Origin: Brachycybe producta
Lineage: Eukaryota; Arthropoda; Diplopoda; Playtdesmida; Andrognathidae
DNA length: 64,000 nucleotides
Direction of reading: 5' to 3'
Assembly: GCA_036925085.1 (NCBI GenBank)
Contig: JAUPFP010000002.1
Span: forward strand, 2,254,550 to 2,318,549
The translations under genes were made by a program, and so were the position numbers. The notes under the pieces were generated by a model. The model was given only the letters and a program-made list of their open reading frames with translations, ran no database searches and was not told the DNA's origin. Each line of letters begins with the position of its first letter. Within the stretch, counting starts at the first letter, position 1. Shown here piece by piece: positions 1-64,000 of the stretch.

Positions 1-143
1 TTATTATTTAAGTATTAACTCAATATTTTGAGATTATTAACTGAATAAATTGAATTTAATATATTGTTTGTTTGCCCTTCACAGAGGGCTCTGTAGAACA
101 CGTTTCTTATTTAATTGATTTTAAATTATCAGGTGTGTACTAG
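1..143 (-). repeat. Partial MITE, 'TAGTACAC' family (copy 1)
   Basis: This stretch is an inverted copy of 23080-23220. Both share the blocks around 'ctctgtagaacac' and 'aattcaatttattcag' and end in the terminal motif GTGTGTACTAG. The window edge cuts off the other end. No coding potential is visible. Confidence 0.6.
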
Positions 144-272
144 GTGTAAGTCTTCATACTTTTAAGTAGAAATATCTAGACATAATGATCTCTTTAATTT
201 CTTTTTGTCTTTGATTTAAATTACGTTTGCATGATTGAAATGGTCTAATCGATCATAACAGTCTTTCGTACT

Positions 273-1070
273 GGCAATGGCGAGGAAAAAAAAAGAAGTG
301 TTTGAAAGTCGTGAGTAATTTTGACAAAGTCAACCTTTAATAATGGGAATTTTGTTTATTAAACGCAGATGGTCCAACTTGAATAGAGAATAGGTTCTGT
401 ATACTACAAACTTAAATTGAACAGGTCTCTGCCAACAAAGAAAAACTGTCCTTCTGAGTTCGATAACATCTTAAAAGCTACCTATTTTATAAAATTATCG
501 AGCTAAGTCAATATAAAAAAAATTGTATGAGGTGCGGCCCACAGGCAATTAGAAATCGGGACAAGCAGAAGTTGGCTCCGCCCTTTTTATGACGACTGGC
601 AACTTCTAATTGGTTTGTTGTGTAGTTCGACATTGAAAAGGGCGGAGCGTGGGACGTCAGACTACATAACCAACCAATTAGAAGTTGCGGTCGTCATAAA
701 AAGGGCGGAGCCAACTTCTGCTTGTCCCGATTTCTAATTGTCTGTTGAGATGCCTTATTTTTTTTTCCTGCATGTCAATTTTTTTTTTCATTTTCTCGAA
801 GTTGATGCTTAAAAAAAGGCACAAATGACATTTTTACACAAAAGCCTAGGGCGGCAATATCGGGCATCCGCGTTTCGCACCCCAAGCAAAGCCAACTGGA
901 ACTTTTGATTGACAGTTTCTTTGGAGACCTGTTCGATTTAAGTTTGTAGTACCAATTCTATGTGGAAGTTAGAACAGCTGTGTTTAATAATCAAATTTCC
1001 ATTGATAAGGTTGACTTTTTTTTTCAAAATTTCTACGAGTTTCAAACACTTCTTTTTAACTCGCCATTGT
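273..1070. repeat. Inverted-repeat (foldback) element with a nested MITE
   Basis: The arms at about 273-440 and 905-1070 are inverted copies. They share GGCAATGGCGAG, 'agaagtgtttgaaa', a 'gtcaacctt' block and 'actacaaacttaaat'. The centre is occupied by a separate palindromic MITE at 542-744. No ORF is credible. The element is probably non-autonomous, and its superfamily is not identifiable. Confidence 0.6.
542..744. repeat. Palindromic MITE, GGGCGGAG family (copy 1)
   Basis: About 203 bp with near-perfect terminal inverted repeats of about 60 bp. They open CAGGCAATTAGAAATCGGGA and contain GGCTCCGCCC and TTTTTATGACGAC. The inner halves also pair ('caacttctaattggtt'), so the whole element folds into one hairpin. 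Relatives lie at 1476-1680, 1741-1914, about 25590-25720 and 28951-29070. Confidence 0.8.
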
Positions 1071-1449
1071 TACAATTACAATTACAATTAGTACTCTGCT
1101 AGCAGCCAATATGGCAGAGGAACATAAACGTCCACATGCAGCATTAAGCATTGTCAAGCACATACTGTATATAAAAAACAAAATTAATAAACAATTGTCA
1201 ATCCCACAAAACAAAATAATCTCCATTCACCACTTCCTCAGGAAGAGAGTTCCATTGTCTTATAACTCTAGGAAAAAAAGACCAATAATATAAATTTGTC
1301 CTAGCAAAAATCTCCCTGATTTTCCTAGAGTGGTCAGCCCTGCCCATGTGTAGTGCTTTGTAAATATCACTGGACTGTGGTTTAGGACAATCACCACGTG
1401 TAATTTTTCCAAACAATTTCAAACTTAACTCAGCCCTGCAATGTGCCAA
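1071..1449 (-). pseudogene. 3' end of a LINE (non-LTR retrotransposon) with microsatellite tail
   Basis: On the minus strand, 1449-1198 encodes the C-terminal end typical of CR1/Jockey-type reverse transcriptase ORFs, with SFFPRVIRQWNSLPEEVV near its end. Downstream are about 100 bp of 3' UTR and a tail of repeated ATTGTA units (1071-1093), the kind of simple-repeat tail many LINEs carry. It is truncated at its 5' side, so only a remnant of the polymerase ORF remains. The same 3' tail occurs alone at 3346-3402. Confidence 0.7.
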
Positions 1450-1475
1450 ACTATGTCATTGTAGCATCTCAGTGA

Positions 1476-1680
1476 CAGGCAATTAGAAAACGGGATGAAC
1501 AGAAGTTGGCTCCACCCTTTTTATGACTAACAGCAACTTCTAATTGGTTGGTTATGCAGTCTGACATCAGATGCTCTGCCCTTTTCAACGTGGAACCACA
1601 CAACAAACCAATTAGAAGTTGCAGGTCGTCAAAAAAAAGGGCGTAGCCAACTTCTGTATGTCCCGATTTCTAATTGCCTG
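1476..1680. repeat. Palindromic MITE, GGGCGGAG family (copy 2)
   Basis: About 205 bp and the same fold as the copy at 542-744. The TIR is CAGGCAATTAGAAA, with cores GTTGGCTCC and GGGCGTAGCC. It has diverged in the GC-rich core, so it appears older than copy 1. Confidence 0.75.
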
Positions 1681-1740
1681 TGACAATTAATGAAACAAAT
1701 CAAATGTTCCATAAAAACAGGGGAGAAGCTGGGAACCAGC

Positions 1741-1914
1741 ACAGGCATATCTGTAGACAGCTTTAGAATTTTTTTGGCTCCGCCCTTTTATGAGCACCAG
1801 ACCAAATATCAACCATCAGACCAAGTAACAAACCAATTAGAAATTGATGACTCTCGTAAAATGGCGGAACCCATGAGGGCGGGGCCAATTCTGAAGCTGT
1901 CTACAGATGCCTGT
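1741..1914. repeat. Palindromic MITE sharing the GGGCGG core but with different ends
   Basis: About 174 bp with TIRs ACAGGCAT(C)TGTAGACAGCTT. The inner core, GGCTCCGCCC and 'ccaattagaaattg', is shared with the GGGCGGAG MITEs while the outer ends differ. This suggests a core captured by, or evolving under, another set of ends. Confidence 0.65.
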
Positions 1915-2191
1915 GAACAAGGAGCCAGTGCGACTGCAATAGGCACGATTTTCGGAGAGCGCATTTGGGGGGTGCATACAGGGCGCAATGTTTTAAGCAG
2001 CAGGGGCCGAAAAGGTTGCGTAACCAAACCTAGCTACGCCACTGCATAAAAAACTGCACTCAAATATGCAGTTTAGAAAAAAAAGTTTGAAATGGATGTG
2101 TGGAACCCACACTATAGTCTGCATATAAATGCATATAAATGAACAGAAGACTACCTGAAAATTACCTGAATCATGCCGAACTTTTTAAGCC

Positions 2192-2903
2192 TAGTACACA
2201 CCGGAAATCTTTGTTGCGATACTTTGTTGCGGGACTGCTCCAATTCAATGTTGTGGGGTAGAGTTGCAACTGACGCGATTCAGACCTGCAACATTGTTCC
2301 GTGTCCACACCTACACTCAAGTGTTTCTTCCTCCTTCTGGCTTTCACCATGTAAATATCACCAGCGGAAGTGGCCCTTGCAATATGGGCTTACACGGTGA
2401 TTCGTAAAGAGGGGCAAATAAAGCAGAAACGGTGGTAGGCACACAAGCTCTTCTCAGCTGAGAGCACATTCGGTTTAAGCCTTTTGGACACCCTGAAGTT
2501 GGAAGATGGGGCAGGATTTCTAAATTTCATTTCTTTTAGTTACCATTGTAGTCAGAAAACCATAACCTCCCACAAACACAATTTATACAGAAGGTCATCA
2601 ATTAGTTTAACAATATTTTCAGTGGTCCACATCTTTTTTTAAGCCTAGTACCAGACTTAAAAAACGACGTGGACCACTGAAAAAGACTTAAAGGGCTCAG
2701 TTTGCATTTAATTATTAAAGACGTCTTTAATAATTAAAAGCAAACTGAGCCATTTGAGTCTTTGTTCATGTTTCAAAAGACGTCTACACCATGAAATGTC
2801 CCGCATGTTTCCCATTTCGATGGGACTCAAAAAACATGAATCTGAGCTGCTGCGATTCAGCCCCGCAACAATGTATCGCGACAAAGTATCCTGGTGTGTA
2901 CTA
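2192..2903. repeat. MITE with TAGTACACACCGG ends, carrying two inner palindromes
   Basis: The terminal repeats TAGTACACACCGG (2192) and its complement (ending about 2903) are followed inward by matching 'tttgttgcgatac' and 'gttgcgggactgc' blocks. Two further palindromes lie inside. At 2620-2679 the arms are CAGTGGTCCACATC and GACGTGGACCACTG. At 2684-2763 an almost perfect 80-bp palindrome is centred on AAAGACGTCTTT. These look like nested insertions. No protein-coding signal is visible. Confidence 0.6.
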
Positions 2904-2934
2904 CCCTTTAGCGTTTCACAAAAGTAACAATGGG

Positions 2935-3260
2935 GACATTCCATGTCAAATCAACACACTTTTGGGTCATTTTCAAATTTTACATTTTGGATTTTTATTA
3001 AACTTTGCACACTTGCATATACATATTAAAAAAAATTCTTGCAAAGTTAGAGCTCCCAGCACCAAACGGTTCAAGAGTTATAGGTCATCAAAGATCGCCA
3101 AAATATGCATTTTGTCCTCATTTGCATATTCTTTGACGGGGCTTGACGGAGCTCTGCATTTGCAAGATTTTTTTTTTCTTATGGGTCTATAAGTGTGTAA
3201 AATTTCATTAAAATCAAAAATGATAAATTTGAGAGCTGTGTTGATTTCACATGGAATGAC
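2935..3260. repeat. Long palindromic MITE-like element
   Basis: The ends GACATTCCATGTCAAATCAA and its near-complement (3240-3260) frame two inverted halves. Inner matching blocks include 'aaactttgcacact', 'ttcttgcaaa' and 'gagctc'. The arms span nearly the whole 326 bp. ORFs read across it in both directions only mirror each other and are not genes. Confidence 0.6.
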
Positions 3261-3268
3261 CAAATGTC

Positions 3269-4232
3269 TACTTGTAATTACAAGTGAATTTTTACAATTT
3301 TACAAGTGAATTAATTGTAAACCACAAAAGATCACTTGTAATTAATAACAATTACAATTAGTACTCTGCTAGCAGCCAAATAGGCCTATGGCAGAGGGAC
3401 TAAGTGTAGTGGACAAACTTGTTACTGACACTTGTTATTAAACCAAAGATTTTCTACCTAACTCAAAAGGTAAGGTAAATTGTTTTACAAGTGTTTTGAA
3501 ATTAAACAGAATGTCCTTAACTATATCGTATTTATTTTAAAATATACAGCTTGGTTCCTAATGGAACACTTTTAGACGTTTTTGGCACTATGGAATTACA
3601 CACAAAGGAAAACAAAAAATGTATTCAATGAATGCTGACGCACTACACTTGTTACAAGCAAGTCAAATTTCACTTGTTTCCAACAGGTTGTTGCCAACAA
3701 CTTGTTACCTACATTTGTAAGCTACAGGTGTTACTCACAAGACTTGTAGTTTTGTGTACAAATATTCGTGAAACACCTGTATCCAACAAGTTGTGATTAC
3801 AAGGACTTGTAACCTACAATTGTTATGGACAAGACTTGTTGTTTTGTGAAACGGGGGTTGTTGGTAACAACTTGTTGGTAAGAACTTGTTGGAAACAAGT
3901 GAAATTTGACTTGTTTGTAACAAGTGTAGTGCGTCAGCATTCATTGAATACATTTTTTGTTTTACTTTGTGTGTCTAAAAGTGTTCCATTAGGAAATAAA
4001 CTGTATATTTTAAAATAAATACAAGATAGTTAAGGACATTCTGTTTAATTTCAAACACTTGTAAAACAATCTACCTACCTTTTGAGTTAGATATAGAAAA
4101 TTTTTGGTTGGTAACAAGTGTCAGTGACAAGTTTGTCCACTACACTTGTTAACTACAAGTGATCTCTTGTGGTTTACAACTAATTCACTTGTAAAGTTGT
4201 ATTAATTCACTTGTAATTACAAGTGTACACTT
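3269..4232. repeat. Foldback element built of ACTTGT/ACAAGT motifs
   Basis: The left arm (about 3269-3720) and right arm (about 3850-4232) are inverted copies that run through 'gtgtagtggacaaacttgt', 'cagaatgtccttaacta' and 'aatgctgacgcactacact'. Both arms and the centre are saturated with ACTTGT or its complement. This is the pattern of foldback-type elements whose long terminal repeats are made of short subrepeats. The left arm has a LINE-tail insertion (3346-3402) absent from the right arm. No transposase is present. Confidence 0.7.
3346..3402 (-). mobile_element. Extremely 5'-truncated LINE insertion (tail only)
   Basis: About 57 bp matching the LINE 3' UTR and tail at 1071-1130 ('attagtactctgctagcagc', then 'atggcagag'). 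It sits in the left arm of the foldback element and is missing from the right arm, so it is a later, dead-on-arrival insertion. Confidence 0.65.
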
Positions 4233-4569
4233 GTACTTTTGTGAAAAAGCTAATAAGTAGATATTTTACAAACTTGTAAGAATTTATTTAGGAAAACTGA
4301 AATTTGATATTTGGTAGGTGATTAGTGATTACTACTGGTTAATTTTATAATTTCATAGTAAATATAAAATCCTATCAAGTTTTTTTTTCTATCATTGGAT
4401 ATTGATAATATCTATATATACAAATTTCGAAAGCTCCACTAAACTTTTTATTTTTATCACTACACCACTGGTTCATACCTAATCATATTATACATTTTGT
4501 ACAATAGAATGCTCTTAATAAATAATGCTAGTTTTGTTTGCACGCAAAATTCGTTATTCTTGTATTTAT

Positions 4570-4632
4570 TGTATGTATGTATGTATGTATGTATGTATGT
4601 ATGTATGTATGTATGTATGTATGTATGTATGT
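4570..4632. repeat. (TATG)n microsatellite
   Basis: Uninterrupted GTAT repeats of about 62 bp lie in AT-rich DNA between the foldback element and the receptor exon. The rest of 4233-4773 is AT-rich and shows no other feature. Confidence 0.95.
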
Positions 4633-4773
4633 TTCCCCACAAGGTAATAATTCTTTTGTGATTATACCGTTTGTCGACGAATTTTTGCATTAGTCAGACT
4701 GCAGAGCTAGCTTCAAACCACGTAACAATAAATTTACATTAAATACAAGTTTGCAAAAAGAATTCTTTTAAAT

Positions 4774-5741
4774 ATGGCGGCTGCACATGATAAATTTGTA
4801 TGGAAAGTTGACTTGCTATCTAAGCCTCGTATTCTTCGTTACGTTAACGAAAAACAGCCAGAGGATCCAGGCTTATATCATGGGTTGCGGCCAACGATAT
4901 TATTTTCAATGTTATTTGGAATAATGCCTATGTCTAATGCTGCAACCATTACCAGTTGCAGACTCAGATTTTATTGGGTTTCAATTCCAACATTTTACAG
5001 TATATTTATTGGTTCCTTGTTCACAATGCAAACCTTTTTTGCTGTTTTTGTGTATCTAAAACGGAGTGTCACTAGTGATAATCTTAAATTGAGTGTTTAC
5101 AATTTTGGAAGTAGTCTTTATTGGATATCTTCAACATTAACTCTTTTGTTTTGTTTGAATCTGGCAAGAAATCTACCAGATTTGCTCCGAAAATGGGATG
5201 CGATTGCATTTGAAATTGAAAAGCATTTAGCGAAAAGAAATGGTAAAACTGATCGAAATAGTCTTAGCGTTTCTGTCGCAACTTGTATCAGTGTTTGCTT
5301 CATTCTCTTGGGTCTAATCGAAGATTGGACACATGATTCTACTACCTATGTTATGAATTCCTGCGATGGATTCGACAAATTTCTTTCTTGCCACTTGAAA
5401 ATAATCATGGCGCCCACAGCATATTTTCTAGGAACTAGCAAATTTACACAGATATATGCTTTTCTGGTCGGAGTTTTTGTCCATTTTTCTTGGACATTTC
5501 GTGATCAAATTATTCTTCTATTTAGCTTTGCTCTTCGTAAGAACTTTGACGTTATCAGTGACCATCTTCAAAAATCGATTACGATGCCTCGCACGCAGAA
5601 ACAGTGGCAAAAACTCCGGATGGATCATTTGGCACTGTGTAAACTTGTAGCCACTTTAGACAATGTTATTTCTCCTATTGTGATAGTGTCGTATGCTGTT
5701 AACTTTCATAATTTATGTTTTATCATATATGGCAGCATCAA
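4774..5741 (+). CDS. Gustatory receptor, sugar-receptor type, first coding exon
   Basis: Encodes about 322 residues of a seven-transmembrane arthropod gustatory receptor of the sugar/trehalose-receptor class, a ligand-gated channel of taste neurons. Family signatures seen are LFGIMPMS near residue 48, RLRFYWVSIP near 66, a long stretch of hydrophobic segments, and the motif ending LDNVISPIVIVSYAVNFHNL. The ATG in 'aatATGG' gives the expected cytoplasmic N-terminus and has no upstream in-frame alternative of note. Reading runs into a stop at 5743-5745, but the sequence there, CAA|GTAAGT, is a strong splice donor placed where related genes break. I therefore end the exon at 5741. The last transmembrane helices and the family's C-terminal TY..L.QF motif are not in this exon, and I found no following exon in the window. 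Transposons fill the downstream DNA, so this is either a very long intron or a broken gene. Confidence 0.85.
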
Positions 5742-5749
5742 GTAAGTAA
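5742..5749 (+). promoter_or_regulatory. Splice donor of the receptor exon
   Basis: GTAAGTAA directly follows the coding sequence and matches the donor consensus. Without splicing, a TAA stop comes one codon later. Confidence 0.75.
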
Positions 5750-5822
5750 ATATAATCTTTATATTTTCTTTAAATTAGAAAAAATAAATTGAAATAAACT
5801 TATAAACTTAATCAACTCTTAT

Positions 5823-6251
5823 GGCGCAGTCACACTAGGCTGGTTTCCCAGCCGCTGGTTGCTGCTGGCTGGTTGTAGCGCTCTAGCAGCATAGTCTGAA
5901 CTGCTACTAGCAGCTGCTTTCTCCAGTGGGCTAGTGATTTTAACAGCGGCTGGTGAAGTTGGACATGTCCAACTTTAGCAGCTACCAGCTGGGCATGTGA
6001 CTCCCTTCCTTCTGCTGCGATCTAGTGTGAACTTTTTGTTGCTAGTAGTGGCACTAGTGGTAGTTGAAACTCCACTGCTTGAGTTGGTTGTTGTTAGAGT
6101 TTGTGTTTTTGCAAGACGATGATTGGAGGACTTGCACTGCTAATACCAGCAGTGACTGGACAAGTGTGAACCCAAAGCAGCTGCTGCTTGCTGTTGCTGC
6201 TAATAGCCAGCAGCACCAGCGGCTTGTAAACCAGTCTAGTGTGACTGTGCC
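5823..6251. repeat. MITE with GGCGCAGTCACACTAG ends
   Basis: About 429 bp. The terminal repeats pair over roughly 60 bp: left GGCGCAGTCACACTAGGCTG, right the complement of GGCACAGTCACACTAGACTG. Inside it is rich in CAGC/GCTG. It lies 80 bp after the receptor exon, within its putative intron. The next stretch, 6252-6491, shows no recognisable feature. Confidence 0.75.
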
Positions 6252-6491
6252 TTTAGTATGGCCTGCAATCAGCAGCATTGAAAGCTATGTACTGACTAGA
6301 GGGGTATCACTTCCTATCAGAAAAGATTGTCATTTACAGTCAGCACAACGAAAGAAGATGCTTGGCTTTTGGGGTGGGTTGTATAGTCGGTGAAAATTTT
6401 TTGGGTCTTGTCCACTTTGTTTTTAAAAATAGGAGTGATGGACTGATAGCATAGGACTAATGTCTTTAGGGGAGCATAAAAGGGTCTCTTG

Positions 6492-7261
6492 TGTAACGAC
6501 CCGATTCTGCCCGTTACAAAATCCCCGGTAAAACTTACCTGTTTTGCCGGTCACTGACTCCCACGGGACGGGTTCAGCACGGCCAGCCCTCCTCTCGTCC
6601 GTCCGTGACAAAGGGTAGCGCCGGTTGGGAGTCCGTCTCCCCGCAAGTCGACGGTGAATTGCCGCCGACCGTAGGAGACTCCACGGTAGACCCCCGATGG
6701 ATCCTACCATGGACAAACCGCGTGCGAGGCACCGGCCGACATGACGATAAACATGACGGACAGGACGGTGATGGTGACGGTGTAAACCCACCGGAACCCC
6801 CACCCTCCTCGCGGTAACTTCTCCAGTAAATTATTATACCAATAATAAAGACACGGACACAGTGGTTGTATGAAAATAATAAAGAAGGTATTTATTCAAT
6901 AAAACAATGAATAAAACACTCACTAATTAAGTAGGCAATAAGTCTCCTGGCTAATCCAGCCAGGAGCTAAGGTGCAACACACCCACACACAACAAAGAAG
7001 CATGAAGAATGGTGGCCATCTTGGCCACCTGATGAAAGAGCATCAATTAGCACATGCACCTTGCATGAAGGGTCAAAATTCACTGTCCAGGTTATAATGG
7101 CCGCCGCCATTATATACCACCCCCAGGCTGCTCCACCTGGGTTAGGACAGTGACCCTTGCTGGTCATTTTGTTGTCTGCCTGGCAACCGAATTACAGGTG
7201 CTTAGCAGACAACAATGGGAATTTAGTTTTGCTCTAAAAGGAGCAAAACTGGGTCGTCACA
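6492..7261 (-). repeat. 3' LTR of family X element (copy X)
   Basis: About 770 bp with short terminal inverted repeats, TGTAACGACCC and GGGTCGTCACA. It is read on the minus strand. That strand carries a TATA-like TATATAATGG near 7110 and an AATAAA-type signal near 6890. The candidate polypurine tract GAGAGGA abuts it at 7262-7268. Copies lie at 25850-26612 and 27722-28503. Confidence 0.75.
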
Positions 7262-7495
7262 ATCCTCTCAACTTCCCTGATCTGCCCCGGGATTAGGTCA
7301 GTCGAGCCAGCAAGGATTGTGCCCATGACCCCCACTCAGTTTCAGTCCGAGTACTCCGGTGGTGGATTTAACGGAGCTACCATCCACTCCGCCATCCACC
7401 GACATGTCCACCACGAACACATCCGGGTGTTTCGCCAACCGAATCCGGGATCGAACTCGGTCCCCCTGAGTCTTGCCATCTCTTGCTGCCGAAAT

Positions 7496-9705
7496 TCATC
7501 GATAGCAAGTGTCAAGTTGCGGACTCTGACGTAGAGTCTGACTTGTCAAAAGGTCTATGAGGGTGGCTGCGGGATCGGACACGCTCTCTCGTAGCTGTTG
7601 GGTAACCAGTTCCCCAACCATACCTTCCAAGTCGCAGCCAAAGAGACGCCAGACGTATGGGCCCGCAAGCTGGGCTATACAGACTAGTCCAGCTCCTGTT
7701 CCCACAACGTCCAAAATGGCATAGCACCTCTTTACCGGGTTGACGACCAGCAACACCGGATAGTCTGTATTGCCAAATGCCAGCAAATAGTGCATGGCAA
7801 ATGACGGCAACGACGGCGCCCAACGGGCTTTGAGTGGCTCTCCCAGGCGATAATACCTGTGGTATTGATACCCCTCCATTCCCTGCTGGTCCTGCCACAG
7901 ACCAAGCCGGTTATTCAGAAAGACCTCTCCTTCTGAATACGGAGGCTCCGCACCAAAGCGTCGACCCTTGCCCTCGGGCACGGAAGACCTGGCTCTCTCG
8001 TCCGGTCCTAGGGCTGCAAAGACCCCATCATCGGGACCCGGAGAGAAGGGTGTTCTTCCAACGGAAGCCACGGGACCACGTTTGGCGGGAATGTCACTTT
8101 TCCCCGCCGGGCTGCCCCCACCGCTAGGTAATGGTGAGCTGACCCGGTGGAGAGTTCCCACCAACCGAATTGTCAAGTTTGGTACCGCGACCACCTTCGG
8201 GGAGGATGAAGGTATTCCGAGAACAACGTCTCGCATTGACCTTCCATCCGTCCGCACCGTCTTGCTTTGACGGGTATGGTCCGGTTGGTTCCCGGCCGAC
8301 ACGGTCGCACTGTGTCGGGACTCCTCCTCCGTCCCGATACTTCCACCACCACCAGTCCCCTGGGACCCACGGGTGGAAGTCTTTGGACCTTCCTTCTTCT
8401 CATGACGGGCCTTCTTGCCCTTTTTTTTCTTCTTTTTCTTTTTCTTCAGAGAAGAAGGTTGACCGGGCTGTCAGCTGGACGCACCTAAGCTCACAGACTT
8501 ACCGGGCCGGTCAGTCTTAGAAGGGTGGTTAGCCCCCTTCGATTGACCGGACTTGCTAGCCGCAGACTTTTCAGCCGAAGCTGTACTAGTCTTTGCACTA
8601 GCTCCCATCCCGGGGAAGAATCTTCTTTTCCGGGGCAAGGGTCGGGTGACCCTTGCCACCAACAGGTTTAACTGCCGCACCTTGGTGAGGTGCCTTGGCA
8701 GCTTGTACCGCCCCTCTTTAGGCAATACGCTGTTGGCCAGCGGCCGTGGTGGCTCTCGGAATAGGAGTGGCACCAACTCCGACGGGAGGTTCCCCTGTAC
8801 TGAGCGGATCCTGGGCATCAGCTTCCCGCAGGGGCGGAAACTGAGAGGCCTGGAGCTCAAACTCCCGTCGGCGTGCGGCCTTCTTGTCCCGAAGCACAAG
8901 GGCAGCACATCTGGCCGCTTGCGCCTGGTGGTACCGCAAGCAGTCCTCCTGGCTCCACTTTCCTTTGGGAAAGCCGGCTGGACCTCCACGAGAGGTCCTG
9001 GCCTTCTTACCCACCGGATTACTTGCCAAAGGTGGGGTGATGGGGTGGGGATGTTTCTGTCACTGACCATCACCACCACTAGCGGGAGTGCTCTTCCTCA
9101 GAGTGGGAGGAGAAGGCTGATTGGCCTTCTTTTCCGCTCTCCGGTCTCTCTTGGGAGTTGCAGACCGCCAGCCTGAACAGCCAGCCTCCGCTTCGGCTGG
9201 ACCCGAAACCGGAGGCTGACCAACAGGCCAGGCAGCACCAGCAGCTCCCTCAGGATGAGCTGGTGACACAGGGAGAAGACCCACCGCCGGCGTAAACTTC
9301 GCCAAGGCAGCCTTCGTTCTCTCCAACTGTGCCTCCCTCTTCGCTAGGGCTTTCATCTTGGTGGTGTACCTAGCAGCTCTGGACTTTTTCTTCGTTTTCG
9401 AACCGTCTTTACGGAACTGCTGGGTAGGGTATTCCCCAACGAAGTAGCGTTTCCCATCGGATGCCCGGAAACCACCTGACGCCTGGTACTTTGCGGCTTT
9501 GTCCTGCCTTTCCAGGCAGGCCACTTCCGTCTCCCCTAACAGGGTCGACCGGAATTGGACTGCCCTTCTGGGCTGGAGTACCCTCCTGGGATCCGGTCAC
9601 AGACCGTTTACCCAGAGAGCCTGGTCCTCTCCCCTCAGACTCCGAAGAATCCTCTGAAGAGAGGATTCGTTGGCCTCGCCACCGCTTGGAGAAGGGCACC
9701 ACCCC
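7496..9705 (-). pseudogene. X-family LLNN-domain protein, interrupted
   Basis: Read from 9705 down, the region opens with a Trp-Arg-Gly motif followed by SSEDSSESEG. This resembles the start of element A's second ORF (WRGGR, then SSSEDETESG). Coding then passes through basic and proline-rich sequence in shifting frames, including a nine-lysine run near 8430. It ends in a C-terminal domain from about 7921 that opens FLNNR..LW and finishes near 7496. A TGA at 8471-8473, a stop at 9060 and at least two frame changes break it, and no ATG starts it. The function is not recognised. The homology to A and C rests on colinear motifs and is moderate. Confidence 0.5.
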
Positions 9706-10230
9706 ATCTTATGTGGTGTCCATCTCCGCCTCCGTGTCGATGACCAGGGTTCCTCCCAAGGAGGCATCCCTGCTTCCCTCAGCCAGGCTAGCTAATTCTA
9801 GCCGGCTTTGGTTCGCCAAGGAGGTAGCCGCCAAACCGGTGGCCACCTCTTCGATGAGCGTGCTGGCCCGCACCGGCTCACCAACCGCCGGGATCTCCAT
9901 GGCTCCCAACTTAATGGTCGCCCTCGAAGATCCCACGGTGGGAGGCGGTGTCAACCGTCCCCACACTGACCCATAATACAGAGGGGTTCGAGGGGACGGC
10001 TGGGTCACCACAGCATCCTCGACGAATAGCAGACCCAAAGGTCCGCCGTCGGTCAAGTCGGCTATGGCCCTACCCAAAGAATCTGGGGAGCAAGCGGCAT
10101 CCGACTCCAACAGCTCCGCATCACCCGGATGCAAAGAGCTGAGGGAGAAGGAACCGCTGCCACCCCCGCCAGTTTCTTCCTTCTCCACCGTGGCTACCTG
10201 AAAAAGATCAAAAAACACCATCAGAATTTG
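9706..10230 (-). pseudogene. Open reading stretch upstream of the X LLNN protein, unknown
   Basis: The same frame as the start of the LLNN region, closed by TAA at 9709-9711. It codes for an acidic, Gly/Ser/Leu-rich sequence containing EEVATGLAATSLANQSRLEL. I recognise no domain. It could be the tail of a lost polyprotein, as in element C where the LLNN region follows Pol, but no integrase or protease motif is visible. Confidence 0.3.
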
Positions 10231-10338
10231 ACCTATTACGGTAGGAAACAATTCCCATGGTCCAAAACCGCGAAAAAATGTTTTCCGGCCGGGCAGGCAC
10301 CATGGTACACGGCCAAAGCCGTCCGGTATCCGCACGTG

Positions 10339-10687
10339 TTTATAATGGAAATCTGCATTTTCTTCATGTTTGGAAACTAACACTTCTCTAAACAGACCGG
10401 AGACACCATAAGGCAAGGAGACATATGGATCCTGGAGCAGCTACAACATCTTCAATTGGTATAACAACAAAGGAAGATGTATATCAGCGTCGGCCAAGAG
10501 AGATGGCCACCAATCTTCTACATAGATTACACCCCTACACAGAAAAATGATCGCAATTGATCTCCATTCGACTTTTTCTGTAGCTCGAAGCTTCTCCTTG
10601 CGGTCACCGCGCAATGCAGAGAAGTACGAGCGATAGAAACCATCATCAACAAGTTGGTAAAAAGACAGTCGACGTCAAAAGCTCACA
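10339..10687 (+). repeat. Truncated 5' LTR of element B (R-U5 part)
   Basis: Matches 17998-18325 from 'tgtttataatggaaatctgc' to 'gtcaaaagctcaca'. The promoter-bearing U3 half is absent, replaced by X-family DNA at 10338. Confidence 0.8.
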
Positions 10688-10689
10688 TT

Positions 10690-10707
10690 TGGTGGAGGTG
10701 CGGGGTA
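10690..10707 (+). promoter_or_regulatory. Primer-binding site of element B
   Basis: TGGTGGAGGTGCGGGGTA lies two bases after the LTR end and is identical over 18 bases to the sites of A and C. It starts with TGG, complementary to the CCA end of a tRNA. I could not match the rest to a tRNA I know. Confidence 0.75.
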
Positions 10708-12719
10708 TGCCTCGATTTGCCTTCTCCGACCTATCTACAGAACATGTCCATTGTCTTAAGTTTCGTGATTGTGCCTCACGATCCTTCGTCCATCCGTTTT
10801 ATGTAGGAGCCACGTGTTGAGAGAGACCAGCAATCGCATCAATGGTCGACCACATGATTCTGTGTCCTGTCCAGAGAGATACGTGTAGAACTTTTGTCTG
10901 CCATCCGCTTAGTACTTGGGGGAACACCCAACACACGTGTTTCCGTCCATGTTTGTGTATTTTATGTTCTATGTTCCATCATCATCCCTATTACCTTAAC
11001 TCTTCTTTCAATTTTGGGGTGAAACCTATCTTACCCTCCTCTGTATCATTGGTTGGTAGATAGGCTAACCTCAGAGAAATTCTTTTTCAATTTCCGAGAT
11101 GCGTTTGCTTAGCCGAAACTCCGTATCATTGTGAGGTAAGCAAACAAATCTCATCTACTTGTCTTTCCACCTATTAATAGGCCTTTAGAAGATGTGTCTT
11201 TATTTTAACTTTCAAGCAAGTTTTCATCTAACTCCGTATCATTGTTAGAAGATTATAAGCTTAAAACAAACTTTTATCTTGCCACGTGGTACTCTCTTGT
11301 CCCCCCTTTTCTTTGTTCTTTTGTTCTCCCATGTGTTTCCCTTGGGACCCTCTATATTCCAAGTTATCCATCTTCAAATCAACTCACCATCATCACCTCA
11401 ATGAACTCTCACATGAACTATCCATTGGACACCATTGAGCCGGCCGTCATCTTGGATCGACTGGACACTTCAAAAAGATGCCAACGGAGAGGTTTTTTGC
11501 TTCATGTGAGCACATTGTTGAATCTTCTCTTCTTTTTTGTTTTCTTTTTTCTTTTCCTCTTCCAGAGGGTCTACACTTGTGTGCCCCCTGGTGGAGTTTC
11601 TCTTTTGGGGAAAATTTCTTTTCTTTTTGAATTTTCTCTCTTTTTGTGTTCTTCCTCCTGGTGACTACAAAGTGCACCTGGCGGATTTCTTCATTTCGAA
11701 CAATGCAATAACTCTACAACCGGAAGTGGCCACACCAGCACCACCTACGAACTTCTACTCTTCACTCATCGTAGTTCCTCACTTGCTACTGACTCAGCCT
11801 TTTCATCTAGAGCCATCCACCAGTGAGGATCACAAAATTCATCCATCTGAACATTTCTTCTTGTTCAATAAGCATTTTGCTTTGTTGAACAATCATCAAT
11901 CTTCTGTTTCTGCACTGAATTCCTCTGCTTTTCAATAAATCAAATTCTGGGACGTGAGGTCACCACACCAGAATTTACTACACTTTAGAGCAATTCAGCT
12001 TTCTTCATCACTCTTTGTATAAAAGCCCAGCCATCTTTGACTTTTATTTCTTTGTCTGTTCCTCTTCTGAAAGTTCAGCCATCTTGGACTTTCATCTCTT
12101 TGTGTGTTCTCTATACATACACTCTTACTCCTTATTTCTAAGTGAATCTAAGTGCGGGCACTGCGTTTTAGCTTCATTCTTCTTATTTTTCAATTTCTTG
12201 CAGGGCGATCTTTGATTGGGTGTTGTACCACGCTCAAAGTCGTATTGTACATCTATTTCTTGTTGAGAATTTTGGAACTCATATCCTCCACGTGGTCACC
12301 ATATACCACGTGCAGAGGGAGATACTTCCAAAATCTGACAACAAAGAATTCACAACACTTTACACCAGTTGGGAACCATCAGTCAACACATGCCCAACTG
12401 AGGACATTACAACCAACACAACACCACCGGACTGTACACGTGTCAAGCATAGGTAAACCATCGTTACTCGGTGTATAAGAGTACAAGGATGTTGGTTACC
12501 GACAGAAACACCATTTACCAACGCACATTGACATACACCGACCTACAAATCCACGACACTACAAATTGAATGAGTCACCTCATACTGGACATCAATACAG
12601 AACCGACAAGCATCGCTCAGAGTGTACTCGAGAACCCTCGGAGCTGCACACACCGACACGGAATTCGCCGGACTCGTTCATCACCCTATATACACACCAC
12701 ACAAGCCGCTTAATCAATC

Positions 12720-15034
12720 ATGGCTGCCGCACACGAATCCTCTGGCATCCTGTCTGATCACCAGGTCTCTTCATGAGAATTCGCAAGACAACCCCATCAT
12801 TAACGATGCGACACCGCCACCGCAGCCAGCCGGAGTCGACCTCAGTGAGATATCACAACGACTGGACATGTTAACAACACACGTGGCCCAGCTCATGAGC
12901 GATCGATTTACACCAAACCGACCCACCACACCATGGCGGACAACATGCACACACCAACGTCGTGATGATGATTTGATGCCTCTGCAACTTTCTATTACAG
13001 TTACAGAGAGCCTTACGGTCTGCATCACGATCGACACGACAGACACTATACACCACGTCATCTACCGTGCCACGCTGACTGGCAGTACACTCCACGCACA
13101 AGTGAACAATTGCATCGAGACCAGTCAAATGGTCCACAGTAGAGATGAGCGCGTGGAACAACCGCACACATTACCGACTATGACAAGTGCTGATTCTCAA
13201 CACTTGTCTGGGCTACACATAGTGGTTGCCACTCGGCACCCCCAGAACAACAGGAAGATCAAGGTCGAGCTCAGAACCAAGACCCAATACAAGGCACTTC
13301 AGTATACATGCCACGTTTTTCACCACAAAGGGCAGCACCGATGCATGCTGGGATGTCAAATATTGAAGATGGTGTCTACAGACCAGCCCCCAGGGAGAAC
13401 TCAGTTGATGACTTCAATAAGATGTACAGTGGTCGCCACATAGCCGATTCAATCCAAAAATTCGATGGATTGACAGGTTTCCGTCCCTTCCTGGAAGAAT
13501 TCGAGGAAGTGACCCACTTGTACGACTGGACCGACCATCACAAAGAGGAGTACCTCACTGGGTGCCTCACCGGGGCCGCCCGCACGTGGCTGAGCAGACT
13601 GAGATATGAATATCGAGGCATTTCTTGGACCGAGCTTAGAGTACAGATGATGGACACGTTCGGGAAATGGAACGAACTATCCGTCTTGGAGAAACAGTAT
13701 ATAGAGATGCTCCAGACAGAAGGCGAGAGTACACAAGCCTTCATTTGGAAGTTTATGGCACTTGGCGACAGAGTTTACACACGTCTGGCTGATCAGCTGC
13801 ATATAAGTCAGTTGTGTCGCGCTCTACATCCAACTATCCAGAGTGCCATCCATCACACACCAACCACATCGTTCAAGGATTTTGCAAATGCCATCATCAA
13901 CATGGAGATGGTATTGCATTCCTTGAATAAATGGCCAATGGGACCTAAAACAGCAGCTGATCCTCATGCTGATAAAAGGACATCCAAGACCAATGGAGAG
14001 CAGGCGGCCACTACCAGCTCTAAGGACAACACCCATCGTTCTAGGCATGACAAAAAACCAAACCAAACTGCGACAACCAATCCGGGATGACACTACGACG
14101 GACACCCAACAAGATGCCACACGCACGGTTGACAAGAGCAAGTCAACATGTTACATCTGTGGCAAGTTGGGGAATTTTCTCCGAGAGTGCCGGCAGCCGA
14201 AGAAAAAGATCACCATCGAGCAGTTTGGAGAACCGACCACCGCATACAACACCGAGGAGCAGGTGCCTGAAGTGGACATTATCACTGAAAATGGAGCTGA
14301 GTTCGCATTAATCCAACTAGAGGGACAAATCTATCACATCTCTCTTCCAGCTCCAGTTTCAACCACCAAGGCACCACCTCCTGAAAAACCCGACACAGAC
14401 AGTTCTGACGACTGAGAATGTACCGATTCATGTAATCAACCGAGGTCTCACACGTATGTGGACCTCGGATGATTTGATCACTTGGCAGTACACGCTCGAT
14501 GTCCTCTCAACATCTGTGGAAGTCGAAGGGTGCCATGAAAATGAAACGGTAGCCATCATGGCTCACGGCACCCAACCACCTACGAAGGGTCACTTGCTGC
14601 AGAAAACTCATAAAGATGGTATATCAACAGCTGGTAGACAGCTGTTTGCCTCAGGAAGTCGGAGATTACGATGCTAGTAACATGAACTTGCGCATCACTG
14701 TCATGATTATTGGAAAAGTTATACGAATGCTTGCTGACACCGGAGCTATGGGCAGTGTCATCTCAGTCGTGCTTGCACAGGAACACAAGTTCGAGATCAA
14801 ACCTGCGCTCATTCCACCTGATGTTCAGGGTGTGGGAGACCTAAAGATCACTGTGGTGGGACGACTCGCCACGGTAGTCCAGCTAGTCACCTACACTGTT
14901 CGAGGGCACCTGCTGGTGATTGCCGGCCAGCCCGAGGCTATCTTAGTACAACCTCTTCGAGTCTACACTCTGACAGAAATGCATCGAAGCACACATCGGA
15001 TGGGCTCAAGGAGAGACTTCATCGGAGACTCCTG
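12720..15034 (+). pseudogene. Element B gag-protease, frameshifted
   Basis: The start ATGGCTGCC aligns with the gag-pro start of A at 42739. Capsid-like sequence (13400-13920) keeps FRPFLEEFEEV and the GAARTWLSRL motif. A CCHC zinc knuckle, CYICGKLGNFLREC, has its histidine changed to Asn, so the fourth ligand site is damaged. A protease segment near 14730 keeps LADTGAMGSVIS. Several frameshifts and stops separate these pieces. The product would have been capsid/nucleocapsid plus aspartic protease. Confidence 0.8.
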
Positions 15035-15142
15035 ATACATCTATCAGTGCCTCTGGGGAAGTCTCAGACCTCTACTCCAGAACTGCAGTTGGCCACGAAT
15101 GCTAGCAAGATACCAAACGTGACAGAATAAACAATAATCCAT

Positions 15143-15177
15143 TAGTGTTTAATCTATGGCCATAGACATAAACACTA
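15143..15177 (+). other. Conserved post-gag hairpin (element B)
   Basis: TAGTGTTTA pairs with TAAACACTA and TCTATGG with CCATAGA. It lies at the same place as the A hairpin (45190-45220) but with a different inner sequence that still pairs. The role is unknown. Confidence 0.55.
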
Positions 15178-16380
15178 CAAATCACCAAACAAAAACAATA
15201 GAAAAATGACAGAGGAATTTGAGAGAAACAACTGAGGACAGTTGTCAAGAGGTGGGGAGGGGTAAAAGGAACCCCCAATGAATAAATAACTCACAACATC
15301 AACAACTCCTCTAAACACTCTCAAATAACACCTAAACTCAACCAAACCTACAAAATCTCACAACTTTAATTTGTTCAACATGGTCACCAATATTTACATA
15401 TTGGCAACCACTGCAATAACTTCACCAGGACCATGTGGCCTTCAAAATAACTGTCAACCATGTGGTGCACCTGAGACAACATGATAACAGAGTCAAGGAT
15501 ATCCAAAAACAAAAAAATGAAAGTACCATAAAAGGGACATGCAGAAAAACATCATGTTCCCTTATTATGATAGGAAGTCAATGACCCCAACAGTTGATAA
15601 GGAAAATAAACTTCAAAGAGAACATTATGTCTGGGGGCCAAATCAATGCACACCTCATGGACTTCAAAGAAAAACACAAAAGAGCAAGACTGAAAATTAA
15701 AAGAAAAACTGAAGATAGTTTTGGGGGATCAATTAAATTATAAAAAATTTGGAATCTACCACTCTCAATTAAGTAATAAAATTCTTGGGAAATCAACCCC
15801 CCCTCCAAAAAAAATCATAACAAACAGTGAGGTACACTAGTGACCTTATTGACCAGTCTCTATTTTCTTTCCAAAAAAAAAATACATTAAAGAGAGGGAG
15901 AGAATTAATGGGCAATTTTACAGTTTGGTGTGAAAGAAATAATGGCCCTTCTCCCCAGGACTCTTTATTTTCTTATGTTTGCTTAAAATAATAAACAGGG
16001 ACCTGCCTCTAATAAGAATTGGATCAACACCTCTCAATATTTATTATTGGTGGAACAACCCCCTCTTTCAACAACGAAAAAAAAAAAACAAGTAGAGCCA
16101 GGTGTCCCATTTCAAAGGGGCTGGTCCTTCTAACTTCCAAATTCTTCAAAAAAAATATATATAGACCGAAAAACGTGGTCAATTATCGCTCAACTTGATT
16201 CTTCTTCAAGAACACTTGCTGACCATCGCCAATATATTTTTCAAGTTCTTCAGTTCTTTTTTTTAAAAAGTTTTTTAAAGTTTTATTTTTTTTAAACTTG
16301 TGTACTTCCATCTTGTGTTATCATCATCTAAGATTTTGTGTGTTTGTGTGATCGGTGACCGATTTCTGCTATTATTAAGA
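15178..16380 (+). other. Non-coding spacer between gag-pro and second ORF (element B)
   Basis: An AT-rich, A-run-rich stretch with no ORF. It aligns in blocks with 45221-46560 of A, including 'caactgaggacagttgtcaa' and a GGGGAGGGGTAAAAGG box. Confidence 0.6.
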
Positions 16381-17265
16381 AGCCCAGCCAACGTCGGGTG
16401 TGAGGAGAAGCCTGATACTCCGAGTAGCATCGTTCCCTTCAACGTTACAACGTCCAAGCAATACTTGGAGGAGCGCGAGGACAAGATCAATATTAACACC
16501 ATGGCATGGGGTGTTAATCAGGAGTTTCGAGACAGCATCACTCCTGGACAGCCAGTTCCTGGTGGAGCCACCACAAGAGAAAAGTGTGGGGGTTGTGGGG
16601 CAATACCCACCCCCTCAAAGAACTACAGCTTGAGCTGCAAGGGGAAGCCATGGTACGACAGGCCGAGAAAGACAAGATTTGTGGGGGAAAAGCCTTGCCT
16701 ACTTTCTTGCGGTTTGCTTCCGCCTCACCAAGCTGGGTCTTCCCTGCACAGGGCAACTCCCGAAGGAGGAGCTCCCGCAGATCAAGGCCCACATCCAAGA
16801 GGCCAAATAATCTGCACAACCCACAACTGGTGGGTCTATGTGGAACACTTCGCTCTAGAGGAAGGGTTCCTTCGATTGGAGCTCCCTCTGCAGGAACGAT
16901 ACATCATGAGCCTCTCCTGCCAGATGAATCTCCTCGTAGTCATTGCATTCCTCAACCGACAGAACGACGAGACCGTGAGTTACACCTGGGATTCCGTCGA
17001 CGAAGCCACGTCCGCCCTTTTGGGAGCCTTCATCAACTCCGACTTTGGATTCCCTGTCGGAAGGGCCTTTCGTACTAGTCGCCTCCACATCCCGGAACCA
17101 GACCCCCGCTATAGGATCGCTGTTTTGTGAGATGCCGTGTGGGCCATCCTGCACGACAATCGGTTCTCTAGGAAAACATCGGGAACCGGGATATTCATAT
17201 CTTCCACCAGGATCTGCCAGACGATCAGGGCCAGTGGCTCTCTGCCGCCTCCAACTATCGATGAG
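16380..17265 (+). pseudogene. Element B LLNN-domain protein, broken
   Basis: Frame 1 (to about 16650) keeps the block INTMAWGVNQEFRDSITPGQ, as in A. The -1 frame then carries PLKELQLELQ. After a large deletion, frame 1 resumes with HFALEEGFLRLELP, DEATSALLGAF and RLHIPEPDPRYRIAVL. A TGA at 17128-17130 replaces the tryptophan present in A (LWDAAW). Conservation between A and B is concentrated in these protein blocks, which supports the ORF being real. Confidence 0.6.
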
Positions 17266-17665
17266 TCCAGTTTCCATTCATGGACCCAGGACCTTCCCCA
17301 CCCTCTGCAGCAGGGATAGCTGCATTTGCCACATGTACTCATGGGGCCACCACCCATCCGGGTGGTGAGTTTGATAAAATAATAAAAATGAAAAATATGT
17401 TGTAAACACAAAATGTTCTTTTTTCAAAGGAAATGTATCGCATTTTAATAGGTGTTCGCTGCCCGGCAAACTTTTAATTTTAATTTTGTTCTTGTTTTCA
17501 ACCTTTTGCATATCATAGGACACTGACACTTTGTGCCAGTGCCCACCCGAATTTATCTCTGTACAAGGTGCGTGCTCGTCCACCTATTTCCTCCTGCTTG
17601 CGTAACTTCACTGTTCCCCCTTTGGCTGGAGTACGAGGACGTACTCCAAGTAAAGTTGGGAGGTA

Positions 17666-18325
17666 TGTAACACCCAGCAACTTGCGATCCCACCAAAACC
17701 ATAGCCTTGGGGGTAAATAACTCCTGCTTGTCTCCCTCCTCTTCTAATTAATATTCTAGTGGTGGATTGATACTCTTAGGACCATGGTCACTTGGACCTG
17801 GTTACACCTTGTAGGTGTACACAAGTCAAAAGTATAAAAGGACCATGTTCCTCTTTGTTCATCATCCTTGTCTTTTGCTCAACTTTGTTGTATTACGTAG
17901 ATTCTTATCCATACCACATCATGGGCATGAGGACGCACCTTTGATTAACAATTCATTCTTGTAAACTTGAGTGTTTCTGTACAAGAATGAATAGTGTTTA
18001 TAATGGAAATCTGCATTGTCTTTATATTTGGAAACTAACACTTCTCTAAACAGGCCGGAGACACCATAAGGCAAGGAGACATACGGATCCTGGAGCAGCT
18101 ACAACATCTTCAATTGGTATAACAACAAAGGAAGATGTATAGATGGCCACCATCCTTCTGCATAGATTACACCCCTGCACAGAAGGATGATCACAATCAA
18201 TCTCCATCTGACTTTTTCTGTAGCTCGAATCTTCGTGCGGTCACCGTGCAATCAGGAGAAGAAACGAGTTATAGATAACATCATCATCAAGTTAGTAAAA
18301 TAATAGTCGACGTCAAAAGCTCACA
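17666..18325 (+). repeat. 3' LTR of element B
   Basis: 660 bp, TGTAACACCC to GCTCACA. It is preceded by the polypurine-like AAAGTTGGGAGGTA and a hairpin TGGAGTAC...GTACTCCA, also present in A. It retains GTATAAAAGGACC as TATA box and diverges clearly from A's LTRs. Confidence 0.85.
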
Positions 18326-18356
18326 TTGCCATTCTGGGAAGCTTGCTAGCAGTGTT

Positions 18357-19210
18357 GTGGTTGTTTCTCGGCATCCAGTTCAATCTTTCCGTCTCTCCTA
18401 TAAGCTTCTGTCAAAGATCTCGACTTTTCACTACATGAAGTTGATCCAGTTGCTGCTCTTTATCAGTGGGATCGAACTTAAGGCTGGCCCAATCTCGTGT
18501 TTCCCATCTAACTCCCAGTTCTCAGGTGCCTTTAGTAAACGAGTTCGCCCCAACAATTTTTTGGATTCCGATTCTGGCAGGGCGATCGTGACTGCTCACT
18601 CACATCATACCACACAGACATTTGTTGATGCTACCACCTTTAAGAACTTTATGAACTCTATTAGTTCTAACTTTTCTTTACTAATATCCAAATTAGACTC
18701 TGGATTTGCTTCTGTTGACTCGCTACGTTTAGAAGTTGGTAAAATTTCATCTCTTGTTAGTTCCCAGCCACGTACTCTCACTTCCTGCATTACGGATGTT
18801 CTAGCTCTTACTCGTAGGTGCTCCTATCTTAAGGACAGGTTAAGAGCATCCAACCTTATTTTTTTCAATGTTCCTGGTCTCCACTCGCAGTCTCATCACA
18901 ATACTCTCCTTGTTGTATGAGAGGTCTTGCTCTCTAAACTGAAAATCGATAATACTCTGATTACTTATGCCTATCGTTTACAATTCCATATTTCCTCTGG
19001 TCCTCCCCCGATTTTGGCTTGTCTTCCTATTCCAAATGACCATTTTACAATATTTTCCAAGGTCCACCTCCTTGCTAATTTTCCAATCTCCATCCAGAGA
19101 GATCTTTCACTGCAATCTCGTGTGTTGCATCGTGCTTTACTCCCTTTTGTCTAGGAGGCCAGAAGGCAGGGTAAAAATGCCTCCCTTAGATTGAAGGGTA
19201 GTTATTAATG
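18357..19210 (+). pseudogene. LINE ORF1 (RNA-binding protein), with stops
   Basis: Begins just after element B. It encodes a coiled-coil-like region followed by the ORF1 signature LKDRLRASNLIFFNVPG, then, after a stop at 18918-18920, the C-terminal part ending FPISIQRDLSLQSR and LRLKGS. Near residue 40 is LLLFISGIELKAGP, which resembles a degenerate 2A-like 'GDVExNPGP' motif found at the N-terminus of some LINE ORFs. In-frame stops make this a dead copy. Confidence 0.6.
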
Positions 19211-19789
19211 GCTCACCTTTTTTATCTTGACCCTTCTTCTAATGAGCTCATTCAGGGCAACCAAAATCTTTTACCTATTAATCCACCGCCCTCTAGAGGT
19301 ATGGATCCTCCTATTACTCCATCTACTTGTTCTCTTTTGCCATTTTTGCTGACTTTGTAGGCCCTTTAACAATTCCCCAATTTATTCACTCGCAACCTGT
19401 TATCTTATCCTCAAATTCTCAAAAGTCTCCTTCTAATTTTTCTCATTTGGATATTCCTCTTGACCCGACACCTGTTGCTTTAGATGTGGATCCTTCTAGC
19501 CACCCCTTTGGTACCTTTCCTAGCATTAGCCTCCAGCAATCCAACCTGCCTGCTCCTTCTCCTGCTTCCAACTTGGCCCTGAACCCTGCTCGTCCTGTTT
19601 CCCTTGGGTCCTCTAACTCCATCCTTCTTCCCCATCACCTGGATCCTGTGGCAGCTACTTCTCCTTCCGGTAACATTTTTCAGTTTCTTCCTAGTAGCTT
19701 CAGGCCTCGATTTTCTTCTCTTCCTACCCTTCAAACAAGGTCAGTTGTTCATACGAAACATTCTGTAGCCCCCTTGTGACAGATACCCA

Positions 19790-20840
19790 ATTTTCCCACT
19801 ATCGCCACCTCCCCATCCTTTAATTTTATCTCTGAATATTAAAGGCCTTAGGTCTAATATTTATGAGCTCTCTACTCTGGTCGTATATTATAGCCCAGTT
19901 CTTATAGCTATATGCGAGTTTAAGTTGGATAGCAAAACTCTCTCCAGTGAACTGCTCCTCTCTAAGCCACTTTCTCTTGATTGTTTTGCGAGTAGCTCTG
20001 GCTCCAAATTCAGATGGGTTCTTTTTTTACTAACCATTGGATGTTATTATCGTCCACCCTCCAGTGACTTCAACCCGACAAATATTGATTCTTTCTTAGC
20101 TACTGTTGTGGGTTCTCACCCTACCCGGTATGTCATCCTCCTGGGTGACTTTAAATTTCCCTATATTGACTGGGTCAATTGGACCTCTTCATCACTGCAT
20201 GGAAATAATTTCCTTAACCTGTGTAATTTATATTCTTTGAGACAGCTAGTAAATTCACCCACTAGGTTTACACACTACTCCTCCTTACTAGATTTGTGTT
20301 TAACTACCCTTGATGATCAAAGTCTGGGGGTCTTGGTAGTTCCTGGAATTAGTGATCATAATTTGGTGCTGGTATTCCTAATTCATATTCCTAAACCTTC
20401 TTGCTCTAAGCCTCGACATCATAGAAACTTTTTTTGAGCTGATCATTCTAAGATTGCTCTTTACCTAACTCCTCTTTTGTTCAATCTTCCTTCATTTAGG
20501 GATTTGTCAATTCAGAGTTCTGACATTAACTTAGTATAGCTTAACTTTATGAACCTTCTGACCTCTGCTATTGAGAAGTTTGTGCCTACTTTTACACGAG
20601 GCAAGCGGAGGTCTCATCCCTGGATTATGCGAGAAAAAGATCTAAAAAGAAGGGCTATGATTTATCCAGGATTTCTCCATGCCCTGCTAACTCTGCAAAC
20701 TTTCATAATATTAAGGGGTCCTTATAATCCTCCATTCGTTAGGCCAGGCTTAATTTCATTAACTCCATAGCATGTTCTCACTCTGAGAATCCCCGTATCT
20801 TATGGGGATTTATTAAATGCCTTCAATCTCTTTAAATCTC
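19790..20840 (+). pseudogene. LINE ORF2, endonuclease part only
   Basis: Apurinic-like endonuclease of a CR1/Jockey-group LINE. Motifs in order: LNIKGLRSNIYELSTLV, AICEFKLDS, YRPPSSD, LLGDFKFPYIDW, SPTRFTHYSSLLDLCLT and VPGISDHNLVLV. After 20450 the linker continues in pieces (EKFVPTFTRGKRRSHPWI, then NPRILWGFIKCLQSL) and stops before the reverse transcriptase. The DFN motif is changed to DFK. Frameshifts and stops show it is inactive, and the 3' part is missing. Confidence 0.8.
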
Positions 20841-20929
20841 TTTAATCCTTGAATGTTTCGAAATATTGTCAGTGAATTAAGGTTATCAGGCATGCTGATT
20901 AATGCAAAAAAAAGATATAAATATAAATT

Positions 20930-21110
20930 TTTATATAAATTTTAAATAATGCTTAAAATCGTACATTTTTTAACTCCATGTTAAATCCCGTAGAATCAAA
21001 AATCTGTCCTACAAACATTTGAAGAACTCATTAAAAATTGTTTAAAGCAATAACAAAAAATAGTGCCTGCATTACTGTTACTCTTCACATTGACTCCTTT
21101 ATATAAATTT
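20930..21110. repeat. Repeat related in inverted orientation to 24050-24200
   Basis: Shares 'ttaactccatgtta', 'catttgaagaactca' and 'aaaaggtc' with the complement of 24050-24200. It is part of an unclassified dispersed repeat, and the two copies flank the Cys-rich exon region in opposite orientations. Confidence 0.5.
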
Positions 21111-21166
21111 TGAAAAGGTCATTATTTTTAATTTCCTCAAATTGCTGCTTGCAATGACTGGATGTG

Positions 21167-22024
21167 CAGGGCCAGCGCGACCGAGGGTGCAACTTGTGTG
21201 TGCATTTGCACAGGACGGCAAATTTATAGCGCAGCAGCTTTTGTTAGATTTATTTTTTGCAAACACATTTTTTTAGTTTAGCCTACCTCCATTGGTATAG
21301 TATTAACATAAATACTGTTTCAGTGCTTGAGGGGGAATTAGCACATGATCTTTTATTACATGGTAATTTACACTGGATTTACTACAAATTTTTTATTTGG
21401 TGATTTCTTTGCTGGTCTCAATGAAAGAGACTAAAGTCAGCTAATAGGCAACAGTGGAGACAACCAGAAAATGGGCATTTTTGCAAAAGGCATTTTGTTT
21501 TCCAACTTTTTTTTGCCTATTAACTGTCTATTCACCAGAGTAAATTTAATGTCATAAATGAGCATGTGATACAAATGTGATGCTAAAAAGAATTAAAGTT
21601 AGGGCTAGCAAATAGTTTTAGGTAATAGTTTTAGGTGTTGTTATTGGAACTTATGAGAGACAGCACTTTGTTCTTCCATTTGTGTTTTCAATCAAACTGA
21701 ATCAGTTTAGTTTTAAAATTCTCATTGCATTGCAACTTTTAATTTCAACTGCGAAAATGTCAGATGGTAGAAAAAAAGATTTATTAATAGGCAACATGGG
21801 GACAAGGTTTGGCACCCCAAAAGTTGCCATTTGGAACTTTTATTTTCTTACAGTGTGTGTGTAATTTTTCAAGCAAAAAAGGTAGGCATAATGTAATGTT
21901 ATTGAATTATTCTACAGGTAAACCTCAAAAATGCCAAAAAAAAGCAATAATTGTAAAGAAATGTTTTATGGGGTGGCATTATAACAATTTGCACAGGGCG
22001 GCAAAATGGCTTGCACCGGCCCTG
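21167..22024. mobile_element. Non-autonomous hAT-like element
   Basis: The ends CAGGGCC...GGCCCTG match the CAGGG...CCCTG ends of hAT elements. The flanking 8-mers TGGATGTG (21159-21166) and TGAATGTG (22025-22032) agree at 7 of 8 positions, as an 8-bp target duplication would. Sub-terminal 'gcacaggacggcaaa' and 'gcacagggcggcaaa' are direct-repeat relatives. No transposase is present. Confidence 0.7.
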
Positions 22025-22340
22025 TGAATGTGACATTCACAGTTGCTTGAGCAACTCGATTTCCTTTTAGTTGGCTGGCGATGTGTCCAGTTTTTACATG
22101 TGCAAATGTTATGGACTAACCTTATGTATAAAGTAAGCTTGAGTTAGCCATTAGGTTGTAGGTAGAAAAGTCATTCAGATCTATACTCATCAAAAAATTC
22201 GATTTGGAAAGCAGCTCTAAATAGTACAGTGTTATCGTATGGTCAACAGCTAATTTAAATAGATTATTAAAAGTAACATTTTTGTTGATTTTAAATTTGA
22301 ACAATTTACATGTTGATTTACAGAGCAGATTTCCATTGAT

Positions 22341-22346
22341 TTTATT
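22341..22346 (-). terminator. Poly(A) signal of the Cys-rich gene
   Basis: AATAAA on the minus strand, about 15 bases beyond the stop codon, fitting a very short 3' UTR. Confidence 0.5.
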
Positions 22347-22361
22347 TTTGACAGTTAAAGG

Positions 22362-22771
22362 TCAGAACCGCATTTTCTTCATAGAATAACTATAGCTTCC
22401 ATCTTTATCATAAACATGAACTGTGCTAAAGTTTTCTGAAGGCACATTACAGGCACACTCATGTTTGCTTTTATTAAACTTTCCCCAGGACTCATAGTTA
22501 TATTCAGTGTGACAAAAATGATAACATGTATCGTCATTTGTGATTTGCTTCTTTTTCGAACCATTGCGAAGTTCTGGAGCCAAATATTTTGCTTGGATGG
22601 GATCAAAGTTTGTCGTTGTGTGGGCATCACCATCATATAAACAGTTGCATTGTCCAGTAGTTTCATTCAAAATGGCTCTTCCGAGTGCTTCTTTCTGGCA
22701 GAAAAGTTTACATTGTCCTTGCAGCATTTCAACAGTTTCCTTCTCCATGTTGAAAGCATCAATTATATGCA
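22362..22771 (-). CDS. 3' terminal exon of a cysteine-rich secreted-type protein
   Basis: Encodes about 136 residues ending in TGA at 22362-22364. Two units have the same cysteine pattern, C-x3-C then C-x-C. The first is CKLFCQK followed by CNCLYD; the second is CYHFCHTEYN followed by CACNVP. Each lies within about 30 residues, suggesting a duplicated small disulphide fold. Two or more N-x-S/T sites fit a secreted or extracellular protein. There is no ATG near the start. An acceptor-like 'caattatag' at 22772-22780 gives an exon entering in phase 2, so the start and any signal peptide lie upstream in an exon I did not find. I cannot name the family. Confidence 0.5.
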
Positions 22772-23079
22772 CTATAATTGTGCATTATATTTATAGAAAG
22801 AATTATTAGTAGATATAGGGGCATCTCAGTTTAAGCTTCTTCCAATAAACATTGTTTCAGCAACGTGACATGGATGGTGCTAGCATAACTAAACTATCCA
22901 AGTTATTAAAATATAATTAGCGTCTTAATTAAAATATAAAAGATATGTCATGAATAAGAAAACAAAATGAACTTACTAAATTATTAACTTACTTTATTTA
23001 TTTTCTTAATCATGACCTACCTTTTATATTTTATAAATAGTTAAAAATATTTTAACTAAAGACAGTGCCGGCCTAATAC

Positions 23080-23365
23080 CTAGTACACGCCTGATAATTT
23101 AAATGCATTTTAATAAAAAATGTCTTCTACAGAGCCCTGTGAAGGACAAACAAACTATATGTCGAATTCAATTTATTCAGTTAATTATCTGAAAATATTG
23201 AGTTAATACTTACAGATAATACAGAAACTATTGACACAATATTGATTTAGTATTTCAATTTAAAATATTATTAAAATGAATTTTTATTTGGTTCATGTCC
23301 TTAACTCGATTCCGTATCACCTAAACACATTTAATTTGAATTCATTTAACTCGTGTGTGTACTAG
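23080..23365 (+). repeat. MITE, 'TAGTACAC' family (complete copy)
   Basis: About 286 bp from CTAGTACACGC to its complement GTGTGTACTAG. It contains 'tcttctacagagccctgtga' and 'aattcaatttattcag'. Inverted at 1-143, and broken pieces lie at 28504-28545 and 29075-29172. Confidence 0.7.
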
Positions 23366-24790
23366 ATATTAGCTTCCTTAGCACCCTGAGGCAGATTTTT
23401 TCAGGGCGCCTAAATCAAAATGAGAAAATGAAAATATTTGCTTTATTATTAGTACAAAAAACACATTGATTATGTCCATAGAGGGAACCATATTATTTTT
23501 AGATAAAAAGATGACAAACTAGTGCAAATTAAGATCACAAAGAAAATTTTAAACTAAATTTAATTAATATCTGAAGATTAAAAGTTGGCTGTTTTGGCCT
23601 TTTTATAGGCGAAATCTTTAATTAGAGAAGAAAAGTTGAGATTTTCGGCGATTTCATTTTCTACTTGGGGAGTAAGTTTCAAATTCAAATTTAGGTCAGC
23701 AATTCCACAGATTTAATGAAAATTGACTTAATATTTTCAACTATTTCTTACCATCTGTTGCATTAATTTCATCGAGTAGTTGGAGTGCAATCATGAGTAG
23801 GCCTACAGTTGAGACAATGACTTTTCCACACATTTTGCACCTAAAAAACATAATTTGTTCAACATAATTAATGCAAAATTTCTGCGAATGTATGCGAATG
23901 AATTTCTGAAATCGGTTTTTTTTAATTTATAAATGTTTTTTTAAGTTTTTTTTTTTCCAAGTTGCGAAGTCACATAAAAATTAATGGAAAAATTATTTCA
24001 AGTGCTACGCTTATCAAAAGGAAACATTGTGAGGCCAATAAATTAATGCGCGTGCTAAACGTGAGTTCTTCAAATATTTGTGGGACGATTTTTTGGTCCT
24101 ATGAGACTTAACATGGAGTTAGAAAACGTGCAATTTTAAACGTTATTGAAAAACAGGACCTTTTCAATATTTATATAAAGCGAGCATTTTGCGCTTTACT
24201 GTATCTTTATTGGATGATTGTGAGACTAATACTTGCAATTTTCTTAACATTGTATAAATGTAAATTGTATCAACTTGTCAGTTTTACCTTTTAAGCAAGC
24301 CCTATCCGTGCCAGTAGTTTGGAAAGTTTGATAAAGGCGACTTCAAATCGGTTATTATGAATGGTTTACCTTCTCCTCCATTATATAGGCGTTAGTTTCC
24401 ATTGTTACATTTATAAGAAAACAGACAAAGCACATCTGTTTGTGTCGTACGACACCTTTTAAAATGGCCGTAACCAACCAATGACTGAATCACACGTGAA
24501 TTATTAGCATTCCACGTAGCTGAGTAAAACCTTGCCTTTCTTGGACTGTTGCTAGCTCCAGAGAACTGACTATTACTAGATGGTATTCTTACTAGAAACC
24601 TAGGTATATGTAGACGCGGCCATCCAGTGCTTATTAAAGAGATCATTCTCTCCCCCTATAAGTTTTTTGTTGATGTATTGTCAAGACTAACCGAACGATT
24701 GCCAAAATAATTCTGAAAACTTAAAATAATGCATTCAAATCATAAAAAAAAGCTTAAAAGTAAAGTGACTTTTATGAGTCACCAAACAAC
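23366..24790. other. AT-rich non-coding stretch
   Basis: No convincing ORF, splice structure or RNA gene. It includes the repeat at 24050-24200 that is inverted relative to 20930-21110. Short ORFs here have no recognisable protein features. Confidence 0.5.
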
Positions 24791-24794
24791 ACCA

Positions 24795-25283
24795 TTTTAA
24801 ACCGACCACGCTAACGAAGACCGTTGGGTCTGCCCGTGGAACGTCCCCTACGGTAGAATTTGTGGTTACTGTGGACCAAAGATGACCCGAGATAACCCCA
24901 ACAATAAAACCCCCAATAACGAGACACGAGACCCAGTAATAGATTTAAAATGTGGCTATTTAATAAAACACTCACTCAGGAATATGTACACAAAGCCTGG
25001 CCAAACTGGTCAGCTAAAAGGCAAGCAATTATTCAAATAAAAGGGCAATACTTAAAACACGTGGCTAGTGCCGGAGCAGAAGCTCCAGCTGTGACAGTCA
25101 AATCTAATGCAGGCCCCTGGTAATGGCTGGGGTATTACCTTCATACCTTTCCTCCAGGGCGCCCTCTGTCAACACCTATCCAGCCTTCAGAGTCCCCCCA
25201 ATCATAGACACCATTCGTCACAGTAATGGTCCAACTGACTGTCCTATACTACTTAAAACAACTTTAGACGGATACTCACCGTG
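24795..25283 (-). repeat. Divergent LTR-like fragment, perhaps family X related
   Basis: Blocks such as 'taataaaacactcactcagg', 'ctggccaaactggtcag' and 'aacgtcccctacggtag' resemble parts of the X-family LTRs (AATAAA region and 'ctcctggctaattcagccag'). The ends are unclear, so the assignment is tentative. Confidence 0.35.
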
Positions 25284-25600
25284 TCTCGTTGTTTTATAAC
25301 TAACCTTCTTTGAACAGGTTGGTGACACTATAGGGCAAGAGAAGTAACGAACCCCTTCGGAGCAACGTCGACGATCGGAAATGGATGACCGACAGTCTTC
25401 TGAGAGACTTCACCCCTTCTCAGGATTTTGCCAACCATCAAATTAATCTTCTTCGTGTGGCTACCACGCGATAGTGGAAGAAACAAGCTACCAAAATAGG
25501 GTCCGAAATCGTCTCTGCTCACAATGCCAAACATGGAAGTTACTTGTACAAGTGTCATGGTGTAGCCAGGATTATTTCCAGGGGCGTCAGACCAAATATC
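25284..25600 (+). repeat. Fragment of an A-family LTR (R-U5 side)
   Basis: 'gttgttttataactaacctt', then 'ttgaacaggttggtgacact' and 'atagggcaagagaag', align with the corresponding part of the LTR at 61690-61770. The U3 part is missing. Confidence 0.5.
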
Positions 25601-25720
25601 AACCAATTAGAAATTGCCTTCCCTCATAAAAGGGCGGGTCATGTGACATCAGACTAAGTAACAAAGCAATTAGAAATTGATGACGTTCATAACAGGGCGG
25701 GGCAAAAGAAATCTTAGTGC
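25590..25720. repeat. MITE fragment, GGGCGG family
   Basis: Contains 'aaccaattagaaattg', CATAAAAGGGCGGG and 'agcaattagaaattgatga', in the same arrangement as 1790-1890. The ends are degraded. Confidence 0.5.
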
Positions 25721-25849
25721 TGGGCCCATTTCCGATTGATAGGTCACAATTTTGCATGTTGGAGTTAAAGAATACTGATGAGTCAGTGATGACAGTGATG
25801 AGCCATTTGGCAGTGATGAAAGCGGTATTGGTTACCTTTCTCTTATTGG

Positions 25850-26612
25850 TGTTTAACGACCCGACTTGGGTCCGCCACAATAACCCCGGCAAATCTTCCC
25901 CGACTTTCCAGATCCACTCCGTTAGGGGCCGGGATCGTAACGCAGGCTGCCCTCTTGACCACGTGTCTGGGTGGTGCCGGCCAACCGGAGCCTGCCTCGC
26001 CGAATATTGACGGTCGGATGATGGCCGAGCCACAACGAGAACCTACGGTGACCGCCCGATGGGTCCACCATAAACCGGCGCGTGAAGTACCGGCCGACAT
26101 GACGTAAAACAAGCCTGAATAGGACGGTGGTGATACGGTGACTCCCCAACCGTAAATCCCCACCCTCCTCACGGTAACTTCCCCAAATTATAGAAATAAA
26201 GACACGGACACAGTGTGTAGAGTGAGAAATAAAGGAATAATATTTATTCAGAGAATAAATGAATAAAATTTTTATTAACCAATAAAACACTCATATATTT
26301 AATATGCAAATCTCCTGGCTAATTCAGCCAGGAGAGAAAGTGGCCAAAAGCACTCCAAGCACAAAGAGATGATCCTGATGCAAGCAGTGAAAAACAAAGG
26401 ATAGATGAAATGGTGGCCATCTTGGCCACCTGTTGAAAACAGAGCATAGAAGAAAAGCATGCACACAGCATCAGGGTCTCACACACACTGTCAGGTAATA
26501 ATGGCTGCCGCCATTATATACCACCCCCAGGCTGCTCCACCTGGGGGAGGACAGTGACCCTTGCTGGCCATTTTGTTGTCTGCCTGGCAGCCTCCTATAG
26601 GCACCTAGCAGG
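25850..26612 (-). repeat. 3' LTR of element X', missing its first ~60 bp
   Basis: Matches 6492-7220 ('ggctgctccacctgg', 'gacagtgacccttgctgg', TATATAC box). It stops at 'cctagcag', where the leader of X' begins. A deletion has therefore joined the leader directly to the 3' LTR. Confidence 0.7.
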
Positions 26613-26889
26613 CGGTCCCCGGTCGGGGTCGGTCCGTAGGGACGTCCCCTACGGCCCCTTCCTCCGTGGAATCACCGGGTACATTCCTGCCAACAGTACC
26701 CTGAACCGGGTGCTGTCTCACCGGCCGCCTCTATCACGGCCGACGGTGCGGGAACGCAACTCCAATCCTTTCAACAAACTGTTTCCCCGACCAGACATCG
26801 GGAAAACAGGGTCTTGGCTGATTTCGTCCGTGCGAATACGGGCAAAACTGGCCACCACTTGTCGGAAGGAACTCTGCCGCAAAATACGG

Positions 26890-27640
26890 TGAATTTACGG
26901 ACAAAAGTCTGCAAAACACCGACAATTGACAGTAGAACCGTAAACTACCGCAGTTTCACGGACAGAAGTCCGTGTCCCACGGTCAGATTTACGGTGGAGT
27001 TCCTTTCTACCGTTTTCGACCGGCGATATACGGAAAACCGTCCGTTATTCACCGTCTAATTGCGGTAAAAAGCTCTTTCACCGTCCTAGAACCGAGATAC
27101 ACGGACAACGGTCTGTAATCTACCGTCCACCAACGGTGAAACTACCTTCTTACCCAGTTCGACCGGTGATTCACAGACAAAAGTCCGTAATCCACCGTCT
27201 ACTTACGGTAAAACTTGACCGTAACCCAGTTTTACCATGGTACCACGGACAAAGGTCCGTGTCCCACGGTATATCACCGGTAGACCTGGCCGTAGACGGG
27301 TTTTCGCCGTAGTTCCACGGACAAAATTCCGTGCCCTACGGTGGACTACCTGTCTACCGGACAAGCTATGGTTAAGTTCCCTTTTTACCGGGTTCTACCA
27401 GTCCCGCACGGTAATTCACCGTGCTACCGGTATACTGACGGTAAAAATAACCGTTATCCCGTGTTCGGACGGTCCTGCACGGTCAACCACCGCACCCACC
27501 GTCCTACTTACGGATAACCTAGGGCTTTCCTCGGTGACCACCATGGTAGCACGGACAACCGTCCGTGTCCCACGGTCCTTCACCGGACTACTACGCCCTA
27601 AGCCGCATTCGGCCGTAGTTCCGTGGACAAATGTCCACGC
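26890..27640 (-). repeat. 72-bp-period hairpin array in the X' leader
   Basis: Nine short hairpins start at about 26897, 26957, 27030, 27101, 27173, 27244, 27316, 27550 and 27622. Spacing is 71-73 bp apart from the first interval and a decayed gap of about three units. A typical stem is CACGGAC/GTCCGTG with an A-rich loop of four bases. At 27622 the stem is CGTGGAC/GTCCACG, so the changes on one side are matched on the other. Between the hairpins are degenerate ACCGT/ACGGT motifs. No ORF is credible. Confidence 0.8.
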
Positions 27641-27701
27641 CCTACCAGCACACACATGACTCCGGTCTTACCGACCTCACAAGAGAGGCTGGTGGTAGCG
27701 C

Positions 27702-27719
27702 TACCCGGCGCCTCCACCA
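27702..27719 (-). promoter_or_regulatory. Primer-binding site of element X'
   Basis: TGGTGGAGGCGCCGGGTA on the minus strand, two bases from the LTR. It differs from the A/B/C site at two positions. It is followed by the palindrome GGTAGCGCTACC, a possible RNA-dimer contact. Confidence 0.7.
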
Positions 27720-27721
27720 AT

Positions 27722-28503
27722 TGTAACAACCCGACTGGCCGTTACAATGCCCACGGTAAATTTCGCTTAACTTACCGCCGCCTGACCTCCTTGGGACGGG
27801 TCGAACCGCTGGCCAGCCCTCCTCTTGTACCCGTCCGTGCCCACGGGTATCGCCGGTCAGAGGTCGACTCCCACGCCGCAAGTTGACGAACGAAAGACCG
27901 CCGAACAAGACGAAGAGTCTACGGTAGATTCCTGATGAATCCTACCGTGGAACCGCGCGCGAAGAACCGGCCGACATGCCGATAAACATGACGGAACAGG
28001 ATGGTGCTGGTGACGGTGTTTTCTCACACCGGAACCCCCACCCTCCCCGCGGTAACTTCCCCAAGTATTGTAGAAACAAGGACACGGACACAGTATAGAG
28101 TGAAAATATAAATACAATTTATTCAAAGAATAAATAAAACACGTAGCAAGTAGCAATATCTGCTGGTTAAATAGATGAATCTCCTGGCTAATTCAGCCAG
28201 GAGAGGAGGTCATTGACCTCTACCCACAATGGAAACAAAAGATAAGTGGTGGCCATTTTGGCCACCTGATGAAGATTGATGGAGCAATCAGAAGCACATG
28301 CACACAGCATAAGGGCGAACTTTCCACTGCCCAGATATAATGGCCGCCGCCATATATATCACCCCAGGCTGCTCCACCTGGGGGAGGACAGTGACCCTTG
28401 CTGGCCATTTTGTCGTCTGCCTGGCAACCAATTTGAGGTGCCTAGCAGACGACAATGGGAATTTAGTTGTTGCTCCACAAAGGAGCAAAACTGGGTCGTC
28501 ACA
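27722..28503 (-). repeat. 5' LTR of element X'
   Basis: About 782 bp, ends TGTAACAACCC and GGGTCGTCACA. It aligns with 6492-7261 throughout and has the minus-strand TATA region near 28350. Confidence 0.8.
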
Positions 28504-28545
28504 ATATGTCAAATTCAATTTATTCAGTTAATAATTATATATATT
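28504..28545 (+). repeat. Fragment of 'TAGTACAC' MITE
   Basis: 'atatgtcaaattcaatttat' directly abuts the X' LTR and matches 23157-23195. The far end of the same MITE type reappears at 29075-29172, suggesting later DNA split it. Confidence 0.45.
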
Positions 28546-28950
28546 AAGCCCTGTCTATCTGTGTTTCCTTTTTTTCTCTCTTTCTTTGAGTAACGTTGTA
28601 CAATTATATAAGGACAAAAACCTTCATGCACGTCGGAATTTATATAAATTTAAATGAATAAATGAACCGCTTTTTTCTCAAGGTCAAGATTATGTTGCTC
28701 TCTCCCCATCCAAGAACCCCATGATATTAAATTCGAGAGAGGGGAAAAGGTTGGAAAGAGTAGGGGGAGAAACGTGGAAGGGGAAAAAAAGGGGGAGGGA
28801 AAATGAAATTGAAATGAAACGAGTAAAAAAAGGAACAAACGATGCGCATTCGCACAGAGAGAAAATGAAAAGCTCATTTTCTCTTTCAAATATAAAAAGG
28901 GGAGGGGATAATAGTAGCAAAATTCCACTAGAATTTATCACGGGCAATTA
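28546..28950. other. Purine-rich non-coding stretch
   Basis: 28720-28910 is strongly A/G-rich on the plus strand. Both strands give long low-complexity ORFs that I do not consider genes. Confidence 0.5.
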
Positions 28951-29070
28951 TGCCTAGCATTAGAGTTTCTTTTGATCCGCCCTTTTATGAACTTCATCAA
29001 TTTATAATTGGTTTGTTACATGGTCTGACGTCATAAAAGGGCGGTGGAAAAGAAATTCTAATGCTGGGCA
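28951..29070. repeat. Short palindromic MITE, GGGCGG family
   Basis: 120 bp with TIRs TGCCTAGCATTAGAGTTTCT and the complement of TGCCCAGCATTAGAATTTCT. The core is CGCCCTTTTATGA/TCATAAAAGGGCG. Confidence 0.75.
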
Positions 29071-29074
29071 CAAT

Positions 29075-29172
29075 AAAGTCAATTTTTATTTGGTGTTCAT
29101 GTCCTTAACTGGTTTCCGTATAATTCACCTAAACGCGTTTAATTTCAATTCATTTAACTCACGTGTGTACAA
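29075..29172 (+). repeat. 3' fragment of 'TAGTACAC' MITE
   Basis: Matches 23272-23362, including 'gttcatgtccttaact' and 'aattcatttaactc'. Confidence 0.55.
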
Positions 29173-29179
29173 AGTATAA

Positions 29180-29300
29180 CAAAGAACTATCAGCTGTTAA
29201 AGAATTCCATAGTCTAATAAGTAATAACATTTGGGGGGAAAAAAGACCAAAAATATGCATCAGTTCTAACTTTAGTCAAACTGTGATTAAAATGCATTCA
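29180..29300 (-). pseudogene. LINE C-terminal remnant
   Basis: On the minus strand a fragment reads RLWNSLTAD, comparable to the RQWNSLPEE motif of the LINE end at 1198-1449. The preceding FFPR-type block is frameshifted. Confidence 0.35.
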
Positions 29301-30123
29301 TTTTTGTTTGTTCTGTAGCGTTTATTTGGTTGTCGACTTTAAATGGAAGTTATCAAATTGGGTGCAGAAAAGAAACAAGTTTTATACACTGTATTTGTCT
29401 TTTATTTATTCACACTGAGGCCCTTTGGTACATTGGCTCTGATGTAAAATCGTCGTAGGTGATTGGTGGTGGTTGCTGATAGCTGGAGTGAGTTTATAAC
29501 TCAATTATGTTGTACTGTATAACCCATATTCCACTTTGACCCTATGTTCGACAATTCAATTAATTCTGCAAATTGTCAGCTACTTTTATACTATTCTGGC
29601 AGTCAGCAGCAACATAGCTCTACTGCTAAGTTAGGCATGATTCAGGTAATTTTCAGGTTAGTCGTCTGTTCATTTATGCATGATAATGTAAAGCAGTCGC
29701 AGGTACATGGAAACTTCCAGCAGTTTCCAAGTGAAGTCTGAGAATGCAGTAGTGGCAGTAGTTCGAACTGGGTAAGAATGTCAGGTAGCAAGCAACAATC
29801 AATTTATGTTTGTATTTTCGCAATTGTATGCAATTTCGTGCGCGCTCGTGGAATTTTATCAACCGGCGCATAACGGAGTCAGTCCCGTAAGCACCCTAGC
29901 ACTTGTGCAAAATCACTAATTTGCTAGACTATTTTGGATATAATATGATGCTTGTTTCATTTGCAGAATCCGTAAAAGACATTATATGGAGTTTGTATTT
30001 AATGTGGTTTCCATGACATATATATTCTTCAGGATTTGTGCAGTTACATTCTCAGCTGGTTCTTTTGCAAATAAGGCAAGTTTCTCATCGTTTATATATT
30101 TGTTCAGGCTCTCAGCAGTCTGT
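29301..30123. other. Non-coding stretch
   Basis: No recognisable gene, repeat boundary or RNA. Short ORFs on both strands lack features. Confidence 0.4.
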
Positions 30124-30549
30124 AAAGCAGCCCACAGACCTGCAACTTGGTTGCCAAACCACTTTGCCAACTTGTCATGTTGCAAACATTGTTGAAGGTC
30201 TGTGGGATGGTTGAAGTTGCAATTTCAGGTTGCACCAACGGTGGCAGTGAAATCAAAAAGTTTAGATTTTTTGTGGGAGGAGCCTAATGTTGGCAACATT
30301 GTTGCGCCGTCTGTAGTGGGGTTGGCAACTTGGTTGGAAACATTAGTACACCACAAGGAGTTCTAAGGTGAAGTAGTGCGTTAAGACGTTGTTATAAATA
30401 AAAGAAAATGGCTACTATCCAAAATAATGAAGCGTGGAGACGAGTTTTTCGATGCATATGTTTCTGATGTTGCTGTAAACGTTGCATAGTCTGTGGCAAA
30501 CAGATTGGCAACATGGTTGGCAATCGAGTTGCAAGTCTGTGAGCTGCTT
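30124..30549. repeat. MITE with AAGCAGCCCACAGAC ends
   Basis: About 425 bp. Left 'aagcagcccacagacctgca' and right 'gcaagtctgtgagctgctt' are inverted. Both halves are rich in 'ttgccaac'/'gttggcaa' motifs that can pair. Confidence 0.65.
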
Positions 30550-30711
30550 AAAAGGTAATACTGGTACAGAAAAAAAATTGGTATCCAATTTAGTGAATTC
30601 AAGTTTATAAAGAATGTGTATGTTTTCAAACAAATCCTTTAAAGGTATAACTAGAGTTTAATAAATATCTTCTAAAATCTTTTCTCTAATATCATAATTT
30701 GCTAAGGGCTG

Positions 30712-30978
30712 ACTCTCCCTCCCTCTCTTTCTCCCTCCCTCCCTTTGTCCCTTTCTCCCTTTGTCCCTCCCTCCCTTTCTCCCTCCCTTTCTTTCTCCCT
30801 CTCTTTCTTTCTCCCTTTCTCCCTCCCTCCCTCTCTCTCTCTTTCTCCCTCTCTCCCTCCCTCTCTTTTTCCCTTTCTCCCTCTCTCCCTTCCTTTCTCT
30901 CTCCCTCCCTTTCTCTTTCCCTCCCTCCCTTTCTCTTTCCCTCCCTCCCTTTCCCTTCCTTTCTCTCTCCCTCCCTTT
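30712..30978. repeat. CT-rich (CCCT/CTTT)n tract
   Basis: About 265 bp of nearly pure pyrimidine on the plus strand. The long ORFs in all frames are artefacts of this composition. Confidence 0.95.
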
Positions 30979-31309
30979 GTGCACCAATGTTCTCGGAAAC
31001 TACACACTCTAGAATCATGAAAATTAACCAGTATACACATCTTTTGATGGGTTTCTTCGTAGGCTACATTAGAATTTCCATTTTTCTTCCGTTTATCTCA
31101 TTTTTGTGAAAAATCATGAAATTTCACCAGTACACCTGAACATACAAAAGTTGGTAGAAAGAAAAGCAGTCTTTAATGCATCACACTTTTTTTTTTAAAA
31201 AATAAATTAACCCACGTGGTTTATGGTAAAGGTCACCTTTGATCTCACAATTAACAATGGTAGCAAAATTGGCAGAGAAGTGAAAGGTGCTTGATTCAAG
31301 TTCTGGCTG

Positions 31310-32195
31310 AATTTGCCTGAAATTTTCAACATAAACATTCTCCTAGGCAGAAATTATTTTCTTAAAAAGGTAAAAATTTAGAAAATTAAAAACTGGAAAA
31401 TGTCCGTTTCATAATTATAAACAAACTAATGAACTTTTCACTTTTATTAATTATTGTGACAAAATAACATACTGAATACGACAGTAACATTAAAATTAAT
31501 AAAGTTTATGACTTCCCTGATGTTTTATAAATTAAAACATTAATTTCTACATACTTAAAGCAATATTTATAAGCAAATTTACAAAAATTCTGTCCCGAAC
31601 CAGCTAAAATGGCACTTTTCAGCTCTACCAGTTGCTGTAGTATAATCATAGCAATTTGCCTAATTATTACATACAATGATGTCCTAAAAGTTCTCTGTAT
31701 GATTTAAGTACCGGGGACACGCAGGCCATTTGAGAGTGGTGATATTTTGGTTTCGTAACCATTCATTCTTTAGGTTACTGGAGTGAACTGGTGCATTTTC
31801 TTGCTCGAATACTAAGCTAACACTACAGAATCGACTTTGGTCGGTTAGTAAACACTCTCATAAAGTTGTCTGATAATAAATATTATTTTAATTTAAATGA
31901 AGGCAAAGCTACTCATTGCAAGGGAGCACTAAACACTTCTAATATTGTTAACCTCCCACCACCAAACTTTCTGAGGGGAAAAAATTCAACCTTGATGATC
32001 CTGACGTTTTTTTTTCTTTTCTTCATATTGGAAGGATAGGAGGAAAAAACCACAATATTTTTCTAATCAAAATTTTGGCAGTGGGTCAGTCTAATGATAT
32101 GGGAAACATTTAGTGTCTTTGGAATGAGCAGCTTAATTTTTGAAATGCATAGCTTAGGATTTATTTCAACCAAAACAAATATCATCAATTATCAG

Positions 32196-32198
<3 letters not shown>
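31310..32198 (-). mobile_element. Palindromic Tc1/mariner derivative, copy 1 (degenerate)
   Basis: Aligns with 37512-38900. It shares 'aaactggaaaatg.ccgtttc', 'ttattaattattgtgac' and the transposase-encoding block near 31720 ('gagagtggtgatattttggt'). Toward 32190 it turns into the inverted second arm ('ttatttcaaccaaaacaaat') and is cut off by a TA tract. It is contiguous where copy 2 carries a solo LTR, so it serves as an empty-site reference. Confidence 0.6.

Positions 32199-32232
<34 letters not shown>
32199..32232. repeat. (TA)n tract
   Basis: 34 bp of alternating TA abut the solo LTR at 32233. Confidence 0.95.
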
Positions 32233-32235
<3 letters not shown>

Positions 32236-33125
32236 AACGAACCACATTCAGGGGTCTAATAGAATTATCAAAATGTATCGTAGCGCTCTTTCGGGCGATC
32301 GGGAAGTGGTTGGCTAGGCCACTAATTCTATTTGGTTCGGGAGGAAGGGAACAAATTAGTCTCATACATTTCCTCACAAGTTCCTCTTTCAAGAACCTTT
32401 ACAGTTTTAAGGATCTTTTGTTGTCTGCTACTCCCCGGGCTTTCGCCCGTAAAAAGCTGGTTGATCGTGCTGTCTTCTGAAGTTGCATCTAGTGCTGGAG
32501 AACCAGGTTTACACCTGGGTTGACAGTGCTAGATGACAAAATGTTGAAGTCCTTCGTTTCGTTTTAAAAGATAAAAATAACTCACAACTGCTTTAAATAT
32601 AATAACAGTTTATTTACATTTCATCAGCTCTAGGCAAATTTAGGCATAATGTCTGTGTCCAAAGAATGCTTTCAAGACTTCTTCACTACTTGATTTATAC
32701 AAATATACACGGCCTTTTATACCCAAAAAGAGGATACTGAGAACCATTTCTCAGTATTCTCTGATTGGGCAAAATCAAAATCACAAACCAAACTGGCCAA
32801 TCAATATGATTGACCAGTGGTCACCAAAATATAGAAATATGACTCACTCTATTTTGAGACCAATATTTCCAGAAAAATACAACCCCATTGACTTAATGCT
32901 GAGGCTTATCAAGTCGATCTCTTTGTATTAAAGGGGTGGGACTGGGAGAAAAAGGGACCCAAGACCCAAGACAGGATATTGGCATCGTCATCAGCTGATG
33001 GAACTGGGTCAATCCTCTGTACGTGAGTACAGAGGGTTGACAAAGTTCCAGGCCACTCTAAAAATAAACAAACGATCCAAAAAAAAACTAAACGAGCCAG
33101 GATCGCTCCTGGACGTATTGTTTCA
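32233..33125 (-). repeat. Solo LTR related to family C
   Basis: TGTAACGAACC to TTGTTTCA, about 893 bp. It is related to C LTRs through 'gtggctaggtcactaattct', 'cccgggagga' and the 'ctttcg.ccgtaaa' block. TA-rich sequence lies on both sides (ATAT before and after), compatible with a 4-bp target duplication that cannot be proven in a TA tract. No internal region follows. Confidence 0.65.
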
Positions 33126-33131
33126 ATATAT

Positions 33132-34049
33132 TGTGACGGACCTTTTTCCGTTAGTAGAATATGCTCTTTTAGGTTAATACGAGCGAGTTTACACTCGTAT
33201 TGATAGTGAGTGGCTAGGTCACTAATTCTACTGGCCCGGGAGGACTAGACCAATATAACATCTATTTTATGTTCTCACTAGTCTGGCAAAAGACTTCAGT
33301 CTTGAGGATCTTTAGTTTCTGTATCTCTCGGACTTTCGTCCGTAAATCTGCCCTAAGAATCGTGTAAAATATACTTACTCTTGCGTTGCAGGTTCGCACC
33401 TGTTGGGACCTCGAAGAATCCAAAAAGGGTGAAGAGCTGCAAATGATGAAAATTCACAATCGCGAAATGATTTGTTGAATAAATAAGATCACCACTGTTT
33501 GCTTTAAAGAGAATCGAAGATTTATTTGGTATAAAAATATAAATATTAGCGAACTGGTTTTTGAACATAACACATAAAAATATCACTTGAACAATAAAAT
33601 CAAGGAACCTAGCCAAAATTGGGCATAGGTTCAGTCTGTTTAAAATCTCTCTCAAATGCATAAAATTAACTTTTTATATACCCTGAGAATCCACAAGTCG
33701 GATTCTCAGGGCACAATTTTTTTATTGGTTAAATTAATATTTTGGCCCAAATAGACCAATCAACTGATTGATCTATTTGGCCAAAATCATGATTCATCCC
33801 CTGTTATCACACATAGGTGATAACAGGAGAAAAACGAAAACAAAATCAAATTAAAAATGAATAAATCTATTCATGTGGAAGAAAAAATGAGGGGGAACGA
33901 AAAGGTCAAGATCAAAGATATGACATCTGGGTCACTTCGTACCAAAAGTACCGAGTGGCCCAGAAGCCAAACAAAATACAGGATGACATTAAACCCCAAA
34001 AACGAAAACGCTAAGAAGCGAAAATAAGCGGCGGGCAAAAAACGTCTCA
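33132..34049 (-). repeat. 3' LTR of truncated gypsy element C2
   Basis: About 918 bp, TGTGACGGACC to GTCTCA as read on the plus strand. Minus orientation is shown by the GGGTATATAAA box and the polypurine tract GGGGGAG at 34050-34056. It is diverged from the C LTRs by many substitutions. Confidence 0.85.
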
Positions 34050-34286
34050 CTCCCCCTGACTAAGTGGGAAGTATTCTACTTCTCAAGACAATTTTCTTAA
34101 AATCCCCCTTTCCCCGACTGGATATAAATTATCAAAACCCAGGGGTATCACAGGTATTACAGATAAAATGTTTAAAAAAAAATTAAATTTGATTACACAA
34201 TTAATAAATTATTAAATTAACAGCAACATAATTAAAATCATCGTGCCAACTGGTCCGGCGATGACTCTGCTGTGGTAGATAACTTC

Positions 34287-37200
34287 TTACGGCTCCGGCG
34301 ACAGGTGGCCTCGTCGATCCCTCCTCCCGAATTCTCCTTCCGTGGTCGTCTCGTAGTGCCTCTCCAGGGTTTCCAGCGGGACGACAGTCGACCGCTCCAA
34401 CGTATATAGCAGCACGGTGGCCTCGATGCAATCCAGCATCCTGGTGGCGGAGAAGTCTCTCTCGATGGCCCTAGGCGAATGGTGACGGAATCGTCGATCC
34501 TGGGTCCTGTCAGGAATTAGGGTGGCCAACATCGTCTTGGCGATCAGCTCCAAAGTCCTGGTGCGGGATTGCTCCCGTAGTCCAGGGTGAATTAGTTGAA
34601 TGATACCTGGCTCGTCACTGTTATAGAGCGCGACGACTGCGGGACTCTCAGGTGTCTCCAAAATGACGGCAGTCCAGGGGACATCTCTCCTGGGTTGGGG
34701 TCGTTCACTCAAAATTTTCCTTCTGCTATTAAACACTCCTAGATATCGGAGTGCGTGCCATCCTTCGCGTCTACAAAAAGAAACCAGACCATGATTTAGG
34801 AGACGTAACTGATGCTCCTGGTCCTCCTCCGGTGTTCTCTTCGGTGGAGATGGTGACTTAGGTTTTGTGGCGGTAGGCGGGATTGCTCCCTTGGAAGATG
34901 TCTCTCTAGGATCTGCAGGGTGTCCTCGACATCCTTGAAACTTCTCTTCGCGACGAGCTTTTCAGCGGGCAGCGGATCCAAGACCTTTCGGTCGTCTCAT
35001 CTCTCGTGGTCATTCTTTCGGTGGCGAATGGCGATCAAAATGGACCTCTCGGCGCTTATTCCCCTCCCCGACGACAGTCACTGTCGACTTTGGCCTGAAA
35101 GGGACAATGGGCGGTAGAGCTGAAGACGATACTTCCCTTGGTGGTGTCGGGACCGAAATCGGTCCTGGCAGCACCAGCTTCTTTGTCCGTTCCGGTTGAT
35201 ATCCTCGGACAATGGGCTGGTCCACTGTGGCCCAGCTGCTTGTAGGAGATGCGTGACGAACGGGTTTCCTTGTGGTCGGCAGCGCGGTGCCGACTGCTGG
35301 TACTTCTATGGGCCTTTGGCCCCTCTTGATGCACTCTTCGTTCTGGCGGGCTATCCAATCTTGCATGGCCCTCTTGTCGGCGTTCTTCTCTCCTCGGGTG
35401 CGGCCTCGGCGATTCGAGGAGTACAACTCGGCGGGTACTCCCCCTTCGGCATCACTGTCGGGCAGCGTGTCCATTTCCTCTGGAGGCGTGGGAACTGCTG
35501 CATCGGGTCCCGGGCTGGTTCCATGTAGATATCCGGCTCTGGATCACCTAACTGAGGAGGCGGAGATCTCATTAAAGGCACGAAACGATTTATCAATTCA
35601 TCTTCCGATTCGGAGCTCTTTCGATCCTCGATTTTCATCACGTCATCATCGTGATCACTTCCAAATAAGGCCGTGAAGTTGAATGATCCTTCGCTGCTAG
35701 ATGATTTCCCTCCGAAAGAGCGTGGCATCTTTTTCTTAAAAATAGACTTTTTGTCGCGTGTCACTTTTAAAAATCGTGAAACTTCACTTTCACGTCCTTC
35801 TCTGCTGAAAACAAATTCAAAAGTGGCGTCCAAAATGGCGGAGGCATCCCCACACGGTTCTAAGAGGTTGCCAAGCCTAATTTCCGGGTCAAAAGAGGCG
35901 GAGCTATCAGCTACTTCCGGTTTCTCTTCTTTTCCTCTTCTCTCGATTTCTCTCACCAGGCGGCACTGCGTGAGGCGGCAAATTCGAAGTTCATTTTTGA
36001 CTCTCTGGGTCTAATTTGGCCGTTTTAACACCAAATTTCGCCCATCTTGGTGGTAGATTAGCCTTTGCATAATCTTTTTTTTTCTCCACCACGTGTTTGC
36101 ACACGGGAATCTAATTGGACTGGTTCTTTTGGAGCAGTTTTTTTTGGTCTCCCACGTTTTCTTTTAGGCTGTTCCAGTGGTATCTCTGGAGTTGCTTCCT
36201 CTTCTCTTTCAGAAGTATCCGGATGAGTTTCTTGGCTGGCATCGAGGATAACTTCTTCTTCTTCACGATGGACTTCTGGAGTACTCTCAACAGGTAGGTC
36301 GTCGTCTGCTTCGTCAATTCCACCTTCATCAGCATCGGATTCTTCCGTGGCGCTGGCAGCTTCTTTAATGTCGTCAGGTAAGTTCGTTTGAGGAGCCCTC
36401 AGGTCATTGGCCTCGAAGTAGGGTCCCATTTGCTGAACATTGACGGTGTCTCTCATAGTCAAACCAGATCGAGTGACGTACTCGATCTCGTAGACTAAAT
36501 CAGTTATCTTTTTGGTGACAATGCAGGGTTCCTTGTATGGCCAGATGAGTTTGTGAGCCATTCCTGGCTTTGGCACGCGATCTCTTATCAGCACTTTTTG
36601 ACCCGGTTTGTAATCCGGAATCGTACGATGCTTTCCATCGTAGTTTCTTTTCTGCACCTCCTGGGCAGCTTCGATGTTCTTTCTAGCAGCAACCAAGGCT
36701 GGATCGGACTGCTCTGCTTCATCTGTTACGGGTGGTGGCACAATAGGAGCGCGTGGCATCATGTTGTCCAACGTGGTCCTGGGCTCGCGCCCGAACATCA
36801 ATCGATATGGCGAACATTTCATTGAGTTATCCTCTACAAGATTGTAGGCCATAACTGCATCACCTAATTTCTTTTTCCAGTCAGCCTGCTGCTGAAGGAC
36901 ATCTAAGTGACGTTTCACTACTTCCATTACCGTAAGGTTCGTTTTCTCTGCTAACCCATCAGCTTGTGGATGATAGGCTGTCGTTGCGGCGTGTGGATTG
37001 CGTAGGTCTTGAAAAACGCTTGAGTTTCGTTACTTAAGAATTGGGGTCCTCGATCAGTGATGATCTTCTGAGGAACTCCAAACTCATTCACAATCTTATC
37101 CTTGACGAAGGCAATTGCTGCCTGAGCGGTTGCTCTTGCCACTGCTTTGGCGATGCAATACTTCGTCGCATAGTCTACTGCAATCAAAATATGTTGGACA

Positions 37201-37320
37201 ACTCCAACTGATTTCTTAAGAGGACCAACATAGTCCATTCCCCAACACTCTGTCGGATTTCCCACAATGATTGGCTGAAGCAATCCAGGTACTTTTTGAT
37301 GTGACAGTTTCGTTCGTTGA
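34287..37320 (-). pseudogene. C2 pol remnant: integrase core to LLNN domain
   Basis: The integrase fragment 37283-36951 keeps WGMDYVGP and [11 protein letters not shown] but is frameshifted before the catalytic Glu. The 36927-36058 segment keeps the integrase C-terminus (WPYKEP, TVNVQQMGPYF) and an AT-hook-like KRGRPKKTAP. Then come pieces with MPRSFGGKSSSSEG and, after a shift, the LLNN-domain region (34790-34287), reading LLNHGLVSF and ending near GHLSPEP as in C. Protein motifs, including the LLNN region, are well preserved relative to C despite the breaks. Confidence 0.85.
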
Positions 37321-37321
37321 C

Positions 37322-37322
37322 G

Positions 37323-37364
<42 letters not shown>

Positions 37365-37444
37365 GTATATATATATATATATATCTATATATGTATATAT
37401 AGATATATATATATATATATATATAGATATATATATATATATAT

Positions 37445-37511
<67 letters not shown>
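37322..37511. repeat. (TA)n-rich tract
   Basis: About 190 bp of TATA with TATG interruptions, between C2 and the Tc1-type palindrome. Confidence 0.95.
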
Positions 37512-37512
<1 letters not shown>

Positions 37513-37777
37513 TTAAAAACTGGAAAATGACCGTTTCATAATTAGAGACGCACTAATGAACTTTTCACTTTTATTAATTATTGTGACACAATAACATTCG
37601 GAACACAACTGTAACATTAAAATTTATAAGGTATATGACTGTCCTGATGTTTAGAACGTATAACATTGTTTTCTACATACTTTAATTTAGAATTATAAAC
37701 ACATTTACAGAAATTTTGCCCGAAGGAGCTAAAATGGCAATTTTCAGCTTTGATATTGTAGTATTATCATTGCAATC

Positions 37778-38440
37778 TGTAACACCCTGTAAATCGTGAT
37801 CCCGCCAAAACCATAGCCCGGGGGATAAACAACTCTTGCTCATCTCTCTCCCTCCTTCTGACTCATACCCAAGCGGCAGATTGATACACATAGGACCATG
37901 GTCACTTGGACCTGGTTACACCTCGCAGGTGTACACAGGTCCAAGGTATAAAAGGGCCGTTTTCCTCTTTGTAGTCAGTTCTTGTCCTTTGCCTGTATTA
38001 TGTGATCTAAATCCGAATCATGGGCCTGAGGATGCACCGTTAGTATTGATATATTCATCCTTGTATTTTGTGTTTCTTACAAGTGATGAATAAAGAGTTA
38101 TAATAAGAAACAGCGTGGTCTTTCTGTTAATGTAACCAACTTCTCTTCAGAGGCCGAAGACTCCACAAGGCAGGAGGTATACGATTCCTAGCAGCTACAC
38201 CATCTTCTCTTGTTGGTGTACCGAAAGGAGAAGATGTATATCAGCATCGATCGGAAGAGAGAGAGATGGCCGCCACTCTGCTGCATAGATTTCACCCCCA
38301 TACAGAGGAGTGACCACAATCTGTCTCCATCCAACTCTCTCTGCAGCTCGAATCTTCCGTACGGTTCAGAGAAGAATCGAGATACAGAAGATGTCATCTT
38401 AAGGTTGGTAAAATAAAATGGCCGATGCCAAAAGCTCACA
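37778..38440 (+). repeat. Solo LTR, A family, with 4-bp target duplication
   Basis: 663 bp, TGTAACACCC to GCTCACA. It is flanked by AATC on both sides (37774-37777 and 38441-38444). It carries GGTATAAAAGGGCC and AATAAA. The 4-bp duplication sets the target-site size for this family. Confidence 0.85.
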
Positions 38441-38447
38441 AATCTGT

Positions 38448-38663
38448 TTAATCATCAAGTACAATGATGTCCCAAAAGTTTTCTACAGGATTTAAGTCCG
38501 GGGGACACGCCAGCCATTCGAGAGTGGTGATATTTTGGTTTCGTAACCATTCCTTTGTTTGGTTATTGGAGGAAATTTGGACATTTTCTTGCTGGAATAC
38601 TAACCTAATGCTATATAATCGATGTTTTATGGCAGTACATACCCTCGTAACAATGTCTGACAA
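38448..38663 (-). pseudogene. Tc1/mariner transposase C-terminus (left arm)
   Basis: Encodes WLRNQNITTLEWLACPPDLNPVENFWDII. The PDLNP(I/V)E-LW-type block holds the last catalytic acidic residue of DDE/D transposases. The N-terminal and first catalytic parts are absent. Confidence 0.75.
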
Positions 38664-38871
38664 TCACTGATATTTGTTTTGATTGAAATATAGGCTGAGC
38701 CTGCTTTTCAAAAACTAAGCTGCTCGTTCCAAAGGCACTAAATGTTCCCCATATTATTAGGCTCCCCCACTGCCGAAATGTGGTTTAGAAAAATATTGTG
38801 GTTGTTTCGTAACATCTTTCCAATATGAAGAAAAGAATAAAAACCATCAGAATCATTGAGGTTGAATTTTT

Positions 38872-39084
38872 TTGGCTAGTGGTGGGAGCCTGACAATATG
38901 CAAAGCACCTTTGGAATGCGGAGCTTCGCCATTATTTCAACTAAAACAAATATCAGTGATTATCAGACAATGTTATGAGGAATGGTTACGGAACCAAAAT
39001 ATCACCACTCTCAAATGGCCGGCGTGTCCCTCGAACTTAAATCTTGTAGAAAACTTTTTGGACATCATCATACGTGATTATTAA
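38872..39084 (+). pseudogene. Tc1/mariner transposase C-terminus (right arm)
   Basis: An inverted copy of 38448-38663 with WLRNQNITTLKWPACPSNLNLVENFLDII. The catalytic aspartate is Asn here (SNLNL), so this arm cannot encode an active site. Confidence 0.7.
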
Positions 39085-39519
39085 GCTGATTGCCATGATT
39101 ATGCTACAATATCAAAGCTGAAAAGTGCCATTTTAGCTGCTTCGGGGGAGAATTTCTGTAAATGTGTTTATAAATCTAGTTTAAAGTATGTAGAAAACAG
39201 TGTTTTAAGGTCTAAAACAACAGGACAGTCATATACCTTATACATTTTAATGTTACAGTTGTTTTCCGAATATTATTGTGTCACAATAATTAATAAAAGT
39301 GAAAAGTTCATTAGTGCATCTATAATTATGAAACGGTCATTTTCCAGTTTTAAATTTTTTTAATCTTTACCTTTTTAAGAAAAAAATTTCTGCCTAGCAG
39401 AAAGTTTGTAATAAAAGATGACCTATTTATGGTGAAAATTTCAGGAGAATCCATCAAGTTTAACTCGAGATATAACCAATTTTTGGGGGTGCGTCTATAT
39501 ATTTATGAAATGCACTGTA

Positions 39520-39592
39520 TGCATATATATATATGTATACATATACATATACATATATATGTATATGTATATGTATACATATATATGTATTA
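39520..39592. repeat. (TA/CA/TG) alternating tract, 5' flank of element A
   Basis: ATATATGTATAC-type sequence. Its continuation lies at 49890-50175, so element A interrupts a TA-rich microsatellite. Confidence 0.9.
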
Positions 39593-40280
39593 TGTAACAC
39601 CCTGTAAATCGTGATCCCGCCAAAACCATAGCCTGGGGGGTAAACAACTCTCAACCGTCCCTCCCTCCTCTCTGACTCACCTTTCTGACTCATGCCCAAG
39701 TGGCGGATTGATACATAAAGGACCATGGTCACTTGGACCTGGTTACACCTCGCAGGTGTACACAGGTCCAAGGTATAAAAGGACCATGTTCCTCTTTGTT
39801 CCTCAGTTCTTTCCTTTGCCTGTTTTTGCGATACATTCCAAATCATGGGCCTGAGGATTTCCAGTTAGTATTTTACTATTTACCCTTGTATCTGTACTTC
39901 TTACAAGGAATGAATAAAAGTGTTGTAACAAGAAGTAGCGTTGTCTCTATGTCTTTATGTTAATAACTTCTCTTCAGAGGCCGGAGGTTTCATAGGGCAG
40001 GAGCTATACGATTCTCAGCAGCTACAACATCTTCTCTGGTCGGAATACCGATGGAGAAGATGTATATCAGCATCAACCGGAAGAGAGAGAGATGGCCGCC
40101 ACTCTCCTGCATCGATTTCACCCCCATGCAGAAGAGTGACTACAATCTATCTCCATCCAGCTCTCTCTACAGCTCGGATCTTCTCTGTGCAGGTGTCATA
40201 CTGCTCAGAGAAGAAACGAAAAGTAGAAAATGTCATCTAAAGGTTGGTAATAAAATATTGGTTGATGTCAAAAGCTCACA
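39593..40280 (+). repeat. 5' LTR of element A
   Basis: 688 bp, TGTAACACCC to GCTCACA. The U3 has an inverted repeat just before a TATA box (39774-39780), and AATAAA occurs near 39912. Confidence 0.95.
39732..39780 (+). promoter_or_regulatory. U3 inverted repeat and TATA box
   Basis: CTTGGACCTG (39732-39741) pairs with CAGGTCCAAG (39763-39772). Inside, ACACCT pairs with AGGTGT around a three-base centre. TATAAAA follows two bases later. The same arrangement sits in the LTRs at 37900, 49341 and 61530 and is degraded in B. It may be a dimeric transcription-factor site; the AGGTGT and AGGTCC hexamers resemble nuclear-receptor half sites. Confidence 0.6.
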
Positions 40281-40282
40281 TT

Positions 40283-40300
40283 TGGTGGAGGTGCGGGGTA
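40283..40300 (+). promoter_or_regulatory. Primer-binding site of element A
   Basis: TGGTGGAGGTGCGGGGTA, two bases after the LTR. It is identical to the sites of B and C. Confidence 0.8.
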
Positions 40301-40397
40301 TAGCTCCATCTGCCTTCTCCGACCTGTAAACAGAAGCCGTCCTTTGTCCTAAGTCTCGTGACTGTGCCTCACGAGGCTTCGTCCGTCCTTTCTATGT

Positions 40398-40745
40398 TGG
40401 AGCCACGTATGGAGACCCTCGATAGCGTCAAAGTCAACCGCGTGGCGCCTGTCTGTAAAACCGCGTATGGAGACCCTCGATCACGTCAAAGTCAACCGCG
40501 CGGCGTCCTTTGTGTTGGAACCACGTGTGGAGACCCTCGATAGCGTCAAAGTCGACCACGTGGCGCCTTTCTAAAACCGCGTATGGAGGCCCTCGATCAC
40601 GTCAAAGCCAACCGCGCGGCGTCCTTTGTGTTGGAACCACGTATGGAGGCCCTCGATAGCGTCAAAGCCAACCGCGTGGCGCCTTTTTATGTTGGGACCA
40701 TGTATGGAGGCCCTCGATCACGTCAAAGCCAACCGCATGGTACCG
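40398..40745 (+). repeat. Six-unit covarying hairpin array in the A leader
   Basis: Six tandem units of about 56-63 bp share 'ggccctcga' and 'gtcaaag'. Units alternate in type: odd ones have GATAGCGTC, even ones GATCACGTC. In each, five bases at the start pair with five near the end. The stems are CCACG/CGTGG (40403), CCGCG/CGCGG (40461), CCACG/CGTGG (40521), CCGCG/CGCGG (40577), CCACG/CGTGG (40637) and CCATG/CATGG (40698). All six remain complementary although the sequence differs. Element B has about one unit (near 10810). Translated ORFs through this array are artefacts of the repeat. Confidence 0.85.
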
Positions 40746-42738
40746 TTTTTGTGGAATCGCGAAAGAGACTTGTGGCTACACACACCACGTGTCGACCGCG
40801 CGATTCTGTGTCCTGTTCTTAGAGACACATGTTAAAGGAACTGCTGCATCGACATCCATTAAGCACGTGGGCAACACCTTGGTAGTAGTTCTTTGACACA
40901 TGTGTTTCCGTCCGTGTTTTTGTATTTTATGTTTCCATTATCATCACCCACTTTCACCTTTGTTCTTCTTTAATTTTCAAAGTGAAACCCACACCAAGTG
41001 GGCAACACTTTAAACAAATTCTTCTTACTCTCCGAGAGGAGTTTGCAGTCTCATTAAGAGATGAGCAAACAAATCTCATCTACTAAGCTATTCACCTATT
41101 AATAGGCTTTTAAAGGACGTGTGTGTCTTTTAAAATGTCCTATTATCTTCACTCTTCATCTTTAATTTTCAAGCAAGATTCTCCCTAGCTCTATTTCATT
41201 GTTAGGGGGCTTACAAGCTTAGAACACACTTTTCCTAGCCACGTGGGACTTTCTTGTCCCCCCTTTTCTTTGTTCTTTGTTTTTACACTTGTGTTTCCCT
41301 TGGGACCCTCTATGTCCCAAGTCATGTTCTTCAATTTCTTCATCATCATCACCTCAATGCACCATCACATGAACTTTCTCCATTGGACAGCACTGAAGCC
41401 CGGCCGCCATCTTGGATCGACCGGACACTCTTCAAAAAGCGCCAACGGAGCGGTTTTTCGCTCCATGTGACTCATTGTTGTACCTTCTCTCATCTTTTTG
41501 TGTTCTCTTCTCTTCTCTTCTCTTCCAGAGGGTTGCACTCACGCGCCCCCTGGCGGAGTTCCTCTTGTTAGAGAAAACTTCTCTTTTTCTTTGAATTTTC
41601 TCTCTTTTTGTGTCTTTCTCCTGGCCACCATAAAAACGTGCCCCGGAGGAACTTTTCAATCATCAATTTTTGGACATTGTAATAAACTGAACCGGAAGTG
41701 GCCACCACAGCGCCACCTACGGACTTCTTCATTCTACTCAACATAGTCCCTCACTGGGCACTGACTCTGTCTTTTTCATCCAGAGCCATCCAGCAGTGAG
41801 GACTCAAAATTTCTTCAGCCTGAACATTTCTTCTGGTTCACCAAGCATTTAGCTTGTTGAACACACTTCAATTTCTACACTGTTTTACTGTTTTAATAAA
41901 ACTAAATTAAAACTTTTGATGTGCGGGCACCGCACCTAAGTTTTAAACTTTCAAAGTAAAACAGCTTTCTTTTCTTGCTTCTTTGGAGAGTTCAGCCATC
42001 TTGAACTTCTCCTTTGTTTGTGCATTTAAAAAAAAGTTCAGCCATCTTGAACTTTTTGTTCTTTGTGTGTTCTTTACACACACACTCTTGATTCTTGTTT
42101 CCAAGTAAAACTAAAAGTGCGGGCACCGCGCTCTAGCTTTACTCTTCGTATTGCTTTCCTCTTCTTCAGGTAATTGCAATACACTTTCATTTCTAATGCA
42201 CTTTCCGCAGTGCAATCTTGATTGGGTGGTGTACCACGCTCGAGGTTGTATTGTACATCTGCTGTTTCTTTATTGAGGTTTTTGGAATTCTCGTAACCTC
42301 CACGTGGTCGCCAAATACCACGTGTCGAGAGAGATCCTTCCAAAATCTGACGCTCAATAAAGAACTCACGACGCTACACCAGTTGGGAACCAAAACTCGT
42401 CACACGCCCAACTGAGAACACGATCAACACGATACAACCATCACCACACTAACGGAGTGAACGGCCACTTCGTTATACACGTCACAAGCTTAGGTAATCT
42501 ATCGTTACTCAGTGTATAAGAGTACGATAGTGTCGGTTGCCGACAAGCACTAAATTACCAACGCGCAGTGACATCACCGACCTACAACTTCACGAACTGA
42601 ACGAGTCCCATCATACTGGAACCCGAAAGTATAGCTCAGAGTGTACTCGAGAACCCTCGGAGCTGCACACAACGACTTGGACTTCGCCGGACTCGTTCAT
42701 CACCGCATATTCACATTACACAAGCCACTTCATTAATC
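40746..42738 (+). other. Long non-coding leader of element A
   Basis: About 2 kb, alignable with 10830-12719 of B, with many stops in all frames. It includes CT-rich stretches and paired blocks, for example the 'cggagcggtttttcgctcc' hairpin near 41450. No protein is recognisable. Confidence 0.6.
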
Positions 42739-45120
42739 ATGGCTACCTCACACGACAATACGGGGTCCCTGTCTGATCACCAGGGTTCACACGAAGATCT
42801 GTTGGAAGTACCCGTGACTACTGATGTGACACCACCGCCGTGGCCGACTGGGGCCGAGTTTGACCACCTGTCACAACAAGTGGCTGCACTCTCGACTCGT
42901 ATGTCTCAGTTCATAGACGACCGATTCACACCGAATCGACCGACTACACCACGGCGGACAACACGCACACACCGACTTCGCGACGATGACTCGGACGCCT
43001 CTTCAGTTCCCTATGTTGGCTACAGAGAGCGTCACGATCGTTACGAAAGACATTACACACCGCACACACGTCGTCTACCGCGTAACCCTGACTGGCAACA
43101 ACAAGGGCAGTCAGATGATCCGCGTCACAGAGATGAGCGTGCGGAAATACCGATTACGACACGTGCTGATTCTCCTCACTCGCTTGTCCGGGTTGCACGT
43201 AGCGGTCGCCGCTCGACACCCCCGGAACAACAGCCTAACCAAGGAGCGACACAAGGCACTTCAGTTTACGCGCCACGTTTTCCACCGCAAGGGGTAGGTC
43301 TGATGCCGGCTGGAATGCCAAACGTCCAGGATGGCATCTATCGACCAACCCCCAGAGAACCCTCCATGGAAGAGTTCAATAAGAAATACAGCGGTCGTCA
43401 CCCTGCCGACTCAATCCAAAAATTCAACGGATTGACAGGTTTCCGTCAATTCCTGGAAGAATTCGAGGAAGTGGCACACCTGTACGGTTGGAAAGACCAC
43501 CACAAGGAGGAATACATCACGGGGTGTTTCACTGGGGCCGCCCGAACGTGGCTGAGTAAACTGAGGTATGAGCTTCAGGACATTCCTTGGCCAGCACTGA
43601 GAGTACAGATGGTAGATACGTTCGGGAAGCCGAACGAACTGGCCATCTTGGAGAAAAAGTATACAGAGATGCTCCAGAAGGAAGGTGAGAGTACACAAGC
43701 TTTCATCTGGGAGTTTATGATACTCGGCGACCGAGTTTACCCGCAACTTGACGATCAGCTGCGTATAAGCCAGTTGCGCCGCGCTCTACATCCCACCATA
43801 CAGAACGCCGTGCACCACGCATCTACGACGTCGTTCAAGGACTTCGCAAACGCCGTCCTCAATATGGAGGTGGTCCTGCTGTCCTTGGATAAATGGCCGA
43901 CGGAACCAAAACCCGCAGCTGATTCACAGTCGGGTAAAGGAGCATCGAAGACCGACCAGGAGCCGGCGGCAGCCGCCAGCCCTAAAGACAAACCACACCG
44001 GTCTAGGCATGATAAAAAGCCTAGTCAGACTGCTGCCACCAATTCAAACCGACACTCTGCAGCGGACCCCCAACCAGAGACCACTCGCACGTTCGACAAG
44101 AGTAAGTCGACGTGTTATAATTGTGGCAAACTGGGGCATTTCGTCCGTGAGTGTCGGCAACCAAAGAAGAAGGTTGCAATCAAGCAGTTTGGGGAGCCGG
44201 TTACCGACTACGACATCAAAGGAGAGGTGCCTGAAACGGATATCATCACCGAAGACGGCGTTGAGTTTGCTCTAATAAGAGTGGCGGGACAAATCCGCCG
44301 GATTCCTCTTCCAGCAGCAGACTCAGCCGCCGGAGCGCCTACTCCTGATAAACCCGACAACGACAGCTCTGACGACTTTGAGGATATACCAGTCAAGGTG
44401 CTCGACCGGGCTCCTGCACATAAATGGACCCCGGACGAGCTAATCGTTTGGCAGGACACGCTCGACGTCCTTAAACAATCCGTCAAGGAGATTGGGTGCC
44501 GTGAAAATAAAACAATAGCCATCATGGCTCCCGGAACCCAATCGCCGACGAAGGGCCACTCCTGCTGCCGAAGACTAATGACAACGGTGTATGAGCAGCT
44601 GGTAAGCAGCTGTTCACCTCAAGAAGTCGGAGACTACGATGCCAGCGACAAGAACCCACGCATCGCCGTCACGATCAACGGGAAGAGTATACGAATGCTC
44701 GCGGACACCGGAGCTACGGGCAGCGTTATCACCATTGAACTCGCGCAGGAACACAAGTTCGAAATCGAGCCTGTGTTAATCCCACCCAACATTCAGGGTG
44801 TGGGAGGCCAAAGGATCACCGTGGTGGGACGACTCGCCGCGACGGTCCAGCTGGGCCCCCACGCTGTGCGAGGGCACTTACTAGTGATTACCGGCCGGCA
44901 CGAAGCCATCTTAGGCCGAGATCTAGGCCGGGCTCTGCACTTAGCTGTGTCCATGACAACAAATAAAGTATACGTGGAGGACGATCTCTTCGAGTCCACA
45001 CTCCGACAAAAATGCATCGAAGCACACATCGGATGGGCTCTGGGAGAAACTTCCGTAGAGGGCCCTGGCAAATCTGCCAGCACCTCTAAGGAAAACCTCG
45101 AAACTCCACCCCGTGAGTGA
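42739..45120 (+). CDS. Element A Gag-protease polyprotein
   Basis: 793 residues. An N-terminal Asp/Arg-rich region (1-220) is followed by a retrotransposon Gag capsid domain (about 225-385) with FRQFLEEFEEV and FTGAARTWLSKLRYEL, colinear with the Gag of element C. A CCHC zinc knuckle CYNCGKLGHFVREC begins at residue 459. An acidic linker leads to an aspartic protease with LADTGATGSVIT, catalytic Asp about 656. The ORF ends at the protease flank: HEAILGRDLG...NKVYVEDDLF aligns with the corresponding block of C, after which C continues into RT but A stops. The ATG in ATCATGG is well placed and shared with B. The product would build particles and mature itself. It is intact, consistent with recent activity. 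Confidence 0.92.
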   Translation: MATSHDNTGSLSDHQGSHEDLLEVPVTTDVTPPPWPTGAEFDHLSQQVAALSTRMSQFIDDRFTPNRPTTPRRTTRTHRLRDDDSDASSVPYVGYRERHDRYERHYTPHTRRLPRNPDWQQQGQSDDPRHRDERAEIPITTRADSPHSLVRVARSGRRSTPPEQQPNQGATQGTSVYAPRFPPQGVGLMPAGMPNVQDGIYRPTPREPSMEEFNKKYSGRHPADSIQKFNGLTGFRQFLEEFEEVAHLYGWKDHHKEEYITGCFTGAARTWLSKLRYELQDIPWPALRVQMVDTFGKPNELAILEKKYTEMLQKEGESTQAFIWEFMILGDRVYPQLDDQLRISQLRRALHPTIQNAVHHASTTSFKDFANAVLNMEVVLLSLDKWPTEPKPAADSQSGKGASKTDQEPAAAASPKDKPHRSRHDKKPSQTAATNSNRHSAADPQPETTRTFDKSKSTCYNCGKLGHFVRECRQPKKKVAIKQFGEPVTDYDIKGEVPETDIITEDGVEFALIRVAGQIRRIPLPAADSAAGAPTPDKPDNDSSDDFEDIPVKVLDRAPAHKWTPDELIVWQDTLDVLKQSVKEIGCRENKTIAIMAPGTQSPTKGHSCCRRLMTTVYEQLVSSCSPQEVGDYDASDKNPRIAVTINGKSIRMLADTGATGSVITIELAQEHKFEIEPVLIPPNIQGVGGQRITVVGRLAATVQLGPHAVRGHLLVITGRHEAILGRDLGRALHLAVSMTTNKVYVEDDLFESTLRQKCIEAHIGWALGETSVEGPGKSASTSKENLETPPRE

Positions 45121-45189
45121 CGACGAAAGCAACGGCCACCCACGCTGTCAAGAAACCAAACGCGACGGAAATAAAACAATAATTCACCA

Positions 45190-45220
45190 GTGTTTATTTC
45201 ATGACTATGGAAATAAACAC
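45190..45220 (+). other. Conserved post-gag hairpin (element A)
   Basis: GTGTTTATTTC pairs with GAAATAAACAC around a nine-base loop, 70 bases after the gag-pro stop. Element B has a hairpin at the same place with a different but self-complementary inner sequence. Confidence 0.6.
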
Positions 45221-46622
45221 CAGCAACCATCAAATATCAACAATAGAAGAGCGGGAGGAATTTGAGAATTGTTGTATTAAGAAACAACTGAGGACAGTTG
45301 TCAAGAGGTGGGGGAGGGGATAAAAGGAACCCCCAACGAATAAACAACCCCACAGCATCAACAACCCCTCTAAACACTCTCAAATAACTCCCAAAACTCT
45401 ACAAAATTCACACAACTTTAATTTTTGAAACACTTTTAAACTTTTCAAAATGGCCGCCAATAATTACATATTGGCAACCATTTCAAACATGCAATAAACT
45501 ACACCGGAACCACGTGGCCTTCACACACAACTGTCAACCACGTGGTACACCTGGGAAAAACGCCGAAGGCCAGTCAAGGACGTTCAGAAGAAAATTCAAG
45601 AGCCATAAAAGGGTCAGCAAAAGGAAAACACCGTGCTCCCCTTTATTATGGACGGACGTCATTGACCATGATGTTGACAGTAGAGGGATAGAAAACTTCA
45701 AAGAGACAATTGCTCTGGGGGCCAGACCAATGCACTGGGACTTCAAAGAAAAAAAAAACAAACAACAAAAACTGCTGGCCATAAACAAATAAAAAAAAAA
45801 AGGAAGAAAATCAGTTTTGAAGATTTTGTGAGAGCGGACACCTTCAATTAAAAAATAAAATTGAAGAACCTGTCACCCTCTCAATTAAGATCGAATTGTG
45901 GGACACCAACTCCTGTCCCACTCCCCCCTAAAAATAATAACAAACAGCAAGGTACATTAGTAACCTTGCTGACCTATTCTTTTCCAAAAAAAAAGGCATT
46001 AAGGAAAAGAAGGGGAGAAAGTTAATGGGCAACTTCACACCTCGGTGTGAAATAAAATAACGGCCCTTCTCCCTCGAGATTCCTTAGTCCTTTTGTTTAT
46101 CTAAAAATAATAAACAGGACCGACTCTGATAAGAATTAGATCAACACCTCTCACATCTAATGTTGGTGGGACAACCCCCACCCCCAATAAATAAAGTCGT
46201 GAAGAAACCAATTAGAGTAAGGTGTCTTATTCTAAAAGGGGCCGGCCCTTCTAACTTTTAAAATTAAATAAGAAAAGTGACCAAACTTGGTCAATTACCA
46301 CTCGATTTGCTCTCTTCAAAGAAGCACTCGTTTTTGTTCATCTCTTTATGCTCGATCTTCTTCAACCATCAAATCTTCAATCTACTTCTGTGCCAAGTTC
46401 CAAATTTTAATTTCGAACTTCTCCAGTTTTGTTGTCAATCCAAAGCTTGAGTACCACCTTCAAGCCTTTGAACTCACGTGCAGTGCATCAGGCCTTCAGA
46501 ACTCTTTGGACCTCTTGAAATAATAACAGAGTGATCGGGGACCGATTTCTGTTATTATTTGGAAGTAACCACCAGCAGCGGGACTTTTGAAAAAGTAAGA
46601 ACTTTTAAACTCTTAAGAAAAT
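45221..46622 (+). other. Non-coding spacer between gag-pro and second ORF (element A)
   Basis: 1.4 kb without ORFs. It contains a second hairpin ACAACT/AGTTGT (near 45283) and a TATA-like GGATAAAAGG (45319-45328) that could start a separate transcript for the second ORF. Both have counterparts in B, but B's box is changed to GGGTAAAAGG. Splicing is an alternative way to reach the second ORF; I see no decisive sites. Confidence 0.45.
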
Positions 46623-47360
46623 ATGCCAGGTAGAGGCTCATGGAGAGGAGGCAGAATGATGTCTGCCTCTTCTAGTGAAGATGAGACGGAGAGTGGAACG
46701 GCGGGGACCGCTGAACCCCTCTCTCAATCTACCTGCCAGCTACAAAAGGCGGGCGCCGCCAGTGCGCCCACAACAAGAAGAGAGTCGCCGAACATAATAG
46801 ATAGGCGCCGCACCTCCTCCGAACCGGAGAATTTTCACCGGCGTGGGGAGAAGCACCTAAAAGCAAGCTTCAAGCGACCTGCCAATGTCGGGCGCGAAGG
46901 GAAGCCTGCTGCTCCAAGCAGCATCGTCCCCTTCGACGTCACGACATCAAAACACTACTGGGAGGAGCGGGAAGACCGCATCGATATTAATACAATGGCA
47001 TGGGGGGTTAACCAGGCGTTCCGCGATAGCATCGCGCCTGGTCAACCCATTCCGGGTGGAGCTGAAGCAAGAGGGAAGCGTGGGGGAGGTGGATCTGTGC
47101 CCTCCCCCTCGAAGACCTCCACTTGGAGCTGCAGAGGGAGGCTGCTCTTCGTCGGGCAGCCAGAGATAAGAAGGAGGGGGAGGACAATCTGGCGTACCTC
47201 CGTGCGGTTTGCGCCCGCCTTGTCGAGCTGGGCTTACCGTGTACGGCGCAACTCCCGAAGGAGGAGCTCCTGCAAATCGAGGCCCGACTCCAAGAAGCCG
47301 CCCGAGTCACGTCGTCAGCTACGTCATCATCTCCATCCTCCGACTCGCCAGCAACCCTGA
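46623..47360 (+). CDS. Element A second ORF, first frame (ORF2a)
   Basis: Starts at ATG with MPGRGSWRGGR, then SASSSEDETESG. This resembles the starts of the equivalent regions of C (MPRSFGKESASSED) and X. A conserved block, DINTMAWGVNQAFRDSIAPGQ, is shared with B. Beyond about 47080 the frame gives arginine/proline-rich sequence not preserved in B, while the -1 frame becomes the conserved one. So the real protein probably leaves this frame near 47066-47090. The function is unknown; the opening is a low-complexity acidic tail. Confidence 0.6.
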   Translation: MPGRGSWRGGRMMSASSSEDETESGTAGTAEPLSQSTCQLQKAGAASAPTTRRESPNIIDRRRTSSEPENFHRRGEKHLKASFKRPANVGREGKPAAPSSIVPFDVTTSKHYWEEREDRIDINTMAWGVNQAFRDSIAPGQPIPGGAEARGKRGGGGSVPSPSKTSTWSCRGRLLFVGQPEIRRRGRTIWRTSVRFAPALSSWAYRVRRNSRRRSSCKSRPDSKKPPESRRQLRHHLHPPTRQQP

Positions 47361-48799
47361 CAACTGGCCTCTCCACATCTCCTTCTCCACCCATAACGCC
47401 ACCAGAGCCTTTCCAACACTGCTCACCGGTGCCGTCAATCACTCCGCCGCCTCCTCCTCATACACCATTATCGTCACCACCAACCTCCCGATGTGCCACG
47501 CCTCCACGCAGCGAGGCCGCCACACCAACTCCGACTCCAAAGCTACCTTCCATAGTGGTGGTTCCCCAACCTGTTCGTGTTCAGGTTCCCACTGGGGCTC
47601 GCCCCAAGGAGCCTCAACAGTCCTACAGGGGCCACCACTCTTCTCGAGACTCTCTTCAACGGCCACAACCACGTCGCTCTTCGCCACGTGGTTCCCATCT
47701 TTCGCCCCGACGCCGACCCGACGGAAGAAGTCAGCAGGAACAACGTGGTTCCTCTGGACGCGGCCCTCCGCCGCGTAATAACTTCGACCCAAGGGTCAGG
47801 CAAGACCTACAGGATCACCGAGTCCAACTGGACCGCGACCATCGCTACGAAACTCGGGGCCCTCCTACTCGGGTCCCGCATCGCTCTCCTCCTCCGCCAC
47901 CTCCGGGCCGCCCTTCTGGACAACCTACGCCTACACCTTTGATGCCGCCACCTTCCGCAGAGCGTGCCGCGTTCTTGAAAAAACAGAAGGCCATCACAAA
48001 CCTTCTGCAAGACGTCATGCGACAGGGAGGTGACCCCATGGAAGCACTGGGCCGTGCACCAGGAAGTGCCAAGCTACTGGAGGTGCTGAGCAGGAAGTCG
48101 GCATCAAAGCGACTACGTCAGCGGGCCCGCGATATGGCCCGGTCTGCCTTGCGCCATGCCAGGCCTATCACGGGCGCATCAGTTTCTTTGGAACCTGCGG
48201 CTCCAACACCAGCCCGACCAGCCGCACCGCCCACTGTACCCCATGCCGGGGCTACTCTGGGGCGGTTACCGCTGGATCATCCGTTCCGTGCAGCCACCTC
48301 CGGCGAGAGGTTGCTCAACAATCGGTGGGTCACTTGGCAGCGCGAAGTGCGCTCTGCCAACACCCTTTACGTAGGACACTTCTCTTTGGAGGAAGGGTTT
48401 CCCCGTCTGGACCTCCCTCCCCGGGAGCGATATGTCGTGGGACTCTCCCGCCTAACAAGTGTCCTCATCACCATCGTCTTCCCAAGAAGACGGATTGTTG
48501 AAACCACCAGTTTCGCCGGAGATGCCATCGATGAAGCCACGGAAGCCCTTTTGGGAGCTTTCGTCAACTCCGTCTTTAGACTGCCAGCTGGACAGACGTT
48601 CCGTACCAGTCGTCACTACATTCCGGAACCGGATCCTCGTTACCGAATCGCCGTCTTATGGGACGCCGCTTGGGCTACACTGTACAACAAGCGGTCCTCC
48701 CGTAAGATTATCGGGGACCGGGACATCTTCAATATCTTCCACCGGGATCTACCTGATGACCAGGGACAATGGCTGTCTGCCGCATCCAGCTACCGATGA
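47066..48799 (+). CDS. Element A second ORF, -1 frame, with LLNN domain (ORF2b)
   Basis: About 578 codons, open from just after a TGA at 47063-47065, with no ATG until near 48018. Expression by initiation in its own frame is therefore unlikely. Blocks: PLEDLHLELQ (conserved in B), a helical charged stretch with LRAVCARLVELGLP that resembles a SAP-like helix pair, a long proline/arginine/histidine-rich middle, a basic helical region (KAITNLLQDVMRQ, RQRARDMARSALRH), and the C-terminal domain from 48311 (RLLNNRWVTWQ, HFSLEEGFPRLDLP, DEATEALLGAF, YIPEPDPRYRIAVLWDAAW). I do not recognise a known family. Likely roles are RNA binding or particle function, but this is inference only. Confidence 0.65.
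   Translation, partial: SKREAWGRWICALPLEDLHLELQREAALRRAARDKKEGEDNLAYLRAVCARLVELGLPCTAQLPKEELLQIEARLQEAARVTSSATSSSPSSDSPATLTTGLSTSPSPPITPPEPFQHCSPVPSITPPPPPHTPLSSPPTSRCATPPRSEAATPTPTPKLPSIVVVPQPVRVQVPTGARPKEPQQSYRGHHSSRDSLQRPQPRRSSPRGSHLSPRRRPDGRSQQEQRGSSGRGPPPRNNFDPRVRQDLQDHRVQLDRDHRYETRGPPTRVPHRSPPPPPPGRPSGQPTPTPLMPPPSAERAAFLKKQKAITNLLQDVMRQGGDPMEALGRAPGSAKLLEVLSRKSASKRLRQRARDMARSALRHARPITGASVSLEPAAPTPARPAAPPTVPHAGATLGRLPLDHPFRAATSGERLLNNRWVTWQREVRSANTLYVGHFSLEEGFPRLDLPPRERYVVGLSRLTSVLITIVFPRRRIVETTSFAGDAIDEATEALLGAFVNSVFRLPAGQTFRTSRHYIPEPDPRYRIAVLWDAAWATLYNKRSSRKIIGDRDIFNIFHRDLPDDQGQWLSAASSYR
48311..48780 (+). other. LLNN C-terminal domain, element A
   Basis: About 150 residues, shared in order with C (52576-52136), C2 (34790-34287), X (7921-7496) and B (16833-17260). 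It is predicted alpha/beta by eye, with a hydrophobic strand-like run in the middle and a closing D-x3-(T/R)-x3-L(D/W) block. Confidence 0.55.
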
Positions 48800-49161
48800 G
48801 GCCAGGTCCGGCGGGATTACCCCCCGTACGGTTCATGGACCCAGGATCCTCCCCACCCTCCGCAGCAGGGATAGCTGCGCGCCACATGTACTCATGTGGT
48901 TGCCACCCATCCGGGTGGCATTATCGAAAAATTTATAAAAAAATAAAATACGTTGCAACTGTTCTTTTCTTTTTAGATTTCAATAGCGGCTCGCCACTCA
49001 GCGAGCATTAATTATCTTTGTTTTATGTTTTCAGCCTTTTCCAATTTTTAAGGGCGCTGACACTTCGGTGCCAGTGCCTTTCCATAACCACCTCTGTACA
49101 CGGTAAGTCCTCAGCCACCCATGTCTCCCCGCTGCGTAACTTGGAAACCTTCCACCCTTGG

Positions 49162-49201
49162 CTGGAGTACGAGGACGTACTCCAAGCAAAGTTGGAGGGT
49201 A
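49162..49201 (+). promoter_or_regulatory. Hairpin and polypurine tract before 3' LTR (element A)
   Basis: TGGAGTAC pairs with GTACTCCA (49162-49183). GTTGGAGGGTA then abuts the 3' LTR as plus-strand primer site. Both are conserved in B. Confidence 0.6.
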
Positions 49202-49889
49202 TGTAACACCCTGTAAATCGTGATCCCGCCAAAACCATAGCCTGGGGGGTAAACAACTCTCAACCGTCCCTCCCTCCTCTCTGACTCACCTTTCTGACTC
49301 ATGCCCAAGTGGCGGATTGATACATAAAGGACCATGGTCACTTGGACCTGGTTACACCTCGCAGGTGTACACAGGTCCAAGGTATAAAAGGACCATGTTC
49401 CTCTTTGTTCCTCAGTTCTTTCCTTTGCCTGTTTTTGCGATACATTCCAAATCATGGGCCTGAGGATTTCCAGTTAGTATTTTACTATTCACCCTTGTAT
49501 CTGTACTTCTTACAAGGAATGAATAAAAGTGTTGTAACAAGAAGTAGCGTTGTCTCTATGTCTTTATGTTAATAACTTCTCTTCAGAGGCCGGAGGTTTC
49601 ATAGGGCAGGAGCTATACGATTCTCAGCAGCTACAACATCTTCTCTGGTCGGAATACCGATGGAGAAGATGTATATCAGCATCAACCGGAAGAGAGAGAG
49701 ATGGCCGCCACTCTCCTGCATCGATTTCACCCCCATGCAGAAGAGTGACTACAATCTATCTCCATCCAGCTCTCTCTACAGCTCGGATCTTCTCTGTGCA
49801 GGTGTCATACTGCTCAGAGAAGAAACGAAAAGTAGAAAATGTCATCTAAAGGTTGGTAATAAAATATTGGTTGATGTCAAAAGCTCACA
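49202..49889 (+). repeat. 3' LTR of element A
   Basis: 688 bp, one base different from the 5' LTR by eye. It ends GCTCACA against the TA tract. Confidence 0.95.
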
Positions 49890-49901
49890 ATATGTATATG
49901 T

Positions 49902-49959
<58 letters not shown>

Positions 49960-49966
49960 GTATATG

Positions 49967-49997
<31 letters not shown>

Positions 49998-50004
49998 GTA
50001 TATG

Positions 50005-50075
<71 letters not shown>

Positions 50076-50120
50076 GTATATATATATGTATATGTATATA
50101 TATATATGTATATGTATATG

Positions 50121-50175
<55 letters not shown>
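49890..50175. repeat. (TA)n tract, 3' flank of element A
   Basis: About 285 bp of TATA with TATG steps. ORFs of repeated Tyr/Ile in every frame are artefacts. Confidence 0.95.
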
Positions 50176-50178
<3 letters not shown>

Positions 50179-50893
50179 TTCAAAGTACTATGGATTTAAT
50201 ATTTGAATTATTCCACACGGAAGGTTATATTGAGTTGAATATGAATAAAAAATACCTATATTTCATTAAAGAATTTTGGAAATGTGAGGTGACAATTTTT
50301 GCCACAAAAATGGGATGGGGCTGGGATACTTTCGCTTTTGGAAATTTAAAATGTCGTTGTATGGTGACTCAGGAAAAGTCACTTCATTTTTAAGTTTTTT
50401 ATGGTTTTATTGACGTATATTAAAATTTAAAAATCGTTTTGACAATCGTCTTGACAATATTTTGAAAAGTTATTTCTGGCGGTAACGGTCTCTTTAATAA
50501 CAAAAATTGTTGAAATATTATCAAAAGTATCTTTTTAAATTGTAAACGCCCCCTTAGAATTTTGTTTAATTATTTTCAGAATCAAACTAAATTATTTTTA
50601 TTTTTTCATATAGGTAAAACAACCACTTAAATATCTTTACCGTTGCCCTCCAGAATATTACTGTGCGGAGGTATGTAAAAGTAGTAAAAGTTTTAAGTAG
50701 TAAAAGGAGTTTTTAGTTTTAGTAATTGGTGACCAAGATGAATTTTTATCGTAAAATTATTGAGGATTTCTGGGATCTGTAAACTGATCAACACACTTAT
50801 CATTCCTCATTTAACTGTAAACTAGAAGAGCAAAGCCCTTCAGAACAACAAAAAAAAAATGCTGCAAGAAATAACTTCAAAAGTAGTATATAT
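50176..50893. other. AT-rich non-coding stretch
   Basis: No ORF, repeat end or RNA recognised between the TA tract and element C. Confidence 0.5.
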
Positions 50894-51804
50894 TGTGACG
50901 GACCTTTTTCCACTAGTAGAATCTGCTCTTTTAGGTTAATACGAGCGAGTTTTCACTCGTATTGATAGTGAGTGGCTAGGTCACTAATTCTACTGGCCCG
51001 GGAGGACTAGACCAATATAACGTCTATTTTGTGTCCTCACTAGTCTCTGGCAAAAGACTTCACAGTCTTGAGGATCTTTAATCTCTGTATCTCTCGGACT
51101 TTCGTCCGTAAATCTGCCCTAAGAATCGCGTAAAAATATACTCACTTGTACGTTGCAGGTTTGCACCTGTTGGGACCTTTTTGATGTATCCAAATAGGTG
51201 AAGACCTGCAAATGATGAATTCACACTTACAGAATTTAAGTTTCGAATAATTAACACCACTGGTTTAGTAAAATAGTAAGATCTGTTTATTTCGGAGATA
51301 AACATAAAGTTGGCGAACTGGTTTTGCACACACATAAAAATATAACTTTTGAGAAAATAAAAGAAAAGAAAAGAAGCTGCCCAAAATCGGGCATAGGTTC
51401 GGTATATTAAAAAGAAGCTCAAAAAGCGTTTTTTGACATTCAAAATGTAACTCTTTATATACCCTGAGAATCCACAAGTCGGATTCTCAGGGCACAATTC
51501 GACAATTGGTTAAAACAATATTTTGGACCAATCAAAAGATTGATCCATTTGTCCAAAACCATGATTCATCTCCTGTTGTCACACATAGGTGACAACAGGA
51601 GAAACGAAAACAAAATCAAACTCCAAACGAATAAAATGAGGGGGGAACGAAAAGATCAGATTATCTCATCACATATGATATCTGGGTCACTTGGTACCAA
51701 AAGTACCGAGTGGCCCAGAAGCTAAATAAAGTACAGAGTGGCGTTAAACCCAAAAAAACTAAAACGCTAAAGAGCGAAAATAAGCGGCGGGCCCAAATGT
51801 CTCA
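50894..51804 (-). repeat. 3' LTR of element C
   Basis: 911 bp. Minus-strand TATA region GGGTATATAAAGAG near 51455. Preceded on the minus strand by the polypurine tract GGGGGAG (51805-51811). Confidence 0.95.
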
Positions 51805-52063
51805 CTCCCCCGACTAAGCGGAAAGTACCCTACTTTCCAAGACAATTTTCCTAACAATCCCCCTCCCACCCGACTGGATCTAAATTAATTAACCCCAGGG
51901 GTATCACAGGTATTTGATCACAAAAAAAAAATTATTTGATTACAGGCTTCTGATAAAAAATTATACAAAATTTTCTGGAATAAATTAATTTCGACTAGAA
52001 ATTAGATTCGATCATCGCGCCAACTGGTCCGGCGATGATTCTGCTTCTTGTGGACATCCTTCT

Positions 52064-55000
52064 TTATGGCTCCGGCGATAGGTGGCCGCGTCGATCCCTC
52101 CTCCCGAACTCTCCTTCCGTGGTCGTCTCGTAGAGTCGCTCCAGTGTCTCCAGCGGAACGACAGTCGACCGCTCCAACGTCGCTAGCACGGTGGCTTCCA
52201 CGAAGTCCAACATCCTGGTGGCGGAGAAGTCCCTCTCGATGGCCCTTGGCGAATGGTGGCGGAATCGTCGATCCTGGTTCCGATCGGGAATCAGGGTGGC
52301 CAACATCGTTTCGGCGATTAACTCCAGAGTCCTGGTGCGGGATTGCTCCCGGGTTCCAGGGTGGATCAGTTGAATGATATTTGATTCGTCGCTTGCATGA
52401 AGTGCGACGACGGCGGGATATCCTGGCGTCTCTAGAACGACAGCGGTCCAGAGTACATCTCTCCTGGGTCGTGGTCGTTCACTTGATATCTCTCTTCTAC
52501 TGTTGAATACTCCCAAATATCGGAGTGCGTGTCGTCCTCCGCGTCTAGAAAAGGAAACTATACCATTATTAAGGAGACGTAACTGACGCTCCTGTTCCTC
52601 TTCTGGTGTCGTCTTTGAAGGCGACGGCGACTTAGGCTTGGTGATCAGCTTAGGGATTGCTCCCTTTGGTGATACTTCCTCATTTCGGGTAGGGTGTCCT
52701 CGGCATCCTTGGAATTGTTCGTCCCGACGAGCTTTTCGGCGGGCAGCGGACCCCTGACCTTTCGGTCGTCTCATCTCTTTTGGTCGGTCCCTTGGCGGTG
52801 ATTGACGATCAAAATGGACCTCCCTCCTCTTGTTTCCCTCTCGGACGACAGTCACTGTCGATTGCGGCCTGAAAGGGACAATGGGCGGTAGAGATGTAGA
52901 CGATACTTCTCTTGGTGGTGTCGGGACCGAAATTGGTCCTGGCAACACCAGCTTCTTCGTTAACTCCGGTCGGTATCCTCTCACAGTGGGTTCATCCACT
53001 GTGGCCCAACTGTTGGTCGGAGACGCATCACGGACTGGTTTTCTGGTGGTCGGTAGTACGGTGCCGACTTCAGGGACTTCGATGGGCTTCTGGCCCCTCT
53101 TCATACACTCTTCATTTTGCTTAGCGATCCACTCTTTCATGGCTCGCTTATCTGCATTCCTCTCTCCTCGGGTGCGGCCCCGGCGATTTGAGGAGTACAA
53201 CTCGGCGGGTACTCCCCCTTCGGCATCACTGCCGGGCGGCGTGTCCATTTCCTCTGGGGGTCGCGGGAACTGCTGTCTCGGGTCCCGTGCTGGTCCCATG
53301 TAGATGTCCGGTTCTGGATCACCTAACTGAGGAGGCGGAGATCTCATTAGAGGAACGAAACGATTTGCCAAGTCATCTTCCGATTCGGGGCTCTTCCGTT
53401 TCTTCAAAGAGTTGCCCGAATCGTTCCGGTTTTTCTCTGAAGTTGAGGCATCGCTGCCTGAAGGCTTCCCAGCCGTGATGGCTGCATCGGTCTTCTGGGC
53501 GGCGTCCTCAATCTCCATTACATCGTCATCGTGGTCGCTTCCGAATAAGGCGGTGAAATTGAAGGAATCTTCGCTGCTGGCTGACTCCTTTCCGAAAGAA
53601 CGTGGCATCTTCTTCTTAAAAATAAACTTTTTTGCACTTGACACAGTAGAAAATTGCGAAACTTTATTTTCGCGTCCTTCTCTTGTCGAAACAAATTCAA
53701 AAGTGGCGTCCAAAATGGCGGCGGCGTCCCCACGTGGTTCTACAGGGTTGCCAAGTCTAATTTCCGGGTCAGAAGAGGCGGAGCTATTAGCTACTTCCGG
53801 TTTCTCTTCTTTTGCTCTTCTCTCGATTTCTCCCACCAGGCGGCGCTGCGCAAGGCGGCAAATTCGAATTTCTGCATCCCTTGAGGCTTTTTCTTGACTC
53901 TCTGGGTCTAATTTGGCCATTTTAACGCCAAATTTCGCCCATCTTGGCGGTAAATTAGCTTTTGCGTAATTTTTCTTCTCTCCACCACGTGTTTGCACAC
54001 GGGAATCCAATTGGACTGGTCCTTTTGGAGCAGTTTTCTTTGGTCTCCCGCGTTTCCTTTTAGGTGGTTCCAGAGGAATTTCTGGAACTTCCTCTTTTTC
54101 TTTTTCAGAAGTTTCCGGATGAGTTTCTTGGCTGGCATCGGGGATAACTTCTTCTTCTTCTTCACGATGAACTTCTGGAGTACTCTCAACAGGTAAGTTG
54201 TCGTCTGCTTCGTCAATAACTTCCGCATCAGCGTCGGGTTCTTCCTTGGCGCTGGTAGTTTCTTCAATGTCATCAGGTAAGTTTGTTTGAGGAGCCCTCA
54301 GGTCATTGGCCTCGAAATAGGGTCTCATTTGCTGAACATTGACGGTGTCTCTCATAGTCAGACCAGATCGAGTGACGTACTCGATCTCGTAGACTAAATC
54401 GGTTATCTTCCTCGTGACAAGGCAGGGTTCCTTGTATGGCCAGATGAGTTTCTGAGCCATTCCTGGCTTTGGCACACAATCTCTTATCAGCACTTTCTGA
54501 CCCGGTTTATAGTCCGGAATCGTACGATGCTTCTCGTCGTAATTTCTTTTCTGCACCTCCTGGGCAGCTTCGATATTCTTTTTAGCAGCATCCAAAGCTG
54601 GATCGGACTGCTCTGCTTCGTCTGTTACGGGCGGTGGCACGATAGGAGCGCGTGGCATCATGTTATCCAACGTGGTCCTGGGCTCGCGCCCGAACATCAA
54701 TCGATATGGCGAAAATTTCGTTGAGTTATGCTCTACCAGATTGTAGGCCATAACCGCGTCACCTAATTTCTTTTTCCAGTCAGCCTGTTGCTGAAGGACA
54801 TCCAAGTGACGTTTCACCACTTCCATGACTGTATGATTCGTTCTTTCTGCCAACCCATCAGCTTGTGGATGATAGGCGGTCGTGGCAGCATGCTGGATTG
54901 CGTAGGTCTTGAAAAATGCTTGAGTCTCATTACTCAGAAATTGGGGTCCTCGATCAGTGATGATCTTCTGAGGAACTCCAAACTCGTTCACAATTTTATC

Positions 55001-58000
55001 CTTGACGAAGGCAATTGCTGCCTGAGCGGTTGCTCTTGCTACTGCTTTGGCGATGCAATACTTCGTCGCGTAGTCCACTGCAATCAAAATATGTTGAACT
55101 CCTCCGACTGACTTCGGAAGAGGACCAACATAATCCATCCCCCAACACTCTGTCGGCTTTCCCACAATGATTGGTTGTAACAATCCAGGTACTTTTTGGT
55201 GCGACAGTTTGGTTCTCTGACAGATGTGGCACGACCTGACATAGTCGGCGACATCTGCTTTCATTGTTTTCCAGTAGAATCTCTTCTGGATTCTCTTCAT
55301 CGTTTTGGTGAATCCGAAATGTCCGGCCTCAGGCACATCATGGAGCATCTCGAGAATCCCAATCCTCAATTGTCGGGGCACAGTACACGTTAGTACTGGC
55401 ACGGTGTCTTCATACTTCATGTGGTATAAAACGCCATCCACTATCGCAAACTTCTTGTGATAGGGATGCAGTCGATCTTGCTGGAGTGATTCTTTGATGA
55501 GGAGAAGTTCTTCATCAAGGGATTGCTCCCGTTCCCACTGGAAATCGTTGTAGACAGTAAAGATGTGAAGGTCTTCGAGAGCTTCCATCTCCCCATTCTT
55601 CTGCTTCCAATTAGCAGGAACGTTGCTCTCGTAACGTGAAACACAATCGGCGTCCACGTGCGTTTTACCCTTCTTGTAAACTACCTCATAGTCATATGGC
55701 TGCAGTTTCATTTGCCATTTACCCAATCGGCCTTCTAAATTCTGTGCTGTCTTTAAATAACACAGGGCCTTATGATCGGTAAATATCTTGAATTTCCGGT
55801 TGAAAACATACGGTCTGGCTTTTTCTATGCCATAAACGATTGCAAGACATTCTTTTTCAGTCGTTCCGTAGTTTCGTTCTGCTCCTTGGAGTTTTCGGCT
55901 GTAGTAACCTAGAACTCCAGGTTTCCTTTCGTTTTTCACATACTGATAAATTATGACACCAATCTGGTAATCACAAGCATCAGTGTGCAAGGCAATTTCT
56001 GCCTCCGGATCATACAAAGTTAGAATCGGAGCGGAGCAAAGAGCCTTCTTTAAACCATCAAAAGCGACCTCGCAGTCGTCATTCCACTTGAAGTCCAGGT
56101 CCTTCTTGACTAGGGCTTGCATTGGTTTGGCGATCTTGGAGTAATTTTCAATGAAACAGTTGTAGTAGCCGGTCATTCCAAGGAAGCTTCTGACGTCAGT
56201 CACGTTTTTCGGTGCAGGAAATCCTTGAATCGTCTGCACTTTCTCTTCATCAGGTCGAATACCAAGGGCACTAATCTTGTGTCCAAGGTAGTTGATCTCG
56301 TCTTCTCCGAAGAAACATTTGCTGGGTTGAAGACTTAAATTGGCGTTCCGGATGAGCACCAAGATATCTCTCAATCTTTTCATGAACTCTTCGAAGTTCT
56401 TCGCAAAGATGACAATGTCATCTAAATAGACCAGGCAGGTCTCCCATTTGTGGCCTGCTAGTAACAAATCCAAAGCACGCTGCATCGTCGCAGGTGCATT
56501 CATCAAACCAAACGGCATTCTATTAAATTCGTAGAGGCCATTGGTGCATACGAAAGCCGTCTTTTCCCGATCTCTTTCTTCCACTGGAAATTGCCAATAA
56601 CCTGATATTAAATCCAAGGTTGCAAAGATCGTGGCTCCAGACAGAGAGTCGAAAGCGTCATCTATCCATGGTAACGGATATTGGTCAGATTTGGTTTGAG
56701 CATTTAGTTTGCGATAATCGACGCAAAATCGATGCTGACCATTCTTCTTCTTGACAATCACCACCGGACTTGCGTACGGACTCTTGGATGGGCTTACAAT
56801 GCCGGCGTCCAACATATCACGTAGTGTCGACTTGATGATCTCTCTCTGAGCAGGTGAAGTACGCCGGAGCGGTTCTCGAACCGGCGGGTTTTCACCCGTG
56901 TCAATCACGTGTTTTGCCAAATTTGTCTTTTTCAAGTCGGAGGTCTTGAAGGCAAAAATGTCTCTAAATTCTCCGAGAAGTTTCCGAATCGCCATTTGTT
57001 CTTCTCTTGAACGATTCGGGTTGACATTCAGGCTGTCTTGCAATTTGACATAGTCTTGCACTGTCACTTCGTCACTCTGTGCTTCAATTTTATAAATCGA
57101 GGGGCCCACAGGCACATCGAGAGCTGTAATGGCGTCCTCGATCTCTGCGATTGTTTCTCTGGCTCCGAGGTGAATAACCTCTCTAGACGGATTGAAGATT
57201 TGAATTTGAAGGATGGACTTTCCTCTTCCTTCGATGATCCCAGGAGAAACTTTGACTCCTCTCTGCTGGAACGTGCTTTCGCACGAGTCGATGAATTGAA
57301 GACTACCTTCTTGTAGATCATCAGGAGCATTGACCTCGACGATTGCAACTTTTTTCGGATCCAGCACGAGATTCTGGACCAGACGTAGCTTAGCTGGCCC
57401 CTTATTCAGGAGTTTCTCTTGCAGATCTTCCTCTTCTTTATCCTTAAGATTTTCAATAAAATCTTCTACTTTTTGGTTCTTTTGGAGAGTGTCCGGCAAC
57501 AGTTCCTCTCCAAAATACACTTTCTTTTTGTTCATGTCAAGGCAAAGGTTGAGGTCTTTACCGAGATCGTTTCCCAGCAAAGCCTCACGTCGTCCTTTGA
57601 TGACAATCAACTTTCCTTTGACAAGTTTTTTGGCGACTCAAATCGGCACGATGACTTGTCCCATGATGTTTAATGGATTTCCTCCGGCGCCAGTCAAATT
57701 TGGCGGAAAAGGTAGCGGATCCATTACCAACTTCATCTCTTTGACTAGTGACTCACTTATGACAGAAGCTTTGGCACCACTGTCGGTAGTCATCACTAAC
57801 TCACGACCTCCGAAGTTCACACGAACTTTGGGAGCCGTCTGCTCATCTTGTTGTTGGACTTGAAGTTCACGAGGCGTGACTGTCTCAGTCAACTTGGTCC
57901 AAACATCTTGTATTGTCTTCGAACAACACTGGTTTTTCAACCGACAGAGAAGACTAGACTCTGCAGTCGAATTAACAGGTGTGGCTACTTTCTTTTTCGC

Positions 58001-58617
58001 CACCCCATGTTCTGCTTTGGTTTTAACAGGAGTAGCTCCTTTTGAGACTACTACCTGTTCTGCTTGGTTTTTAGCAAGAGTAGCTCCTTTTGAGACAACT
58101 ACTTGCTCTTCTTTAGTCTCAACAGGTGTGGTTACTTTCTTTTTCGCCACACACTGTTCTGCTTGAGTGTTAACAGAAGTAGCTCCTTTTGAGACTACTA
58201 TCTGTTCTGCTCGATTGGACATCTTGGCATCGTTCGTCTTTACAAACGACGTAGAGGCCCCACTTTGCAGCGGGTTCCGCCGGCTCCCATCTTCGTGAAT
58301 GGTACGGATGTGGATCCCATCTCCAAAGTCTGCTTTATGTCGTGGAGAGTCCTTTAGCTGCACCGCAGCACAGCTCTGCTTAGGAGTCGTTGATTCCTCT
58401 TCTCTGTTGTCGTTTTGGCACAGGCTACCCAGACCTGGAGGCATCCCAGCATGGTCGACCGCAGCCAAACCAATAGATCCTCTCGTTATCTGGTCCTGTC
58501 GGACCGTGACGTCAACCTTTGCAGGTTTCGTTGACTCCTCTTCTTTCGGGCTCTCGTTGACATCTTCTTTTTCGGGCGTCACTACTTTGGGTGCGAGTGG
58601 CGCCCTTAGTAGTTTAA
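52064..58617 (-). CDS. Element C Pol polyprotein with C-terminal LLNN extension
   Basis: In the -1 frame from the shift site. It starts with a Lys/Glu-rich linker, then an aspartic protease with TTDSGAKASVIS (about 57780). A TGA at 57638-57640 interrupts it after VIVPI; beyond it the same frame runs 1848 codons. Counting from 57610: RT 240-440 with VYLDDIV at 394-400; RNase H 540-660 with Asp543, Glu585, Asp612, Asp652; integrase zinc residues His757, His764, Cys794, Cys797, and core Asp826, Asp886, Glu922 (35 residues apart, DD35E); integrase C-terminus to about 1100; AT-hook-like KRKRGRPKKTAP at 1184. From about 1335 (MPRSFG) an extra region of 514 residues ends in the LLNN domain. This extension is unusual for gypsy Pol. 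All catalytic residues are present. Confidence 0.9.
52136..52576 (-). other. LLNN C-terminal domain, element C
   Basis: Residues about 1679-1825 of the Pol frame: RLLNNGIVSF, RYLGVFNSRR, TAVVLETPGYPAVVALHASD, and DFSATRMLDFVEATVLATLE. It lines up in order with the separate proteins of A and X and is preserved in C2. Confidence 0.6.
57638..57640 (-). other. In-frame TGA within protease of element C
   Basis: ATT TGA GTC lies in the protease, where A has a sense codon in the aligned block. A CGA to TGA change (CpG transition) is the simplest cause. It would block Pol in this copy unless read through. Confidence 0.75.
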
Positions 58618-58618
58618 A
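58574..58618 (-). promoter_or_regulatory. -1 ribosomal frameshift signal between gag and pol
   Basis: The gag frame reads GCT TTA AAC TAC TAA. TTTAAAC (58618-58612) is a classical slippery heptamer in the right phase. After the spacer TACTAA, GGGCGCCACT (58605-58596) pairs with AGTGACGCCC (58583-58574), ten positions with one C-A mismatch, around a 12-base loop. Slipping back one base leads straight into the open pol frame. All three parts match established -1 frameshift sites. Confidence 0.85.
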
Positions 58619-60072
58619 GCTGTCAGATGGTTGTCAAAATGGAAATAATGCGTTCGATTATTTATTAGGACAGGCACCATCTTCATTCCATTGGGTAGAA
58701 CATGGATTTCGTCGGCGCGGATAACTTTCGGCGCCGTCGTTTCCGACGGTTCATCAACTCTATTAACTGGAGTTGGTGGAGTCGTCTTGTTCTCCTCCTT
58801 CTTCGGTTTCGGTTCGTTGGGGCACTGGAACGCTCGATGTCCAGGCTCCTGACATTGATAACAGATGAGTGGCCCAGTAGACTTCCTTCTCTGCTGGGGT
58901 CTCGATCCACCATCTCAATTTGGTTGTGAATCCTGCGTCTTTTCAGATGTGGCCGGATTCTTAGGAGTCCACGTCTGCTTTCTTTGTTGTTGCTGCTGTT
59001 GTTGCTTCTGCTGCTGAGGCTTCTGCTGGGCCGGTTGGTTACCAGTAGACGTCCTGTACACTAGCATCTTCTCCTCTATTAGTTCTCCTTCTGTTTGGGC
59101 TGCAAATTTAACAAAGTCATATAAATTGTCTTTAGGTGCCCCAAATAGATACTGTTTGAGAGATGGTAGCAGGCTCTTCCTCAGGCTTGAGATCAACAAA
59201 GAGTCGTCATCATTGGGATGTATCCTTCGATACATCTCTGCATACTCTTCCGCATAGACTTTGAAGGTTTCGTTGTCCTTCTGAGTCCTTGCGGACAGCT
59301 CGTTTTTCATCCTTACTTTCTGGTCTGGCAATAGGAATTCATTAATTATTTCATTCCTCATCATGATCCAATTGATCTCGCCATATTCCAAGCGGAAACG
59401 AGCAAGCCATTTGATCGCTCGTTTTCGAAGGAGACCAGTAAAGTGGCTGCATCGCTGCAGGGAGTTCCACTGGTGCGCAATCGCAATATCTTCGAACTCT
59501 TCGATATATAGAAGGATGTTTTCAGACCCAGTATACTTCGGAAAACCCTGGAGTGGATGTAGCGAATTCTTTTCAGAATACGGCATAGGTCCCAGGTTTG
59601 GAGTCCATTCAGGAGCTTCAGGCCTGAGCTTGCGCCCGGATTCTGTCGGTGATTTGCTTCTATTTCTGAGATTTCTCTCATGTGTGTGTTCAAAGCGACG
59701 TGGAGTCGATTCTCCACATAACCGTCTTACCAATTCTTCTCGACTTTCAGGAGTAGCGTCTTTCATCAGTTCGGCAAACCGGTCGACCATCTTCTGTTCG
59801 TTGCTTCGTCGAGAGGCCTCAGAAGATGCTACTTCAGTCTTGAGTCGGGCGTCGGCTTGTCGTTCTTCGTCTTCAGCACGCTGTTCTTCCTCCTGGAGTC
59901 GCTTCTCTGATGCAAGGGCCCTCAGCTTGTCCTCTTTCTCTTGCTTTCGTGTTTCGCGGGCAACACGGCGTGTTTCCCGAGCTTTTGCTCGTTCCTTTAC
60001 GAGCTGTTCACGTCGGCGTCTGTATTGGAGTTGCTGGGAGAACCTTGCGGTTATTCCGTTGGTATTCATCAT
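58606..60072 (-). CDS. Element C Gag (one in-frame TGA)
   Basis: ATG at 60072. A very charged N-terminal helix (residues 15-110, Arg/Glu/Ala) suggests a coiled coil. The capsid domain (about 155-335) has FPKYTG, YIEEFEDI, IKWLARFRLEYGEINW, and RKSLLPSLKQY, then a glutamine-rich run. A TGA at 58915-58917 interrupts the frame. Beyond it the same frame continues through a CCHC knuckle, CYQCQEPGHRAFQC, to the TAA at 58606-58608 next to the frameshift site. The TGA separates the nucleocapsid from the capsid and looks like a mutated CGA codon. Confidence 0.85.
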
Positions 60073-60221
60073 TATGTATCGTAATTTGTGTCAATAACAA
60101 CGTAAAAATGTTTCGAAAAATTTTGTTTGGCTTCAAAATTGTTTGCACAATTGAATTACGATAATTCTCGTGTTTTTCAACACGTTTCTTAGGGCAAAAC
60201 GAGGTAGCAAGTTTTATAAAC

Positions 60222-60239
60222 TACCCCGCACCTCCACCA
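60222..60239 (-). promoter_or_regulatory. Primer-binding site of element C
   Basis: TGGTGGAGGTGCGGGGTA on the minus strand, five bases (TATAT) from the LTR. It is identical to A and B. Confidence 0.8.
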
Positions 60240-60244
60240 TATAT

Positions 60245-61166
60245 TGTGACGGACCTTTTTCCACTAGTAGAATCTGCTCTTTTAGGTTAATACGAGCGAG
60301 TTTTCACTCGTATTGATAGTGAGTGGCTAGGTCACTAATTCTACTGGCCCGGGAGGACTAGACCAATATAACGTCTATTTTGTGTCCTCACTAGTCTCTG
60401 GCAAAAGACTTCACAGTCTTGAGGATCTTTAATCTCTGTATCTCTCGGACTTTCGTCCGTAAATCTGCCCTAAGAATCGCGTAAAAATATACTCACTTGT
60501 ACGTTGCAGGTTTGCACCTGTTGGGACCTTTTTGATGTATCCAAATAGGTGAAGACCTGCAAATGATGAATTCACACTTACAGAATTTAAGTTTCGAATA
60601 ATTAACACCACTGGTTTAGTAATATAGTAAGATCTGTTTATTTCGGAGATAAACATAAAGTTGGCGAACTGGTTTTGCACACACATAAAAATATAACTTT
60701 TGAGAAAATAAAAGAAAAGAAAAGAAGCTGCCCAAAATCGGGCATAGGTTCGGTATATTAAAAAGAAGCTCAAAAAGCGTTTTTTGACATTCAAAATGTA
60801 ACTCTTTATATACCCTGAGAATCCACAAGTCGGATTCTCAGGGCACAATTCGACAATTGGTTAAAACAATATTTTGGACCAAATGGACCAATCAAAAGAT
60901 TGATCCATTTGTCCAAAACCATGATTCATCTCCTGTTGTCACACATAGGTGACAACAGGAGAAACGAAAACAAAATCAAACTCCAAACGAATAAAATGAG
61001 GGGGAACGAAAAGATCAGATTGTTATCTCATCACATATGATATCTGGGTCACTTGGTACCAAAAGTACCGAGTGGCCCAGAAGCTAAATAAAGTACAGAG
61101 TGGCGTTAAACCCAAAAAAACTAAAACGCTAAAGAGCGAAAATAAGCGGCGGGCCCAAACGTCTCA
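60245..61166 (-). repeat. 5' LTR of element C
   Basis: 922 bp. Nearly identical to 50894-51804, with an extra nine bases near 60880. The 61167-61405 stretch beyond it holds no recognised feature. Confidence 0.95.
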
Positions 61167-61405
61167 ATAAAGTCATTTCTGCACCAGTCTTTCAGGCTGC
61201 TCACCGCACGCCTATGGTTTTAGGCACGCCTTATATCAATCATGTCAAAACCAAAGGCTAACACGGGCCAAATAAACAAGGTGTAAGTTTATGTGGGCCG
61301 CAAAAAAAACTTCAAATTTTATAGGAACGTAGGTTTATTTCGAAGTTACACTATAAAAAAAGAACAAAAACAACGGTAAAATTAATGTTTTCTTCCTGAC
61401 ATTAT

Positions 61406-61871
61406 TGTAACACCCAGTGAGTCATAATCCTCTCAGATCACTAGCCTGGGGGTGTGACTCATCTCTGTCCCTCCCTCTCTATATTTAGACCTAAGTGGCA
61501 GATTGATACCTTTAGGACCATGGTCACTTGGACCTGGTTACACCTCGTAGGTGTACACTGGTCCAAGGTATAAAAGGACCATGTTCCTCATCCACTCTTT
61601 CGCTCAACTTTTTGTACTACGTCGATTATTTTCGTATCACATCATTGGCACGTGGACGCACCATTAATTCTGAATAAAGTGTTTATAATGAGAAACTGCG
61701 TTGTTTTTATGTTTGGAAATTAACCCTTCTCTGAACAGGCCGGAGACACCATAGGGCAAGAAGACATGCGGATCCCTTACGCCGCGCGTCTTCAGATGGA
61801 AGAAGAAGAAACACCGGCAATCAGAAGTGCATGGTAACGATACTTCTGAGAGATTTTACCCCTACTCAGTA
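61406..61871 (+). repeat. A-family LTR interrupted by a DNA transposon
   Basis: TGTAACACCC start, TATAAAAGGACC near 61570, AATAAA near 61673, and 'ggccggagacaccatagggc' as in the other LTRs. It breaks at the transposon end and seems to resume at 63969 ('gaaaaatgatca'), continuing past the window. Confidence 0.75.
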
Positions 61872-61873
61872 GG

Positions 61874-63966
61874 GTGGAACGAAAACTGGGCGAAATTTTT
61901 TTTTTCTTTTCTATTCGTAATAGTGCGAAAAAGTTGCCTTTCATAGTGCTTATGAACCTGTAAAAATTTGGAGCCAATCAAAAAATGTTTTGAGGTGCCG
62001 CAAGTCATTTAAAAGTTGTATTTTTCCAGTTATTTTCAGCTATATTGCTTGGTCGAGAAAAAATATTCTATTTTCTTTTTTTACCTTCTAATGGCGTGGA
62101 AAACTTTCTTTTTATACTGCTTTAGAATCGCTAAAAATGTAGAGTCAATCAAATAATGCTTTGAGGTGCATCAAACCATACTAAAATTTGGATTTTTTTC
62201 GAATTTAAGCAATATTTTTTCTCTTCATGTGTTATTTTAATAAGAAGTTTTATAGGTGATTATGGTCTTACTATAATAAATTAACGAGGATTAGAATGAA
62301 ACTGAAGCATGTAGTCAATAAACTTTTAATAAAACATTTTAAAACTATGTTAAAGGATAGCTACCAAATAAGCTATGCCTTTTAACTACAAGGTAGCAAA
62401 ATATACGAGTATAACTGTTTCAGAACAAAATGGAGAACTTGGAATGTCTAAAACGATTAAAAAAAAGTAGTGATTTACTCGACCTTAAAGTGTTTTTTGG
62501 TTTCAAAACACCGCATAATTTTGTGTGATTCCAATTTTGACATGATGAAGCCATCGCGTGCTGATTTCCCACAAACCGTGGACGAAGCCTCTGTAACCAG
62601 CTTCACCAGTCTTTCGACAGCTTGAGTGTGGCATGGTAATGGAAGATGTGTCATGACTGGTAGATCATCCCCAGAACTGCTCTGTGTCATAGTAACGAGG
62701 CGATGAAGTTCACTGTCCTGTATGTGTTTGGTCAAGGGAGGCTCAGTTACTTGACACTTCTGCCAATTTATCATATCGATGTAATCCCCAGCAGTAAACT
62801 GGATATCTGGGATCTTGAATTTTCTGGTTTGTCCAGAAGGTTAGGTTTGTGCTTTTACAATTCGTCTTAACCCCAGTTCTTGGATGTTCTTACGATCATC
62901 TGTCAACATCGCCAGAATTTTATCAACCCCACCAATTTTCATTTGTTTTAATGTTCTTTGATCTTGCAAAAAAGACTTCCATTTTCGGGACTTTTTTTGG
63001 TTTTTCACATTTGCATGATGAAAATTTTGTGCATTTGCAAGCAGCCACATCAAAAAGTTTTTCTGAATCCTTTTTTAAAGCATATAAATTTAATTCAAAT
63101 GTTTGACTTCCTTTTCGGCCTATACTTCTGAAAAAGTTCCGATACTTTCCATGATACGTTTCTATCATTTTCAAGACTCGGTTTCTTGGAATAGAAGCTG
63201 TAACCCATATTTCTTCAATTTTTGCGGCCAAGATATGGGAAATTTGACTTACTGTTGGCTCCTTCTTCTTTTCTGCTCATAGTGTTTTCCGTAAATAAGG
63301 TAGCATCTCATCACATCACCGTAACTTGGCAGAACTTGTTTATTCAACTGAGATGGGAAACCAAAAACAATACTCTCATCCGCACCACGAGTTACTACAC
63401 TACTTACTTTAGCTGTCATTGTTTAAATGTTTAGTCTTTACAAAACACCAAATGATACATCTCGTTCCTTCTTTACTAGCAGTCTGATAAATTTAAATAG
63501 GATTCCAGTGTTTGTTTATACTTGTCAATTCCAGGAATAATGAAACATGGAACTCCCATCTCGCGCCCCGTCCCTACGAACGGGAACAGCGGCGATCGAG
63601 GATTACCAAGAATTTTCTCCCCTCATTCTATCATGTCAATGCTCGAATGATCTGCAATTGTTCACGTCGTTTTTTATTACTACTCTTGCAAATATTAATA
63701 TTTGTTTCACTTTTCTGTTTACATAGGATACGTCTCTACTCTCGATTCAAGCATTTAAATTTTTTTCTTACAGTTACTGAATAAAAAAATAAAAAGTGTC
63801 AAAAATGGCAAAAATCATGAAAATTTCGAATGTTTGAGGGGTTTGCGGCACCTCAAGATGGTTTTTGATCGAGCCCCGGTTTTGGCTACTTGATATTGAT
63901 GGCAAAAGGCAACTTTTGCCAATTATTATGAAACGATTTCACAAAATTCATTTTTTCGTTCCACCC
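61874..63966 (-). mobile_element. TIR DNA transposon with GGGTGGAACGAAAA ends
   Basis: 2093 bp. The ends GGGTGGAACGAAAA (61874) and its complement (to 63966) are flanked by TA on both sides. Sub-terminal 'aaaagttgcctttc'-type repeats are also inverted. The flanking TA may be the target duplication. One degenerate coding region lies on the minus strand. I cannot assign the superfamily. Confidence 0.75.
62475..63419 (-). pseudogene. Transposon protein of an uncharacterised arthropod family, frameshifted
   Basis: ATG at 63419. Blocks in order: FGFPSQLNKQVLPSYGDVMRC, KIEEIWVTASIPRNRVLKMI, LFDVAACKC..FSSCKC (paired CxC motifs, perhaps zinc-binding), KVPKMEVFF then, after a one-base shift, a degenerate segment, FKIPDIQFTAGDYIDMINW, and HTQAVERLVKLVTEASSTVCG..ARDGFI near the end (stop at 62475). 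At least two frameshifts (near 63255 and 62925) inactivate it. I recognise the KVP..E/DQR and HTQAVER..KLVTEA blocks as recurring in unnamed proteins of arthropods and cnidarians, but cannot give a verified family name or catalytic triad. Confidence 0.55.
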
Positions 63967-64000
63967 TAATATACAGTGATTTGGAAAAATGATCATTAAG

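Follow-up and report, generated by a model that had tools for sequence, protein, structure and literature searches.

Among described proteins, CERV of the C. elegans Gypsy/Ty3 element Cer1 most resembles the one reported here with respect to its position, its size and the way it relates to the polyprotein frame, the likeness being one of description (PMC10309623). In the accessible part of this source, CERV is presented as a 517 aa protein with H, M and G domains that is produced from a spliced mRNA, contains a KRKK motif and is required for the export of genomic RNA; its GTPase-like domain is without the critical residues (PMC10309623). Plant LTR retrotransposons contain extra ORFs, and one of them, Retand, has a long region between pol and the 3' LTR, according to the available portions of two reports (PMC7264820, PMC11963269). 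Ginger1 elements are DNA transposons with a gypsy-type integrase, and some of them have a C-terminal Ulp1 or OTU domain (accessible part of PMC2836005).

Here, we followed up a domain named after its LLNN opening in a window of the Brachycybe producta genome, i.e. the whole stretch of 64,000 nucleotides that was analysed. The window lies on contig C2, and the searches for the domain and for the elements that carry it were run on the 295-Mb genome. The LLNN domain is a genuine coding sequence and makes up the C-terminal ~150 residues of a 3' protein. In what we tentatively consider the best explanation, it constitutes the C-terminal domain of an accessory protein that is encoded between the integrase and the 3' LTR of gypsy-type elements.

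The CERV-like layout, with the protein between integrase and 3' LTR and in the polyprotein frame, is found in element C and in one X-type copy; in element A the protein has a separate ORF. Compared to the 517 aa of CERV, the putative product would comprise 514 aa in element C and 550 aa in the related group C', counted from an inferred Met, and the basic motif KRKK of CERV has its counterpart in a KKRK motif (PMC10309623). An enzyme-like fold that has lost its key residues may be a further common trait, GTPase-like in CERV and possibly Ulp1-like here, but CERV differs by its H, M and G domains and by its spliced mRNA (PMC10309623). Retand shares the coding capacity beyond gag-pol but resides in a plant host, a likeness that is again one of description (PMC7264820, PMC11963269). 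Ginger1 shares the order of a gypsy-type integrase and an additional C-terminal domain, but it is a DNA transposon whose Ulp1 or OTU domain can be recognised, whereas the elements described here are LTR elements in which the domain has no Pfam C48 match (PMC2836005). These comparisons refer to the accessible parts of the sources named.

The 3' protein and its host elements

Element C, on the minus strand, is a Gypsy/Ty3 LTR retrotransposon, as it combines LTRs with RT, RNaseH and integrase in that order. Its 5' LTR (60239..61166) and 3' LTR (50888..51804) are 98.4% identical. Between them are a gag-like frame (58915..60090; tblastn matches in A, B and C'), a pre-pol frame with a protease-like end (57638..58633; frame reading and tblastn) and a pol frame (52064..57637) in which Pfam identifies RVT_1, RT_RNaseH, Integrase_H2C2 and rve. 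The preliminary description had the domain fused to Pol behind the integrase in this element, which is borne out by the single pol frame of 1,857 aa. This frame runs on into the 3' protein part (52067..53608), which spans 514 aa from an internal Met (residue 1344) and contains the LLNN domain (52136..52576; translation and profile match).

Element A, on the plus strand, is bordered by a 5' LTR of 690 bases (39591..40280) and a 3' LTR (49200..49889) that are 99.9% identical. Its gag-protease frame (42601..45120; 839 aa stop to stop) shows Pfam matches to Retrotrans_gag, zf-CCHC, RVP and Asp_protease_2. The expected place of RT, RNaseH and integrase is occupied by a gap between the protease and the 3' protein (45121..46616), inside which a single plus-strand frame of at least 120 aa starts (45388-45792, 134 aa). 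The 3' protein of A (46623..48796) had been thought to be a separate product, and it does have its own ORF with a Met (MPGRGS) two codons past a stop, although a frame shift at ~47070 splits the window copy; its LLNN domain is located at 48311..48778 (translation and profile match). Element A has a long 5' leader with tandem repeats (40384-40749), whose offsets are 58, 120 and 236 bases and which are 81-89% alike, and an additional LTR-like copy with 81-82% identity to each A LTR is present at 37778-38441.

Three further copies of the domain occur in the window. Element B (~10336-18327) is a decayed A relative with ~70-73% DNA identity. Its domain had been placed at 16833, but that frame contains internal stops; what exists is a plus-strand remnant in two frames, one part without the LLNN opening at 16810..17127 (profile E 5e-53) and another within 17172..17261 (profile E 3.5e-6). 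The C2 domain (34290..34802, minus strand) belongs to a truncated C relative with 85% identity to C; it is present as reported, with its start 12 bases ahead of the proposed 34790. The X domain (7499..7921, minus strand) represents a third family. For A, C and X, the translations of the domain agree with those given in the preliminary description. The common (L/F)LNN opening holds in part, as A and C open with LLNN and X with FLNN, but C2 opens with LLNH and the opening is missing in B. The closing D-x3-(T/R)-x3-L block had to be abandoned: in A the pattern is found at residue 108, in C at 40, in C2 (counting from 34790) at 36 and in X at both 71 and 116, and at such unlike places it is not a common block. 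The assumption of a separate product also does not hold for the X type: the X frame in the window has only 324 aa, but many relatives with 82-83% identity are located at the end of frames of 2,893-2,897 aa, and one with 78% identity closes a frame of 2,901 aa.

In all six frames of the window, searched as stop-free stretches of at least 25 aa, the A-, C- and X-type profiles at E <=5 have matches at A, C, C2, X and the B remnant only. The domain was thought to be unlike those already described, and Pfam gives nothing above cut-off for 30 C-type, 8 X-type and 12 A-type members, the best scattered match having an E value of 0.034. Neither a chromodomain nor any other Pfam domain was found above cut-off behind the integrase, in the whole A, C and X frames and in the same members. 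No name for the 3' protein and its conserved C-terminal domain was found in the domain libraries and literature searched. Elsewhere in the window, a coding frame for a chemosensory receptor of the trehalose receptor family (4774-5742; E 3e-32) is probably a host gene or exon, and a non-LTR retrotransposon endonuclease domain is present at 19769-20434 (Exo_endo_phos_2, E 3e-11).

The C frame continues from the integrase through an acidic stretch and a basic, proline-rich middle to the LLNN domain. One X-type copy (pieces L095/L094/L092) has a similar outline, with the protein in frame behind the integrase. At 27 of 30 C loci, the window copy included, a K/R stretch is followed by an internal Met, the other three being mismatched to the search pattern; the same succession is found in both C' copies that were read (L091, L101), and the internal Met of C and C' can be read as occupying the same place. 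A separate product starting at this Met would have a length of ~514 aa for C and 550 aa for C'. The first 60 residues of this putative product have a net charge of -8 in C and -11 in C', and the X start is acidic as well (-5 in its first block, -3 in its second). In the C product, the KKRK motif is found at residue 69, and in the C' product at residue 72; the middle region is basic.

All three families are abundant in the genome, and the candidate numbers given here and below for the A, C and X domains and for the C RT are lower bounds. For the A domain, 150 of at least 1,089 candidates were scored; none of the 150 has an internal stop or an identity below 99%, and 130 of them (counted by eye) lie in a single frame of 715-754 aa. 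Among 150 scored C domains, from at least 300 candidates, the identity of C copies ranges from 100% down to 58%, and the related C' group has 42-46% identity to the C domain, with frames of up to 1,096 aa. The 150 scored X domains, from at least 1,150 candidates, include relatives with 71-84% identity and longest frames of 2,893-2,901 aa, and several copies of a second X subfamily lie in frames of 2,478 aa. Within each of the A, C and X families, the likeness of the domain is far above chance.

Fold and kinship of the LLNN domain

AlphaFold models of the A and C domains are of low confidence (mean pLDDT 47 and 50) and predict a similar order of five strands, a long helix and a second helix; C has one extra strand between the helices and A a larger helical part towards its end. 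With the low-confidence C model, the SUMO/NEDD8 proteases (Ulp1/SENP) rank first. It is conceivable, though doubtful, that the domain derives by decay from the Ulp1/SENP proteases (peptidase C48, clan CE), lies behind the integrase like the Ulp1 domain of some Ginger1 transposases and now serves in binding, possibly of a SUMO- or NEDD8-like protein; such an origin would be compatible with the best explanation. Against it stand the missing Pfam C48 match, the decoy-based sequence tests, which give no support, and the missing His-Asp-Cys catalytic residues. No conserved Cys column is present in A or C, and an HW motif occurs in C' only (16 of 18 rows). A Cys at column 96 (alignment A1) is found in all eight X-type rows, but it is nearer to its Asp than in Ulp1 and in our reading is not the catalytic Cys.

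A few observations on His residues and on Ulp1 domains elsewhere in the genome are recorded here. In the C and C' domains (alignment A6), the His columns 63 and 110 are nearly invariant (27 and 28 of 30 rows, respectively). L124 (C12:3728210-3728509) is a transposase-like ORF, which we take to be Mutator-like, with a C-terminal Ulp1 domain that has HW, D and DCG motifs, and a further match at C27:1094205 scores equally. Three pairs of weak, sub-cut-off C48 matches (17.5 bits) are located on contigs C2, C5 and C38; the two matches of a pair are oppositely oriented and separated by ~5-6 kb, and their frames measure 844-1,088 aa.

Sequence tests, the order of elements in the AlphaFold models and position together indicate that the A, C and X domains are probably of common origin, derived from a single domain that was passed on with its elements. 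The opposite reading, in which the three tails are unrelated, fast-evolving 3' extensions that each represent an accessory domain of their own and share the LLNN-like start by chance, appears unlikely, but it can draw on several results. BLASTP gave E values of 0.12 for A against C and 0.057 for A against X, and no match for C against X, and single-sequence shuffles were mostly unremarkable. Moreover, the family profiles each find only their own family within the window. When profiles were compared with column-shuffled decoys, decoys were as good in 2 of 300 cases for A-X, 8 of 300 for C-A and 16 of 300 for C-X, the last of which suits unrelated tails.

The pooled A and X profile, in contrast, was matched to C better than any of 200 decoys (hhalign P 0.005), in register from the first columns, although this signal is limited to the first 37 columns, which hold the opening used to pick the domain and therefore partly reflects selection of the sequences. 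An A-X alignment that extends over 110 columns from the start argues against chance likeness as well; its signal weakened when the A profile was enlarged (P 0.004 to 0.02). The register of the best A-C alignment was lost in two of three runs and kept in one. Also unfavourable to unrelated tails are the position, the length and the type of preceding linker, which are alike in the families, and the similar strand and helix order predicted for A and C. Finally, the RT, RNaseH and integrase pieces of C and X-type elements are 44-50% identical, which makes a common ancestor with a 3' protein plausible. The suggestion of an accessory 3' protein carried by an element community fits the data, and a single domain across A, C and X is likely but unproven.

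Selection on the domain and loss of pol

Ratios of dN/dS, calculated by the Nei-Gojobori method, are mostly 0.02-0.22 in diverged copies. The A domain gave 0.12 and 0.15 against the 81-82% identical copies L087 and L085, and near-identical A pairs with few changes gave 0.33-0.66. X-type copies L062/L063/L064 compared with L066/L067 yielded 0.13-0.22, and the remaining X pairs 0.21-0.42. C-internal pairs range from 0.06 to 0.16, and C2 against C (85% identity) gave 0.13. For C' pairs, the values are 0.02-0.10 with largely saturated synonymous sites; two C' subfamilies differ by a pN of 0.053 against a saturated pS of 0.732, and between C and C' the ratio is unmeasurable or saturated. The ratio is inflated by decayed copies among the compared rows. 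These results show that diverged copies of the LLNN domain are under purifying selection and, in partial support of the preliminary description, that several related gypsy families encode a real, selected 3' protein.

Element A is not an autonomous gypsy/Ty3 element, as RT, RNaseH and integrase were found neither by Pfam nor by tblastn at E 1e-3; the sole match in the tblastn comparison with RT, RNaseH and integrase of C was a stub of 48 residues at the protease end. Over most of the missing-pol region, B aligns colinearly with A at ~70% identity, suggesting that the loss of pol preceded the split of A and B. The architecture of C' was deduced from two copies (L099+L091; L101 before L075), whose gag is 55% and 52% identical to C gag. 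Both have matches to the pre-pol, post-integrase and 3'-protein pieces, and neither has a protease, RT, RNaseH or integrase match (tblastn, E 1e-3). Since the protease is kept in A and gone in C', two separate losses of pol are suggested. Thus, the pol-less lineages A and C' retain gag and an LLNN protein that is under selection. TR-GAG and other non-autonomous LTR elements have reportedly retained gag and lost pol in the same way, but A and C' additionally keep the 3' accessory protein.

The reverse situation is also found. The C RT was scored for 150 of at least 2,594 candidates, all of them 85-100% identical, and the frames include 21 of 2,204-2,207 aa, 20 of 1,697-1,704 aa and 16 of 1,920-1,950 aa. 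L096 and L097, one copy each of the 1,697-1,704 aa and 1,920-1,950 aa classes, end without the LLNN domain, and the sequence after the frame end matches the 3' flank and LTR of C. Among the LLNN matches listed, compared by contig and by eye, none falls to the 20 frames of the shorter class and one to the 16 frames of the longer class (contig C10, 1,929 aa). The RT of the domain-less groups is 97-99% identical to that of C. Near-identical relatives of C can therefore do without the domain, implying that it is not needed in cis everywhere or is supplied by other elements, and that parts are distributed among the members of an element community. The coexistence of elements with and without each part weakens a strict argument that the domain is needed in cis. 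That pol-bearing, domain-less elements and pol-less elements with gag and LLNN protein form a complementing split genome, in which the LLNN protein would carry the RNA of its own element and have a dead ubiquitin-like-protease fold, is a rather improbable extension of these data.

Possible function of the 3' protein

Selection on a domain that is kept in pol-less elements hints at a service to the element's own RNA or particle, and we infer from this retention that the protein acts preferentially in cis. In the explanation that we prefer, the LLNN protein would work with the RNA or the Gag of its own element. It may bind the genomic RNA and, for example, aid its nuclear exit or its entry into particles, in the manner of CERV in Cer1; a role in RNA export or packaging, suggested by analogy, is possible but far from secure. 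The KKRK motif and the basic middle of the product are a weak pointer to RNA handling. Such a role would explain that copies able to borrow RT and integrase nonetheless retain the LLNN gene. The domain itself may represent a catalytically dead Ulp1/SENP-like fold that serves binding. As a whole, this explanation remains tentative.

Alternatively, the 3' extension could serve the integrase in targeting or chromatin binding, similar to a chromodomain, and its location in frame behind the integrase in C and in one X-type copy would agree with this. We consider such a role very unlikely, as the protein is retained without integrase in A and C' and is gone from sister elements that still carry the integrase.

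A plain hydropathy scan with a 19-residue window, which like the charge scan did not cover the start of the A protein, gave maxima of 1.30 in A, 1.43 in C, 1.59 in C' and 1.39 in X and thus no clear membrane segment, the C' value being just below the usual cut-off of 1.6. That the protein is an envelope or fusogen for the passage of particles between cells, as its env-like position, the one C' window and the short membrane proteins that do so in some insect elements (accessible part of PMC11952523) might suggest, is highly improbable in view of the lower maxima in A, C and X, the long, basic and proline-rich linker, and the coincidence of the C' window with a predicted helix of the folded domain in the C model.

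If the Ulp1-like fold is true, it would link Gypsy elements with the integrase-Ulp1 arrangement of Ginger1 transposons. Numerous LTR elements carry 3' ORFs to which no function has been assigned. In the present case, gag and a 3' protein of one kind have been retained side by side in two groups devoid of pol, and the A/B lineage has apparently been pol-less for long. Parts that can be borrowed, such as RT and integrase, can thereby be told apart from those that are kept, which provides a direct way to probe the role of the 3' protein.
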